Below, piece after piece: positions 1 through 64,000 of a stretch of DNA of 64,000 bases. The position numbers were made by a program, and so were the translations under genes. Source of the DNA: Haliclona indistincta (lineage: Eukaryota; Porifera; Demospongiae; Haplosclerida; Chalinidae); NCBI GenBank assembly GCA_964017065.1, contig OZ024783.1, forward strand, positions 17,893,752 to 17,957,751, written 5' to 3'. The notes below the pieces were generated by a model. The model was not told the origin of the DNA. It searched no databases and saw only the letters and a program-made list of their open reading frames with translations. Numbering within the stretch: position 1 is the first letter of the stretch; the number at the start of each line of letters is the position of its first letter.

Positions 1-391
1 TCGTGTTAAGTTGTGATCGAAGATCTACATTTTCTATAACAATGCTGTGTTTTGTTGAAGCAGAACCGTACAATACAGGTCTGATCAGCCCTATTTTGTA
101 ACTTAAAATAACTTTAATTATAAGCAACTAAATACTTTGTGTCACGAAAAAACATTGAAAGTGCCCTTTGAACATAGTTTGCTATAACCAAAACAAAATA
201 AAAAGCATTTTTAGTATAATTGAATTGAGTTGTTGACTTCTCTATGTACTTGCTGTCGTTAAAATTGTAAAATTATGGAAACCAGAGTGGTTGGTGCAGT
301 TTTCTTAAACTTCTCTTTTAATTTCAACTCTAAGTCATTAATAATAATTTTTAATTTTTGCATGGTAATACGCCATAAGCCGCAGATCAGC
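1..391. other. Upstream region of the transporter gene
   Basis: AT-rich sequence without a recognisable gene or element. It presumably holds the promoter and 5' UTR of the transporter starting at 392. I see no convincing TATA box or repeat. Confidence 0.4.
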
Positions 392-2140
392 ATGAAGCTA
401 CGTGGTTCTCTGCTAGTGATTGTCTGCTGTCTGGCGGTTGAGTTCTTTAACTTATATCGAAAGCAATACTTACTTACTTCGAAATATTTGATTGATAAAA
501 ACAAAATCCTCGTTGGTCAAGGACTACTGTTTCTGCTCTTTCCAATCGTGGGTCACCTGACAGATGTCTACCTGACCAGGTATCGTAGCCTGAAATGGTC
601 CTTTGGAATACTCATTTTTGCAGCTTGTGCTGGAGTAGTATATATTGGAATCAATCTTGTAGCAGCAAGTATTTGGAACTTAACTATCTTCCATCATGCA
701 CCAACAATTATTGTTTTAGTCATAATTTTCACGCTGTATACTATTGGACTGGCATTGTTTCAAGCTAATGCCATTCAGTTTGGACTGGATCAGTTACTAG
801 AGGCTCCCACACCTAAACTGATTGCTTTCATCCACTGGTACTACTGGGCTCAGAATGTTAGCAGTTTAGCATTGTTCTATGTAGTAACAGGTACTATTAC
901 AATCCGAAGAGAAATAGGTAATATAATAGTGAATACCACATTATATTATGGCACTGTAGATAATTACTTAACCAGCGCAACTGGTATAACAGGGCTCCTT
1001 ATAGCGGCAATTATTCTTACAGCAGTATTGATCAAATTCTGCTATACCAAAAACAGTTTCTACATTCAAAAAGCAGGTCTCAATCCATTCAAGAATATCT
1101 ACAAAGTGCTCAAGTACTCTTGGAAGCACAAGGTCCCTGAGCATCGCAGTGCCTTCACCTACTGGGAGGAGGATATTCCACGCCGTATTGACCTGGGCAA
1201 GAACAAATATGGAGGACCATTCACCAATGAGGAGGTGGAGGACACCAAGACATTCCTACGCATCCTACCACTCCTCCTGTGTCTGTTTGGGTACCATCTA
1301 GCAGGAGATGGCTACTCTGCTCCAGAACAGCTCCAGAGGACCAGCTGTCCTTCACTGGCAGTACTGCTACTGATTGTGATTAATCCACTCCACATGAGCA
1401 CTCTTGTTGCAGTGGTTGGTATACCACTGTATCGACTGGTGATTGTGAAAGTGATTCCAAGACTTAAGAGTGTTCAAATGCTGACAAAAATGTGGATCGG
1501 TCTGTATCTCTCGCTACTACAAGTTGTGATGTATATCATAGTGGTTGTTAACCATGACACCACAAACTGGCAGCAACATCACACTGTTGTTTCTAATGGA
1601 ACTCATTATTCTATCTCTGGAGATTGCTATATCATTCGTACTGGTTGTGGCTTCATTCCTCACTTAGGGTTTTGGCACTGTCAGCAATACAATGACCCAG
1701 TTGACAACACCTACCTGTGGTTCATCATTCCTCAGCTCCTCAATGGTCTCTCTTCTCTTCTTGTCTCAATGACAGTGTTCGAATTCATCTGTGCCCAGGC
1801 TCCTCGCACTACCCAGGGGCTGCTCATTGGTCTATGGTATGCCACCTTCAGCATCAGGTACTTAACTGTTGGCATTCTAGACTATCTCATCATTGAGAGT
1901 AGGTCCTGGCTGATCTATGAAGGAGTGAAGGGGTTTCTGATCCTAGTGTCTCTGGTGCTGTTCTCATCTGTGTCAAGACACTACCGTTACCGACAGCGAG
2001 ACGAGATAGTCAATGTGCAGGGGATGATTGAGGACACTCATGAGAGATGGCTGGAGCAAGAGAAGCGATATATGGAAGAACGGAGAGAGTTTTATCGAAC
2101 ATTGATCATGAGTTCTTACAATAATTTTACATCACTTTGA
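392..2140 (+). CDS. SLC15/POT-family oligopeptide transporter-like protein (MFS), single exon
   Basis: Predicted polytopic membrane transporter of the proton-coupled oligopeptide transporter (SLC15/PTR2) branch of the major facilitator superfamily. The reading frame is open from an upstream ATG at 275, but the ATG at 392 (MKLRGSLLV) matches the start of the neighbouring copy at 2520, so I take 392; this gives about 582 residues. Support: many hydrophobic segments; an early motif VGHLTDVYLTRYR like the loop 2-3 signature of the family; the late block FEFICAQAPRTTQGLLIGLWY, which matches the usual 'EF..AQAP..MKGLL' region before the last helices; and a charged C-terminal tail (RYRQRDEIVNVQGMIEDTHE). 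The classic first-helix ExxER motif is absent, so proton coupling and substrate cannot be asserted. It heads a small tandem family with remnants at 2520 and 3668. Confidence 0.8.
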   Translation: MKLRGSLLVIVCCLAVEFFNLYRKQYLLTSKYLIDKNKILVGQGLLFLLFPIVGHLTDVYLTRYRSLKWSFGILIFAACAGVVYIGINLVAASIWNLTIFHHAPTIIVLVIIFTLYTIGLALFQANAIQFGLDQLLEAPTPKLIAFIHWYYWAQNVSSLALFYVVTGTITIRREIGNIIVNTTLYYGTVDNYLTSATGITGLLIAAIILTAVLIKFCYTKNSFYIQKAGLNPFKNIYKVLKYSWKHKVPEHRSAFTYWEEDIPRRIDLGKNKYGGPFTNEEVEDTKTFLRILPLLLCLFGYHLAGDGYSAPEQLQRTSCPSLAVLLLIVINPLHMSTLVAVVGIPLYRLVIVKVIPRLKSVQMLTKMWIGLYLSLLQVVMYIIVVVNHDTTNWQQHHTVVSNGTHYSISGDCYIIRTGCGFIPHLGFWHCQQYNDPVDNTYLWFIIPQLLNGLSSLLVSMTVFEFICAQAPRTTQGLLIGLWYATFSIRYLTVGILDYLIIESRSWLIYEGVKGFLILVSLVLFSSVSRHYRYRQRDEIVNVQGMIEDTHERWLEQEKRYMEERREFYRTLIMSSYNNFTSL

Positions 2141-2519
2141 CTTCGAGTGCGTTTTAACTTGATGCTTATAACTTTATTTTGCAGTCCTCTTCATATAGAT
2201 CTTGCTTAGTGCTATTTTGGTCAGGAATAGATCATGTATGTGTTCTTTTAGTTTATGTTTGTGATGTCATTGTGAATGAGTGTGTGTATTGTAGTTCATT
2301 AATTTGCAATAGATTTGTGTCTATTTACATTTAATGTGAAACGGTTAATTTTGTGTGCATGCGTGACCATTCTCACTTTCATATTACTGTTTAGCGCAAA
2401 CAACAAACAATTAGCAAATTAAATATGTCAACATCTTTCGATCATCTGCTTGTATTTTTGAAAACTATCCATAACTTTTATATCAGGTGCATACTGTAGT
2501 TATGAGCTGAATTATCAAC
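2141..2519. other. Intergenic spacer between the two transporter copies
   Basis: AT-rich, no gene seen. Probably 3' UTR of the first transporter and promoter of the second. Confidence 0.4.
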
Positions 2520-3196
2520 ATGAAGCTACGTGGTTCTCTGCTAGTGATGATCTGTTGTCTTGCAATCGAATGCTGCGATCTTTTTCACAAGAACATTCTA
2601 TCCCTCTTAATACCTTTAAGCTCTAGATTATATGCCTCTATAGGGATAGGACTATTGTTTCTGTTCTATCCACTCGTGGGTCACCTGACAGATGTCTACC
2701 TGACCAGATACCGNNNNNNNNNNNNNNNNNNNNNNNGCACTGTCAACAGTACAATGACCCAGTTGACAACACCTACCTGTGGTTCATCATTCCTCAGCTC
2801 CTCAATGGTATCTCTTCTCTGCTTGTCTCCATGACAGTGTTTGAGTTCATCTGTGCCCAGGCTCCTCGCACTACCCAGGGGCTGCTCATTGGTCTATGGT
2901 ATGCCACCTTCAGCATCAGGTACTTAGCTGTTGGCATTTTAGACAATCTCATCATTGAGAGGAGGTCCTGGCTGATCTATGAAGGAGTGAAGGGGTTTCT
3001 GATCCTTGTGTCTCTGATGCTGTTCTCATGTGTGTCCAGACGCTACCGCTACCGACAGCGAGACGAGATAGTCAATGTGCAGGGGATGATTGAGGATACT
3101 CATGAGAAGTGGTTTGATCAAGAGAAGCAATATTTGCAAGAACGAAAAGCATTTTACCAGACCTTGGGCACTTATAGTACCGTACCTGTGTCCTAA
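2520..3196 (+). CDS. Second SLC15-like transporter copy, collapsed by an assembly gap
   Basis: Paralogue of the 392-2140 gene. The first about 64 residues (MKLRGSLLVMICCLAIECC through VGHLTDVYLTRY) are in one frame, followed by 23 Ns, then the C-terminal 150 residues (HCQQYNDPVDNTY onward, ending YSTVPVS) in another frame. Compared with the first copy about 1.1 kb is missing at the gap, so the gap length is nominal and the frame change is probably an assembly artefact, not a mutation. Both halves are otherwise free of stops and very similar to the neighbour (same FEFICAQAPRTTQGLL block), so the real gene may be intact. The tail diverges after KQYLQERKAFYQT. Confidence 0.7.
2714..2736. other. 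Assembly gap (23 Ns)
   Basis: Run of N. Comparison with the paralogue at 392-2140 indicates roughly 1.1 kb of coding sequence is absent here. Confidence 0.98.
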
Positions 3197-3439
3197 CACT
3201 ATGTTCTTTTGTTTATAGCTGTTCATTGCTTGTTTGTCTCTCTTTAATTGTCTCACATGAAAGCTCATGTGAAGTCACATTACTTTGTACATTTTAAATG
3301 GTAATTAAACTTAGTGAATCTGGATACCGTTGCTCTTGTAATGCTTTATAGCATATTTGATATACATGTTTCTCCTATGCACACTCCACAGCTGTGCTAC
3401 ACGCTATGCTAAAATAATTATTAACTAGTTATTAACTAG

Positions 3440-3667
3440 TTAAAGCAACGTTGCGAGTGCAATACAGGAATTTTTCTGTGAGACTGACTTCCCTAGCGCA
3501 ATAATTCCCGTATTGCATGAGTAGACGGAGCTTTGACTGGTTTGTAGCACGACGGCTCGCCGCTGTTGCTGAATCTTGCAACTTATTCTCGAGGTCGAGC
3601 CCAGGTCAGTCTCCGCCCACTGTGCTATATTTTTCATATTGTGAACGGCGTTCGCATTATGGAAAAT
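3440..3667. other. Unassigned spacer
   Basis: No gene recognised. Short open frames occur on both strands but show no family resemblance. It lies between the second transporter copy and the decayed third tail. Confidence 0.3.
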
Positions 3668-3830
3668 ATAACATGGGCGGCTCCTTTGAAAGGCGAGAGC
3701 GAGATGAGATAGTTAATGTCACGGGATGAGAGGTTTCTCATGAGAGGTGGTTAGAGATTAGCAAGATCAGGAATAAAGAGAATTATATCAAACTATACGG
3801 ACTGTTTCGATATCATAGATTTTAAAATCG
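3668..3830 (+). pseudogene. Remnant of a third SLC15-like transporter (C-terminal tail only)
   Basis: A stretch reading RRERDEIVNVTG, stop, then EVSHERWLEISKIRNKENY aligns with the cytoplasmic tail of the two upstream copies (RYRQRDEIVNVQG ... THERWLEQEKRYMEE). The in-frame stop, loss of all membrane segments and short length make it a dead fragment. It directly precedes the truncated SRP54 exons, suggesting a duplication or rearrangement breakpoint nearby. Confidence 0.65.
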
Positions 3831-3951
3831 ATAAATATGTAGTTAGGGGGAATTTTCCTTGAAGCTAAAATATTTATTGATTAATTTTTTGACAGTGATA
3901 AGAGACAAATTTTAATAAATATTATTAGCAGTTACTCATTTAGTTTGGTGA

Positions 3952-6472
<2,521 letters not shown>

Positions 6473-6786
6473 CACTATTATTATAACTATTTACAAGTGT
6501 ATAACATTATTCTTTGTCCTCTCTCAAAATTGTAAAAATAATCTTTCTAATAGCAGGGGCGTATCTACAAGTGTGCTTTTAGTTAGTTATCAAGCACCCA
6601 TTAGCAAAAAATTGCTATGCAAACAGTTGATATGTCACTAACAATAATTACATCTTGCTCATACTAGATAGTTACTGCAAAATGTTAAATGATCATTGCA
6701 TTACATGACAACATCCTGTAAGCTCTATTATGTCTTAATATTACATAAGTTTTTGATTCATTAATTTTGTGTGGTGCTGTTGACAA
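6473..6786 (+). promoter_or_regulatory. SRP54 3' UTR and conserved upstream region of lectin-like copy A
   Basis: Nearly identical to 36031-36339 of the duplicated block. The right half contains the elements shared upstream of most lectin-like copies: TCATTGCATTACATGACAAC, then TTACATAAGTTTTTGATTCA about 30 bp before the start codon. Function as a promoter is inferred from conservation only. Confidence 0.45.
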
Positions 6787-7439
6787 ATGGCAGCTATTCT
6801 TCTCTGTGTGCTGTCCTTCTACTACTGGCTACTGCTGGCTGGTGGTGTAGTGAGTGGGTTCACTCCAGTCACCTATCCTGCTAGAGTATCCATTGCCAGA
6901 AATGTAATACATTTTTCGGACATATGCTATTTACGTACGAAAACGAACAATAATTCTACAGTTTGTTTACTATGGCTCTTGGAGAAGCTAATAAACTTCA
7001 TTGGAGCTCTAAAACATCGTCTGTTACCACAGGTGCAGGAACAGGGGGGGGCACAGGCCCCCCAGATTTTTGGGTCTAATAATAAATACATTACACTTTC
7101 ACTTCCTTAATAAAAACTTAACTGATGACATTGATTTAAATACAATTGCTGAACAATTTGTAACAGTTAATGAAAGGAGAAGACATTTTTTTAGAAACTA
7201 ACTGTTGTGTTTGACTCTAATGTATTACAGCATGTTGTGTAAATAAAAAGTAGTTTTCTTCTCTCTAATACCGTGTTCACACTACGCACTAAAACGGAAC
7301 CGAACCGGGCCGGCCCGGTTACAAATCTCTGACAGTGTGAATGCAACTGAACTGAGCTACAACTGAACTGAACTATACCATCGCGGCACACCAACCATAG
7401 GTGGGCCGCTTCCAGCACGGTTCGGTTGTGTCGGAACTT

Positions 7440-7620
7440 TGATCATAAAGTGTGGCACGGTTCGGTTCGGCCCGGTGTAGTAGTAAATCGTGTATCCCAG
7501 TGAATCGTGTATCCCGGATACATTAATCCCCGTGAATGGTGTATCCTGCATACCCATTTCACTAGTGAATTCTGTATCCTCCCAGGGAATTTTGTATCCC
7601 TTAGAATGAGTTTTCTGCAA
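7440..7620. promoter_or_regulatory. Left subterminal repeat array of the inner transposon
   Basis: Repeated GTATCCC / GTGAAT(C/G)GTGTATCC motifs at about 30-bp spacing. The mirror-image array lies at 15050-15240. Such subterminal arrays commonly bind transposase; here that role is inferred from position and inverted symmetry. Confidence 0.55.
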
Positions 7621-8624
7621 AATCGAACCGATGACTCCGATTTCTCCGGGCCGCTAAAATCTACTGTACCAGCCGGATATTTGATCAGGGCATCATGCAG
7701 GTTTACCAAATTAGGCTACGAGAGCCAGCCTTGCTAATACTTAAAATAGTATACGAAGCAGGTATGAAGTATTATTATAATCGATGTGCAGTCCATATCG
7801 ATGTACAGACGAACGCGCCAGGCTTGTATCATGGATTCATAGCCTGTTGTCTAGATCACCGCTCAGCAATACTCGCACTGTACTGAAATGTATTCTGCCT
7901 GCAATAACACAACTGTCCTGACAACTACAAGCTAAACTGAAGATTAATCTGAAGTGTTATTTCCAGGCTGAATCTGGCAGTGAGTTGGCAAAACCTGTAT
8001 AGAGTAATAGAAATAATTATAATAGTACTAGTTATTGCTAAAAATTTAATGATGCACCTTCGTCTTAAATGCGTCTGTAGCTTCTTCGTAACTTAAGCTA
8101 AATTTCTCACGAAGTAAAGTTGTCATTGCCTGTATAGTAACAGTTTATTAATTACTGATATAATTATACTTAAGCAACAATACCTCAGGAAACAATATTA
8201 TATTTACGAGATCTCCTCCTGTACAAACTATTCTTTGTAGGACATCACTGGCTACACCCAACAAAAAATAGAATACCTCTTGATACTAAAATAATAAAAG
8301 AATATTAAGAGTAATCAAAAAAACACAACAGAGTAAAAATTTCTGTACCATATCATATAGCTCTAAAGGCCACTGATCATGAATCTCCAAACTATTTGGA
8401 GAGTAAAAGGACTTGTCAGCAAAACGACTTTTAGTTTCTCCTTTAGCTGCCATCTTCAGTTGTGGCTACCCATTTGTGCACACAAATAATATTGTTACTG
8501 TCTCTATCACATTCACAAACCTCTGCCTTTTTTAATACCTCCCTGATGAAGCTTCGCTTAAAAACACAGTCACTAAAGTAGGAGAAAAATGAGGATGTAT
8601 AATATAGTATTATAGATCTACAAT

Positions 8625-10038
8625 TCAAAATTCTAACTCATCAGCTGGTCTCTCTAGCTTCGGAAAGCCTCCAATCCAAAATTCCTTTATGCTCATGGTA
8701 GCAAATAAATCATCTTCACATTGGCCGGATTTTTTTGCAAAGTCTGGGAACAAGATATCCTCAGGAAGGGTTTCCTCAGCTGAGTAAGTTTGATATTCAT
8801 AAAAGAAAACTTATTTTTAAATCCTTACAGTAAGGATTAAACATATAGTCCATGTCATCAGCACTATCTGGAGTCTGTGTACACACTCCTTGTACACTAC
8901 TGTCAGCGTCAGTACCACCTACATGCAAACAGTATCATGTTTTTTTCAGCATACCAGCAATCATTGACTCATTTTATGGTAATGTACGCATAGAATCATG
9001 CATGAATTTCACCTGTACTGCAATTACTGTCAGTCTCACTATTATCATATAGCTCCTGGCGTATCACCTGCATTGAATTAATAAACCAGGGAGAGAGAAA
9101 TTTATTATGTACTTACTGGCTGGTTATGCTGGCTCAACACTCCAAATTCTGATTGCAGCTTGCGCATCCACAACATGAAAACATTTACATCAGGCTGCTT
9201 TACTTCAGAGTGATAAGAGGAGCTATAAAAATTGCAACACATGTACAAAAATTAATAATGTAGTAGTTATATTATGTACCTGAAAAAAATCTCTTCAAGT
9301 AACTCCTTTCGTTGTATATTACACTTGACTGAAGTACCCCTGACAAGAGCACCTGCAACCTTCCAAATCCAACATAGTTACAAGTAAACAAACTATTATA
9401 CTGCATACAAGACACATAATACCTTACAAAGAAAAACACCACAATCACTGTCATTAGATTGTAGTGTAACTTCCTATGCATGAAAACAAGTAACAATAAA
9501 TATTGCATGAGTTAGGGTTGTTCAAACATGTTCATACAGTTGAAGCCTCTTTCTGCCAGTTCTTAAAGTCTATGTCTACCCCAAACTTGTCTTGGTAGAG
9601 CTCCGACAGAAACATTCTGCAATAGTTGATCATTGTTGCATTAAACGGGAGCAAAAATTAATTTACCCAATTTCCATTGCAGCGACCTTATTAAATCGAT
9701 GCAGCAATGAGTCATAGGAAATAACCCTGTGACTATTAAAATTGAATTCCTGAAACCATGAATTGTTACGTAGTAAAAATTAGGTTAGCAATTGAAAAAA
9801 ATTAATGCTGACCAATAACATCCAATGGTTGCTGCAGCAGATTGGTACAAGCAAGCAAGACAACTCTGCAAGGTCCACCTACATTTGTGAAAGACCAATA
9901 GCTATGGTAATAGAGGAATAGAAACTTACTTTAAGGTATGACAGAGGATTGGCTGATGCCTTAGCATTCCTGTACTTTTGGACACTTGGATAAAAAAATG
10001 AATTGGCACAATAGGTTTGTCTGTGTGGTGCCGTGAGC

Positions 10039-10078
<40 letters not shown>

Positions 10079-10779
10079 CAATCAAACTATTCACATACTG
10101 ATTGAGATTCTTTTCTCTCCTCCAAATTAAGAAGAAACATGTAGAAATTAATCACCTGACAACAGATTAGGTTTTTTAAATAGTTTATTTCTCTATAATC
10201 TTACTTTATCATTGAGCCAACATCCTTCATACAGAGTGCATATGTCAGTGTCTGTTAAAGTCACTCTTTGGCTACAACACTCTCCATTCAGCAAAGTAAC
10301 AACTATAGTATTAAAGAAAAATTATCACAACGCCGATTATTTATAATACTTATACCCGAGAGATCTTTAGGTGAACATCCACTAGTGTGTTGAGACAATT
10401 CCCTAAGTGGCAGACGAAACTTGCAAATCTTGCAGATTGCACTCATCACAGTGGATTCATCTGGAGACTACATGAAAACATTGTTATTCAAACGTTGTTG
10501 TAGCAATCATGCCTATGCTTACTTTACTAGTGGTAGCATTACCAGGGCATAATTGAGGAAAAAGTTCTAAGCTGAAATAAAAGTACACATGATGTACATT
10601 GTATACTCAACAACAAATGTTAGAATACCACTCTTCTAAGTCTGATGCAATTTCTAATCTGAGAGCATTTGGATCTTCCTATAGATGATGCATATAACAT
10701 CGGTGATAATAATATTATTACCACTTGCACCTTAAATGTTACTCCTCTTGAACAGCATTGTAACAGACACTTGCCATAC
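8625..10779 (-). CDS. SENP/Ulp1-type cysteine protease (C48) with C2HC zinc finger, transposon cargo
   Basis: Spliced minus-strand gene. Read 5' to 3': a small exon (KCLLQCCSRGVTFK, about 10779-10735); EDPNALRLEIASDLEEW (about 10679); CLELFPQLCPGNATTSK; a zinc finger exon SPDESTVMSAICKICKFR then LPLRELSQHTSGC (about 10469-10360, C-x2-C...H-x3-C); LTDTDICTLYEGCWLNDK; VINFYMFLLNLEERKES; TAPHRQTYCANSFFY; VDLAELSCLLVPICCSNHWM (about 9890-9813); EFNFNSHRVISYDSLLHRF; MFLSELYQDKFGVDIDF; EVTLQSNDSDCGVFLCK (about 9485-9424); ALVRGTSVKCNIQRKELLEE; and a C-terminal part ending at a stop near 8625. The WLND-INFYM entry motif, catalytic His (NHW), Asp (YDSL) and Cys (DCGVF) are all present in order, as in SUMO proteases. 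It may be the 3' half of one gene with the integrase upstream. Activity and substrate (SUMO or other) are unknown. Confidence 0.8.
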
Positions 10780-10848
10780 TAAAAAAGTAAAAGAAAATGA
10801 ATAAAATTAATCTTGATAACTACTCATAACTTCAATCATACTTTGCAC

Positions 10849-11796
10849 AAGAAATTAAAAAGATTTCTATCGAAATCAAAAGGATGTAGTGATGAAGAAA
10901 TCTACCACTGGTTCACAATGTAAACCAACAAGGAACAAGCATAGAATGGTAACACGATTGACTTGCTAACAGACCATAGATCCCTACATCAGTGGCTGCT
11001 GTGGCCAGACTATAGCTAGTTAAGCTATTTACTGTTGACTGACACTTTGAATAGAATTCAGCTTGTGACAAAATATTGATCTTATGTACAGCCACTGATG
11101 TAGGGATCTATGGTCTGTTAGCAAGTCAATCGTGTTACCATTCTATGCTTGTTCCTTGTTGGTTTACATTGTGAACCAGTGGTAGATTTCTTCATCACTA
11201 CATCCTTTTGATTTCGATAGAAATCTTTTTAATTTCTTGTTTGTGTCCTTTTTTCTTTTTAGTGAAGTGCAGTTCAATATCATGCTTGTACTGAGAAGTC
11301 TTTGTTTCCACCATTAGTTTAGTATTCCTGTTGCTGATGGCTTTTCTTAAATTTGTAGCTAAAATTGTTAAGCTGTACGCATGCATGCAATGCATACGAG
11401 CCCTGCCCACACTTGTTGTAGACCTACACAGCGGTTATAATTATCTGGCAAGTGCAGAATGGCGATCCTACACGAGCTTAACGTTCTTCGAAGACTCCAG
11501 ACAAATGCCGGGTGTGTGTTCTCCGTGATAGTGATCCACACGGCGCAGCGATACTTTAGCTGCTTGGTCACGTGCGCTACCCATTGCTTGGTCACGTGCG
11601 TATTGCGCAATCACAATAATGGCGTCTAACACTAAGCTGACAATGGATCACGATCGAGAAATCGCGGAACTTAGATCGCCGTTACGCTAAAAACAAAGCT
11701 CAAAAGGCACATGCCAGGAGAATTTCACGACTGTTCGTGGATGTTTTGGTCTCGGCACTGCTCGCGTAAAGGCGCTAGGCGAGTGGAAGAAAGAAA

Positions 11797-11841
<45 letters not shown>

Positions 11842-12093
11842 AGAAAACGAAGATGACGAAACTGGATTTTCACCGTTTCCAGGTTCGTCACTTTAGTAAC
11901 AATTTCGAGCAATCTCCTTGCTACTGTAAGATGGGGCAACGCCAGAGAGCAGATCTAAGTGTCTAAAGACGTATAAAATTCAACACCAGGCGAAATATCA
12001 GCGTTTGAACGCTAATACATTGTATGTAGCCGCCATCTTGTTTTCTCGTTCATCCCTACATAGGGAGACACTACCGTGTCTCCCTAATACAAA
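10849..12093 (+). repeat. Dispersed repeat R1, full-length copy with terminal hairpin M1
   Basis: About 1.25 kb unit. One end is a perfect-looking inverted repeat of about 145-bp arms around a short loop (M1: 10849-11240, arms begin CAAGAAATTAAAAAGATTTC). The other end closes with a hairpin around GGGAG(A/G)CAC(T)ACCGTG(T/C)CTCCC. A GAAA-rich tract (11790-11842) sits in the middle. The same full unit occurs inverted at 49170-50433. Shorter copies are at 17083, 34683, 42803, 45236 and, for M1 only, 59173. No coding capacity seen, so it is probably a non-autonomous element. Confidence 0.8.
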
Positions 12094-12783
12094 CAGACCA
12101 CATGAATTGCTGTCATTTTGTTGCGGGATGTTCTACATAACAAAATACATGTGGTCGTATCGAAGTACGTATTATCACCATGTACTTTGTGAATTTCTTC
12201 TGGCCAAGTACACTCTTTAAAACGTCTTCCCTCAATCAGCAGATAAGCTCTCAGTAAGGCTCTACATGGGTTTATATTCACTAATACAAGAACTTTACAG
12301 CAAACCTTAGACGAGATGTGTGGTATGTAGCACATATCATAGCATTGAGTTTCTTGGCTACTATTCTAGAATCATATACTTCTATTTGCTGACAACGGAA
12401 GTTGACCACCTGAAATGAGGAAACAAGGATAAAGTTATAAGTTGATAATAATTTCATACCAGTAGTATGAAGTGATGTCGCCGGTGGTCTAAAACAGGTA
12501 TAATGAGCAAACCAGAGCTCAAAACAGTATCCTATAAACACAAGAATACTAAACTCATAATACATAATATTAACTAGCTTACAGTCAACTGATCACGGTA
12601 ATGGTTCATGACACTAATACCTGTTCTTTCAACCAGATCAAGAATGTGAGACGGAAGGATAACTGAGTTGGCTGAAGCGACTGGATGAAGCTTTTTAACC
12701 AAAAGCAAGTACATTTCGACAAACTATAATGCACAAAAAAAATTATTAATGAATGAAAAAGAAACTAGCAATAGCAGTAATAC
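12094..12783 (-). CDS. Probable further exons between the integrase and protease parts
   Basis: Minus-strand exons with good splice sites read FVEMYLLLVKKLHPVASANS (about 12725-12590), a second with PPATSLHTT, and VVNFRCQQIEVYDSRIVAKK (from about 12413) continuing towards RFAVKFL. The WLH...YDS pattern is weakly reminiscent of a second, degenerate C48 fold, as seen in some integrase-CXC proteins, but I cannot show a catalytic Cys. The right-hand edge of repeat R1 interrupts the reading at about 12093. Whether these exons link the upstream integrase and the downstream protease into one polypeptide cannot be settled by eye. Confidence 0.45.
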
Positions 12784-14826
12784 CTCAACATGAAGCCACT
12801 CGCCATTGATAAGTTGATTCAGGTGTGAATGACTAAGCTGAAATGGAGAGAGTTTCATCAAGACGTTGCTGTCTGAGACCAAGTCAGCTTCTTCATAAGA
12901 AAGTCCCAAATTTGGGTGACCTTGTAGCAAGATATCAATAATAACTTAACATTAGAAAATCTGGCAAATTTACCTGTGCAGGTATGTGAAGAAGTGGTGT
13001 CCTTGGCATTTTGGAGAGGAACAGAGTCACTACTGATCAGGCAAGGTCTTCTAGGGTGACACAATGAAGAGCATTGGTTTCCTGCCTTCCGGCAAGAACA
13101 CCGTTTACTACCACAACCACTTTTGCAGTTGCAAGTGGTAGTAGATGATACAGCACTGTGTATTGCAGATGACTCAGAAACTTTGAGATTTTTGTGTTCC
13201 TGTAAAATGTCTTGCATAATAATCATGTAATTGTATAAATGAGTTTTTGATACCTCATCATCTTGTTGACTATTGTGAATGGCCTCGGCTGCACTTTTTC
13301 GACTATTCTGATTGGCCTCGGAAGCATTTATTGGCTGGATGTAGTGCTTCAGTCTGCTGCAGTGCACTCTCCGCTTTAGTGCTTTGTTGGTTTTCAAACA
13401 TTTCACCTCATAACGCATCTTGCCACACTCACTAATCACCTCATAAGGCCCTGTCCATCGTATGTCTAACTTGCCACCCATTCTATGGCTGTTCCTCATG
13501 TACTTCATTAGTACATGATCTCCAATCTTCACAGTGGTTTTCGTGTTGTGCTTGGCATCATAGTATTTCTTTTGAACTTCTTGTGCATGCTATCATAATA
13601 AAAATTATTATACATACGTATGCATTGTAACTCTAAAATACCTTGATGTTTTTGTGCACTAGATCGTCAACATCCTTCTTTATAGCTGCAAGTGCTTCAA
13701 CCTTCTCTGTCATGTCACCAATCTCTGTGCTCATTTCACTTGTAGGCAGTTCCTTTCCAGTGCCCAAGTTTGCCTCACATAGGTGCATCACATAAAATGG
13801 GGTCATGCCTGTGCTCTTGTGTTTTGATGTACGATAAGCGAACAATACAGGTTCAATGTGTCGTTCCCAGTCATGCTGATCATCCTGCACTTTTTTAACT
13901 AGTGCATCTACGAGTGTCTGGTTGAATCTTTCAGTCAGCCCGTTTGATTGTGGGTGGTATGCACTGGTTACCCTGTGTTCCGTTCCTGTTAACTTGAACA
14001 AGCACTCATTGATCCGGTTACAAAATTCACTCCCTTGATCAGAAATGACACAGGGACAAAAGCCATGGCGCAAGAACAGGGTGTACAAAAACTCAGCCAC
14101 TTGGCTCCCTTCTTTAGTAGGAATTGCCTTAGCCTCTGGCCACTTCGAAAAGTAGTCGGTCACCGTCATGATATACTTGTTACCAGATGGTGCTACTGGT
14201 AAGGGACCCACTAGATCAATTCCTATTTGTTGCCATACACCTTTATTCACTGGAATTGGATGAAGAGACAAGGCAGGCTTGTCAAATTTGCGCTTTACAC
14301 GCTGGCAAATATCACAGGCTGAAATCTGTATCAGAAATTTGGATTAACTATTTGCACAAAAAGGAAAATTGAGCAACTTACAATTGCAACAACATCAGGA
14401 TAGATTGTTTTCCAGTAATACCTGGCAGAGACTTGACTAACTACCCTGTCCCTTCCAAAGTGACCGAGTTCATGAATGGCTCTGACAATGCGTTGCTGCT
14501 CACTTTTGCTGACAATCCAAAGGCGTGGCTACATTAACAGTCATGTAACTAGTGTGCATAGACATACTAGATTGGCATATCACCTGTATCGAGCCTGGAT
14601 CAGCGCTTTGTTTTTTCTTCATGTGCCCAACATACTGCAGTTGCCCATCACTGATCTGAAATTCTTTGGAACGGCGTCTAATCAGTAGCTTGTCACTTTT
14701 GCTCGAGTTCTCTGGATAGCTCTTATTCAACAGATATTCGTACACCTCTCCGTACTTTCTTTCTTCAGCGTCAGACATCGTGCAGCTGGAGTTTTCCACG
14801 TGTTCAGAGGTGCCAGCCACACCCAT
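12784..14826 (-). CDS. Gypsy-type integrase with CXC cysteine module (transposase of the inner element)
   Basis: Six exons with matching phases: 14584-14826 (start MGVAGTSEHVEN), 14382-14498, 13642-14325, 13254-13589, 12974-13199 and 12784-12920. Domains in order: H2C2 zinc-binding integrase N domain (AIHELGHFGRD ... SACDICQRV); catalytic core with first Asp in IGIDLVGPLP, TDYFSKWPEA, second Asp in VISDQGSEFC, and Glu in SNGLTERFNQTL; SH3-like C domain (KIGDHVLMKY ... RWTGPYEV); then a cysteine-rich CXC module (CNCKSGCGSKRCSCRK). No reverse transcriptase is linked. The combination of integrase and CXC resembles the KRBA2-like/Ginger integrase lineage. It probably cuts and inserts the 7269-15275 element. 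The protein likely continues past 12784. Confidence 0.85.
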
Positions 14827-15049
14827 GATGAGGGCGATCGAACGTACACTGCACCTTCATGACCTTCGCATGGATACGTGTAGCAATACTAATAGTTGCA
14901 TGATCTATCTATCTACTACTACTATAATAATTTATATAGTCCGTAGGTAAGAGTGGTATTTTTGGTTGATGCTTGAGGTATACGTACGCATGACTCGTGT
15001 AGTCAACGCGGCGCAGGAGAGTCTCACTCACTCATTATTTTATAGACTA

Positions 15050-15240
15050 ACAAGAACAGGATACTCAATTCACTAGTGGGATACAGCATTCACTAGAGAA
15101 CGGTGTATGTGGGATACAAAAATCGCCAGTGATATTTGTACGGGGGTACATGATTCACTAGGGAATTATGTACCGGGATACAACGGTCACTAGTGAACTT
15201 TGTATGGGGGTACATTGAATGGGGGATACACTATTCCCCA
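15050..15240. promoter_or_regulatory. Right subterminal repeat array of the inner transposon
   Basis: GGGATAC and TTCACTAG motifs repeated at roughly 30-bp intervals, inverted relative to the array at 7440-7620. Candidate transposase-binding sites. Confidence 0.55.
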
Positions 15241-15420
15241 TGACACCGGTTCCAACGTGCAGTGTGAACGGGGTATAAGGTTAAACTTATCAAAAACGGC
15301 AACGAAACTTATCCAATATTACAAATAGGCTCCAGCGTCTGGGGGGCGCAGCCCCCCAGACCCCCTGCTGGTGTGCCCCCCCACTTCAAAACATCTTCCA
15401 GCACCCTTGGTTACCACAGG

Positions 15421-16113
15421 CAGACGGTCAACATCGCATTCCGGAAAAACATATTGCAAGCAATGGTGGACCAAGAAACAAGCCATGGAACACACCTTTC
15501 AGCTTCCAGACGCCCCATAGCGTTTGAATCAACTACTCTACACTGCTAGAAGACACAAGGAGTTTGCTAACAACCTACTACATGATCGCTGAAGCAATAC
15601 AGCCACGAAAGAACTGTTTCTAGACCTGACCGTATTATGAAAATTCTAATTATCTGTAATTTTCACCAATTTTCAGGCTAAAAATGGAATAGTCAAAATT
15701 TATCTGCCAGTAATAAATTATCCACCAGGCGAAGCTATTTATAGCCTAGTACAAGAATCCCTTTCTAACTAGGATATTGTTTTACGATCTATTTAGAAAA
15801 CAGGTTTCGAAATTTTGAAATCCGCCATTTTGTCCATGATTTTGTATTACGCCATTGGGAGAAAGAACGAAGAAATGGCTACCCGATTTGGAATAGCTAA
15901 ACTGCGTGTGAGCGCTTAGTAACAGTCATGATTAGTTGCCTAAGGTACAGTAGACTGTGAATCACCGTCTAACTAAGGAATCCAGTCGTTCGTTAGCTTC
16001 AGGCGCTGCATTTATTTCAACAGCTTCTCAATGCTCGCCATACAATTCGCCCGCGTTAATTTACGGAATAATATACGGTCAATTATTGTCCGTGTCAAAT
16101 TATTTCTGGCAAT
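15421..16113. other. Right part of the outermost nested element
   Basis: Continuation of the outer element after removal of the middle one. The small open frame continues (RRSTSHSGKTYCKQWW) and then ends. The remainder is AT-rich with no gene recognised, finishing in the ATTTCTGGCAAT terminus. Confidence 0.5.
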
Positions 16114-17082
16114 GCCTCTGACTGAGTGTGGTCAGTATGACCCACTGCAAGATGAACAGTTGACAGAGGCTCTTATGAAAGCTTATCAGCAGTTTAATAC
16201 TATCAGATCTTGTCAGGAGATGCTTCACCGCATCCCATCAGCTCCCTCAGGCTACTACCAGATAACTGCTCCCAATGGCTCACTAGTGCAGGTCTACTGT
16301 GACATGGAGGGGACCAACTGTGGAGGAGAAGGAGGGTGGATGAGAGTGGCCTATGTCAACATGTCACAGCCCGGTGCCATCTGCCCTCAGGGACTGACAA
16401 AGCGAATCCTCTCAGGACTGACTCTCTGTGGTAGAATGGATGGTGATTTTAATGTAACAACACCAATTAGTGGAGGATGTCAGAGCACAGTGTTCTCCAC
16501 ACTAGGACTAAACTCAGTACTCTCAAGTTTGCGGACAAGTACGAGGCTATCATTTTGGTACACCAGAAGCTTTCGAATCTTTTGATTTCGACCCATCTAT
16601 TGAAAGAACTTATGTTGATGGGGCTTCCATCACATATGGCAGTGCTCGTCGTAAACACATTTGGACTTATGCTGCTGGACGTAATCTTCGGATAGGTTCA
16701 ACAACGTGTCCTTGTAATACTGGCAATGGTCTCGATCCTCCTCCTTTTGTTGGTAGTGACTACTACTGTGAGACTGGAGACAATGATGACACTTGTTGTG
16801 ATTATAATCTTTTCTCTAATGATACACTATGGGATGGACAGCAATGTCCTGGTGTGGAGGCTCCCTGCTGTACTCACCCCAACATGCCGTGGTTCAACAA
16901 GGCACTCGGTGAGACCACCACTGAGGGCATTGAACTCAGTGGTGGTCTCACCGAGTTCAATGCCCTCAGTGAGAAAAGATATAGGACATAGAACGGATAT
17001 ATATAGAAGCGCCAAGTCTTTCGTTTTTGCAGGAAAAAATAAAACGCTAAAAGATTAGGGTTGGAGCCTACGAATTGCTTAT

Positions 17083-17650
17083 AAACTATTTTAAAGAAAA
17101 TTAAAAAGATTTCTATCGAAATCAAAAGGATGTAGGGTTGTGAAATCTACCACAGGTCTGCAATGTAAACTAACAAGGAACAAGCATGGGATGGTAACAC
17201 GATTGACTTGCTAACAGACCATAGATCCCTACATCAGTGGCTGTACATAAGCTGTCACAAGCTGCGGAATTTATATCGCCGTTTCGCTAAAAACTAAGTT
17301 CAAAAGGCACATGCCAGGAGAATTTCACGACTGTTCGTGGGTGTTTTGGTCTCGGCACTGCTTGCGTAAAGGCGCTAGGCGCACTGAAAAAGAAAGAAGA
17401 AGAGGAAGAAAACGAAGATGACGAAACTCGATTTTCACCGTTTCTAGGTTCGCCACTTTAGTAACAATTTCGAGCAATCTCCTTGCTACTGTAAGATGGA
17501 GCAACACCTAAGAGCAGATCTGAGTGTCTTTGGACAGACAAAATTCATCACCAGGCGAAATATCAGCGTTTGAACGCTAATACATTGTATGTAGCCGCCA
17601 TTTTGTCTTCTTGCTCATCCTACATAGGGAGTCACTACCGTGCCTCCCTA
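17083..17650 (+). repeat. Dispersed repeat R1, internally deleted copy
   Basis: One M1 arm (17090-17250) joined to the distal part of R1 (CGCTAAAAACTAAGTTCAAA through the terminal CTCCCTAATA hairpin). It lies immediately after the truncated 3' end of lectin-like copy A and upstream of copy B. Confidence 0.75.
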
Positions 17651-17944
17651 ATAGTGCAATCTGATTGGTCAGAATAGTCTTAGTATGGTATAATTAATTT
17701 TATGATATCTACTTAGAAAAGTACTTCCGAAGTGGTACTGAAAAATGTGCCTACCTACACGTAACTGCACTGGCGAGCAGTTCTTCGTTCAACGCTCGGT
17801 TTGACGCCATTATAAACATCAGTTCCTGTGTGAACGCAGCCAAATAGAGCGACAGTTACCCGCGCCGTGCTGGGCTGGCTTGCTTCACATGCCTGTTCCT
17901 TGTAGTACATACAGATATTGCCGTAACAGAACATCTTACTTATA

Positions 17945-18076
17945 CAAGGTATTTCCTGCAAATTGTTACTTAATCATTGCATTACATGACAACACCCATT
18001 ATGCTTGTCTGTTAATAGTATTAGTTCTTATTACATAAGTTTTTGATTCATTTCTGTGATACTGCGGTTAAGACAA
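17945..18076 (+). promoter_or_regulatory. Conserved upstream block of lectin-like copy B
   Basis: TTTCCTGCAAATTGTTACTT, TCATTGCATTACATGACAAC and TTACATAAGTTTTTGATTCA are repeated almost unchanged upstream of copies at 40885 and 46115 and partly at 6787, 36340 and 48656. Conservation close to the start codon across diverged copies suggests core promoter or 5' UTR, but recent duplication is an alternative explanation. Confidence 0.45.
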
Positions 18077-19066
18077 ATGGCAGCTAACCTTCTCTGTGTG
18101 CTGTTCTGCTACTACTGGCTACTGCTGGCTGGTGGTGTAGTGAGTGGGTTCACTCCAGTCATCTATCCTTCTAAAGTATCCTCTGAGTGTGGTCAGTATG
18201 ATCCACTGCAAGATGAACAGTTGACAGAGGCTCTTATGCTGGCTTATCAGCAGTTTACTCTTGGCAGATCTTGTCAGGAGATTCTTCGCCGTGTCCCATC
18301 AGCTCCCTCAGGCTACTACCAAGTAATTGCTCCCAATGGCTCACTAGTGCAAGTCTACTGTGACATGGAGGGAACCATCTGTGGAGGAGAGGGAGGCTGG
18401 ATGAGGGTGGCCTATGTCGACATGTCACAGCCCGGTGCCATCTGCCCTCAGGGACTGACACAGCGAATCCTCTCAGGACTGACTCTCTGTGGCAGAATGG
18501 GTGGTGATTTTAATGTAACAGTGGGGGGTGGTGGTGGATGTCAGAGCACAGTGTTCTCCACACTAGGACTGAACTACTCTCAAGTGTGTGGACAAGTACG
18601 AGGCTTTCAGCTTGGTACACCAGAAGGTTTTAATTTTAAGCCATCTGCATTTAATATTGACAAGGTTTATGTTGATGGGGTTTCCATCACATATGGTAGT
18701 GCTCCTCGCAAACACATTTGGACTTATGCTGCTGGACTTAATCTTTCGTCCGGTTCATCAACGTGTCCTTGTAATACTGGCAATGGTCACAATCCTCCCC
18801 CATTTGTTGGTAGTGACAACTACTGTGAGACTGGTGTCAATGATGAGACTTGTTGTGGGTACAGTCTAATCCGTAATGATCCACTATGGGATGGACAGCA
18901 ATGTCCTGGCATTGAGACTCCCTGTTGTTCTCACCCCGGAATGCCGTGGTTCAACAAGACACTCAATGAGACCACCACTGAGGACATTGAACTGAGACTG
19001 TGTGGTGACCAACATGCTACTGCTGAAGCCACTCCTCTTGAAGTGATTGAACTGTTTGTACGCTAG
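18077..19066 (+). CDS. Secreted FReD-like 'GGWMRVAY' protein, copy B (intact)
   Basis: Single-exon gene, 329 residues from ATG at 18077. Signal peptide 1-24 (MAANLLCVLFCYYWLLLAGG), a short conserved stretch SECGQYDPLQDEQLTEAL, then a fibrinogen-related/fibrillar-collagen-C-like fold: SGYYQVIAPNGSL, VYCDMEG, GGEGGWMRVAYVDMSQPG, DGVSITYGSAPRKHIWTYAA, a cysteine-rich segment with DGQQCPGIE, and the terminal block MPWFNKTLNETTTEDIELR with EVIELFVR at the end. About 20 cysteines imply a disulphide-rich extracellular protein; several N-glycosylation sequons (NGS, NMS, NVT, NYS, NLS, NKT, NET). Ligand unknown; recognition or adhesion is a family-level guess. It is the reference intact member for judging the disabled copies. 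Confidence 0.85.
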   Translation: MAANLLCVLFCYYWLLLAGGVVSGFTPVIYPSKVSSECGQYDPLQDEQLTEALMLAYQQFTLGRSCQEILRRVPSAPSGYYQVIAPNGSLVQVYCDMEGTICGGEGGWMRVAYVDMSQPGAICPQGLTQRILSGLTLCGRMGGDFNVTVGGGGGCQSTVFSTLGLNYSQVCGQVRGFQLGTPEGFNFKPSAFNIDKVYVDGVSITYGSAPRKHIWTYAAGLNLSSGSSTCPCNTGNGHNPPPFVGSDNYCETGVNDETCCGYSLIRNDPLWDGQQCPGIETPCCSHPGMPWFNKTLNETTTEDIELRLCGDQHATAEATPLEVIELFVR

Positions 19067-19313
19067 CTTTTAATTGTGCTTTCAGTGCTCATTTTCGCTT
19101 GTGGTAGATTGTAAATTTGGTCTTTATGTTAGCTCAACTGTAGTAAAACCTTTTTTATATTCACAAGTATAGTCGTCCTGAGCGCGTAGCGTGAGGGTGT
19201 CTATTTTGGTTTCGAAGGTGACATAAATATTTGTACGATTTCGGAGATGACATAAATAATTATATGTACAAGTTTTATACAATCATTGTATTATTGCCCG
19301 ACTTTTGTATAAG
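19067..19313 (+). other. 3' flank of copy B shared with copies D and E
   Basis: The sequence after the stop (TTTTAATTGTGCTTTCAGTG, TAAATTTGGTCTTTATGTTA, GTCGTCCTGAGCGCGTAGCG) recurs after 41874 and 47104. It therefore marks a duplicated unit larger than the gene. No AATAAA close to the stop was seen. Confidence 0.6.
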
Positions 19314-19486
19314 GTATTTATACCATTCTGCGCTCTCAGATAAGCTTCCCAAGACTACCAAGCATTGAAAAAAGCCCTCTACTGTTGTGAGAAGCCAGCT
19401 GAATCGTCATTTCCGCCGTGGAACAAAGCTCGTACAGTACGAGAGTGCATCGATTAAACTTGAAAGTTACCACTGATCTTTCAGCT
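19314..19486 (+). repeat. Dispersed repeat R2, copy 2
   Basis: Matches 47335-47530 closely and 4150-4350 partly. Ends at the 6-bp target site GTGTGA of the 12.5 kb transposon. Confidence 0.7.
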
Positions 19487-19822
19487 GTGTGATATGGAAC
19501 GCCAAATGCGACAGAATTAGCAGCAACCGTTAGTAATAATCAAAATCGATTTTGCTGGCGATAATCGATTCACAACTCGATTCACAACTCGTTAACCTAA
19601 TTATTATAATTATTAACATCATGCATCACGTGAGTAAAATTATGCACGCGCGCGCACAGGCCACGTGTACTATTTATAGCAGAGATTTTCGCTCGCAGAG
19701 CACAGTGGAAGCAGGATTGCTTAGAGCCGCGCTGAACGCAAGAAGTTCTGCTGTGAGATTGTCGCAGACCGAAGAAGTTGGAGCCGTGCAAAGTGACAGC
19801 TGTGATCCGGCTCAGTAACTTA

Positions 19823-22800
19823 ATGTCTTTGTCTATCGACAAACTTTCCAAAGCCCGCCGGGCTATAGAATACTTGTCATCGCTACGGATACCGCATTCC
19901 CAGGTAACTTGCATTAATATGTGACCTAATTGTTTATTAGAGCTTGTACAGCTTGTAACACAATGTGTCTATAACTGGTGATTGTATTTGCTTTGCATTG
20001 ACCTAGGTATTAACTGTAATGATATTCACCACCGAATCCAAGGTGTTTTAGCCAAAGCCTGCCCACTGTTGCACTAGGTATTAACTGTAATGATATTCAC
20101 TATCCAAGGTGTTGTAGCCAAAGCCTGCCCACTGTTGCAATCTGTCTTCAACACCTTCATTTGGGATGTGTATGTTGTGGTAGTTATTAAAAACTTTCCC
20201 TTTAGCAAGCTGGCCCAAGTCACAACTCAAGTGTTGGAGAGGGCAGCAGTGGTAGTGATCAGCAGCGAGCTGGCCCAAGTCGTGACTGGAGTGCTGGAGA
20301 GGGCAGCAGTGGTAGTGATCGGCAGCGAGCTGGCCCAAGTCGTGACTGGAGTGCTGGAGAGGGCAGCAGTGGTAGTGATCGGCAGCGAGCTGGCCCAAGT
20401 CGTGACTGGAGTGCTGGAGAGGGCAGCAGTGGTAGTGATCGGCAGCGAGCTGGCCCAAGTCGTGACTGGAGTGCTGGAGAGGGCAGCAGTGGTAGTGATC
20501 GGCAGCGAGCTGGCCCAAGTCGTGACTGGAGTGCTGGAGAGGGCAGCAGTGGTAGTGATCGGCAGCGAGCTGGCCCAAGTCGTGACTGGAGTGCTGGAGA
20601 GGGCAGCAGTGGTGGTGGCTGGAGTATCAGAGAGAATAAGCAAGATCGAAGTATGTGAATATCATTTCTAAATATATGTACAATGCTTTGCTTTCTTCTT
20701 TTAGTTTTGGATGCTGCAGACAAGGCCATCACTGCCTTGAGAAATGTCAGGTCAAGGAGTAGTTCTGCTGGACAAAAAAGAAAGGCAACCGTGAAGCAAG
20801 AAGTATCAGCGTTATTTCGGAAGAAGGGGAAGAACGTTTCCACTTGGAAGCATAGGTTTGTCTGCCTTGCAATCACAGATCAGGTAAAGATTCCAACAAC
20901 TGACTCTGAAAAAGATGGTCTAATGCAGGCTGGACTGGGAGAGAAGGTTTGTGAACTTACATTTTAATTCCTTGACACACAATGTTCTGCTATTGTTCAC
21001 AATACCGTAGATCGCATTATTTTAAATTTCACGAAGTATTCTTGGAATTTAAATGGCACAAATATTTGAGGTTGGTTGTTTTAGCCATATTTCCACTTGG
21101 CACGCGCAAAAATAGTTTTCATGAGGGCTCTGATTCGCCAAATATATTATCCGCAAAAATAATACGATCTACTGTTTTATGATGTGTACAGTGTGCTATA
21201 GAGAAGTTAGCATTATTTTTTTCATTAAGACATTGGAGTTTGATGACATGGACATGGACAGCAACCAATTCAGGGAACTAATTTTCGAAGCATACCCTCG
21301 GCTGCGGAATGGTGGTGGGTTTCAGTTCTTCAAATGTGCTCCTAATTCGAGGAACATGGAGCTGTTATCTCAAGTTGTGATGACGAGTCCACAACTTCTA
21401 AAAGAGAGAGTGGGGACTGCACGTACCTACATTAGACCACTTCAAAGAAACTTGGATTTGTCTGTTGCTTTTGATTTGCCAGAAGGGGTATGATCTGCAA
21501 TTATAATATTGATATAATAATTGTTGTGTTACAGCCCTTAGAGAAATGCTTAACCTGCTCAATGGAAGTCCCAATTGAGAAGCTAGTAGAACACATTAAG
21601 CATTGCCATTCAAGGTCAACATACTACATTCCTTATCACTGTTAGTATATGTAATTTTATTTAGTGAGTCAGATTCAGTCGAGTTGACTGATCCGGATCG
21701 CGAGAAGACCTATGAGAGTTTGATTGATGAGTAAGTAAACAATTATGTGTGTGCATTATGTTTTTTTATCAAACCAGTCCTTATGCATATGATCTGAGTC
21801 CTTATGCATATGATCGGAGTCCTTATGCTTATGATCTGAGTACTAGTGATGATGAACTTCCTGTTTTTGACTTGAATCAGAAGACCATCAAAAAGAGTCA
21901 GGTGCAAACTGAAAGGTTATTATTTATTTTTGTGACAATAATTATTCATCTTTATTCTGAAACAGCACACAGAAAGAAACCTGTTTACAGCAAGTAATGA
22001 GAAGGCTTACTGTTAAATCAGAAACTTTCCGCATTGAAGTTCGACGTGATTACGTTTTAGCGGATGCTATTAAAGAGGCTAGAAAGACCAAATTTGATGT
22101 TCAAAAGACCATCAAGGTACATTGCTTAATTTATATTTTTGCAAGATTATGATTGTAATTATTAGGTCAATTTTGTTGGTGAGAGTGCCATTGATCTGAG
22201 TGGCCCGAGAAGAGAATTTTTTAGAATTCTCGCTCAAGAATTTGCTAGCAGTTACCTAATAGGGCCTGATAACAATAAGTACATGCTGTCGAATGTGACT
22301 GCTTTACAGGTATAATGTAGGATTACTAAATTAGTTAGGATTACTAACTAATTTTTAGAACCAAGAGTACCATACAATGGGAATGTATACAGTCATGTCA
22401 ATTACACAAGGAGGATGTGGTCTGCCATGTCTATCTCAACCCTTCTTTGACTACTTAGTACGTGGCCAGTATACTGGCATCATTGACCGTATATCTCCTG
22501 CTAGCATCCCTAGCATGGATCTACGCTTCACTGTTGAAAAGGTAAATAATTTGTATAGTGGAGATTCTTGACTCATTAGTTTTGATTTCACAGGTGATAG
22601 AAGCTGAGACTAATGAAGAAATGAGACTGTATCTTCAAACAGACGAAGGAGAAAATCTGTTAAATGCAACTGGATATCGCAAACCAGTTTCTTCTACAAC
22701 TACAAAGGACAAAGAAAGTATTGTATCTGCTTTGGTGGACTATCATCTATTAATTAAGGTGAAAGCTGAAATGGACCAGCTAAAAACAGGATTAGCCTCT

Positions 22801-23596
22801 CTAGGATTTTTACAAGAGCTGCAATCTAATCCAAAACTGTGGGAGCCATATTTTATGGCAGTGCAAGATCCTCTGAATGCAGGTAATTTTTATAGGGTGA
22901 TTGTTTGTATTGTGGACATCCTGTCAGACATAATTGTCTGTCTAGCTTTGATAGTGGTCACAGCTGAATGGTGTTGGTTTTCACTCAGTGTGAATATCAT
23001 TAACTGCTACTTGAATTGCTGTGGTTTGGCTTGCAACAGCTATTATTGTCTGTGTCTAGTTTACATTATGTGAACTATAGACTATTGTAAAGATTTAGAA
23101 TGAAATTTACCACAGCAATAGCCCTAATTTCAGTATGCTACTGAAGGTGATTAATTTGTGTTCACTACTTCAGAGACTTTAAAACAAGTCTTCAAAATCG
23201 AGTTTTCTACTAAGGGGTCAAACTTAAGAAGTCGAGAGGAACAAGCGTATGTGTTTTTCTGTGATTTCCTGGACGAATGCGATGAAGGTATGCATAGTGA
23301 TTCTTAACGTTTAATAGAAAATGAAATAATAATTGTTTTCATTGTCAGAAAATTCTGAGTGCAAGTTAGAAGATGTTATGATTTTTTTTTCTGGTGCACG
23401 TGCTGTTCCACCGGTTGGATGGGGAGGAGGGGAAGTGCCTACTCTAACATTTCTATACTCACTAGAAGCCAAGTTCCCCACAGCGTCCACATGTGACATC
23501 ACTCTGCGGATACCAACTTCACACAAAGAATACACTGTGTTCAGAGAGCATATGATACTAGCTCTTAAAAGTAATGATGGGTTTGGAATGGTCTAG
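19823..23596 (+). CDS. HECT-type E3 ubiquitin ligase-like protein with C2HC finger, transposon cargo
   Basis: Thirteen exons whose phases all join to exactly 813 codons (812 residues): 19823-19903, 20206-20650, 20705-20946, 21230-21487, 21535-21614, 21665-21730, 21778-21915, 21966-22116, 22166-22309, 22359-22541, 22594-22882, 23174-23287, 23349-23596. N terminus MSLSIDKLSKARRAIEYL; then a Ser/Gly-rich array of 20-residue repeats; a basic segment (GQKRKATVKQE); a UBZ-like C2HC finger (CLTCSMEVPIEKLVEHIKHC, exon 5); an acidic stretch with PYAYD repeats; then a HECT-like region with N-lobe features (DLSGPRREFFRILAQE) and a C-lobe containing FFSGARAVPPVGW and the catalytic Cys context FPTASTCDITLRIP, ending GFGMV. 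This resembles G2E3-like HECT proteins. It could be active in ubiquitin transfer. Assignment of exon 1 is the least certain. Confidence 0.85.
20005..20140 (+). repeat. Tandem duplication in HECT intron 1
   Basis: CTAGGTATTAACTGTAATGA followed by ...CCAAGGTGTT(T/G)TAGCCAAAG and CCTGCCCACTGTTGCA occurs twice in a row (about 70 bp each), the second copy lacking a few bases. It is intronic in the gene model. Confidence 0.8.
20206..20625 (+). repeat. Coding minisatellite: seven 60-bp units in HECT exon 2
   Basis: Unit AGCTGGCCCAAGTCGTGACT plus GGAGTGCTGGAGAGGGCAGC plus AGTGGTAGTGATCGGCAGCG, seven copies with the middle ones identical. All six frames stay open, so frame choice matters. The splice phases of the flanking exons select the frame RAGPSRDWSAGEGSSGSDRQ, a hydrophilic linker typical of disordered regions, instead of the hydrophobic alternatives. 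Copy number is probably variable. Confidence 0.85.
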
Positions 23597-23661
23597 ACCA
23601 TTTTCAATCCGTCATTATTCAGACTGTTGATTTCAAGCCATCATTACATGAAACATCTTTA

Positions 23662-26181
23662 TTATTCATTAACATGGTTGTACAAGTACGATTTGGCAGT
23701 AGAAAATAAACGTAGCATGTGCAACTGAGAAAATGCTTGGTCTTCAAGTCTAGCTAACTGTACTTGCAAATCTTGTCTTTGTTCATCTGTTAGCAATTCT
23801 TCAAGCTCTGGCACAGTCACTGCATCATCATCATCAAGTGCAACAGGACCTTCATAATCTACACCATAGTCATTCCAGTCAGCCTATAAAAATACACAAT
23901 CATCACAGTGTGTCCACCTCATGTACACAATTAGTCTAGCGCGCTATGACCCTCTCCCGCAAAAGAAAAAAAGGGGGCGGGTCAGATGCGGGATAGGGTA
24001 CGTCTAGCCAAACTCGCAAGATGATTAGTTTCATTACCCGAATTTCGGGTAATGTTATTCACGGTATTATTACGTCAACATACTTCCTCTGTCACAGAAT
24101 AAACATGGCGGCCGTTCTTGCATAGTGTAGAAATGCAATCGACACGCTGTGACGAGCTACTACAGTGCAATAACGCCATTGCACGCTCTCTCTGGGCTAT
24201 CAAATCTTGCGCCTCTTCGGAAAGACGTTGTTAGTGCAGTTCTCGGTGGAAGAGAGACTTTCTTCGACTCAGGCGTGGTATGGCAAGTCTCTAGTCTTTA
24301 TGATATTACCACGGGGTGCCTAGTTCACTTTGGAGGCTGTGGGATACGAGCCTGCTGCAAACCGCTTCTGCAAATCGTCGTAGAAGCGCAGTACCTGCAG
24401 ATCGCTGCCATCATTTGTCGTAGCGCGTTTACGTGACAATTGCATTTACGTCTGTTGACGTAATAATACCGTGAATAACATTACCCGAAATTCGGGTAAT
24501 GAAACTAATCATCTTGCGAGTTTGGCTAGACCCTCTACCGCACTTGGCCCCTCCCCTTTTTCTTTCGCGGTAGAGGGTCATAGCGCGCTAGACTAGTACA
24601 CAATATACCATAAACATGTGAGGCAAGTTAGGTCATTCAAGCATATACTGTGTGGATTCCTTGTTATAAATAGGAAGTTTAGGGAATCTTGCAACATTGC
24701 CTAGTTTTGTGTCAAACTGCACCATGGTGCAAGATTCCCTAAAATTCTTGTATACAAATGAAACTAGGTATGAGGGAAAGTGCATAATTGTGGTTAATTA
24801 GCAACTAATCCCAAGGCCCACACACAATGTTTCATGGCTCCACCCATCCACTGAGGCATAACAAGTAATGACAGCACTATAATTATACTCTTATGGTAAC
24901 AGGAATGTTTAGTGACTTGAATGAATGAATATACAATTAACTCACACTTAAGCCAGTGACTGCTTCATCTCCTGGATTCAAATCACTGTATTGTTGTAGG
25001 CCGACAATCCATAACTGGAGGGGAGTTTTGTTTTTTTCCGTCCGTAGAGAATGGTTTGCCCAACCTTGACGAAACATGTCTAAGTGACATTGAATGATAG
25101 GAATGAACACAAAATGAAGGGCATACATATCCCGGACATCTTCGATATTTAGAAGGTTGAGATCTTCGAGAGAATAGAACAGCGAGTAAAAGAAGCTTAT
25201 ACACCCAGCATGAACATCTCTCCACAGTCTCTCAATACGCTGGTTGTGAGTACTCTTGCCAGTAATAGCACTTCCCCTTCCGGGACCACGTTCACTATGA
25301 TTAAGCATGTAACGTACAACCTCAACATTTTCACCTCCTCTGTCCATTCTCACACGTGAAGGAAGGCCAAATTCATCAACTGCTTGCAAAAAAGCATTAA
25401 CCACTGTTGAAGATCGATTATTAGGGCTCACTTTCAAATACGTAATCAAACGGCTATAGCCATCGATGCCACCATGAACAACCAGCCGCCAGCGGATTAA
25501 CTTGTGATGACCATCAATGTGCCAGAGAGCATTTGGTGACTTAACCATGTACTTTCTTCGTTGTAATACTCTTCTGCATCTCTCATGAATACCATCTGGA
25601 TCAACTCTTTTCATGGAATCCCTGATTCGTTGCCGGCAGACTCTGACACCAGCACTTTGCAACCTGCCTTTAACACTCTTTTCACCACAATGAGGAAAAA
25701 AATTAGTGATTTCTTTAACAGCTGAATCCAATTGTGCATCACTAACATACACGCTCCAGTGGCTGAGACCAAACTTTTTCATTCTACGCTCTATTGTTCT
25801 CCTACTACATCCAAGTATGCCACTAATATCCTTTGTACGAAAACCATTTTCAACAAGGTAACTCAACTGCTCTACATCAAGATCTAACTGAGGTCGTCCA
25901 ACGCTTCTTTGCACCCTTTCTTGTTCAGTCTCGTGTACCACAACATGAGCAAGACAGCGAATAGCATCTATGCAATCATCATGGCCATTTCCGGGACCAC
26001 CCAGTAGTAACACAGCATATTGCAAAACTTGTTCCATAAGGCTTACAATATCTTCTTCTACATCTGGCTCCAACCCTTCTTCTTCTTCACAACAATGCCT
26101 AACGTAGGCAATCACATGTTCTGCAAACTCGTAAAAAACTTGTAATTCGTCTTCTAAGTCTTGATCCTGGCCACCTGCCAT
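23662..26181 (-). CDS. DDE integrase-core transposase of the 12.5 kb element
   Basis: Two exons: 24946-26181 (start [19 protein letters not shown]) and 23662-23883 ([20 protein letters not shown] ... YLYNHVNE, stop), joined in phase 0 to 485 residues. The polyadenylation signal AATAAA overlaps the stop (complement of 23658-23663). Domains: acidic N region; helix-turn-helix at about 95-140 ([33 protein letters not shown]); retroviral-type integrase core with Asp223 (WHIDGHHK), Asp280 (RMDRGGEN) and Glu317 ([10 protein letters not shown]), a DD36E spacing; and a conserved C-terminal PLQLWI motif. The intron holds a TA-flanked palindrome (23934-24593). The gene is convergent with the HECT gene; their 3' ends are only about 65 bp apart. 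All catalytic residues are intact, so the element may have been recently active. Confidence 0.88.
23934..24593. mobile_element. 660-bp palindromic MITE with TA target duplication
   Basis: Arms of about 150 bp starting GTCTAGCGCGCTATGACCCT and containing CATTACCCGAATTTCGGGTA, mirrored at 24435-24593. Flanked by TA on both sides (23932-23933, 24594-24595), which is the target of Tc1/mariner-like elements. It sits in the intron of the DDE transposase gene. The loop contains a promoter-like CATGGCGGCCG stretch but no recognised gene. Confidence 0.8.
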
Positions 26182-26392
26182 AATGGAATGTCACGTGACA
26201 ATGCACGTGACACAACATGCTCCCAAATTAATTAACGTTTTGTAGGCGTGGTCAAGAGAGCAGTGTTCGAGTGCTAGCGCTGCTGCGCTGAGAGCTAGAG
26301 CTAGCTAGAGAGCTCAGGAGCTAGAGTAGTCAGGCGTTTTACATCACGTTTTTAGTAGATTCATAACTGATACTGCAATCTGATCGGATTGC
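26182..26392. other. Upstream region of the DDE transposase gene
   Basis: Divergent of the transposase start. It contains GTAGGCGTGGTC, whose complement appears close to the right end of the element (about 31838-31850), so it may be the original subterminal promoter region. AGCT-rich tract at 26284-26330. Confidence 0.4.
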
Positions 26393-27380
26393 AACAATCA
26401 TAACTTGTGTTTGTATATACATTATACTGTCTGTTTATCAGCCAGAACACAACATATTTCTCTCACACACCTATCACACACAATCTCTCAGTTGTGCTAG
26501 CATGTCAATCATTCAGTGATACAATGCATGGGTTGCTATGGTGATGATGACAATCTCAACAAATAATATTTCTATGCACCTTGTATCGTACGTGTTTTGT
26601 GTCACTCTAATCCGTATCACTTGTCTAGTAACTTATTGACTCTACCATAGATGATACTATGTAACCAGTGTTAGAAACAGTCATACTCTTCCAGTGTATT
26701 ATGTGATGTCATGTTTTGCTGGATAGAGCTGTTCTCAGCACGATTATCAGCTAGTGTGTATTATGATTTTCTGAGACAAGGCACAGAATGCATACAGTGT
26801 ATTTGTCCATGATTACTGTTCTAAGTATATTGTGTTTGATGTTTAGCAAAGGACAACGGAGGAGAGTTAGTTTGAGTACATTCACTCCATTGTCTGCTTT
26901 GTTTATTATGTAGCCAAGGGACTGATGTTCGTATGTGCATTAATGTTTGTTTAATTTTGTGCAATGCCTTGACAGTCTCTGTATGTGAGTGTAAAGCTGT
27001 TCTCCAGCTCTGTGTTTTATGAACCTATTCATCGCGTCACACACTGTTGTGACTGTACATGTGTGTCAGTCACTCATTTTCAACTGTTTAAGAGCAGATT
27101 TTTTGCTATTACTTGTCGTTGTGTGCAGGTTATGAATTATTATTTTTCCCTCTCTTCACACAACACAGGAGGCTGAGCTGTCTGTCGTCAGATATTATGC
27201 ATGATTACCATCTGATGGGTGTATTACATAAACCTGATAAAGACTATGTTGCTGTGACTTTTATTGATTGTTAATCTGTTCAATGATTGTGTTTTAGTCA
27301 TAAAATGATTTCAAAAGTACACAAGCCATGGCATGGTACTACTGCAGACTAGAGTTAATAACCAGCTTGCAGGTCAGTGA
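26393..27380 (+). repeat. Left arm of a long inverted repeat inside the 12.5 kb element
   Basis: Pairs with 30070-31560 in inverted orientation. Matched blocks include ATCATAACTTGTGTTTGTA with ATACTGTCTG, CAATGCATGGGTTGCTATGG, GTTTTGCTGGATAGAGCTGT, and CAAGCCATGGCATGGTACTA near the inner end. Arms are diverged by several percent with indels. No gene recognised in the arm. Confidence 0.75.
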
Positions 27381-28522
27381 GCGGATTGCTACTGACAACT
27401 GCACAATGTGATATCACAAATATAATAGGGACGAGGACATACACAGCAGCACTATTATGATTGTATAGTATTCCACTGCTATTGTAAATTGATCCACAGC
27501 TGCACATGCTGCATGCACGAGGATGTTCCACTACAACTATGGTCTGCATGCATGCACTATGAAAATTTCGACTCATGATCACTGCTGTTGCCAGCCTAAA
27601 AATACTGCTGCAGAGCACCATTTCGGGTATACAGCCGGGTCACCTGCAGTCATAGGTGCACTGTGAAAGTAAGGATTTCACTGTTGCTAGCCTGATTCCA
27701 TTTTACATAGAAATATCGCTAAAACCATGATTTAGAGCTCGCCGGTTGACATTCACTATGAAGTATGGTTTAGAATTTCACTGCTATTGCTAGTCTGATA
27801 CCACTGCAGAGAGGGATTTCACCAAAATCATGCAGGGCCTTGCCTAAAGCTCGCCTCAGCGTGCGCTGTATGAGTCTAAGGTGCACCATGTACATCTATT
27901 AGTAACTGTTGCTATTGTCGGCTATCACTACACCTGGCCTGCAGAGAGGCTCCATGTGCATGCAATTCACAAACTAGCTAGGGGCTATAATGCCAGTAAC
28001 ATAATGCCCATAATTATAGCTCACTATTGTAGAATGCACTGAGCTCGTGCCTATACCCACACAGTACAGTGTAGTGGCTAAACCCTAAACCCTGACATAT
28101 AGACCGGTTTAGGCTATGTGCTAACAAGGATTATCATTATATTTATTATATAGTGCTTGCAATTCAGAACGACTATACAGCTGGTGAGGTGACCTGTAGA
28201 ATCTAGTTTAATAATTTCTCTACATCAGGCTGACAACAGTGCACTGTGCTGCTGGTGATAATGTCCCCGCTACTATGCTGCTAGTAATAATCTGTGCTGC
28301 TATAGTAATAATGTATCTACTATTGTGCTGATATATCTAGTAATAGTGTGTCTCTACTATTGTCTGCTATCTAGTATAATAGTGTCTCCACAACTGTGCT
28401 GCACTGGGCAGCTCTATATATTCTATAGTTAGTGGAACTTCTCTCTGCAGTGGATCAAGATCACATTACAGTAACAGAGTGTAATGTTGTGCTAGTATAC
28501 TATGTAACTGATGTAAATCCAC
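27381..28522. other. Non-coding interior between inverted arm and LINE fragment
   Basis: AT-rich sequence with many short imperfect repeats of CACTGCTATTGCTAG-type and GTGCTGCT-type phrases. I see no gene and no known element. Confidence 0.35.
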
Positions 28523-30105
28523 CATATTATTATTATTATTATTATTATTATTAAAAGATTTACAACAATAATACACATGAAGGAAGATAAATTCAAGTTT
28601 GAGGTATACTAGGATAAGTGATTTATTGTTGAGGGCTATCACCATACTTGTTGGTGTAGCCATCTAAATAGAAACACAAGATGAACACGGACAGACAAAA
28701 TGATAAGTACAGATTAAATCAGGATTGAATGAATCAAAAAATTGTTCCCATAGGAATGATACAATAGTACGCTTCAAAGAGAAGAAAGAGGCTGTGTTTA
28801 TGTCCAAATGAGGAAGTTTGTTCCATAAGCGAGCGATTCGATTAAAGTAGAAATGTCTGGTTGTGGTAAAACGGGAGATGTTATGATTGAGTTTACTAGC
28901 ATGTGCCGCTCTAGTAGATGAGTTAGAGAAAGATATGAAAGAAGCCAAGTCAAAATTATCAGCGGTTCTTTGATATGCTTGATTAAATAAAGATTATCAA
29001 GTAGTTCATACCATCTCATAGGTGGAAACAGGTGGAGTTTGATGAGTCTGGTTTTGTAGTTGGAACTGTAATCATTTAAGATGAACTTAGTGGCTCTTCT
29101 TTGAACTCTTTCCAAACATACTATGTCTTTAATCAAAAGTGGCCTCCAAAGCTGGGAGCAATAAGAAAGTTTACTACGGACCAAGGTTAGATATAGATTG
29201 AGACGCACTGTAGTAGTGGATGTGTTAGTAGAGATGGTTCTACGAATCAAGTGTAATGACCTGTAGGCTGATGCACATATATTGCCAAAGTGTTCTGACC
29301 AAGATAGGCTACTAGTTGTTGTAACACCAAGATCTTTGTGACTATGAACAGTCGAATTGCTTGACCATTGACAGTATATGTTGATGATGGTGAAGAGAGA
29401 AGCGTATATTGCTGCACATTTAATTTCTTACTGTTTAGAGAGAGTTTCCATTTTGAACACCATGAGTGAAGTGTATCAAGGTCTTGTTGGATATGGGTGG
29501 TCTTTGAACATCGGTCAATTACTTCCATAAACTTGGTGTCATCAGCAAACAGGTAAGATGTGCTATAAGAGATTATATTAGGGATATCATTTACATAGAG
29601 AAGAAATAATAAAGGACCTAAGACACTGCCTTGTGGAACGCCTGATTTAACAGGAAGGACAGAAGATGAGGAACCTTCAACATAAACAAAGTGAGTACGG
29701 TTTGAAAGGTAAGACTGAAACCAACTGACCAGTTATTCCATGAGCCCACAGTTTGAAAAGTAGTTCAGGATGTGGTATAGAGTCAAATGCTTTTCGAAAG
29801 TCTAAAAATATGACGTCACAGGGAATTCTGCGGTCAACAGAGGAGAAAATTTCGGAGTAGAAGGATAGGAGCTGGTTTACAGATGACCTTTTCCTTAAGA
29901 AACCAAATTGTTGTGAAGAAACTTGTGGAATAACAAAATCAATGATTTTATCATAGATGATAGTTTCCAGAAGTTTTGCAAAGAAGTGAAATTGGACGAT
30001 AGTTTCGGACATCAGAAGGATCAGAACCTTTCGTCGCATGATGCATGTGTCGTCACTGCAGTGGTCTAGCAATCTCACTGACCTGCATGCTACAAGCTAG
30101 TTACA
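28523..30105 (-). pseudogene. 5'-truncated non-LTR retrotransposon (LINE) reverse transcriptase fragment
   Basis: Minus-strand reverse transcriptase in several frames: KLLETIIYDKIIDFVIPQVS, SQQFGFLRKRSSVNQLL, FLDFRKAFDSIPHPELLFKL (RT domain, the FxKAFD block), a further segment with PQGSVLGPL and a FADDT box near 29530-29620, then the downstream SKLSYCSQLWRPL / ERVQRRATKFIL region typical of CR1/Jockey-like ORF2 C termini. Frameshifts and stops make it dead. The 3' tail is an (AAT)n run (complement of 28527-28553), as many LINEs have. It sits in the loop between the inverted arms. Confidence 0.8.
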
Positions 30106-31560
30106 ATAATGATAGTACCATGCCATGGCTTGAGTACTTTGAGTACATACTTTTATAATCATCATTATGACTGAAACACAATCATTCAACAGATGAACAA
30201 ATAATTATTAATGATAATAAAATCATTGTCACATAGTATGTGTGTCTTCAGTTCTTGACACTTGTCAGCATAATACACGTTCATCTGATGATAGCTCCTG
30301 TGTTATGAAGAAAGGAAAATAATTTATTCACCTCATACTGTCACTATAATGATGGCAACTAATAACACAACAATTATAGTACTATGGCATACAGTGAAGA
30401 AGCGCTTCCAAATCAAGCGACCAACTACAACACATTATCAACTCTTTAGAATAAACATCACCATTACTTAGAGACAGACACAAGCATGTACAGTGTGTGA
30501 CGGGAGTAGTAATCACTGAGCACAATAAAACACTTAGCAATACTATGTAAACCGGGATTATAAACAGAGATGTGCAGATAGATGTTTCAATAATGTGACA
30601 TCATAATACAAATGCACAATTATATAGTGCTAATACAATCAAACAAGAATAATGGAAAGTTACTAGCTATTAGACAAATATTTAGTAGCTATAAACAGCC
30701 TCCATAGAGGGGTTGTTTTAGGCGGAGTGTTGACGTCACATCATTTTGGCGGCAATTTTGAATTACAACTTAGTAAACACACTAGCTGATAATCGTGCTG
30801 AGAACAGCTCTATCCAGCAAAACATGACGTCACATAATACACTGGAAGAGTATGACTGTTTCTAACACTGGTTACATAGTATCATCTATGGTGGTAGAGT
30901 CAATAAGTTACTAGACAAGTGATACGGATTAGAGTGACACAAAACACGAGACAAGGTGCATAGAAATATTATTTGAGATTGCCGTCATCACCATAGCAAC
31001 CCATGCATTGTATCAGTGAATGATTGACATGTTAGCACAACTGAGGTAATGTAAGAGATTGTGTGGAATAGGTGTGAGAGAAATATGTGTGTTCCGGCTG
31101 ATAAACAGATCTGAGACATAATTTTAAGCTACCCATAGGTCTGCTTACATGTAACTGACAGAGCCACAGGTTAATACTATCACACAGAGACACGTACAGG
31201 CACTTACAGTAGTTATAATGCTGAATGCATGCTATATCATGAGCCTATCATCTAACAGAGGCAGCTAACAGAGACGTACTTGCAGCACACACATACTCGC
31301 AGCACCTGATCGATCACTAGTGTATAGACCATGCCCACAAGTCCACAACGTGAGAGGAAAGCACGGAGATTCAATTGGTGCATCATAATACTTTTTTCAA
31401 GCTATACAAAAGGAAGGAGAATTTGCAAGGAAGAAAGATTGGCAGTTTTTTCACTACATGTACATATAAAGACACAAAAGTACTCTGAATTGGATCTATA
31501 CTGCCCACACAGCGCAACATGACCAGACAGTATAATATGTACAAACACAAGTTATGATAC
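30070..31560 (-). repeat. Right arm of the long inverted repeat
   Basis: Inverted partner of 26393-27380. It is longer because of about 400 bp (31110-31510) that has no counterpart in the left arm, either an insertion here or a deletion there. Confidence 0.75.
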
Positions 31561-31988
31561 TAACCCGACAGTCAGTGCAATGCGCACGTAGCTAGCCTGA
31601 CAATACAACTGTTGAAAACGCGCTATTACTCACATCAGTCAGGCTCTGAGTAGTGTCAGCTCGCTGTCATAGCCAGAGAAACAGATACAAACATTGTGCT
31701 CTCCATATCATCTAGTCAGGTAGGCTTATCTCTATCCATCTCGATAGTCTAGTAGCCTTGATCAAGTAGCAACACTGCACTGACTGAGGTCGCCATTTTA
31801 CTTGACCGCGCCTCTACAGACACGCCCTATAGCCGTCGACCACGCCTACAATTTTGAATTTGGCGCACAAAATGACAATAATCGATTAGCAAATCGATTT
31901 GCGAATCGATTATCGCAAGCAAAATTGATTTTGATTATTACTAGCGGTTGCTGCTACTTTTGTCGCATTTGGCGTTCCATAGTGTGAC

Positions 31989-32170
31989 TATGGAGCGCCA
32001 AATGGGACAGAATTCGAGTTTATTTTCCGATCGATTCGATCGTCGATTTTTGATCTTCGATTCGATTGTCGTTCTTCAATTCAATCGCAGATTATCGATT
32101 TTTGATCCGTTTGATTCGATTGTCGATCTTCGATTATCCATTTTTGATCTAGGATTCGGTCGCCGATTTT
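31989..32170 (+). mobile_element. End of a second, related transposon adjoining the 12.5 kb element
   Basis: Begins TATGGAGCGCCAAATGGGAC, differing at two positions from the 12.5 kb element's terminus, and is followed by repeated TCGATTTTTGATC phrases. The same start occurs at about 47535. The big transposon therefore inserted one base outside the tip of an older relative. The other end of this relative was not found in the window. Confidence 0.6.
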
Positions 32171-32618
32171 TGCACTAGGCAGCAAACTAAGCGCCGTTTA
32201 TCACGCTATTTGTATGTTTGCGCCATTTCGGGTGGCTTGCTGGTACAAGAACGGTGCCTATTTTCCCTCCGGGTAAGTCGTAATCAAAAGGGGTTTCGGT
32301 GCATAATGTGAATTCTTATTCCCAGTACACACCTCTACCTCGGTTTAGACCACAGCTAAGCGATGTTGACCAATCAGGAAGCGTAGCTGTGGGTCTCTGA
32401 GCTCATAATGGAATCCCGCCACTGCCACGACCTCATACGATCCCCGGCACCACACGGGACAGATTACGGTTTTGTGCGCTGAGTTCTATTGAATAATTTT
32501 AACAGCGCTCGCGTGTCTTTACTCGTCGTTCGCGTCGTTTCTATTTGCTATTGCTAGCGCTATGGTCTAAATTACTTAGACAGCGCATCCAATCGGATCT
32601 ACGTGGTGTAGAAGCCCT
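32171..32618 (+). repeat. Duplicated non-coding segment (partner 42110-42580)
   Basis: Closely matches 42110-42580 (GCACTAGGCAGCAAACTAAG, CAGCTAAGCGATGTTGACCA, CCGGCACCACACGG). It belongs to the large unit downstream of copies B and D. No gene recognised. Confidence 0.7.
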
Positions 32619-33209
32619 TAGCCTCGTCCCCAGGCTCTCTGTTCCGTCAGAGAGCCTGGTCTCTAATCTCACGTGAGCGCACCCAAAAAAGTGCAAATAT
32701 TAATGAGCGTGGGTGTAATAAACCGCACGCCCACGATGCTTGATGTTAGTTTCAATGCCATAAAAACGTGTGTGTGGCGTAGCTTTCCAAGTCTCTTTGT
32801 GCTGGACATCGGACAAGCTTCCTTGATGAAGCCTTTGACGACTAGGTCATTGTACGTACGGTGAGGAAAGTGTAGCTCGATATCGTCCTTCAGCGTCTGG
32901 TACTTTACCCGTTTCGACGGAGTAGGAACATCCCCAGTAGCTGCTTCCTCATAGTGGCTCTTTAGCCATTTAGATTCATCTGTGGGCTCCGCGGCCATCC
33001 CGAACGTGATGCTACAGACCTTGATCGCCTCTGACAGCAAGACTGTGACGAACGCTACGCATGTGCGTGGGCAGGTTGGGTCGAGAGCGTTGATCGTGCC
33101 CACGCACACTAATCACCTGTCTACCACCTGTCTACCCCACGTGAGATTAGAGACCAGGCTCCCTGAAGGAACAAAATTCCGAGAGGGGTGGAGCCTGGGG
33201 ACGAGGCTA
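32619..33209. mobile_element. TAGCCTCG-family element 1 (MULE-like), 591 bp
   Basis: Inverted ends TAGCCTCGTCCCCAGGCTC at 32619 and its complement ending at 33209, with an inner match CTAATCTCACGTG / CACGTGAGATTAG. Flanks GAAGCCCT on both sides (32611-32618, 33210-33217); the paralogous site at about 42573 reads GTAGAAGCCCTCACGCC without insert. It encloses a minus-strand open frame at 32669-33109. Confidence 0.9.
32669..33109 (-). pseudogene. Open frame captured in the TAGCCTCG element 1
   Basis: 146-codon open frame. The part from MAAEPTDESKWLKSHYEEA to KRLGKLRHTHVFMALKL looks like a real protein segment: KWLKSHYEEA, VPTPSKRVKYQTLKDDIEL, and STKRLGKLRHTHVF are faintly reminiscent of an RFX-type winged-helix (W-L-x3-Y-E, then RRLG). 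I consider this a captured gene fragment, not an element gene, because other members of the family carry unrelated fragments. Identity is uncertain. Confidence 0.4.
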
Positions 33210-33346
33210 GAAGCCCTCACGCCGTTACTGTGACCAAAATGTTATTAAGACAGGCACATGATGTAACGAGTAGGTAAAAATAAAAATAAAAAATAAAATT
33301 TAAGTAGGACCAATTCAGATTTTGTAGAGAAAAATATTAAAACAGT

Positions 33347-33832
33347 TTAACCAGATCCATTGCCCTCTGCAATGGCTAAAGTTAGAGTATCTGTCTTTAG
33401 GTTAAAGGGCTTAGATTTTGCGGACCTGGTTCCTCGCAAGCACATAAGGGTGGAGCGCAGTAGAGCGAAACTCAGTCGACTCCTCAGAAAGCCCATTATC
33501 TGACCATAGGAAGCATCATGTTTTTCAGCGAGAAGGTTGCCAATTCTCTTCAGAGTCAAAGTAGCAGCGGGGCCTATTCCTCCAGTACATGCAAGTACAA
33601 ATGGGACAAAAGTAGATTGCTCGATCTCAACAACTCGTTGTTCATATTTCCTTCTCTTCTCATTCTCATGTCTTCGGTAGCTTGATTGGATGCATGGGGT
33701 TTGATTCGAGGGAACGTAGGGGTTGAACACCCGCACATCAAAAAATGTTCGCTCAAATCTGCCCCCAGATACCACTGGCGGGGGCAGATTTGCTCCGTCA
33801 CCACTGGCGGGGGCACTTGCTCCGCTTGCCAC
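33347..33832 (-). pseudogene. C-terminal fragment of a retroelement polyprotein with tandem repeats
   Basis: Open frame with FERTFFDVRVFNPYVPSN, RRHENEKRRKYEQRVVEIE, FVLACTGGIGPAATLTLKR and GFLRSRLSFALLRSTLMCLR, a combination I recognise from the C-terminal region of reverse-transcriptase proteins in marine invertebrates. The upstream end lies in short tandem repeats (CACTGGCGGGGGCAGATTTG units, 33770-33885). Nothing comparable lies at the paralogous site near 42590, so this segment is an insertion. No RT core remains. Confidence 0.6.
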
Positions 33833-33941
33833 TTGCTCCGCTCCGTCTCCGTCACCACTGGCGGGGGCAGATTTGCTCCGTCCGTTACCCTATCATAGCT
33901 CCGTCACTACGCTCGGACGCTTTTATAGCAACGGTTCTCGG

Positions 33942-34513
33942 TAGCCTCGTACCCAGGCGCTAGTGAGGAGAAGAAATAAGCGCCTGGTATCTACTGCACA
34001 CGCATGCGCTAAATATCCGTTTATTTTACTGTAAAATATTCCGATTATGACACGAAAACGTGGTAGCGGTTATTCAGACCACGCCTCCATTATTAAGCTT
34101 ATAAACAACTGACTAAGTAGCAACTCGATCGTCAGCTCTAGCTCTGGATTCGACAAATAACTTTGTGGTGAGCGTGCATACGCAATAGTAGGCTTAATCG
34201 CGTCAATTCACACCGTTCTTGTCAATCGATGTCGGTTTCCGCTACCAGGAGCACCCAGTTGTCAAATTGTACTTCTGCTCTTGTGCTAGAGCTTCAAGAA
34301 AAGGCGCTAGAATACAGTCATGTCAATAGATTGCAAACAGGCGAGCTTCACGAACTGACTAAGAAACTGATGAATATTCATCACGTACTACAAACGTGAA
34401 CGATGATAACCGGCGGTGGAATTCCACCGCTAGTCGCGCATGCGTATGCAATGTATACCAGGCGCTCCTTTCTGCCTTCGCTCCTCCCATTTTAGGGCCT
34501 GGGTACGAGGCTA
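33942..34513. mobile_element. TAGCCTCG-family element 2, 572 bp
   Basis: Ends TAGCCTCGTACCCAGGCGC and complement; flanks CGGTTCTCGG on both sides (33932-33941, 34514-34523). The empty paralogous site at about 42630-42650 reads CAACGGTTCTCGGGTTCTAA. The interior has a short open frame (TGELHELTKKLMNIHHV) of unknown origin. Confidence 0.88.
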
Positions 34514-34682
34514 CGGTTCTCGGGTTCTAAATCGCGTAGATCCTCGGATGCGCTGTCTAACAATTATGTATAACCTACATTTATTGCTGAGTGCTGATGA
34601 TGGGCAGTGTAATGCATCCACTTTCACCTATCCATTATCATTCTTAATGCTAAGTTTTAATTTATTTTCCCTTTCTCTCAAG

Positions 34683-35133
34683 TTGCGCATGCATGGCATG
34701 CAGTGCATGCGAGCCCCGCCCACACTCGTTTGTAGACCTGTACGGCGGTTATAATTATTTGGCAAGCGCAGAATGGCGCTCATTATACGAGCTTACCGTT
34801 CTTCGAAGACTCCAGACGAACATGTGTTCTCCGTGATCCATACTGCGCGGCGATACTCAAGCTAGTGCTTGGTCGGTCACGTGTAGGCGCTGAGCGCTGA
34901 AGAAACTCGATTATCACCGTTTACAGGTTCGTCACTTTAGTAACAATTTTGATCAAAATTCTTGCTACTGTAAGACGGGGCAATGCCAGATTATAACAGA
35001 TCTAAGTGTCTTTGGACGTATAAAATTCATCACCAGGCGAAATATCAGCTTTCGAACGCTAATGCATTGTATGTAGCCGCCATCTTGTTTTTCCGTTCAA
35101 CCCTACATAGGGAGTCACTACCGTGCCTCCCTA
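34683..35133 (+). repeat. Dispersed repeat R1, partial copy
   Basis: Begins near the GCATGCAGTGCATGCGAGCC box and ends in the CCTACATAGGGAGTCACTAC hairpin. The GAAA-rich tract and CACGTGCGTATT block are deleted. Confidence 0.75.
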
Positions 35134-35263
35134 GTAGATGTTCGACCAGGCCCATAATTATAGCATAACATTCTCTAAGTCTATTTTATGCTATCTGAAG
35201 TACTGATCGGCTAACATCAATTGTTATACCTTGCACCAAACTTGACAGTATGTTTGGCTATAC

Positions 35264-36030
<767 letters not shown>

Positions 36031-36339
36031 CACTATTATTATAACTATTTAAAAGTGTATAACATTATTCTTTGTCCTCTCTCAAAATTGTAAAAATAAT
36101 CTTTCTAATAGCAGGGGCGTATCTACAAGTGTGCTTTTAGTTAGTTATCAAGCACCCATTAGCAAAAAATTGCTATGCAAACAGTTGATATGTCATTAAC
36201 ATTAATTACATCTTGCTCATACTAGATAGTTACTGCAAAATGTTAAATGATCATTGCATTACATGACAACATCCTGTAAGCTCTATTAGGTCTTAATATT
36301 ACATAAGTTTTTGATTCATTTGTGTGGTGCTGTTGACAA

Positions 36340-37329
36340 ATGGCAGCTATTCTTCTCTGTGTGCTGTCCTTCTACTACTGGCTACTGCTGGCTGGTGGTG
36401 TAGTGAGTGGGTTCACTCCAGTCACCTATCCTGCTAGAGTATCCTCTGAGTGTGATCAGTATGACCCACTGCAAGATGAACAGTTGACAGAGGCTCTTAT
36501 GCTGGCTTATCAGCAGTTTAATTCTATCAGATCTTGTCAGGAGATGCTTCACCGCGTCCCATCAGCTCCCTCAGGCTACTACCAGATAACTGCTCCCAAT
36601 GGCTCACTAGTACAGGTCTACTGTGACGTGGAGGGGACCAACTGTGGAGGAGAGGGAGGCTGGATGAGAGTGGCCTATGTCAACATGTCACAGCCCGGTG
36701 CCATCTGCTCTCAGGGACTGACAAAGCGAACCCTCTCAGGACTGACTCTCTGTGGTAGAATGGATGGTGATTTTAATGTAACAACACCAATTAGTGGAGG
36801 ATGTCAGAGCACAGTGTTCTCCACACTAGGACAAAACTACTCTCAAGTTTGCGGACAAGTATGAGGCTATCAGCTTGGTACACCAGAAGCTTTCGAATCT
36901 TTTGATTTTGACCCATCTATTGAAAGAACTTATGTTGATGGGGCTTCCATCACATATGGCAGTGCTCGTCGCAAACACATTTGGACTTATGCTGCTGGAC
37001 GTAATCTTCGGACAGGTTCAACAACGTGTCCTTGTAATACTGGCAATGGTCTCGATCCTCCTCCTTTTGTTGGTAGTGACTACTACTGTGAGACTGGTGA
37101 CAATGATGTCACTTGTTGTGATTATAATCTTTTCTCTAATGATACACTATGGGATGGACAGCAATGTCCTGGTGTGGAGGCTCCCTGCTGTACTCACCCC
37201 AACATGCCGTGGTTCAACAAGACACTTGGTGAGACCACCACTGAAGACATTGAACTGAGAGTGTGTGGCTATGGATCAGCTACCAATGAAGCCACTCCTC
37301 TTGAAGTGATTGAACTGTTTGTACACTAG
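36340..37329 (+). pseudogene. FReD-like copy C, single nonsense mutation
   Basis: Full-length copy with start, signal peptide (MAAILLCVLSFYYWLLLAGG) and normal terminus (EVIELFVH, stop at 37329), but codon 175 is TGA where intact copies have CGA (…CAAGTATGAGGCT versus CAAGTACGAGGCT), a CpG transition. The frame downstream is perfectly preserved to the natural stop, so the lesion is recent or tolerated by readthrough. The predicted product ends just after SQVCGQV, losing the C-terminal half. Closest relative is copy A. Flanked upstream by the SRP54 pseudogene. Confidence 0.9.
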
Positions 37330-38100
37330 CTATTAATTGTGCTTGGCTCATTTCGCTTGTTGTACTTGCAAAAACATGTTAATTAGATGTAGTAAAACAT
37401 TGTTGTATGTTCATCAGACTATAATGACATGTTGTTTATTTTAATATTGGCACAATGTGGCTGTAACTGTAAGAAAAGATATTAGTGTAATTTCTTCACT
37501 CTCATAAGTTTTTAGCTGCCCGGCAGTGTTCCTAACGGCTGCTTTACATTGTGACGTGATTGCTTGCACTGCGTTGCTGTTTTGTCACCAATTATCATTG
37601 AGTCTCGTTATTTGCAGAGATTCGACTGGGTCAAAGGTCACTAAATTAACCCCTCGTGTGGTCGGTGAAAGGCTGACTTCGCGGGAATTTTGAACGGGAA
37701 ACGAAAGCGTGTACTAGCGTATACACTCTCACTGATTTGAGAACTTCTTTGAGTCACAGCCACAGGTGTCAACTAGCTACACACAGAGAGGACTACATAC
37801 ACACGTGTAAACGGTACCGTACGATCAGGGTTATTACTCATTTCACCCGGTTTGAAACGACTACGTCACGTGCAAAAGCCCCCTTCGGGGGCTTATTTCA
37901 TCTACATGAGCGCGCGTACTGAATCACTATAAAGCCTTGTTTGTAGCAACGGTTGGTAGGGTTTCCACACAAAAAAATTAACTTCCACGAAATCAGCTTT
38001 TCGGCGTCTTAGTATGTACACCAACTTCCTGGTACAAACTTCGCAATCCAAAACTTCTTCGATCCTGCAAAAAAAACAGCTTTAAACTCTGACCGCAATC
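37330..38100. other. Intergenic, no gene recognised
   Basis: 3' flank of copy C and AT-rich sequence. A short inverted repeat GCCCCCTTCGGGGGC lies at about 37877-37892. Otherwise I see nothing. Confidence 0.35.
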
Positions 38101-38633
38101 AGTTATTAACTAGTCATTCGATCTTCTTATTAGAGAGCATCTCTTGCACGACAAGCAAAGTTCTGCAAGGCTGCTGGCCATTCCAAAGTGAAGTCAACAG
38201 AAGTACTACTCTTAACAAGTACTTATAATAATACTAGCTTTGCTGAAATGCGTTTGCCAATGGTCTCGGTTAGCAAACCAGAAGAGGTCGGGTTTATGGG
38301 GTCGCTTCCAGCCAGATGGTCAGAAGTGGCAGTTCACGTTTATATTTATGCAACATGTACAACTACTAACAAACTTTACAAAACTATAGTGAGGAAGTCA
38401 TCAAGTTAGTCATCGATTGATTGAAAATAGTATTAACTATATAAAAATCACAGTATTATTAATTTTGTTCATATCTCTAATTTTAAAAGATGAGGTTCAC
38501 AATGTGACAAGTCTTTCTATCACGCGACGAAGCTTGTAGCACACTGTCAAGATGATCATCAGCTAAAGATCTGCATGTAAATTACTATTATAATGATATA
38601 ATTTTGTTATAATAGCTTGTTCTAATTCTTACA

Positions 38634-38780
38634 GTGATTAAGACATTGAAGTTTCCAAACTGGAAAAGATTTCTTAACTGGAAGGAGGAGGAAACTAAGA
38701 GGCCAGTTTACACTTGTTCTATGTCCAGCCCATGCAATGGAGGAGTATCATCTGGACAAATCAAAGATCATAATGAACAA
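38634..38780 (+). pseudogene. Possible exon of a transposon-derived protein (FLNWKEEE motif)
   Basis: Reads KTLKFPNWKRFLNWKEEETK then RPVYTCSMSSPCNGG. The 'F.NW..FLNWKEEEE' phrase is one I associate with N termini of MULE/SWIM-type proteins in fish and cnidarians. It is a single isolated exon-like stretch without a supported gene model. Confidence 0.3.
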
Positions 38781-39039
38781 GTATTCTTAGTACATGCCTG
38801 TTCATGTTTATTACATTATACTATAGACCCAGTAATAACAGCTAGTACAGTATGTATAAATGTCAATTCAATTATTCAGGTTAATGCTAGCTAGCATGAC
38901 AACAATTCATCGATTTTTACACAAACAAGGAAAGTACAAAGTACAGATGGCAATTGTTTATTCAGATGTTTCAACTACTTGGAACAGATGAAGATCACTT
39001 GCAAGTCTGCACCCTGTTGGTTCCCTTTTTTTAATTATC

Positions 39040-39345
39040 ATTGCCGATCGACAATGATATGTAGGATTACCTCGAATTAAGAAGGCGGCTACTCATTTGT
39101 GAAAATGAGTTGTCGCACATATATTTACTGTTATACATTTCTACTGCATTTTAACTATCTCTGAGGGAATCTGAAGCGTAAGCGCTTGTAGGAAGTCTGT
39201 GAAAGTCGCCGGGAATGCTTGCTTGACGGCGAAAATTAAAATGGCGACTCTCAGGGAGCCGTTGCAGATCTTCGCTGTTTTAGTGTTTCTCGAGATTCCA
39301 GACATCTAGGATTGATCAGACGATTGTTTTGAGCACGAAAATACC
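39040..39345 (+). repeat. Dispersed repeat R3 (inverted partner 58565-58865)
   Basis: Shares CTATCTCTGAGGGAATCTGA, GTTGCAGATCTTCGCTGTTT and CATCTAGGATTGATCAGACG with the complement of 58565-58865, about 85 percent alike by eye. No coding capacity. Confidence 0.7.
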
Positions 39346-39907
39346 CTTGGCGAAGATGGCAGACGTTTCTAAAGTGGTAAACTGAAATCGCTGCCCACGC
39401 GAATTGCCCACGCAAATTATGGTACCAAGATAATTACAGTCTTTCTCAGTCCACTTTGAACACGAGATTATTGCTTATTGCGTATGCGACCAACTCTCCC
39501 CCTCCGCATCACACGCCCCACCGCGTGTACATGTATGCAAACGGGGCGGTACAACCGCGCGCGCGACGCGGTGTACGCAATTAGCAAAAATCTCATGTTC
39601 AAAGTGAACTGAAAAAGACTGTAGCTAAGTGCATGTTGTTCAGACCGAATGCATGCTGTGAGAAGCCGGACATGCAGCAGATTAACGTGTATGATGAACT
39701 CATTGGTGATAGCTACAGGTTTTTGAATCCAGTCAGCATGAACAATGAGTAATTATAATCTGCTACTTGTTGATGAGGCACAATGACTCCGGGCATTTAA
39801 ACACTTTTCACTATTTTGATGTTGTTTGCTGATGATAGTACAATGGATTCTAATGCATGAACATCAACACTGAGAAATCTTCTCAATAGAGAAGCATGGA
39901 TACTATT

Positions 39908-40434
39908 ACTGCGTTCACACAGGCACAAAATCGCGGGTCAGCTCACATTGGCGCGCACCACTGTGTGTAAATTACTGAGTGAGCATGCACAAATCGAGCC
40001 GAGCTTGATTAGCCCACTTTCCAATAGTGAGCCAGAATGGGGTAAGCGGGTAAGCGTGCCAGTGTCGCTGTGTGAACGCTGAAGCTGAGCCAGCGAGCTT
40101 ACTGACAAACTTTTCTTTCAAGAGACAGCGGTTAGTATCTACTTAGAAAAGTATACTTCCGAAGTGGTAAACAACGCGCCTACCTCCACGTAACTCAGTG
40201 CACGAAACTGCATGCACGAGCATTTCTAATTCTTCGTTCAATCGGGGCTCGGCTCGGCTCGGTTCGACGCCATTTTAGCCATCCTTTTGTTACTAGGAAG
40301 TATCCGCCCCTTCATTATTGCGTGTAGCGAACTCGAGCTCGCTTGCGTGTTCCTGTGTGAACGCAGCCAAATAGCGTGCCAGTTACCCGCGCTGAGCCGG
40401 GCTGGCTTGCTTCACATGCCTGTGTGAACGCAGT
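39908..40434. mobile_element. 527-bp MITE with GTTCACACAGGC ends
   Basis: Starts ACTGCGTTCACACAGGCA and ends TGCCTGTGTGAACGCAGT, a perfect 18-bp inverted repeat, with GCTGAGC(C)/GGCTCGGC-rich interior. Flanks contain TAT/TA on both sides, so the target duplication is 2-3 bp. A truncated relative lies upstream of copies B and E (about 17820-17910 and 45860-45945). Confidence 0.75.
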
Positions 40435-40884
40435 ATATATCTACTACAGGCATACATGTACATCTTTATGACTGATGATGAAATGTTACTTTTGCACACA
40501 AACTTTTATTCCTCATAATAATTGTTATTCAAAACAACAAGCTCTTCAGTCATAATCATTATAGGGCATGCAGTTTTCGTTGGCTTGTTATTTCGTCTTA
40601 GGAGAGTTTAAAATGATGTTTTTGTCTTAGAACAATTTTGTATCGAGACAAAAACCGTCGATCAAATTTTGTACTCGGTAGGACAAAATTCGTCATTCAC
40701 TTTTATCCTAGAACATTTGCTGAATTTTGTCACATGATACAAATGAATTTCCTTGCATAACAGATATCGCCGTAACAGAACATCTTACTTATACAAGGTA
40801 TTTCCTGCAAATTGTTACTTAATCATTGCATTACATGACAACAAGTTTTTGATTCATTAATTTTGTGTGATACTGTTAAGACAA

Positions 40885-41874
40885 ATGGCAGCTAACCTTC
40901 TCTGTGTGCCGTTCTGCTATTACTGGCTACTGCTGGCTGGTGGTGCAGTGAGTGGGTTCACTCCAGTCACCTATCCTGCTAGAGTATCCTCTGAGTGTGG
41001 TCAGTATGACCCACTGCAGGATGAACAGCTGACAGAGGCTCTTATGCAGGCTTATCAGCAGCTTACTCTTGGCAGATCTTGTCAGGAGATTCTTCACCGC
41101 GTCCCATCAGCTCCCTCAGGCTACTACCAGATAATTGCTCCCAATGGCTCACTAGTGCAAGTCTACTGTGACATGGAGGGAACCATCTGTGGAGGAGAGG
41201 GAGGCTGGATGAGAGTGGCCTATGTCGACATGTCACAGCCCGGTGCCACCTGCCCTCAGGGACTGACACAGCGAACCCTCTCAGGACTGACTCTCTGTGG
41301 TAGAATGAATGGTGATTTTAATGTAACAACACAAAAAGGTGGTGGATGTCAGAGCACAGCGTTCTCTACACTAGGACTGAACTACTCTCAAGTGTGTGGA
41401 CAAGTACGAGGCTTTCAGCTTGGTACACCAGAAGGTTTTAATTTCAAGCCATCTGCATTTAATATTGACAAGGTTTATGTTGATGGGGTTTCCATCACAT
41501 ATGGTAGTGCTCCTCGCAAACACATTTGGACTTATGCTGCTGGACTTAATCTTTCGTCCGGTTCATCAACGTGTCCTTGTAATACTGGCAATGGTCACAA
41601 TCCTCCTCCATTTGTTGGTAGTGACAACTACTGTGAGACTGGTGACAATGATGAGACTTGTTGTAGGTATAGTCTATACCGCAATGATCCACTATGGGAT
41701 GGACAGCAATGTCCTGGTATTGAGGTTTCCTGTTGTTCTCACCCCGGAATGCCGTGGTTCAACAAGACACTCAATGAGACAACCACTGACGACATTGAAC
41801 TGAGACTGTGTGGTGACCAATCTGCTAGTGCTGAAGCCACTCCTCTTGAAGTGATTGAACTGTTTGTACGCTAG
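40885..41874 (+). CDS. Secreted FReD-like protein, copy D (intact)
   Basis: 329 residues, single exon, start chosen at MAANLLCVPFCYYWLLLAGG by homology. Same domain order as copy B: signal peptide, YDPLQDEQLTEALMQAYQQ, SGYYQIIAPNGSL, GGEGGWMRVAYVDMSQPG, PRKHIWTYAAGLNL and MPWFNKTLNETTTDDIELR. Differences from B cluster in short patches (TTQKGGG for TVGGGGG, CRYSLYRND for CGYSLIRND, IEVSCC for IETPCC), while long blocks are identical, which suggests recent duplication with gene conversion. Its 3' flank is the empty-site partner for three insertions found downstream of B. Confidence 0.85.
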   Translation: MAANLLCVPFCYYWLLLAGGAVSGFTPVTYPARVSSECGQYDPLQDEQLTEALMQAYQQLTLGRSCQEILHRVPSAPSGYYQIIAPNGSLVQVYCDMEGTICGGEGGWMRVAYVDMSQPGATCPQGLTQRTLSGLTLCGRMNGDFNVTTQKGGGCQSTAFSTLGLNYSQVCGQVRGFQLGTPEGFNFKPSAFNIDKVYVDGVSITYGSAPRKHIWTYAAGLNLSSGSSTCPCNTGNGHNPPPFVGSDNYCETGDNDETCCRYSLYRNDPLWDGQQCPGIEVSCCSHPGMPWFNKTLNETTTDDIELRLCGDQSASAEATPLEVIELFVR

Positions 41875-41989
41875 CGTTTTAATTGTGCTTTCAGTGCTCA
41901 TTTCGCAAGGTCAAGTTGTAAATTTGGTCTTTATGTTAGCTCAACTGTAGTAAAACCTTTTTTATTATTCACAAGTATAGGCGTCCTGA

Positions 41990-42802
41990 GCGCGTAGCGT
42001 GATGGTGTCTATTTCGGTTTCGAAGGTGACATAAATATATGTACAAGTTTGTCCATCTTCGATTCAATCGTCGATTATCGATTTTTGAACTAGGATTCGA
42101 CCGCCGATTTTTGCACTAGGCAGCAAACTAAGCGCCGTTTATCACGCTATTTGTATGTTTTGCGCCATTTCGGGTGGCTTGCTGGTACAAGAGTGCTATT
42201 TTCCCTCCGGGTAAGTCGTAATCATACTTTAAACCGGTTATAAACGTCGGTTTTCGGTGCATATGGGAATTCGGATTCCCAGTATGCACCTCGACCTCGG
42301 TTTAGACCACAGCTAAGCGATGTTGACCAATCAGGAAGCGTAGCTGTGGGTCTCTACAGCTCATAATTGAATCCCGCCACTGCCGCGACCTCATACGATC
42401 CCCGGCACCACACGGCACAGATTAAGCTTACGGTTTTGTGCGCGGAGTTCCACTGAATAATTTTAACAGCGCTCGCGTGTCTTTACTCGTCGTTCGCGTC
42501 GTTTCTATTTGCTGTTGCTAGCGCTATGGTCTAAATCAGTTAGACGGCGCATCCAATCGGATCTACGCGGTGTAGAAGCCCTCACGCCGTTATCATAGCT
42601 CCGTCACTACTCTCGGACGCTATTATAGCAACGGTTCTCGGGTTCTAAATCGCGTAGATCCTCGGATGCGCTGTCTAACAATTATGTATAACCTACATTT
42701 ATTGCTGAGTGCTGATGATGGGCAGTGTAATGCATCCACTTTCACTTTCACTTTCCATTATCAGTCTTAACGCTAAGTTTTAATTTATTTCCCTTTCTCT
42801 CA
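41990..42802 (+). repeat. Duplicated non-coding segment (partner 32060-34680 without its insertions)
   Basis: Collinear with the region downstream of copy B after removing the TAGCCTCG elements at 32619 and 33942 and the retroelement fragment at 33230-33890. It serves as natural empty site for all three. A deletion near 42045 removes the TATGGAGCGCC tip. Confidence 0.75.
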
Positions 42803-43072
42803 AGTTGCGCATGCATGCATGCAGTGCATGCGAGCCCGCCCACACTCGTTTGTAGACCTGTACGGCGGTTATAATTATTTGGCAAGCGCAGAATGGCGCT
42901 CATTATACGAGCTTACCGTTCTTCGAAGACTCCAGACGAATAATGTGTTCTCCGTGATCCATACTGCGCGGCGATACTCAAGCTAGTGCTTGGTCGGTCA
43001 CGTGCAGGCGCTGGGCGCGCTGAAGAAACTCGATTATCACCGTTTACAGGTTCGTCACTTTAGTAACAATTT
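42803..43072 (+). repeat. Dispersed repeat R1, 3'-truncated copy
   Basis: Matches 34683-34950 almost exactly and stops at GTAACAATTTTGA. Confidence 0.75.
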
Positions 43073-43207
43073 TGAATTACTATAAAGAATTATCACAGTG
43101 TTATCCTGGTCTTATCACAATTATTTATTTTTTGTTTCCTCTTTATTTGGCTTTACCCGTTTGCCTTGTTTCCATTGTAACTAGTATTTGTAATAATTAT
43201 GTTAGCT

Positions 43208-43504
43208 CAGGAGCGCATATAAACAAGGGAGCATGTAACTCTGAACACTACCCCATATAACGGCGAAATCCTAATATGGCTGACTTGCTATTTTAGTTAC
43301 TTCCATATAAAGGAGAAATGTGACGTTTGCGGATGTAATAACTAGTACACGCCCGTTATTACTAATATACCGGGTGGAGGCGCGGTTGAAATTATAGACC
43401 TTATAATAGTTCTTATTATGGAAACTATTATTTTTAGAACAGCCGCCATGTTAGGATTTCGCCGTTTACAGAGTTACATGCTCCCTTGTTTATATGCGCT
43501 CTTG
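43208..43504. mobile_element. Foldback/MITE element, 7-bp target duplication (family with 5966)
   Basis: Ends CAGGAGCGCATATAAACAAG and its complement (one mismatch), continuing as AGGGAGCATGTAACTCTG / CAGAGTTACATGCTCCCT. Flanks GTTAGCT on both sides (43201-43207, 43505-43511). Related to the SRP54-intron element by ends, spacing and target length. Confidence 0.85.
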
Positions 43505-43511
43505 GTTAGCT

Positions 43512-44019
43512 CTAATTATAATAATAATTATAACTTACTTTATTTTGTGTTTTTTGTTATGTTTTTCTCTTTTGGACACACAATAGAATTAGCCTTAATT
43601 TGCTACTTTGTGTTTCCTTTGCTCATGCAAAAACATATTATTAAAGAATAGAAATCAGCTCACGTTTTTCGATCTCTGTAACACAACCGAAAATTGTCCG
43701 CCTACTAAAACTATCCTCCTAGAATACTTTTTGGTTTGAACGAAAATGATCCACCTTGGACAGATTTAGTCCTAGCCGAGAATCTCTCGCGCATGCCCGA
43801 CTTTTTAAGCATTTAAAAGCAAGTAATCGTGATGTTGCCAAAGACATAACTCGAGTCGAAATGCCCTATAATGTCTGCCTAGCTGCCTAATCATGCTAGC
43901 TGCCTCATTGCAGAAACCGGCGGTACTGAAATTTCGAGCACACTCTGTGTAAACTGTATCAAACCACAAGCTTGCCCGTCTGCTTGCTTCTGGCAACCTA
44001 CCTGCAAAGAGCTGTAATG
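43512..44019. other. Intergenic, no gene recognised
   Basis: AT-rich left part, GC-moderate right part. Short open frames without family resemblance. Confidence 0.3.
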
Positions 44020-44203
44020 TAGTCTCGTCCCCAGGCTCTCCGTGAGTGTGGCTCGATTGCGTGGGTGACGGAGGAGAGTCTGATATCCACTGCTCGCGCA
44101 TGCGCTAGTTTTTCAATAAAAAGCACGTGTTTTTATTGATGACGGCGTCAGTGAAATTACATCCTGTATGAATCTACGTAACGCTAGGCGTGTCCAGACA
44201 CCT

Positions 44204-44553
44204 TAGCCTAGTACCTAGTCGTTAAATCAACGCCTATTATCAAATGCACACGCATGCGCGAACAAAATGGGCGGGACAGCTATAGCATGCTTTCACATTG
44301 TGCCAGTATGGACATCTAACCAACCGTGGATACTCGTAGCTACAGGATTGTATGTCCAAGTTTGCTGCCAACTACTTCTTGTCGTTCGTTAGTGTTCGAA
44401 TTTCTTAGTCAGCAAAACTGAAGCACGAGGTCAGTACACAAGTCACAAACATAAACGGAAAATATCCGGTATTACTGGAATGTCGGGAAAAATGTCGCGC
44501 ATGCGTATACATTTGAAACTAGGCGCTCTATTTGGCGCCGAGGTATTAGGCTA
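44204..44553. mobile_element. TAGCCTAG-type element nested in element 3, 350 bp
   Basis: Starts TAGCCTAGTACCTAGTCG and ends GAGGTATTAGGCTA; flanked by CAGACACCT on both sides (44195-44203, 44554-44562). A diverged member of the same family inserted into a relative. Confidence 0.82.
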
Positions 44554-44624
44554 CAGACACCTGTGCAGCTGTACGCTTAGATGTCTCGATCTTCAGTATC
44601 GTGTCGCCTCTGTCAAGGCAGTTA

Positions 44625-44876
44625 TTCGTCAAAGAATAGTATTTCACTGGCAGGCAAAAGGCGTGAACACCAACAGTGGAGTCGAACACTTAGAGAGCTG
44701 CTAACATACTTTTTATCGTACACCGCGCGAATTGCAGTGACTTGCTCCGGCTCGGGACCCATTCCATGGTTCCCAGTGCACTCTAGTGCGTATTTCAGCG
44801 CGCTCTCGAACTCTTCGTCTTCAAACATTCTGTGTTGTTGAGCTCGAGAGGTGTGGTCTGATACGTAATGTAACAC
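44625..44876 (-). pseudogene. Captured fragment of a RecQ/DEAD-type helicase
   Basis: Minus-strand frame contains FEDEEFESALKYALECTG then PEPEQVTAIRAVYDKK, the pattern of the region just before the Walker A motif in RecQ-like helicases (…L..FG....KPEQ..AI......D). No ATP-binding motif follows. A fragment inside a TIR element is best explained by gene-fragment capture. Confidence 0.55.
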
Positions 44877-45235
44877 GGCCGTTTACGAGAAATAACCGGA
44901 GCCTTGGAATTCTAAGGCAAACTAGCGCATGCGCAAACAGTGGATACCAGGCTCTCCTCCGCCACCCACGCAATTGAGCCACACCTACCGAGAGCCTGGG
45001 GACGAGGCTAAGCTGTAATGGTACCAAGATTTTAATTAGCTAAGTGCATGTTCTTCAGGAATGCATGCTGTGAGAACGGTGACATCATAGTTTTAAAGTT
45101 AAGCCACCTGTGTTGCAAATTTCAGCGCTTAGTAGCAAGCGGTTGCTGAGATACGCATTGCGAACACACACACAAACGAACAGACTACTGTATGCCTACG
45201 TGGCTCCGCCCACCTCAGCATAATAAAAATTATTG

Positions 45236-45693
45236 TGATTGGTCACGTGCGTATTACGTATTCACAATAATGGCGTCAAACACTTAGCTGACAACTGTTC
45301 GTGATCGTGAACTCGTCTCTTTTCGCTAAAAACTAAGTTCAAAAGGCACATGCCAGGAGAATTTCACGACTAGTGTTCGTGGGTTTTTGGTCTCGGCACT
45401 GCTTGCGTAAAGGCGCTAGGCGCACTGAAAAAGAAAGAAGAAGAGGAAGAAAACGAAGATGACGAAACTCGATTTTCACTGTTTCCAGGTTCGTCACTTT
45501 AGTAACAATTTCGAGCAATCTCCTTGCTACTGTAAGATGGGGCAACACCTGAGAGCAGATCTAAGTGTCTTTGGACGTAGAAAATTCATTACCATGCGAA
45601 ATATCAGCGTTTGAACGCTAATGCATTGTATGTAGCCGCCATTTTGTTTTCTTGCTCATCTCTACATAGGGAGTCACTACCGTGCCTCCCTAA
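45236..45693 (+). repeat. Dispersed repeat R1, partial copy
   Basis: From the TTGGTCACGTGCGTATT block to the CCTCCCTAATAG end. Nearly identical to 17283-17655, including the following TGCAATCTGATTGGTCAGAA, so it was duplicated together with copies B and E. Confidence 0.75.
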
Positions 45694-46114
45694 TAGTGCA
45701 ATCTGATTGGTCAGAATAGTCTTAGTATGGTATAATTAATTTTATGATATCTACTTAGAAAAGTACTTCCGAAGTGGTAAAAACGTGCCTACCTACACGT
45801 AACTGCACCGGCGAGCAGTTCTTCGTTCAACGCTTGGTTTGACGCCAGTATAACCATCAGTTCCTGTGTGAACGCAGACAAATAGAGCGACAGTTACCAG
45901 CGCCGTGCTGGGCTGGCTTGCTTCACATGCCTGTTCCTTGTAGCACATACAGATATCGCCGTAACAGAACATCTTACTTGTAAAAGGTATTTCCTGCAAA
46001 TTGTTACTTAATCATTGCATTACATGACAACACCCATTATGCTTGTCTGTTAATAGTATTAGTTCTTATTACATAAGTTTTTGATTCATTTCTGTGATAC
46101 TGCGGTTAAGACAA

Positions 46115-47104
46115 ATGGCAGCTAACCTTCTCTGTGTGCTGTTCTGCTACTACTGGCTACTGCTGGCTGGTGGTGTAGTGAGTGGGTTCACTCCAGTCAC
46201 CTATCCTTCTAAAGTATCCTCTGAGTGTGGTCAGTATGATCCACTGCAAGATGAACAGTTGACAGAGGCTCTTATGCAGGCTTATCAGCAGTTGACTCTT
46301 GGCAGATCTTGTCAGGAGATTCTTCACCGTGTCCCATCAGCTCCTTCAGGTTACTACCAGATAATTGCTCCCAATGGCTCACTAGTGCAAGTCTACTGTG
46401 ACATGGAGGGAACCAACTGTGGAGGAGAGGGAGGCTGGATGAGAGTGGCCTATGTCGACATGTCACAGCCCGGTGCCACCTGCCCTCTGGGACTGACACA
46501 GCGAACCCTCTCAGGACTGACTCTCTATGGTAGAATGGGTGGTGATTTTAATGTAACAACACAAAAAGGTGGTGGATGTCAGAGCACAGTGTTCTCCACA
46601 CTAGGACTGAACTACTCTCAATTGTGTGGACAATTACGAGGCTTTCAGCTTGGTACACCAGAAGGTTTTAATTTTAAGCCATCTGCATTTAATATTGACA
46701 AGGTTTATGTTGATGGGGCTTCCATCACATATGGTAGTGCTCCTCGCAAACACATTTGGACTTATGCTGCTGGACTTAATCTTTCGTCCGGTTCATCAAC
46801 GTGTCCTTGTAATACTGGAAATGGTCACAATCCTCCTCCATTTGTTGGTAGTGACAATTACTGTGAGACTGGAGACAATGATGAGACTTGTTGTATGTAT
46901 AGTTTAATCCGTAATGATCCACTATGGGATGGACAGCAATGTCCTGGTATTGAGGCTCCCTGTTGTTCTCACCCCGGAATGCCGTGGTTCAACAAGACAC
47001 TCAATGAGACCGCCACTGAGGACATTGAACTGAGACTGTGTGGTGACCAATCTGCTAGTGCTGAAGCCACTCCTCTTGAAGTGATTGAACTGTTTGTACG
47101 CTAG
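46115..47104 (+). CDS. Secreted FReD-like protein, copy E (intact frame, one lost cysteine)
   Basis: 329 residues. Near twin of copy B, with the same 5' region for more than 450 bp upstream. Signal peptide 1-24, SGYYQI at 78-83, VYCDMEG at 93-99, GGEGGWMRVAYV at 103-114. Residue 138 is Tyr (GLTLYGRM) where other copies have Cys (GLTLCGRM), a TGT to TAT change that should leave a partner cysteine unpaired. Also QLCGQLRGF in place of QVCGQVRGF. The open frame, shared promoter block and intact terminus argue that it is still expressed; the cysteine loss may affect folding or be an early step of decay. Confidence 0.82.
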   Translation: MAANLLCVLFCYYWLLLAGGVVSGFTPVTYPSKVSSECGQYDPLQDEQLTEALMQAYQQLTLGRSCQEILHRVPSAPSGYYQIIAPNGSLVQVYCDMEGTNCGGEGGWMRVAYVDMSQPGATCPLGLTQRTLSGLTLYGRMGGDFNVTTQKGGGCQSTVFSTLGLNYSQLCGQLRGFQLGTPEGFNFKPSAFNIDKVYVDGASITYGSAPRKHIWTYAAGLNLSSGSSTCPCNTGNGHNPPPFVGSDNYCETGDNDETCCMYSLIRNDPLWDGQQCPGIEAPCCSHPGMPWFNKTLNETATEDIELRLCGDQSASAEATPLEVIELFVR

Positions 47105-47334
47105 CTTTTATTTGTGCTTTCAGGGCTCATTTCGCTTGTGGTAGATTGTAAATTTGGTCTTTATGTTAGCTCAACTGTAGTAAAATTTCTTTTATATTCA
47201 CAAGTATATGCGTCTTGAGCGCATAGCGTGAGGGTGTCTACTTCGGTTTCAAAGGTGACATAAATATATGTACGGTTTCGAGAAGGTGACATAAATATAT
47301 GTACAAGTTTTATACAATCATCGTATTATTGCCC

Positions 47335-47540
47335 GACTTTTTGTATAAGGTATTTATACCATTCTGCGCTCTCAGATACTTAAGTCAAGTTCCCAAGACT
47401 ACAAGCATTGAAAAAGCCCTCTACTGTTGTGAGAAGCCAGCTGAATCGTCATTTCCGCAGTGGAACTAAGCTCGTATAGTACAAGAGTGCATCGCTTGAA
47501 CTTGAAAGTTACCACTGATCTTTCAGCTGTGTGACTATGG
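47335..47540 (+). repeat. Dispersed repeat R2, copy 3, with intact target of the 12.5 kb element
   Basis: Parallels 19314-19492 and continues CAGCTGTGTGACTATGGAGC without interruption, providing the empty site for the transposon at 19493-31981. Confidence 0.8.
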
Positions 47541-47561
47541 AGCGCCAAATGGGACATAATT

Positions 47562-48148
47562 TAGCCTCGTACCCAGGCTCTCGGACGGGCTGCGTGGGTG
47601 GCTATTAGAGAGCCTGGTACGCATTGCATGCGCATGCGTCAGATTTTGTAAAGCGCGGGTGAAAAATCGCAAGACACCGCCCTCGCCCCGCCTATATAAA
47701 TTTATGCATTAATGCGAACAACGCTGGAACTATTGTTTGGGATCCAACCACGCTCGGGCAAGCTGCTGCATCTACTTGGCCGCTTGTCCAGGTACACACG
47801 ACCAAATTGTGAGCAATTGGAGATCTGTCTAGACATAAAACACCTACTTTGTCGAAATCAGGCCAAAATCGAGAATATTTGCCGCTCGTGGCGTTCGATA
47901 TGGCTCGTAACAGTTCAATGTTTCATCGTGGCATGCTTAGCCGGCCTAAACACAGCTGCTTCTGTGTTTTTTTCCTAACTAACAATGAGTATCCTGACAT
48001 AAGCAAGAGTGCACGGACATCAACAGTAGTTTACTGTAGCATACGGATTAATCATCAGATGGTTAATTTCGCGCATGCGCATGCAATGCGTACCAGGCTC
48101 TCTAATAGCCACACACGCAGCCCGTCCGAGAGCCTGGGTACGAGGCTA
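47562..48148. mobile_element. TAGCCTCG-family element 4, 587 bp
   Basis: Ends TAGCCTCGTACCCAGGCTCT and complement, with about 85 bp of near-perfect inverted repeat (through GGACGGGCTGCGTG and GAGCCTGGTACGCATTGCAT). Flanks GACATAATT on both sides (47553-47561, 48149-48157). The interior short open frames are unrecognised. Confidence 0.9.
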
Positions 48149-48600
48149 GACATAATTATACCTCGGTGGGCGGAGCCACGAGGCGTACAGTAGTTCGTTG
48201 GTTTGTCATTCTGTCCGCATGCAGAACTCCGCGTCGGCAGAAAACTAAGCGCTGGTACTTGCCATACATGTTCAACTCGGTGTTGCCTCGGAATTGAATT
48301 GATAGACTTTTGGTTTCAAAGCTTCGTTACCTTGAATGGCATTGCAGGACTCCGCGCCTCAGCATTGTGGGACTTCGCTGAAGATAAAGCTGTCTAGTAC
48401 TATAGTCTACTATAGTCTTCTTCACAGCTTGTAAGACAATTCTGTACTCAAGGTAGTACAGTGAGTGCTCAGAAATCAATCGTGCTATCGCTAAGCAGCG
48501 GCAGCTCCAGCAAGCTAGCAACCAGCGCTCACGTGCTTCCTGCAAGATTTTACTTTATCATTGCATTACATCAAGACAACATACTGTATGCTCTGTTAGG
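48149..48600. other. Intergenic, no gene recognised
   Basis: Short unrecognised open frames. The first part (CCTCGGTGGGCGGAGCCACG) resembles 45185-45225 in inverted orientation, another trace of a shared repeat. Confidence 0.3.
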
Positions 48601-48655
48601 TCATACTACATAAGTTTTCGATTCATTTGTGTGGTATACTGTACTGTTAAGACAA

Positions 48656-48752
48656 ATGCCAGCTAACCTTCTCTGTGTGTTATTTTGCTACTACTGCCGG
48701 TCTACTTCTGCCAAACTGGTTGTGCAGTGAGTGGGTTCACACTAGTCTGCAA
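48656..48752 (+). pseudogene. 5' remnant of a further FReD-like copy
   Basis: ATG CCAGCTAACCTTCTCTGTGT... corresponds to MAANLLCVLFCYY with Ala2 changed to Pro, then diverges (CRSTSAKLVVQ, stop) but resumes GTGAGTGGGTTCAC. The promoter-like TTCGATTCATTTGTGTGGTA precedes it. The homology ends where a palindromic MITE follows (48788). Nothing of the 3' part remains next to it. Confidence 0.8.
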
Positions 48753-48787
48753 TGGAAATGACGTTGTGTCGTTACTTGTTGCATTTA

Positions 48788-49121
48788 TGCGCCTATCATT
48801 GTCACGCCCCACCACCCCCAACACGGGGTAGGGTGGGGGATTACGTGGGGATTTGCCAGCTGTTTGCTGCCCGAGGGGTGGGGCATTTGACACGATCGTA
48901 TTTTTCAGTAAAACATACGTATGCGGACATAGGGACATCTAGCATAGTGTTCTCTGCTTGGACTGTGGTCACCAGTAGGGGCTAAGTGGGGATATGTAGG
49001 GGATTTGCATGCCAGTCGCTCCCCCACCCCTGGGGCATTGTAAAAACCACAAGCGCAAATCCCCACATAGCCCCACTTCGCCCCGTGTTGGGGATAGTGG
49101 GGCGTGACATTGATAGGCGCA
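48788..49121. mobile_element. 334-bp MITE with TTA target duplication
   Basis: Ends TGCGCCTATCATTGTCACGC and its near-complement (ACATTGATAGGCGCA), plus inner inverted blocks CCCAACACGGGG and CCACCCC/GGGGTGG. Flanked by TTA on both sides (48785-48787, 49122-49124), the target typical of PIF/Harbinger elements. No gene. Confidence 0.75.
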
Positions 49122-49169
49122 TTACACACGGTCAATAACCTAGCAAGATAATTGGTCAGAGACGACGTA

Positions 49170-50433
49170 TTATTAGGGAGGCACGGTAGTGCCTCCCTAT
49201 GTAGGGTTGAACGAGAAAACAAGATGGCGGCTACATACAATGTATTAGCGTTCAAACGCTGATATTTCGCCTGGTGATGAATTTTATACGTCCAAAGACA
49301 CTTAGATCTGCTCTCTGGTGTTGCCCCATCTTACAGTAGCAAGGAGATTGCTCGAAATTGTTCCTAAAGTGACGAACCTGGAAACGGTGAAAATCGACTT
49401 TCGTCATCTTCGTCTTCTTCTTTCTTTCTTTCTTCAACTCGCCTAGCGCCTTTACGCGAGCAGTGCCGAGACCAAAACACCCACGAAAAGTCGTGAGATT
49501 CTCCTGGCAGGTGCCTTTTGAGGTTTGTTTTTAGCGAAAAGGCGATCTAAATTCCGCGAGTTCTCGATCGTGATCCATTGTCAGCTAAGTGTTAGACGCC
49601 ATTATTGTGATTGCACAACACGCACGTGACCAAGCAGTGGCTAGCGCACGTGACCAAGCACTAGCTTGAGTATCGCCATGCATGCCGTATGGATCATGGA
49701 GAACACATATTTGTCTGGAGTCTTCGAATAACGGCAAGCTCGTGTAGGATCGCCATTCTGCGCTTGCCAGATAATGATAACCGCCGTAAAGGTCTACAAA
49801 TAAGTGTGGGCGGGGCTCGTATGCACTGCATGCATGAATGCGTATGCGAGCTGGTATGTACCACATAACAAAAATATTTTTAGCTACAAATTTAAAATTG
49901 TTAATAATAAAGAAAAGCCATCAGCAACTGGAAAACTAAACCAATGGTGGAAACCATGACAAAGACGACTCAGTACATGCATGATATTGAACTGCACTTC
50001 ACTGAAAATGAAACAAAGGACACAAACAAGAAATAAAAAAGATTTCTATCGAAATCAAAAGGATGTAGGGTTGTGAAATCTACCACTGGGTCCACAATGT
50101 AATCTAACAAGGAACAAGCATGGAATGGTAACACGATTGACTTGCTAACAGACCATAGATCCCTACATCAGTGGCTGTACATAAGATCAATAATTGTTTT
50201 GTCACAAGCTGAATCCAATTCAATTTAATGCATGTCTGGTGTCAGTCAACAGTAACTAGCTGAACTAGCTATAGCCAACCACAGCAGCCACTGATGTAGG
50301 GATCTATGGTCTGTTAGCAAGTCAATCGTGTTACCATTCCATGCTTGTTCCTTGTTAGATTACATTGTGGACCCAGTGGTAGATTTCACAACCCTACATC
50401 CTTTTGATTTCGATAGAAATCTTTTATTTCTTG
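49170..50433 (-). repeat. Dispersed repeat R1, full-length inverted copy with hairpin M1
   Basis: Reverse orientation of the 10849-12093 unit. Starts with TATTAGGGAGGCACGGTAGT and ends in the M1 inverted repeat 50027-50433, whose arms (TTTCTATCGAAATCAAAAGG through CTACATCAGTGGCTG) pair over about 145 bp around a loop of about 100 bp. Confidence 0.8.
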
Positions 50434-50905
50434 TAATAATTATAAATGCAGTAGAAACATAATTAGCGATACATGCAAAAACTCATTTTCACACATGAGT
50501 AGCCACCATCTTAATTCGAGATCATTCTTACTTATCAATTGCCGATTGGCAATTTATAAGCGCTTATACATGAGATGCACCTAATAAGCGCAAGTATATT
50601 GAGTGCTGCAGCAAAACATGCTGAGTAACGTCACTAAAATTTTTTAAGTATGATTTTTCAAATACACAATGTACGTGTTAAATTTTTGGAAGTTAATACA
50701 TGTATGTACATCAATAATTGGTGTCCTATTTGTTATATTACAAGATGCTGCATATTTTAGGACAGCAACTGACTTGGATCTGTCTAGTGTGAACATCTTA
50801 TACAAGATTTTTCCTGAAAAGTTTTATTTGATCATTGCTTTACATGACAACATCCTCTCAGCTTATAATAATTATTTTATTTGCAAGTTTTTACTGTTAA
50901 CACAA

Positions 50906-51908
50906 ATGGCAGCTAACCTTCTCTTAGTGCTGTTCTGCTACTACTGGCTACTGCTGGCTGGTGGTGTAGTGAGTGGGTTCACTCCAGTCACCTATCCTGC
51001 TAGAGTATCCTCTGAGTGTGGTCAGTATGACCCACTGCAAGATGAACAGTTGACAGAGGCTCTTATTAGGGCTTATCAGCAGTTTAGTCCTGACAGATCT
51101 TGTCAGGAGATTCTTCACCGCTTCCCATCAATTCGCTCAGGTTACTATCAGATAATTGCTCCCAATGACACGCTAGTGCAAGTCTACTGTGATATGGAGG
51201 GGACCAACTGTGGAGGAGAGGGAGGCTGGATGCATGAGAGTAGCCTATGTCAACATGTCACAGCCCGGTGCCACCTGCCCTCAGGGACTGACACAGCGAA
51301 CCCTCTCAGGACTGACTCTCTGTGGTAGAATGAATGGTGATTTTAATGTAACAACAATACATGGTGGAGGATGTCAGAGCACAGTGTTCTCCACACTAGG
51401 ACTAAACTACTCTCAAGTGTGTGGACAAGTACGAGGCTATCAGTTTGGTCCAACAGGAGCTTTCCATTTTCATAATTTCAACCCATCTCTAAATAATATT
51501 GACAAAGTTTATGTTGATGGGGCTTCCATCACATATGGTAGTGCTCCTCGCAAACACATTTGGACTTATGCTGCTGGACTTAACCTTTTGACCGGTTCAT
51601 CAAGGTGTCCTTGTAATACTGGCAATGTTTTCAATTCTCCTCCTTTTGTTGGTAGTGACTACTACTGTGAGACTGGTGACAATGATGACACTTGTTGTGA
51701 TTACAATCTATACTCTAATGATACAGTTTGGGATGGACAGCAATGTCCTGGTATTGAGGCTCCCTGTTGTACTCGTCCCAACTTGCCGTGGTTCAACAAA
51801 CCACTCAGTGAGACCACCACTGAGGACATTGAACTGAGAATGTGTGGAGATGAAAGAGCTACCAATGAAGGCACTCCTCTTGAAGTAATCGAACTGTTTG
51901 TACGTTAG
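50906..51908 (+). pseudogene. FReD-like copy F, 4-bp frameshift in the core motif
   Basis: Start MAANLLLVLFCYYWLLLAGG at 50906 and natural terminus (EVIELFVR, stop at 51908) are both present, but GGAGGCTGGATGAGAGTG of intact copies reads GGAGGCTGGATGCATGAGAG at 51223-51242, a 4-bp insertion (local ATG-C-ATG duplication). The frame shifts within GGWM and the first frame ends at 51328. The rest of the protein is open in the second frame up to the end, with its own distinctive sequence (GAFHFHNFNPSLNNIDKV, VFNSPPFVG). A recent inactivation, or an assembly error, is possible. Confidence 0.88.
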
Positions 51909-52638
51909 CTAGTAAGCAGATTAATTGTGCTTTGACTAATTTTGCTTGTTGTATCAATAATTTATTGCAGAAAATTGTTACATGATATTATCTACATTCC
52001 CTAAAGTTTTGATGCTCAATTGTACATGTAGTAAACAATGTTTTATGTTCACCAGAGTATCATGACACACGATACATGTTGTAGTGCCATATTTAGGCAC
52101 AAAAAGAAAGTGGCGGCTACACTACACATAGACTGATTCAGCAGGAGTACGTAGAACAAGTTATTCGTGCAATCTTTGCTATCGTATTTATAGCTACCCA
52201 CGAAGGGTTGCAATGATAATTTTGTGTATCTTCGACTTGTATGCCCATGCTGGTCTGATGATTACTGAATTACAGACACAACTATATTCCATGTAGTGAG
52301 TACTGCTAAGCTAGCTACTTATTCTATAGCTGCAACCACTTGCAGTATGTATAGCTGCAATAACTGTGTGCATCAATGTGTTATCAAAGTAGAGAAATTC
52401 CACAAAGCCAAGTAGTTCAGCTGCTTTTAACTAAAATTAATACATTTTAATTCATTCTATACAAATTAATAGCAATGATCACATTCTTTACTAAGTGTTA
52501 TTCTTTATTCTTTACTTTATGATTCCGTTACCACAAAATTATTTGATTTAAAAACCTCTGAAACTTGTACAGATAATAAAACTCCTGCTTATGGACACAG
52601 TTCACTGTCTAACCCTTGTAGTACTATAGTAGTAGTTA

Positions 52639-52768
52639 TTCCATGCCTACCAGGTGTGTATACCATATACACGAGGTATTGTTTTAATAAACCCGAGGAC
52701 GTAGCCTGAGGGTTTACTAGCACAATACCTAGGAGTGTAAATGGTATGCATACCAGGTGGGCATGGAA
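52639..52768. mobile_element. Short palindromic MITE
   Basis: Ends ATTCCATGCC and GGCATGGAAT with inner TACCAGGTGTGTATACCAT / ATGGTATGCATACCAGGTG. About 130 bp, no target duplication resolved. Confidence 0.6.
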
Positions 52769-53073
52769 TAGGTGACTTGTACCATAGCAACCATTGACAT
52801 AATGACATAATTAATGAGGTCAATCGTTTTTGAGGTCCCATTAGTATCAGTAAGACAATTGTGTATTAAATGTGAGCATACAGGTCTAAAGGTGGAGGGA
52901 GCTGATGTACCACTGCAGGCAGTCCATATCAGGGCACAACCCATCAACCTAGCTGCCAAGGTGAGACTGGATCATGCTGCTAGAACAAGTACGCTGTAGC
53001 TACTATGAAGATGTTGAACTTAACAGCCATAATGGTTGTGCTAATCAAGTCTATCTTTACTGGGTCAAATAAT

Positions 53074-53275
53074 ATTGTGAGCGGATTTGAGAAAAAGGAT
53101 GAGTTCGTTCCTGCAATTTTTGAAGGCACTTCTGTTTTGAAATGAAATAGCTGCTGCTCAGTTAAAATTTAGAGGCAAGGTACTAAATTTGGTTGAATGA
53201 CAGCAAGTTGAAAACATTCATTCATTCGAAAATTGCAGAAGCAAAGTGACCCCTTTCCTCAAATCCACTCACAAT
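53074..53275. mobile_element. 202-bp MITE with ATTGTGAGCGGATTTGAG ends
   Basis: Left ATTGTGAGCGGATTTGAGAA, right TTCCTCAAATCCACTCACAAT (inverted, two mismatches); inner GTTCCTGCAATTTTTGAA / TTCGAAAATTGCAGAAGC also pair. AAT lies on both flanks. Confidence 0.65.
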
Positions 53276-54671
53276 AATGCGTTAGAGTGGCCTATTTATT
53301 CTTTTTCCTAAACATCACAGTATCATGTTATGTACATGTAGGTGGTGGTGCTACAGTCATACAAGAACAACAGCAGTGTAGCTATTGAGGCAACTGAATC
53401 ATGCTGCTAGAGCAAGTACGCCATAGCTACTATGAAAATGTTGAACCTAACAGCCATAATGGCTGCATGTGTTCCCTCTGGAAGACATGGCAGCAGGTGA
53501 GACAGAGATGGTAGTGCTTATGGAGCGTATCTCATGGATGAGGAGACACCAGTGAGTGACAATTAATGTCTGTCCTTATCACTATGGTAACAGAACAATG
53601 TATTGTATAACAATAAGTGAGTCAGAGTCCATGATGACACAGCAATAGTCAGAGATGAGTCTGTCACATGTGCATGAGGACAAACAAACTCATTTATGAA
53701 ACACGTATGATGTTAAAATGCTTTTTCATGACTCATACCAAATGTTTGGTACAGGAAACATGATTGCGTGACTATGTACATGATGTTTGGTGCACAACAT
53801 AACATTTCAATTTGTTATTTAACACTTTGACATCATAGACATTATGTAGTCCACTGTTTTAAATTTTAGGATTATTACTAGTGTAGGGATTTTACATCAC
53901 CCTTACACTTTTTTAGTTATTTTGATAACCATTTAAGTCCTCTTGACACCATTTGGTGTCACTGACCTGACGATGACTGTCGCCATTTTTGTGTGCTAGG
54001 ACTTGAGCTCGTTTGCCGTTCTCGAAGAACGTAGTGGCATGATTTCTTCACTCCAGATAACGCGAAGAACTGCACTTTGTCTTGGTTAGCTCTTAGACAT
54101 GTCCTGGATCTTCCACAGTGAAAGAAACGGTCTTTTTTGCAAAATGAATTTATTCATGAGGGATCTAACTGGGAACGGCGGCCGTTAATTCGCGACTTCA
54201 AAGCTTCCGACTCAATGAATTATTTATGAGTAGTCTAATTCAAAGCTATTACGTACATCACAAATATTGGTGTCTCCTTGTCATTATTACAAGATGCTTC
54301 TTAGAAAAAAATATAATTAATTTTTGTACAGCATCTGACTTGAATATATCGGGAGAGAACATCTTGCTTACAAAAGATATTTCCTGCAAAATTTTACTTG
54401 ATACGTGAGATGCGCCTAATAATGATCGCAAGTATATTGAGCGCTGCAGCAAACATACGCGATAAGCGAGAATGACGCCCCAATACGGTAATAGGTTTTC
54501 ATGTACATTATTTCGACGCCTAGAGTAATACCACTACTGAAAATTCTTTTGAAGTATGATTATTCAAAGTTTTTTTGGAAGCTAATACATGTACGTACAT
54601 CACAAATTGGTGTCCTCTTTGTCATATTACAAGATGCTACATTGGTAAGACATGATACTGCGGTAAGACAA

Positions 54672-55658
54672 ATGGCAGCTAACCTTCTCTGTGTGCTGTT
54701 CTGCTACTACTGGCTACTGCTGGCTGGTGGTGTAGTGAGTGGGTTCACTCCAGTCACCTATCCTGCTAGAGTATCCTCTGAGTGTGGTCAGTATGACCCA
54801 CTGCAGGATGAACAGTTGACAGAGGCTCTTAAGCAGGCTTATCAGCAGTTTAGTATTGGCAGATCTTGTCAGGAGATTCTTCAACGCTTCCCATCAACTC
54901 CCTCAGGCTACTACGAGATAATTACTTCCAATGGCTCACTAGTGCAAGTCTACTGTGACATGGAGGGGTCCAACTGTGGAGGAGAAGGAGGCTGGACGAG
55001 AGTGGCCTATGTCAACATGTCCCGGTCTGGTGCCACCTGCCCTCAGGGACTGACACAGCGAACCCTCTCAGGACTGACTCTCTGTGGTAGAATGGATGGT
55101 GATTTTAATGTAACAACAGCTGCTGATGGAGGATGTCAGAGCACAGTGTTCTCCACACTAGGACTGAGCTACTCTCAAGTTTGCGGACAAGTACGAGGCT
55201 ATCAGTATTTTGCACCATGGGCTTTCTATTCTTCTATGTCCGTAAATATTAACAACGCTTATGTTGATGGGGCTTCCATCACATATGGTAAAGCTCCTCG
55301 CAAACACATTTGGACTTATGCTAATGGACGTAATCTTCGGACCGGTTCATTTAGGTGTCCTTGTAATACTGGCAGTGATCTTAATCCTCCTCATTTTGTT
55401 GGTAGTGACTACTACTGTGAGACTGGAGACAATGATGACACTTGTTGTGATTCTATCCTTTACTCTAATGACGTACTATGGGATGGACAGCAATGTCCTG
55501 GTATTGAGGCTCCCTGCTGTAGTCACCCCAACATGCCATGGTTCAAGAAGACACTCAATGAGACCACCACTGAGGACATTGAACTGAGAGTGTGTGGTTA
55601 CCAACGTACTACTAGTGAAGACACTCCACTTGAAGTGATTGAACTTTTTGTACTCTAG
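54672..55658 (+). CDS. Secreted FReD-like protein, copy G (intact, most diverged)
   Basis: 328 residues from ATG 54672; the frame is open further upstream to 54501 but the signal peptide start is conserved with the family. Same architecture; core reads GGEGGWTRVAYVNMSRSG (Met to Thr in the motif), variable middle QYFAPWAFYSSMSVNINNAY, PRKHIWTYANGRNL, terminus MPWFKKTLNETTTEDIELR and EVIELFVL. The first 45 codons are nearly identical to the other copies whereas the middle (about residues 175-200) is unrelated in sequence, a pattern expected if 5' ends are homogenised by conversion while the central loop diversifies. AATAAA lies at about 55691, 33 bp after the stop. Confidence 0.85.
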   Translation: MAANLLCVLFCYYWLLLAGGVVSGFTPVTYPARVSSECGQYDPLQDEQLTEALKQAYQQFSIGRSCQEILQRFPSTPSGYYEIITSNGSLVQVYCDMEGSNCGGEGGWTRVAYVNMSRSGATCPQGLTQRTLSGLTLCGRMDGDFNVTTAADGGCQSTVFSTLGLSYSQVCGQVRGYQYFAPWAFYSSMSVNINNAYVDGASITYGKAPRKHIWTYANGRNLRTGSFRCPCNTGSDLNPPHFVGSDYYCETGDNDDTCCDSILYSNDVLWDGQQCPGIEAPCCSHPNMPWFKKTLNETTTEDIELRVCGYQRTTSEDTPLEVIELFVL

Positions 55659-56470
55659 CTATTCAGTTCTTGCATTAGAAAGTTTACAAAATAATAAATA
55701 TTAATGTGTGCCACTATGTGAGACAGTAATATCCTCATACCGATGCACTTAAGAGGTTTGGGTACACTGTTACTATTATTAGCAGGTACTAATTTAGTGA
55801 ATTTAGCTATGACATCATAATCGCTAAAAATAGTACACGCAAAATTGTATTGTATAGTTTAGAAATTCAAAAAAATTAAATTAGTACTCACCAGGCCAAT
55901 AGGCCATTCCCAATAAGAGCCTAAAGAAATTCATTAGTGTTAATGACTGGCAAATTGGCTTCCGGGCTAGCCTGGAGTGCGAGATGATTACGTAATGGCT
56001 GGCGTTTATACACGAATTTATATGGCGCTTACTGAGAAATATAGCGATACTTTTAGCGTCTGTGTGGCGATCTCCGTATACCGCACAACCGCGTGGCCTT
56101 GCTTGCCGTCTTCGTCCAAGCACGCTCTGTGGAAGGATAAAGATTCCAAGAGGATAGGCACCGGCGTTGGCGAGCTAATGTTTACATGTACAAGCATTAT
56201 TTTCAGTACATGACTTCACAAGGATAGTAACTCGATCTTGGAAACTGTGTGTTTGCTCTACACTTGTATAGCTAGCTGTACGTGTTCTGCAGAATGTAGG
56301 TATCTTGTCTTTGAAGCAAAATATCTCTGATCATCGCAGTGCTTAGGGCTCTCACTTAGTGCTATTTATTAACTGATTATCACCGAATAATGTTCATGAC
56401 TGTTCAAATTTCCAGCCCAGAAATAGCTATGACATCATATTATTGATGAGCCCATCGAGACCCCATAATT
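55659..56470. other. Spacer between copy G and PARP4-like gene
   Basis: Should contain the 5' exon of the PARP4-like gene, but I could not identify an exon with BRCT-like start sequence. An open frame at 55977-56213 has no family resemblance. Confidence 0.35.
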
Positions 56471-56565
56471 ATCTCTCTCTCTCTCTCCTCCCTCCCTCCC
56501 TCCCTCCCTTCCTCCCTCCCTCCCTCCCTATCTCCCTTCTTCCCTCCCTCCTCCCTTCCTACATG

Positions 56566-56633
<68 letters not shown>

Positions 56634-56935
56634 CCTCTCCTCTCCTCTCCTCTCCTCTCCTCTCCTCTCCTCTCCTCTCCTCTCCTCTCCTCTCCTCTCC
56701 TCTCCTCTCCTCTCCTCTCCTCTCCTCTCCTCTCCTCTCCTCTCCTCTCCTCTCCTCTCCTCTCCTCTCCTCTCCTCTCCTCTCCTCTCCTCTCCTCTCC
56801 TCTCCTCTCCTCTCCTCTCCTCTCCTCTCCTCTCCTCTCCTCTCCTCTCCTCTCCTCTCCTCTCCTCTCCTCTCCTCTCCTCTCCTCTCCTCTCCTCTCC
56901 TCTCCTCTCCTCTCCCTCCCTCCCTCCCTCCTTCC
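56471..56935 (+). repeat. Pyrimidine satellite: (CT)n and about 57 copies of TCTCC
   Basis: CCCT and CT runs at 56471-56626, then an uninterrupted TCTCC pentanucleotide array to about 56912, then CCCT to the splice acceptor CTCCTCCAG. It forms the 3' end of an intron of the PARP4-like gene. Long open frames on both strands here are meaningless. Confidence 0.97.
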
Positions 56936-56944
56936 CTCCTCCAG

Positions 56945-59900
56945 TCTACTCATCTCGTTGTCAACAATGCTAAAAAGGCACAGGACTCGTACAAGAGTCG
57001 TATGGCTCAAAAATGGGGCATCGATCCCTGTCGTCTCTATTTCCTTCATAGAAGACAGTGTAGCAGCTGGGAAGCTACTAGAGGCTGACAACTATACTGT
57101 AGCCGGCAAGACTGCTTCAGAACAGCTGTCATCAGGGAAGATAGTAGGTGAGTCAAGGGGCACAGCACTCGATGTATTGGGCTTTCTTGATATTTATTGT
57201 CCACACATTAATCAATTCGCTTGCAAATGTGAAAGTCCCAAGTATCCCTACATCAGCAGCTTGCTGCGATGACGTGTAACTGACAGATACGGAATCCTCT
57301 TCCTATACCTTTTACAACCATCAATTACTTAATCGGACTGCGTCCTCTAAACCACAGATATATACCTCTATAAAGTTATTTACTACCGTGGATTAGAGGA
57401 CGCAATCCGATTAAGTAATTGACGGTTGTAAAAGGTATAGGAAGAGGATTCCGTATCTGTCAGTTGCACGTCATCGCAACAAGCCGCTGATGTAGGGATA
57501 TATATGTTGTGCGCAAACTATGGATCGGGACAATCCATGGATTGCGCTGCCCAAAGTAAGGATCCGTGCTTTGCGCAACAATCCATGGATTGTCTGCTCA
57601 ATCCATGGATCGCGCAAGCGAGGCACTCAAAGTATGGATCTCGGCCAAACCATTGATGCATGGTCGCTCATGAGAAGCGGCGGACTCCACTGATGTTCGC
57701 CACTGAAGCTCCTCCGGCAGCAATGCTGCTCAGTTGCCTATACATGGTTTCGCGACAGAGGCGTGATGGAATGTTCGCGCTGAATATAATGAGAAAAACG
57801 CGCTATGACGAGGTGACCGCCTACTGGTGGACAGGGTCCACGGATGAATTTCGCGGTAATATACTGATCTACTGTCAGCTTCGCATACGTTCGCGAATTT
57901 CATCCGTGGACCCTGTCCACCAGTAGGCGGTCACCTCGTCATAGCGCGTTTTTCTCATTATATTCAGCGCGAACATTCCATCACGCCTCTGTCGCGAAAC
58001 CATGTATAGCCTTATTCTAACTAGTAAATAGCTATGTATACTGATCGAGGCAGCAAGGTTGAGATACATGAGATGAATATGGCTGTATGAGTCTTGAGTT
58101 CAGGCTGTAATAGCTGTGGGCAGCTAGGGTATGCAGTGATCAAACTAGCAATAGATTGCCTCAGTAGAATCTTCTATGGACATCCCTGGATTCTTATTCT
58201 TCAATATCTAGTATTACAGCCTGCAATATTAGCAGAGATAGTTCATTGAAATTATAATCATCTGGAGAGAACATAGTGTGCCAGACGAAAACACTGCATG
58301 CCATTCAGTGGATCGCCCTTATCTTCACCAGCCGAAAGGTAATTATAAGCCACGATTTCCTTTTCCTTACTCTCGACCAATCACCTTGCTCCTTTCTTCT
58401 TCTGCACAAACGATTTTGTTATGCAGTCCTCAAAGGCGGCCGTTTTGACACTGAAATATGACTACTTCAACTGCCCGAACGCCTAGTGACATGCGTGGTT
58501 GCGCAATCCATGGATCGCGCAAGTGCTGGGCAATCCATGGATTGCCCGCGCAAAGCACGGATCCATACTTTGTCGTCTGATCAATCCTAGATGTCTGAAA
58601 TCTCGAGAAACGCTAAAACAGCGAAGATCTGCAACGGCCTTTCTGAAAGTCGCCATCTTGATTTCTGTCGTCAAGCAAGCAGTCCCGGCGACTTTCATAG
58701 ACTTAATTCCTACAAGCGCTCGCACTTCAGATTCCCTCAGAGATAGTTAAAATGCAGTATAAATGTATAACAGTAGAGATATTTGCGAAAACTCATTTTC
58801 ACTCATGAGTAGCCGCCATCTTAGTTCGAGGTCATCCCTACTTATTATTGCCGATCGACAATGGTAATAACCATGCAACTTACTTATGTTATCTTCGGGT
58901 GTCCAAGGAAGTGGAGATTGGGGTGATAAGTCAATCTTCTACTATATAGGTTTCTTGCTGGGTGAAGAAACTAGACAACGTGGAGTGGTGACTGGACAAT
59001 GTGCATCACCACGTGGCATGCGTGTGCAAGGCAAGCTGACCCCGCCCTCCAATTTCTCTTTGAAAAAAATTACTAATGGCCTCAAATAGAGCAAGCTGTT
59101 TGGTCAGAGATGACATAATTATTATAATAATTGTAAGCGCTTAAAGGTGAGATGCACTTAATAACAAGAAAATTAAAAAGATTTTTATCGAAATCAAAAG
59201 GATGTAGGGTTGTGAAATTTACCACTGGTCCACAATGTAAACTAACAAGGAAAAAGCATGGAATGGTAACATGATTGACTTGCTAACAGACCATATACCA
59301 TAGTGTGTGGGCGTCCCAATACAAGGCACAGGTGGTATATTTCTCATATTCCACCATGGTGGTATATATCGCATAATCCACCATGGTGGTATATGAGAAA
59401 TACACTCCTCAAGGGGTTAACCAAGAGGTGTGCCCTGGTCACGTGACCAGGTTGAGGTTGCGCGAGTGCATATCCTCGGACAGTTATTCGCCTTGCAACT
59501 AGCAGCACCCAGTTGCAGGGCAAAGATGCGCAGAAGTGGCTGAGATTTATAGTGTACAATCATCCTGACACTAGTGGGTTTTAAATTGGCAAGCATGTGA
59601 CAAACCCCGCCCAAGTTATGTTGAATATTGCAATGAATACAAGAAAACTTGGCGATCGCTCTTTCGCTCTAGAAGCACAAAGCTGTCCAAGTCTTTGCCA
59701 CACACTCTACTCAGGTACGCGTACACACTTGGGGCCTCCTCTCGGCCCGTGACTCACCGCTAAATCGAGATCAACGCGAGCACGAGCAAGAAGCGACGCC
59801 CACACACTAAGGTATATAACATATGAACCATGGCTTGTCGGTGTGTATGCCGAATATACCACCCTCGGTCTCGGTCATCGGAAGTTTGCAGCCTCGATAA

Positions 59901-62353
59901 ACCCCTCGCTTCGCTCGGGGTTTATCTCGGCTGCAAACTTCCTCTGACCTCGACCTCGGGTGGTATATTCGGCATACACACCTCCAAGCCATGGTTTATA
60001 TATTACATAAATCCCTACATCAGTGGCTGCAGTGGTTGCAAGTTCAGCTATATANNNNNNNNNNNNNNNNNNNNNNNNNNNNNNNNNNNNNNNNNNNNNN
60101 NNNNNNNNNNNNNNNNNNNNNNNNNNNNNNNNNNNNNNNNNNNNNNNNNNNNNNNNNNNNNNNNNNNNNNNNNNNNNNNNNNNNNNNNNNNNNNNNNNNN
60201 NNNNNNNNNNNNNNNNNNNNNNNNNNNNNNNNNNNNNNNNNNNNNNNNNNNNNNGGTGTTTTTTGACAGCAATGATATTGTCATTTACCATGTTGCCTCT
60301 CTCATCTCACAGCCTCCATGACAGACAAGGAGAAGACAAAGAAGAGACCTCGCTCCACTGTCAACATGAACCAACTCAAGTGAGCTACAAAATTATAGAA
60401 TTGTCTGCATAATTTTGTTTTAATAACAAAAATTTAATACACAAAAGGAGATTAATTTAATTTTATTTTCGTCACACTAAAAGTTGTACTGACTATCTCT
60501 CTGTGTACAGGATGTGGGTGTGGCCTCATGATGATCCCAGAGCTCCATCCTTCAATGATACAGACTATGAAGTGGCTCGATATGCATTCATGAAGGTAGT
60601 CACTATAGACAGGCTGTTTGGTCCCTAGCTAGCTGGCTGTTATTAGCAGACAGTGACCACTATAGACAGGTACCACTGTACTGTTTGGTCCCTAGCTAGC
60701 TGGCTGTTACAAGCAGACAGTGACCACTATAGACAGGTTCCACTGTACTGTTTGGTCCCCCCAGCTAGCTGGCTGTTATAAGCAGACAGTAACCACTATA
60801 GACAGGTTCCACTGTTCTGTTTGGTCCCTAGCTAGCTGGCTGTTATAAGCAGACAGTGACCACTATATACAGGTTCTGCTGTGCTGTTTAGTCCCTATAG
60901 CTAGCTAATTTGCTAAACTGAATGCTTATACAGTGACCACAAGTTGGTATTGTGCACTTTTTGTTTATTTTGTCTTCATTTTGTAGAATTTCGATGTTCG
61001 TGCTCAACTAACAACATTCTCATGTCTGGAGATACATGTGTCAGGTGTCAATGATGGAGAAGAGAGAGAATATAGAGTGTTCAACCATCGTGGAATACTA
61101 GAGAGAAAGGACAAGGTTAGTCACTCAATCACTCACTCTCTCCCACTCTCCCCCCCTCACTCACTCACTCACTCACTCACTCACTCACTCACTCACTCAC
61201 TCACTCACTCACTCACTCACTCACTCATTCACTCACTCAAACACTCACTCTCTGCCACTCTCCCTCCTTCACTCACCCACTCACTCACCCACTCACCCAC
61301 CCACTTACTCACTCACTCACTCTTGTCTCTCCTCAGAATGGAGAGGTTGGTGTGTGTGAGTGTCGTTATGTTGCCACGGCGATGGATGTAGAGGCAGTAT
61401 TCTCATCACTGTACCGTACCTACTCCTACTCTCCTCATGGACTGACACGATGTGCTACTGTACCATCAGGTGTGGGATCACCAAGACTGAGAAAGGTTAG
61501 GGTGAGAGAGAGGGAGGGAGGAGAGAGAGAGGGAAGGAGGGTTGATGGAGGGAGGAGAGAGAGAGGGAGGGAGAGAAGAGAGAGAGGGAGGGGACGGGAA
61601 GGAAGGAGAGAGCGAGGAAGGGTGAGAGAGAGGGATGTATGTGCAGTAAAGCATTGTGCTTTTTGTTGTATATGCAGATATTGTCTGAGACACAATCAGG
61701 AGGTGTGGTTGAGGGGGAGGAGCTTGATCCAGCAGTGAGTGACTTGGTGCAGTACGTGTGGTGTGAGGCAGCCGGTGAGCTGGAGGAGGTGCTGGCTGTG
61801 CATGTGGGGAGAGTGAAGTTGGAACAAGTTGACAAAGCTGAGGGAGCTCTACTAGCAGTGAAGAGATTACTGGATAATGGAGCAGACCCTAATGGAGATG
61901 GTGAGAGAGAGGGTGGGAGTGAGTGATGAAGTGAGTGAGTGGGCGAGTGAGTGAGTAAGTGAGTGAGTGAGTGAGCAGCAAACCCAAGGAAATATGTGAG
62001 TGACTCGGTTGTTTTCACTTCTTTCAGAGATCAAGTCACATTCAAAAGAGTTCTACTCGTCTTTACCTCACAAGACCACACCCACCATCAACAACAAGAA
62101 ACTAATAGCTCAAAAACAAGATGTCTGCCAGGTATGCACACAACGCTGTATTGGATATACTACATGTCACATTTACTGTTCTCTCTCTCCCTCTTTCTCT
62201 CCCTCTCTCTCTCTCTCTCCCTTCCTCCCGCCCTCCTTCTCTCTCTCTCCCTCTCCCTCTCCCTCCCCCTCTTTCCTCCCCCTCCCTCTCCCTCCCTCCC
62301 CCTTCCTCAACCTCCCTCATTTCCTCCCCTCTCTCTCTATCTCTCTCTCCCTC

Positions 62354-62404
<51 letters not shown>

Positions 62405-62698
62405 CCTCTCTCTCTCTATCAGCTTGTCCGTGACATGGTTGGTGTTAGTGAGACCACTAACTGGTCTCATCGATCAGGACCCACTGCTCAGTATCATGCT
62501 CTACGTTGTGATATCACTCCACTTGATCCATCATCTGATGAGTTCAATACTGTTAAAACACTCGTACTTGACAACCAACACAGGTTAGGAATACTAGCTT
62601 GCACCCAGACTCAATCACACTGCCCTTCTATTGTTCCTCTCATTCTCTCTCTCTCCCCCTCTCTCCCTCTCTCTCTCTCTCCCTCTCCCCCCCTCTCT

Positions 62699-62737
<39 letters not shown>

Positions 62738-64000
62738 TCTCTCTCTCTTTCTCTCTCCCTCTCTCCCACCATTCTTCCCTCCCTCCCTCCCTCCCTCCCT
62801 CCCTCCCTCCCTCCCTCCCTCTCTCTCTCTCTCTCTCTAGTTCATCTCCTAGTATTGATATAGTAAGGATACACAGTGTGTGTCGTGCTGTGGAGGATAG
62901 TAACTTCACTCACTCAATCTCCAACAAACAACTGCTCTTCCACTCATCACTACCTCAGAACTTTGTCGGCATACTCTCCCGGTTAGCAATCTGATTGGTT
63001 GATCACTCTTTACTAAAACTTGTTATAATCCGTCTGTAACCCAAAATCGTAATGTTTTGTGGTTGCAGTGGTATGTTGCTGCCGAAGATAGTTGTGGACG
63101 ATTTTGGAGGGAGGCGGTCAGACCCAGGCATGCTAGGGGGCGGGATTTACTTTGCCAGGTCAGCAAGCCTGTCCAGCAAGTTCTCTAAACAAGGCAAGGC
63201 TGGTAACGGCACACGACTCATGCTGGTCAACCAAGTTGCACTCGGTAAAGTCAAGGTGAGAATTGTTGTTTCCATGTTTTTAGTCATAGTTTTTTTGGTT
63301 TGTTGAAAGTATGATGTATGGTTTGTTTCGTGTGTTTTAGGAGTTCACTAGTTTTCAGAAGAAGCTCACTGCTCCACCTGAAGGCTACAACAGTGTGAAA
63401 GGGGTTAAAACATCCGAGGAGGAACCATCAGATTTCAAGGTACAGTAATTGCTGCACAAAACCATTTGACCTTACAATACAATAGGTATTGAATAACGTT
63501 ATTCATCGTGTGGTATTGTAGGACAATGAGTATGTTGTATACTCGACCAGTCAGCAGAGAATGAGGTATCTAGTGGAGTTCAACCTGCCAGGAGACCAGG
63601 TCACCATGTCTGATGAAGAGCAAGAGAAGGAGCCATTAGAGGAGAGAGATGAGGAGGAAGAGAGCTCTGGATCAAGTGAAGGTGAGACAATAATCTGCTA
63701 GAACTGTATAGTAGCGATACGGAGATAAAAATTGCCCACATAGCTGTGATAAACCAGCCTTTACAATAATAGAACTTACTGTAATTGTACACATTTATAA
63801 TTATTTCTTTGCTTACCTTTGTAAGAATTTTAATAGCTGTACGTACGTCTACTCACCATTAGCGGTATTTTGTGTTCAATCGTCACAGCAGAGCTTGTGC
63901 AAGTTCATCCGTGCTTGCAGACTTTATATGCATACAGTGTTGTTCTCTCAGTGATACTATTTTTGTTTTATTGCAGTGTCATTGTCAGATGTTCGAGACA
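56945..64000 (+). CDS. PARP4: PARP4 (vault PARP)-like ADP-ribosyltransferase, partial
   Basis: NAD-dependent ADP-ribosyltransferase of the vault-PARP type. Exons: 56945-57147 (BRCT-like), 60313-60379, 60511-60595, 60987-61115, 61337-61495, 61678-61900, 62028-62131, 62423-62583, 62841-62981, 63069-63255, 63341-63439, 63522-63681, 63977 to the edge. Order of domains: BRCT half (THLVVNN, then FIEDSVAAGKLLEADNY); the DTDYEVARYAF to VCECRYVATAMDVEAVFSS segment typical of PARP4; regulatory helical domain (ELDPAVSDLVQYVWCEAAGE, KAEGALLAVKRLLDNG, LVRDMVGVSETTNW); catalytic domain with the H-Y-E triad, His in QLLFHSSLPQN, Tyr in GGGIYFARSAS and Glu in DNEYVVYST. The VIT and vWA domains expected next lie beyond the window. 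The BRCT exon reads in two frames (see findings). 5' exon not found; 57148-60312 is an element-filled intron with a gap. Confidence 0.88.
57246..57497. mobile_element. 252-bp palindromic MITE (CCCTACATCAGC ends)
   Basis: Arms of about 110 bp, nearly perfect: CCCTACATCAGC(A/G)GCTTG, GACAGATACGGAATCCTCTT, ATTACTTAATCGGACTGCGT mirrored. The outer 16 bp resemble CCCTACATCAGTGGCTG within M1, so this and M1 may share transposition signals. Confidence 0.8.
57506..58565. mobile_element. Element bounded by clustered CAATCCATGGATTG palindromes
   Basis: Several copies of the 14-bp palindrome CAATCCATGGATTG and of GCGCAA..GGATCC(A/G)T boxes occur at 57525-57660 and again, inverted, at 58495-58575. Between them lies a long perfect palindrome (57735-58010). 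The paired clusters look like element ends, but exact borders and target duplication are not resolved. Confidence 0.5.
57735..58010. repeat. Near-perfect 118-bp-arm palindrome
   Basis: Arm from GCCTATACATGGTTTCGCGA through CAGGGTCCACGGATGAA(TTT) is mirrored after a 40-bp loop. I find no mismatches over most of the arm. It produces mirror open frames that are not genes. Confidence 0.9.
58565..58865 (-). repeat. Dispersed repeat R3, inverted copy
   Basis: Complement of the 39040-39345 sequence. Confidence 0.7.
59173..59296 (+). repeat. Solo arm of hairpin M1
   Basis: AAGATTTTTATCGAAATCAA through GACTTGCTAACAGACCATA, one arm only, interrupted where the next repeat begins. Confidence 0.75.
59300..59405. 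repeat. Short tandem/inverted repeats (CCACCATGGTGG)
   Basis: Two units of ATATTCCACCATGGTGGTATAT-like sequence, each an internal palindrome. The surrounding 59405-59820 has no gene recognised. Confidence 0.6.
59822..59999. repeat. Foldback palindrome, about 85-bp arms
   Basis: ACCATGGCTTG(T/G) .. GGTGTGTATGCCGAATATAC, CACC, TCGG and GAAGTTTGCAGCC are mirrored around a GGGGTTTATC / GATAAACCCC centre. Probably a MITE; borders near AACC and the following TATATTAC. Confidence 0.8.
60055..60254. other. Assembly gap (200 Ns)
   Basis: Run of N inside a PARP4-like intron, immediately after a fragment CCCTACATCAGTGGCTGC of hairpin M1. The exact count suggests a nominal size. Confidence 0.98.
60600..60900 (+). 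repeat. Intronic minisatellite, about 66-bp unit, five copies
   Basis: Unit CACTATAGACAGGT(A/T)CCACTG, TACTGTTTGGTCCCTAGCTA, GCTGGCTGTTATAAGCAGAC, AGTGAC repeats with small changes in the intron between PARP4 exons 60511-60595 and 60987-61115. Confidence 0.88.
61138..61320 (+). repeat. (ACTC)n microsatellite in a PARP4 intron
   Basis: ACTC tetranucleotide array with interruptions, ending at the acceptor CTCCTCAG. Confidence 0.95.
61496..61630 (+). repeat. (GA)n/(GGGA)n purine tract in a PARP4 intron
   Basis: Purine-rich low-complexity tract directly after the donor GTTAGG. Confidence 0.9.
62175..62420 (+). repeat. (CT)n/(CCCT)n pyrimidine tract in a PARP4 intron
   Basis: Low-complexity tract filling most of the intron before the exon at 62423. 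Confidence 0.95.
62640..62838 (+). repeat. (CT)n/(CCCT)n pyrimidine tract in a PARP4 intron
   Basis: Same type of tract, ending in the acceptor CTCTCTAG of the exon at 62841. Confidence 0.95.

Follow-up and report, generated by a model that had tools for sequence, protein, structure and literature searches.

A 12.5-kb transposon and its surroundings

The window, a stretch of 64,000 nucleotides of the Haliclona indistincta genome, contains a DNA transposon at 19493-31981, which is 12.5 kb long including nested insertions. Its terminal inverted repeats (19493..19591, plus strand, TATGGAACGCC...; 31883..31981, minus strand) are 99 nt long and 89% complementary when both ends are compared, somewhat longer than the roughly 80 bp given in an earlier note on this DNA, and both start with TATGGAACGCCAAATGCGACA. 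The other boundary features described in that note were also recovered. A perfect 6-bp target-site duplication, GTGTGA, flanks the element at 19487..19492 and 31982..31987, and the uninterrupted paralogous target placed at about 47525-47544 lies in the region 45321..47561 (plus strand), with GTGTGAC at 47529. This region is 94.6% alike to 17282-19518, the duplicated segment including the left flank of the element. The joined flanks of the element align to the paralogue through GTGTGAC, where the insertion is absent; on the right side this alignment ends at 47561, after about 33 bp, which leaves the empty site with a short right flank.

The shared right flank also holds the start of an insertion neighbour, an end-like sequence of a related family (TATGGAGCGCCAAATGGGACA; 31989..32009, plus strand), which begins at 31989 and again at 47536. 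On C3 the same end recurs at roughly 1.4 kb from L011, a transposase relative. Judging from positions 31982-32009, insertion apparently took place a single base away from a relative's end; this spacing, one case that permits no conclusion on target choice, could reflect chance or a target preference. Just inside the ends, CGATT/AATCG arrays reach 25-85 per kb compared with 1.5 per kb in the window, and dense arrays occur at 19493-19692, 31782-31981 and 31989-32188 (the end of the neighbour) as well as at the ends of the related element L073. These subterminal arrays are possible candidates for transposase binding sites. We rejected them as a signature of the lineage because, among the ends examined, they were missing from L072, L011, L020 and L034; the ends of L072 carry a different iterated motif.

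The transposon is inserted just behind one copy of a tandem family of similar genes, around 84-96% alike in DNA (16122-16939, 18047-19066, 36208-37364, 40760-42044, 46085-47104, 50797-51953 and 54653-55663), and the one copy scanned gave no Pfam match. Elsewhere in the window, a retrotransposon-like element is represented by its integrase core (rve) at 13633-14343 (minus strand), with a further open stretch at 12858-13589. A 625-aa open frame at 263-2140 gave a match to the POT family of peptide transporters, and 2627-3196 holds a partial second copy of it.

Two nested insertions account for much of the length of the element. A MITE-like insertion of 664 bp with a 9-bp duplication, GTACACAAT, lies inside the transposase intron (23932..24595), and a long inverted-repeat structure of 4.7 kb (26430..31109; arms of about 330 bp, 91%) holds a fragmentary reverse transcriptase. 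Given these insertions, the core two-gene element would measure closer to 7 kb, comparable with the 7.85 kb of L072. A search of the genome with the ends retrieved five matches, namely the two window ends, C3:11211848, C5:10370397 and C5:10399780, the last of which was covered by its 3.1-kb locus only. At C5:10370397 the right end is present together with a portion of the right half, and 16 kb of sequence there contains neither the HECT nor the transposase gene. Parts of the 26430-31109 structure are common to this C5 copy, so the structure is older than the split between the two. At C3:11211848 the left end is accompanied by HECT exons 1-11, 95-98% identical in DNA, and the possibility raised earlier that other copies of the ends always lack the HECT gene therefore does not hold. 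This HECT copy is interrupted by insertions of 6.5 kb and 0.6 kb and has no match after exon 11, and the transposase was absent from the 15 kb read. Of the 30 differences counted between the window gene and the broken C3 copy, 27 affect altered codons and 3 affect silent ones, which argues against recent constraint on the HECT gene; 14 of the 30 fall in the repeat exon.

The HECT ligase and transposase genes

The element contains two convergent genes, HECT on the plus strand and the transposase on the minus strand. Both had been described as spliced, with complete frames of 812 and 485 residues and their key residues in place, and our reading of the DNA sequence, on which the exon structures of both are predicted, agrees in each respect, with GT..AG borders throughout. 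The transposase gene has two exons. Exon 1 (24946..26181, minus strand) encodes an HTH-like part and the integrase core with D223, D280 and E317, and exon 2 (23662..23883, minus strand) encodes a C-terminal tail. The rva_4 integrase core (PF24764) was matched at E 7.1e-81 (271 bits), and the three acidic residues are invariant across 42 aligned sequences, that of the window included. The protein has an integrase fold, its N-terminus is helical in the model and the HTH-like match there falls under the cut-off. Together with the TA..TA ends and the 6-bp duplication, this integrase-type D,D,E transposase bears out the proposed assignment to IS3EU-type elements.

The HECT E3 ligase gene (19823..23596, plus strand) comprises 13 exons. 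Exon 2 (20206..20650) contains in-frame 60-bp tandem repeats that encode a 20-aa unit; the C3 copy aligns to part of these repeats only, and the relative P0149 has another short repeat close to its N-terminus. A conserved N-terminal domain is encoded by exons 3-4 (20705..21487). It is modelled as ubiquitin-like (beta-grasp) on the basis of the homologue P0123, and its profile found no convincing relative among solved sequences. Exon 5 (21535..21614) encodes a zinc-finger pattern, C-x2-C-x11-H-x3-C, at residues 347-366, a spacing that we take to be that of UBZ4 (RAD18-type) fingers. This C2HC spacing was present in all five sequences checked, and no Pfam model reported the finger.

The HECT domain itself is encoded by exons 8-13 (21966..23596) and matched PF00632 at E 6.9e-11, with 42.8 bits against a curated cut-off of 23.9. 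Its catalytic cysteine, Cys779 in FPTASTC (codon 23492..23494), has counterparts in the C-lobes of L007/L071, L016/L073, L019, L020, L028/L072 and L030, and the surrounding S-T-C motif is kept in all four other families with a C-lobe that were compared. The matches to solved HECT domains were weak (best E 2.8e-6), as might be expected of a non-catalytic, ubiquitin-binding adaptor. We consider such a role very unlikely, since the context of the catalytic cysteine is retained in the C-lobes checked and AREL1 could be aligned over both lobes. By domain and catalytic cysteine the protein is a HECT E3 ubiquitin ligase, with predicted transfer activity.

Among the best-sharing candidates of the protein database, one relative was retrieved with the HECT protein alone and 39 with an alignment as query, nearly all of them short (10-28% of the query). 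The transposase had 1970 relatives among such candidates, and the two organisms named among the 120 listed were Amphimedon queenslandica and Porites lobata. Contig sizes of 1724334, 1956936, 656817 and 366853 are common to the HECT and transposase lists, a hint that both genes may lie on one contig in other assemblies. No transposase relative was found in the viral contig collection. Three short contigs of the genome contig collection (L074, L075 and L076) encode the transposase; they gave no HECT match and are too short to count against the gene pair. They derive from a bin named as a Cycloclasticus symbiont of a Poecilosclerida sponge and are probably host contamination of the bin.

Recurrence and probable shared inheritance of the gene pair

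We searched the same genome for relatives of both proteins and obtained at least 83 transposase matches in at least 50 clusters and at least 80 HECT matches in at least 41 clusters. A HECT match lay within 3 kb at 21, and within 5 kb at 22, of the 50 transposase clusters, where both cluster counts are lower bounds and the independent pairs are fewer than 22 because some clusters duplicate one another almost exactly (for example C3:15.3-15.4 Mb, and C8:1.85 and 2.02 Mb). At two further clusters, L015 and L030, a HECT piece outside the genome-wide HECT match list lies within 1.5 kb. When HECT clusters were shifted by 50-1000 kb within contigs in 2000 trials, the mean number of neighbours was 0.30 at 3 kb and 0.44 at 5 kb, with maxima of 4 and 5. 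At the level of single loci (3.5-4.2 kb), HECT was detected in 14 of 30 transposase loci (13 of 29 without the window) and in none of the 30 reversed loci; for L014 the locus scan gave a match only at E 0.005, which the genome-wide HECT search supported. HECT-positive rows made up 16 of the 27 distinct transposase rows, and three of the 11 negative rows are the short contigs of the sponge-symbiont bin.

A complete second family is represented by L072, in which perfect ends with 305-bp inverted repeats enclose convergent HECT and transposase genes within 7.85 kb. L073 has kept its ends and the transposase, matches only the last HECT exon and looks like a deletion derivative. The window element, L072 and L073 all have TATGG...CCATA termini, the TA..TA form of IS3EU elements; of these three, for which both ends were examined, one has a 6-bp duplication, that of the window, and no matching duplication was found at L072 or L073. 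Match coordinates gave the orientation for a subset of the 22 pairs: convergent in the window and at C8:6.68, C8:1.85, C3:15.3, C6:3.26, C1:16.29 and C3:10.99, collinear at C5:6.87, C4:7.97 and C4:6.14, 6.16 and 9.67, and divergent at C3:5.23, C7:4.82 and C3:10.89. The convergent gene order is thus not universal in the lineage.

Unrelated elements piled up in transposon-rich regions could in principle create such an association, and both HECT and transposase matches do concentrate on C3 and C4, with a partner within 5 kb lacking for 28 of the 50 transposase clusters and 19 of the 41 HECT clusters. Crowding of this kind, however, gave at most five neighbours in the shifted data against the 22 seen, and it would not be expected to bring 21 of 22 pairs within 3 kb, to correlate the distances of the two genes or to enclose both genes in one pair of ends, as in the window and L072. 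It is the most improbable of the explanations we weighed.

The histories of the two genes were compared through their divergence. In the transposase tree, built without an outgroup, HECT-positive rows are divided between two parts. A separate clade with a support of 0.966 unites eight HECT-negative rows (L021, L022, L025, L027, L034, L035, L075 and L076), of which two are short contigs. The HECT-negative L011 and L012 stand among the positives; L074 is a short contig. For nine elements, each represented by a HECT N-terminal piece (about 60 domain residues only for C8:6.68), pairwise distances measured on this domain were correlated with those of the transposase (r 0.857, 0 of 20,000 permutations). 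When two close pairs were each reduced to a single member, the correlation across seven elements was 0.815 (5 of 5040 permutations). From these sequences the HECT-transposase pair looks old and co-inherited, and we read it as a two-gene lineage that is stable and in which the ligase is auxiliary.

Capture of genes by DNA transposons is known, and within its own family both ends and both genes were seen together in the window element only, as would be the case if the HECT gene were recently captured host cargo that came to lie between the ends by chance. Against such a capture, which we regard as highly improbable, HECT recurs beside divergent transposases and the divergences of the two genes correlate. 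Moreover, when the top 30 Pfam HECT loci of the genome were compared with the transposon HECT protein, 24 had no match at E 0.01 and 6 matched weakly, and none had a transposase within 1.5 kb; host HECT genes were thus rejected as the source. The shift test, the distance correlation, the kept S-T-C motif and the comparison with host HECT genes led us to reject both recent cargo and crowding. The earlier description of HECT as cargo travelling with the transposase stands in that the gene lies between the ends and recurs beside transposases, but not in the sense of a recent passenger. Two Pfam HECT matches, at C3:6743087 and C5:9420548, lie around 15 kb away from two HECT-negative transposases, L026 and L025, and the order is mirrored between the two places; this could be explained by duplicated flanks or by a HECT partner that is more divergent.

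A proposed role for the ligase and comparison with known systems

We think it likely that these elements form an IS3EU-type lineage that commonly carries two genes, a D,D,E transposase and a HECT ligase serving as an auxiliary nuclear protein that aids transposition. What can be seen at the sequence level in this reading is how the element is built, that the pair recurs, that the two genes diverge in a correlated way and that catalytic residues are retained. The integrase-fold transposase would cut and join the TATGG...CCATA ends, and the N-terminal domain and finger of the ligase may find a target on or near the element DNA, which the ligase would ubiquitinate so that transposition succeeds. 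A helper or a brake is suggested because the transposase has its catalytic residues and some related families apparently persist with no such ligase. E3 ligases often lower the level of their partners, and the existence of HECT-free families implies that this one is dispensable, both of which would suit a self-limiting brake that degrades excess transposase. Long retention of such a brake would be less expected in a selfish element, and we consider it unlikely, although the present data fit a brake and a booster alike.

For a ligase that aids transposition, the analogy with the modifying enzymes of fungal IS3EU families leads us to favour a host factor involved in silencing, sensing or repair as the target, with a likelihood approaching an even chance. 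The transposase complex itself, turned over or dismantled after strand transfer, comes second and is distinctly less probable, and some other target is the least probable of the three. As the earlier note suggested, the ligase may act on host ubiquitin pathways. More tentatively, and as less likely than not, we consider a whole animal transposon lineage whose dedicated E3 ligase has co-evolved with the transposase and removes or reprograms a host protein that would otherwise restrain transposition. If true, the transposons would carry a counter-defence of their own that acts by way of the ubiquitin system. In eukaryotic DNA transposons, extra genes are commonly viewed as passengers or late acquisitions; here a protein-modification enzyme remains beside the transposase through deep divergence, which raises the question of what a cut-and-paste transposon gains from its own ubiquitin ligase. 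For gene catalogues, such HECT-like genes are in good part transposon genes, with 22 of 41 clusters no more than 5 kb from a transposase.

In the literature searched, which included few subscription journals and lay outside Repbase entries, none of the 35 papers that mention IS3EU also mentions HECT, and nothing relevant among the papers listed joined HECT or ubiquitin with transposons; within these searches a HECT-carrying IS3EU lineage is undescribed. The IS3EU/GingerRoot superfamily is characterized by TA..TA ends, usually 6-bp duplications and an integrase-type D,D,E transposase (PMC10045372), all of which the window element shares; that text mentions neither HECT nor ubiquitin, and the window lineage adds the HECT gene. 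Fungal TET+ IS3EU families have TAYGG..CCRTA ends, inverted repeats of >30 bp and 6-bp duplications, and their extra genes encode TET/JBP dioxygenases, proposed to aid escape from methylation-based silencing, and an alpha-kinase oriented opposite to the transposase (PMC12730594). They resemble the window element in their ends, duplication size and possession of extra enzyme genes, but these encode a dioxygenase and a kinase rather than a ubiquitin ligase, and HECT and ubiquitin are likewise not mentioned in that text. The fungal TET genes also pass between superfamilies (PMC12730594), whereas here the divergence of the second gene tracks that of the transposase.

With E6AP, TOM1 and AREL1 the window HECT shares two lobes and a C-lobe cysteine in a P-T/S-x-x-T-C context, and it differs from them in being transposon-encoded and in having an N-terminal domain without a convincing solved relative. 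RAG1-RAG2 and related transposons also combine two genes in a lasting partnership with the transposase, although both the transposase superfamily and the partner are unrelated to those of the window lineage and the RAG partner forms part of the recombinase.
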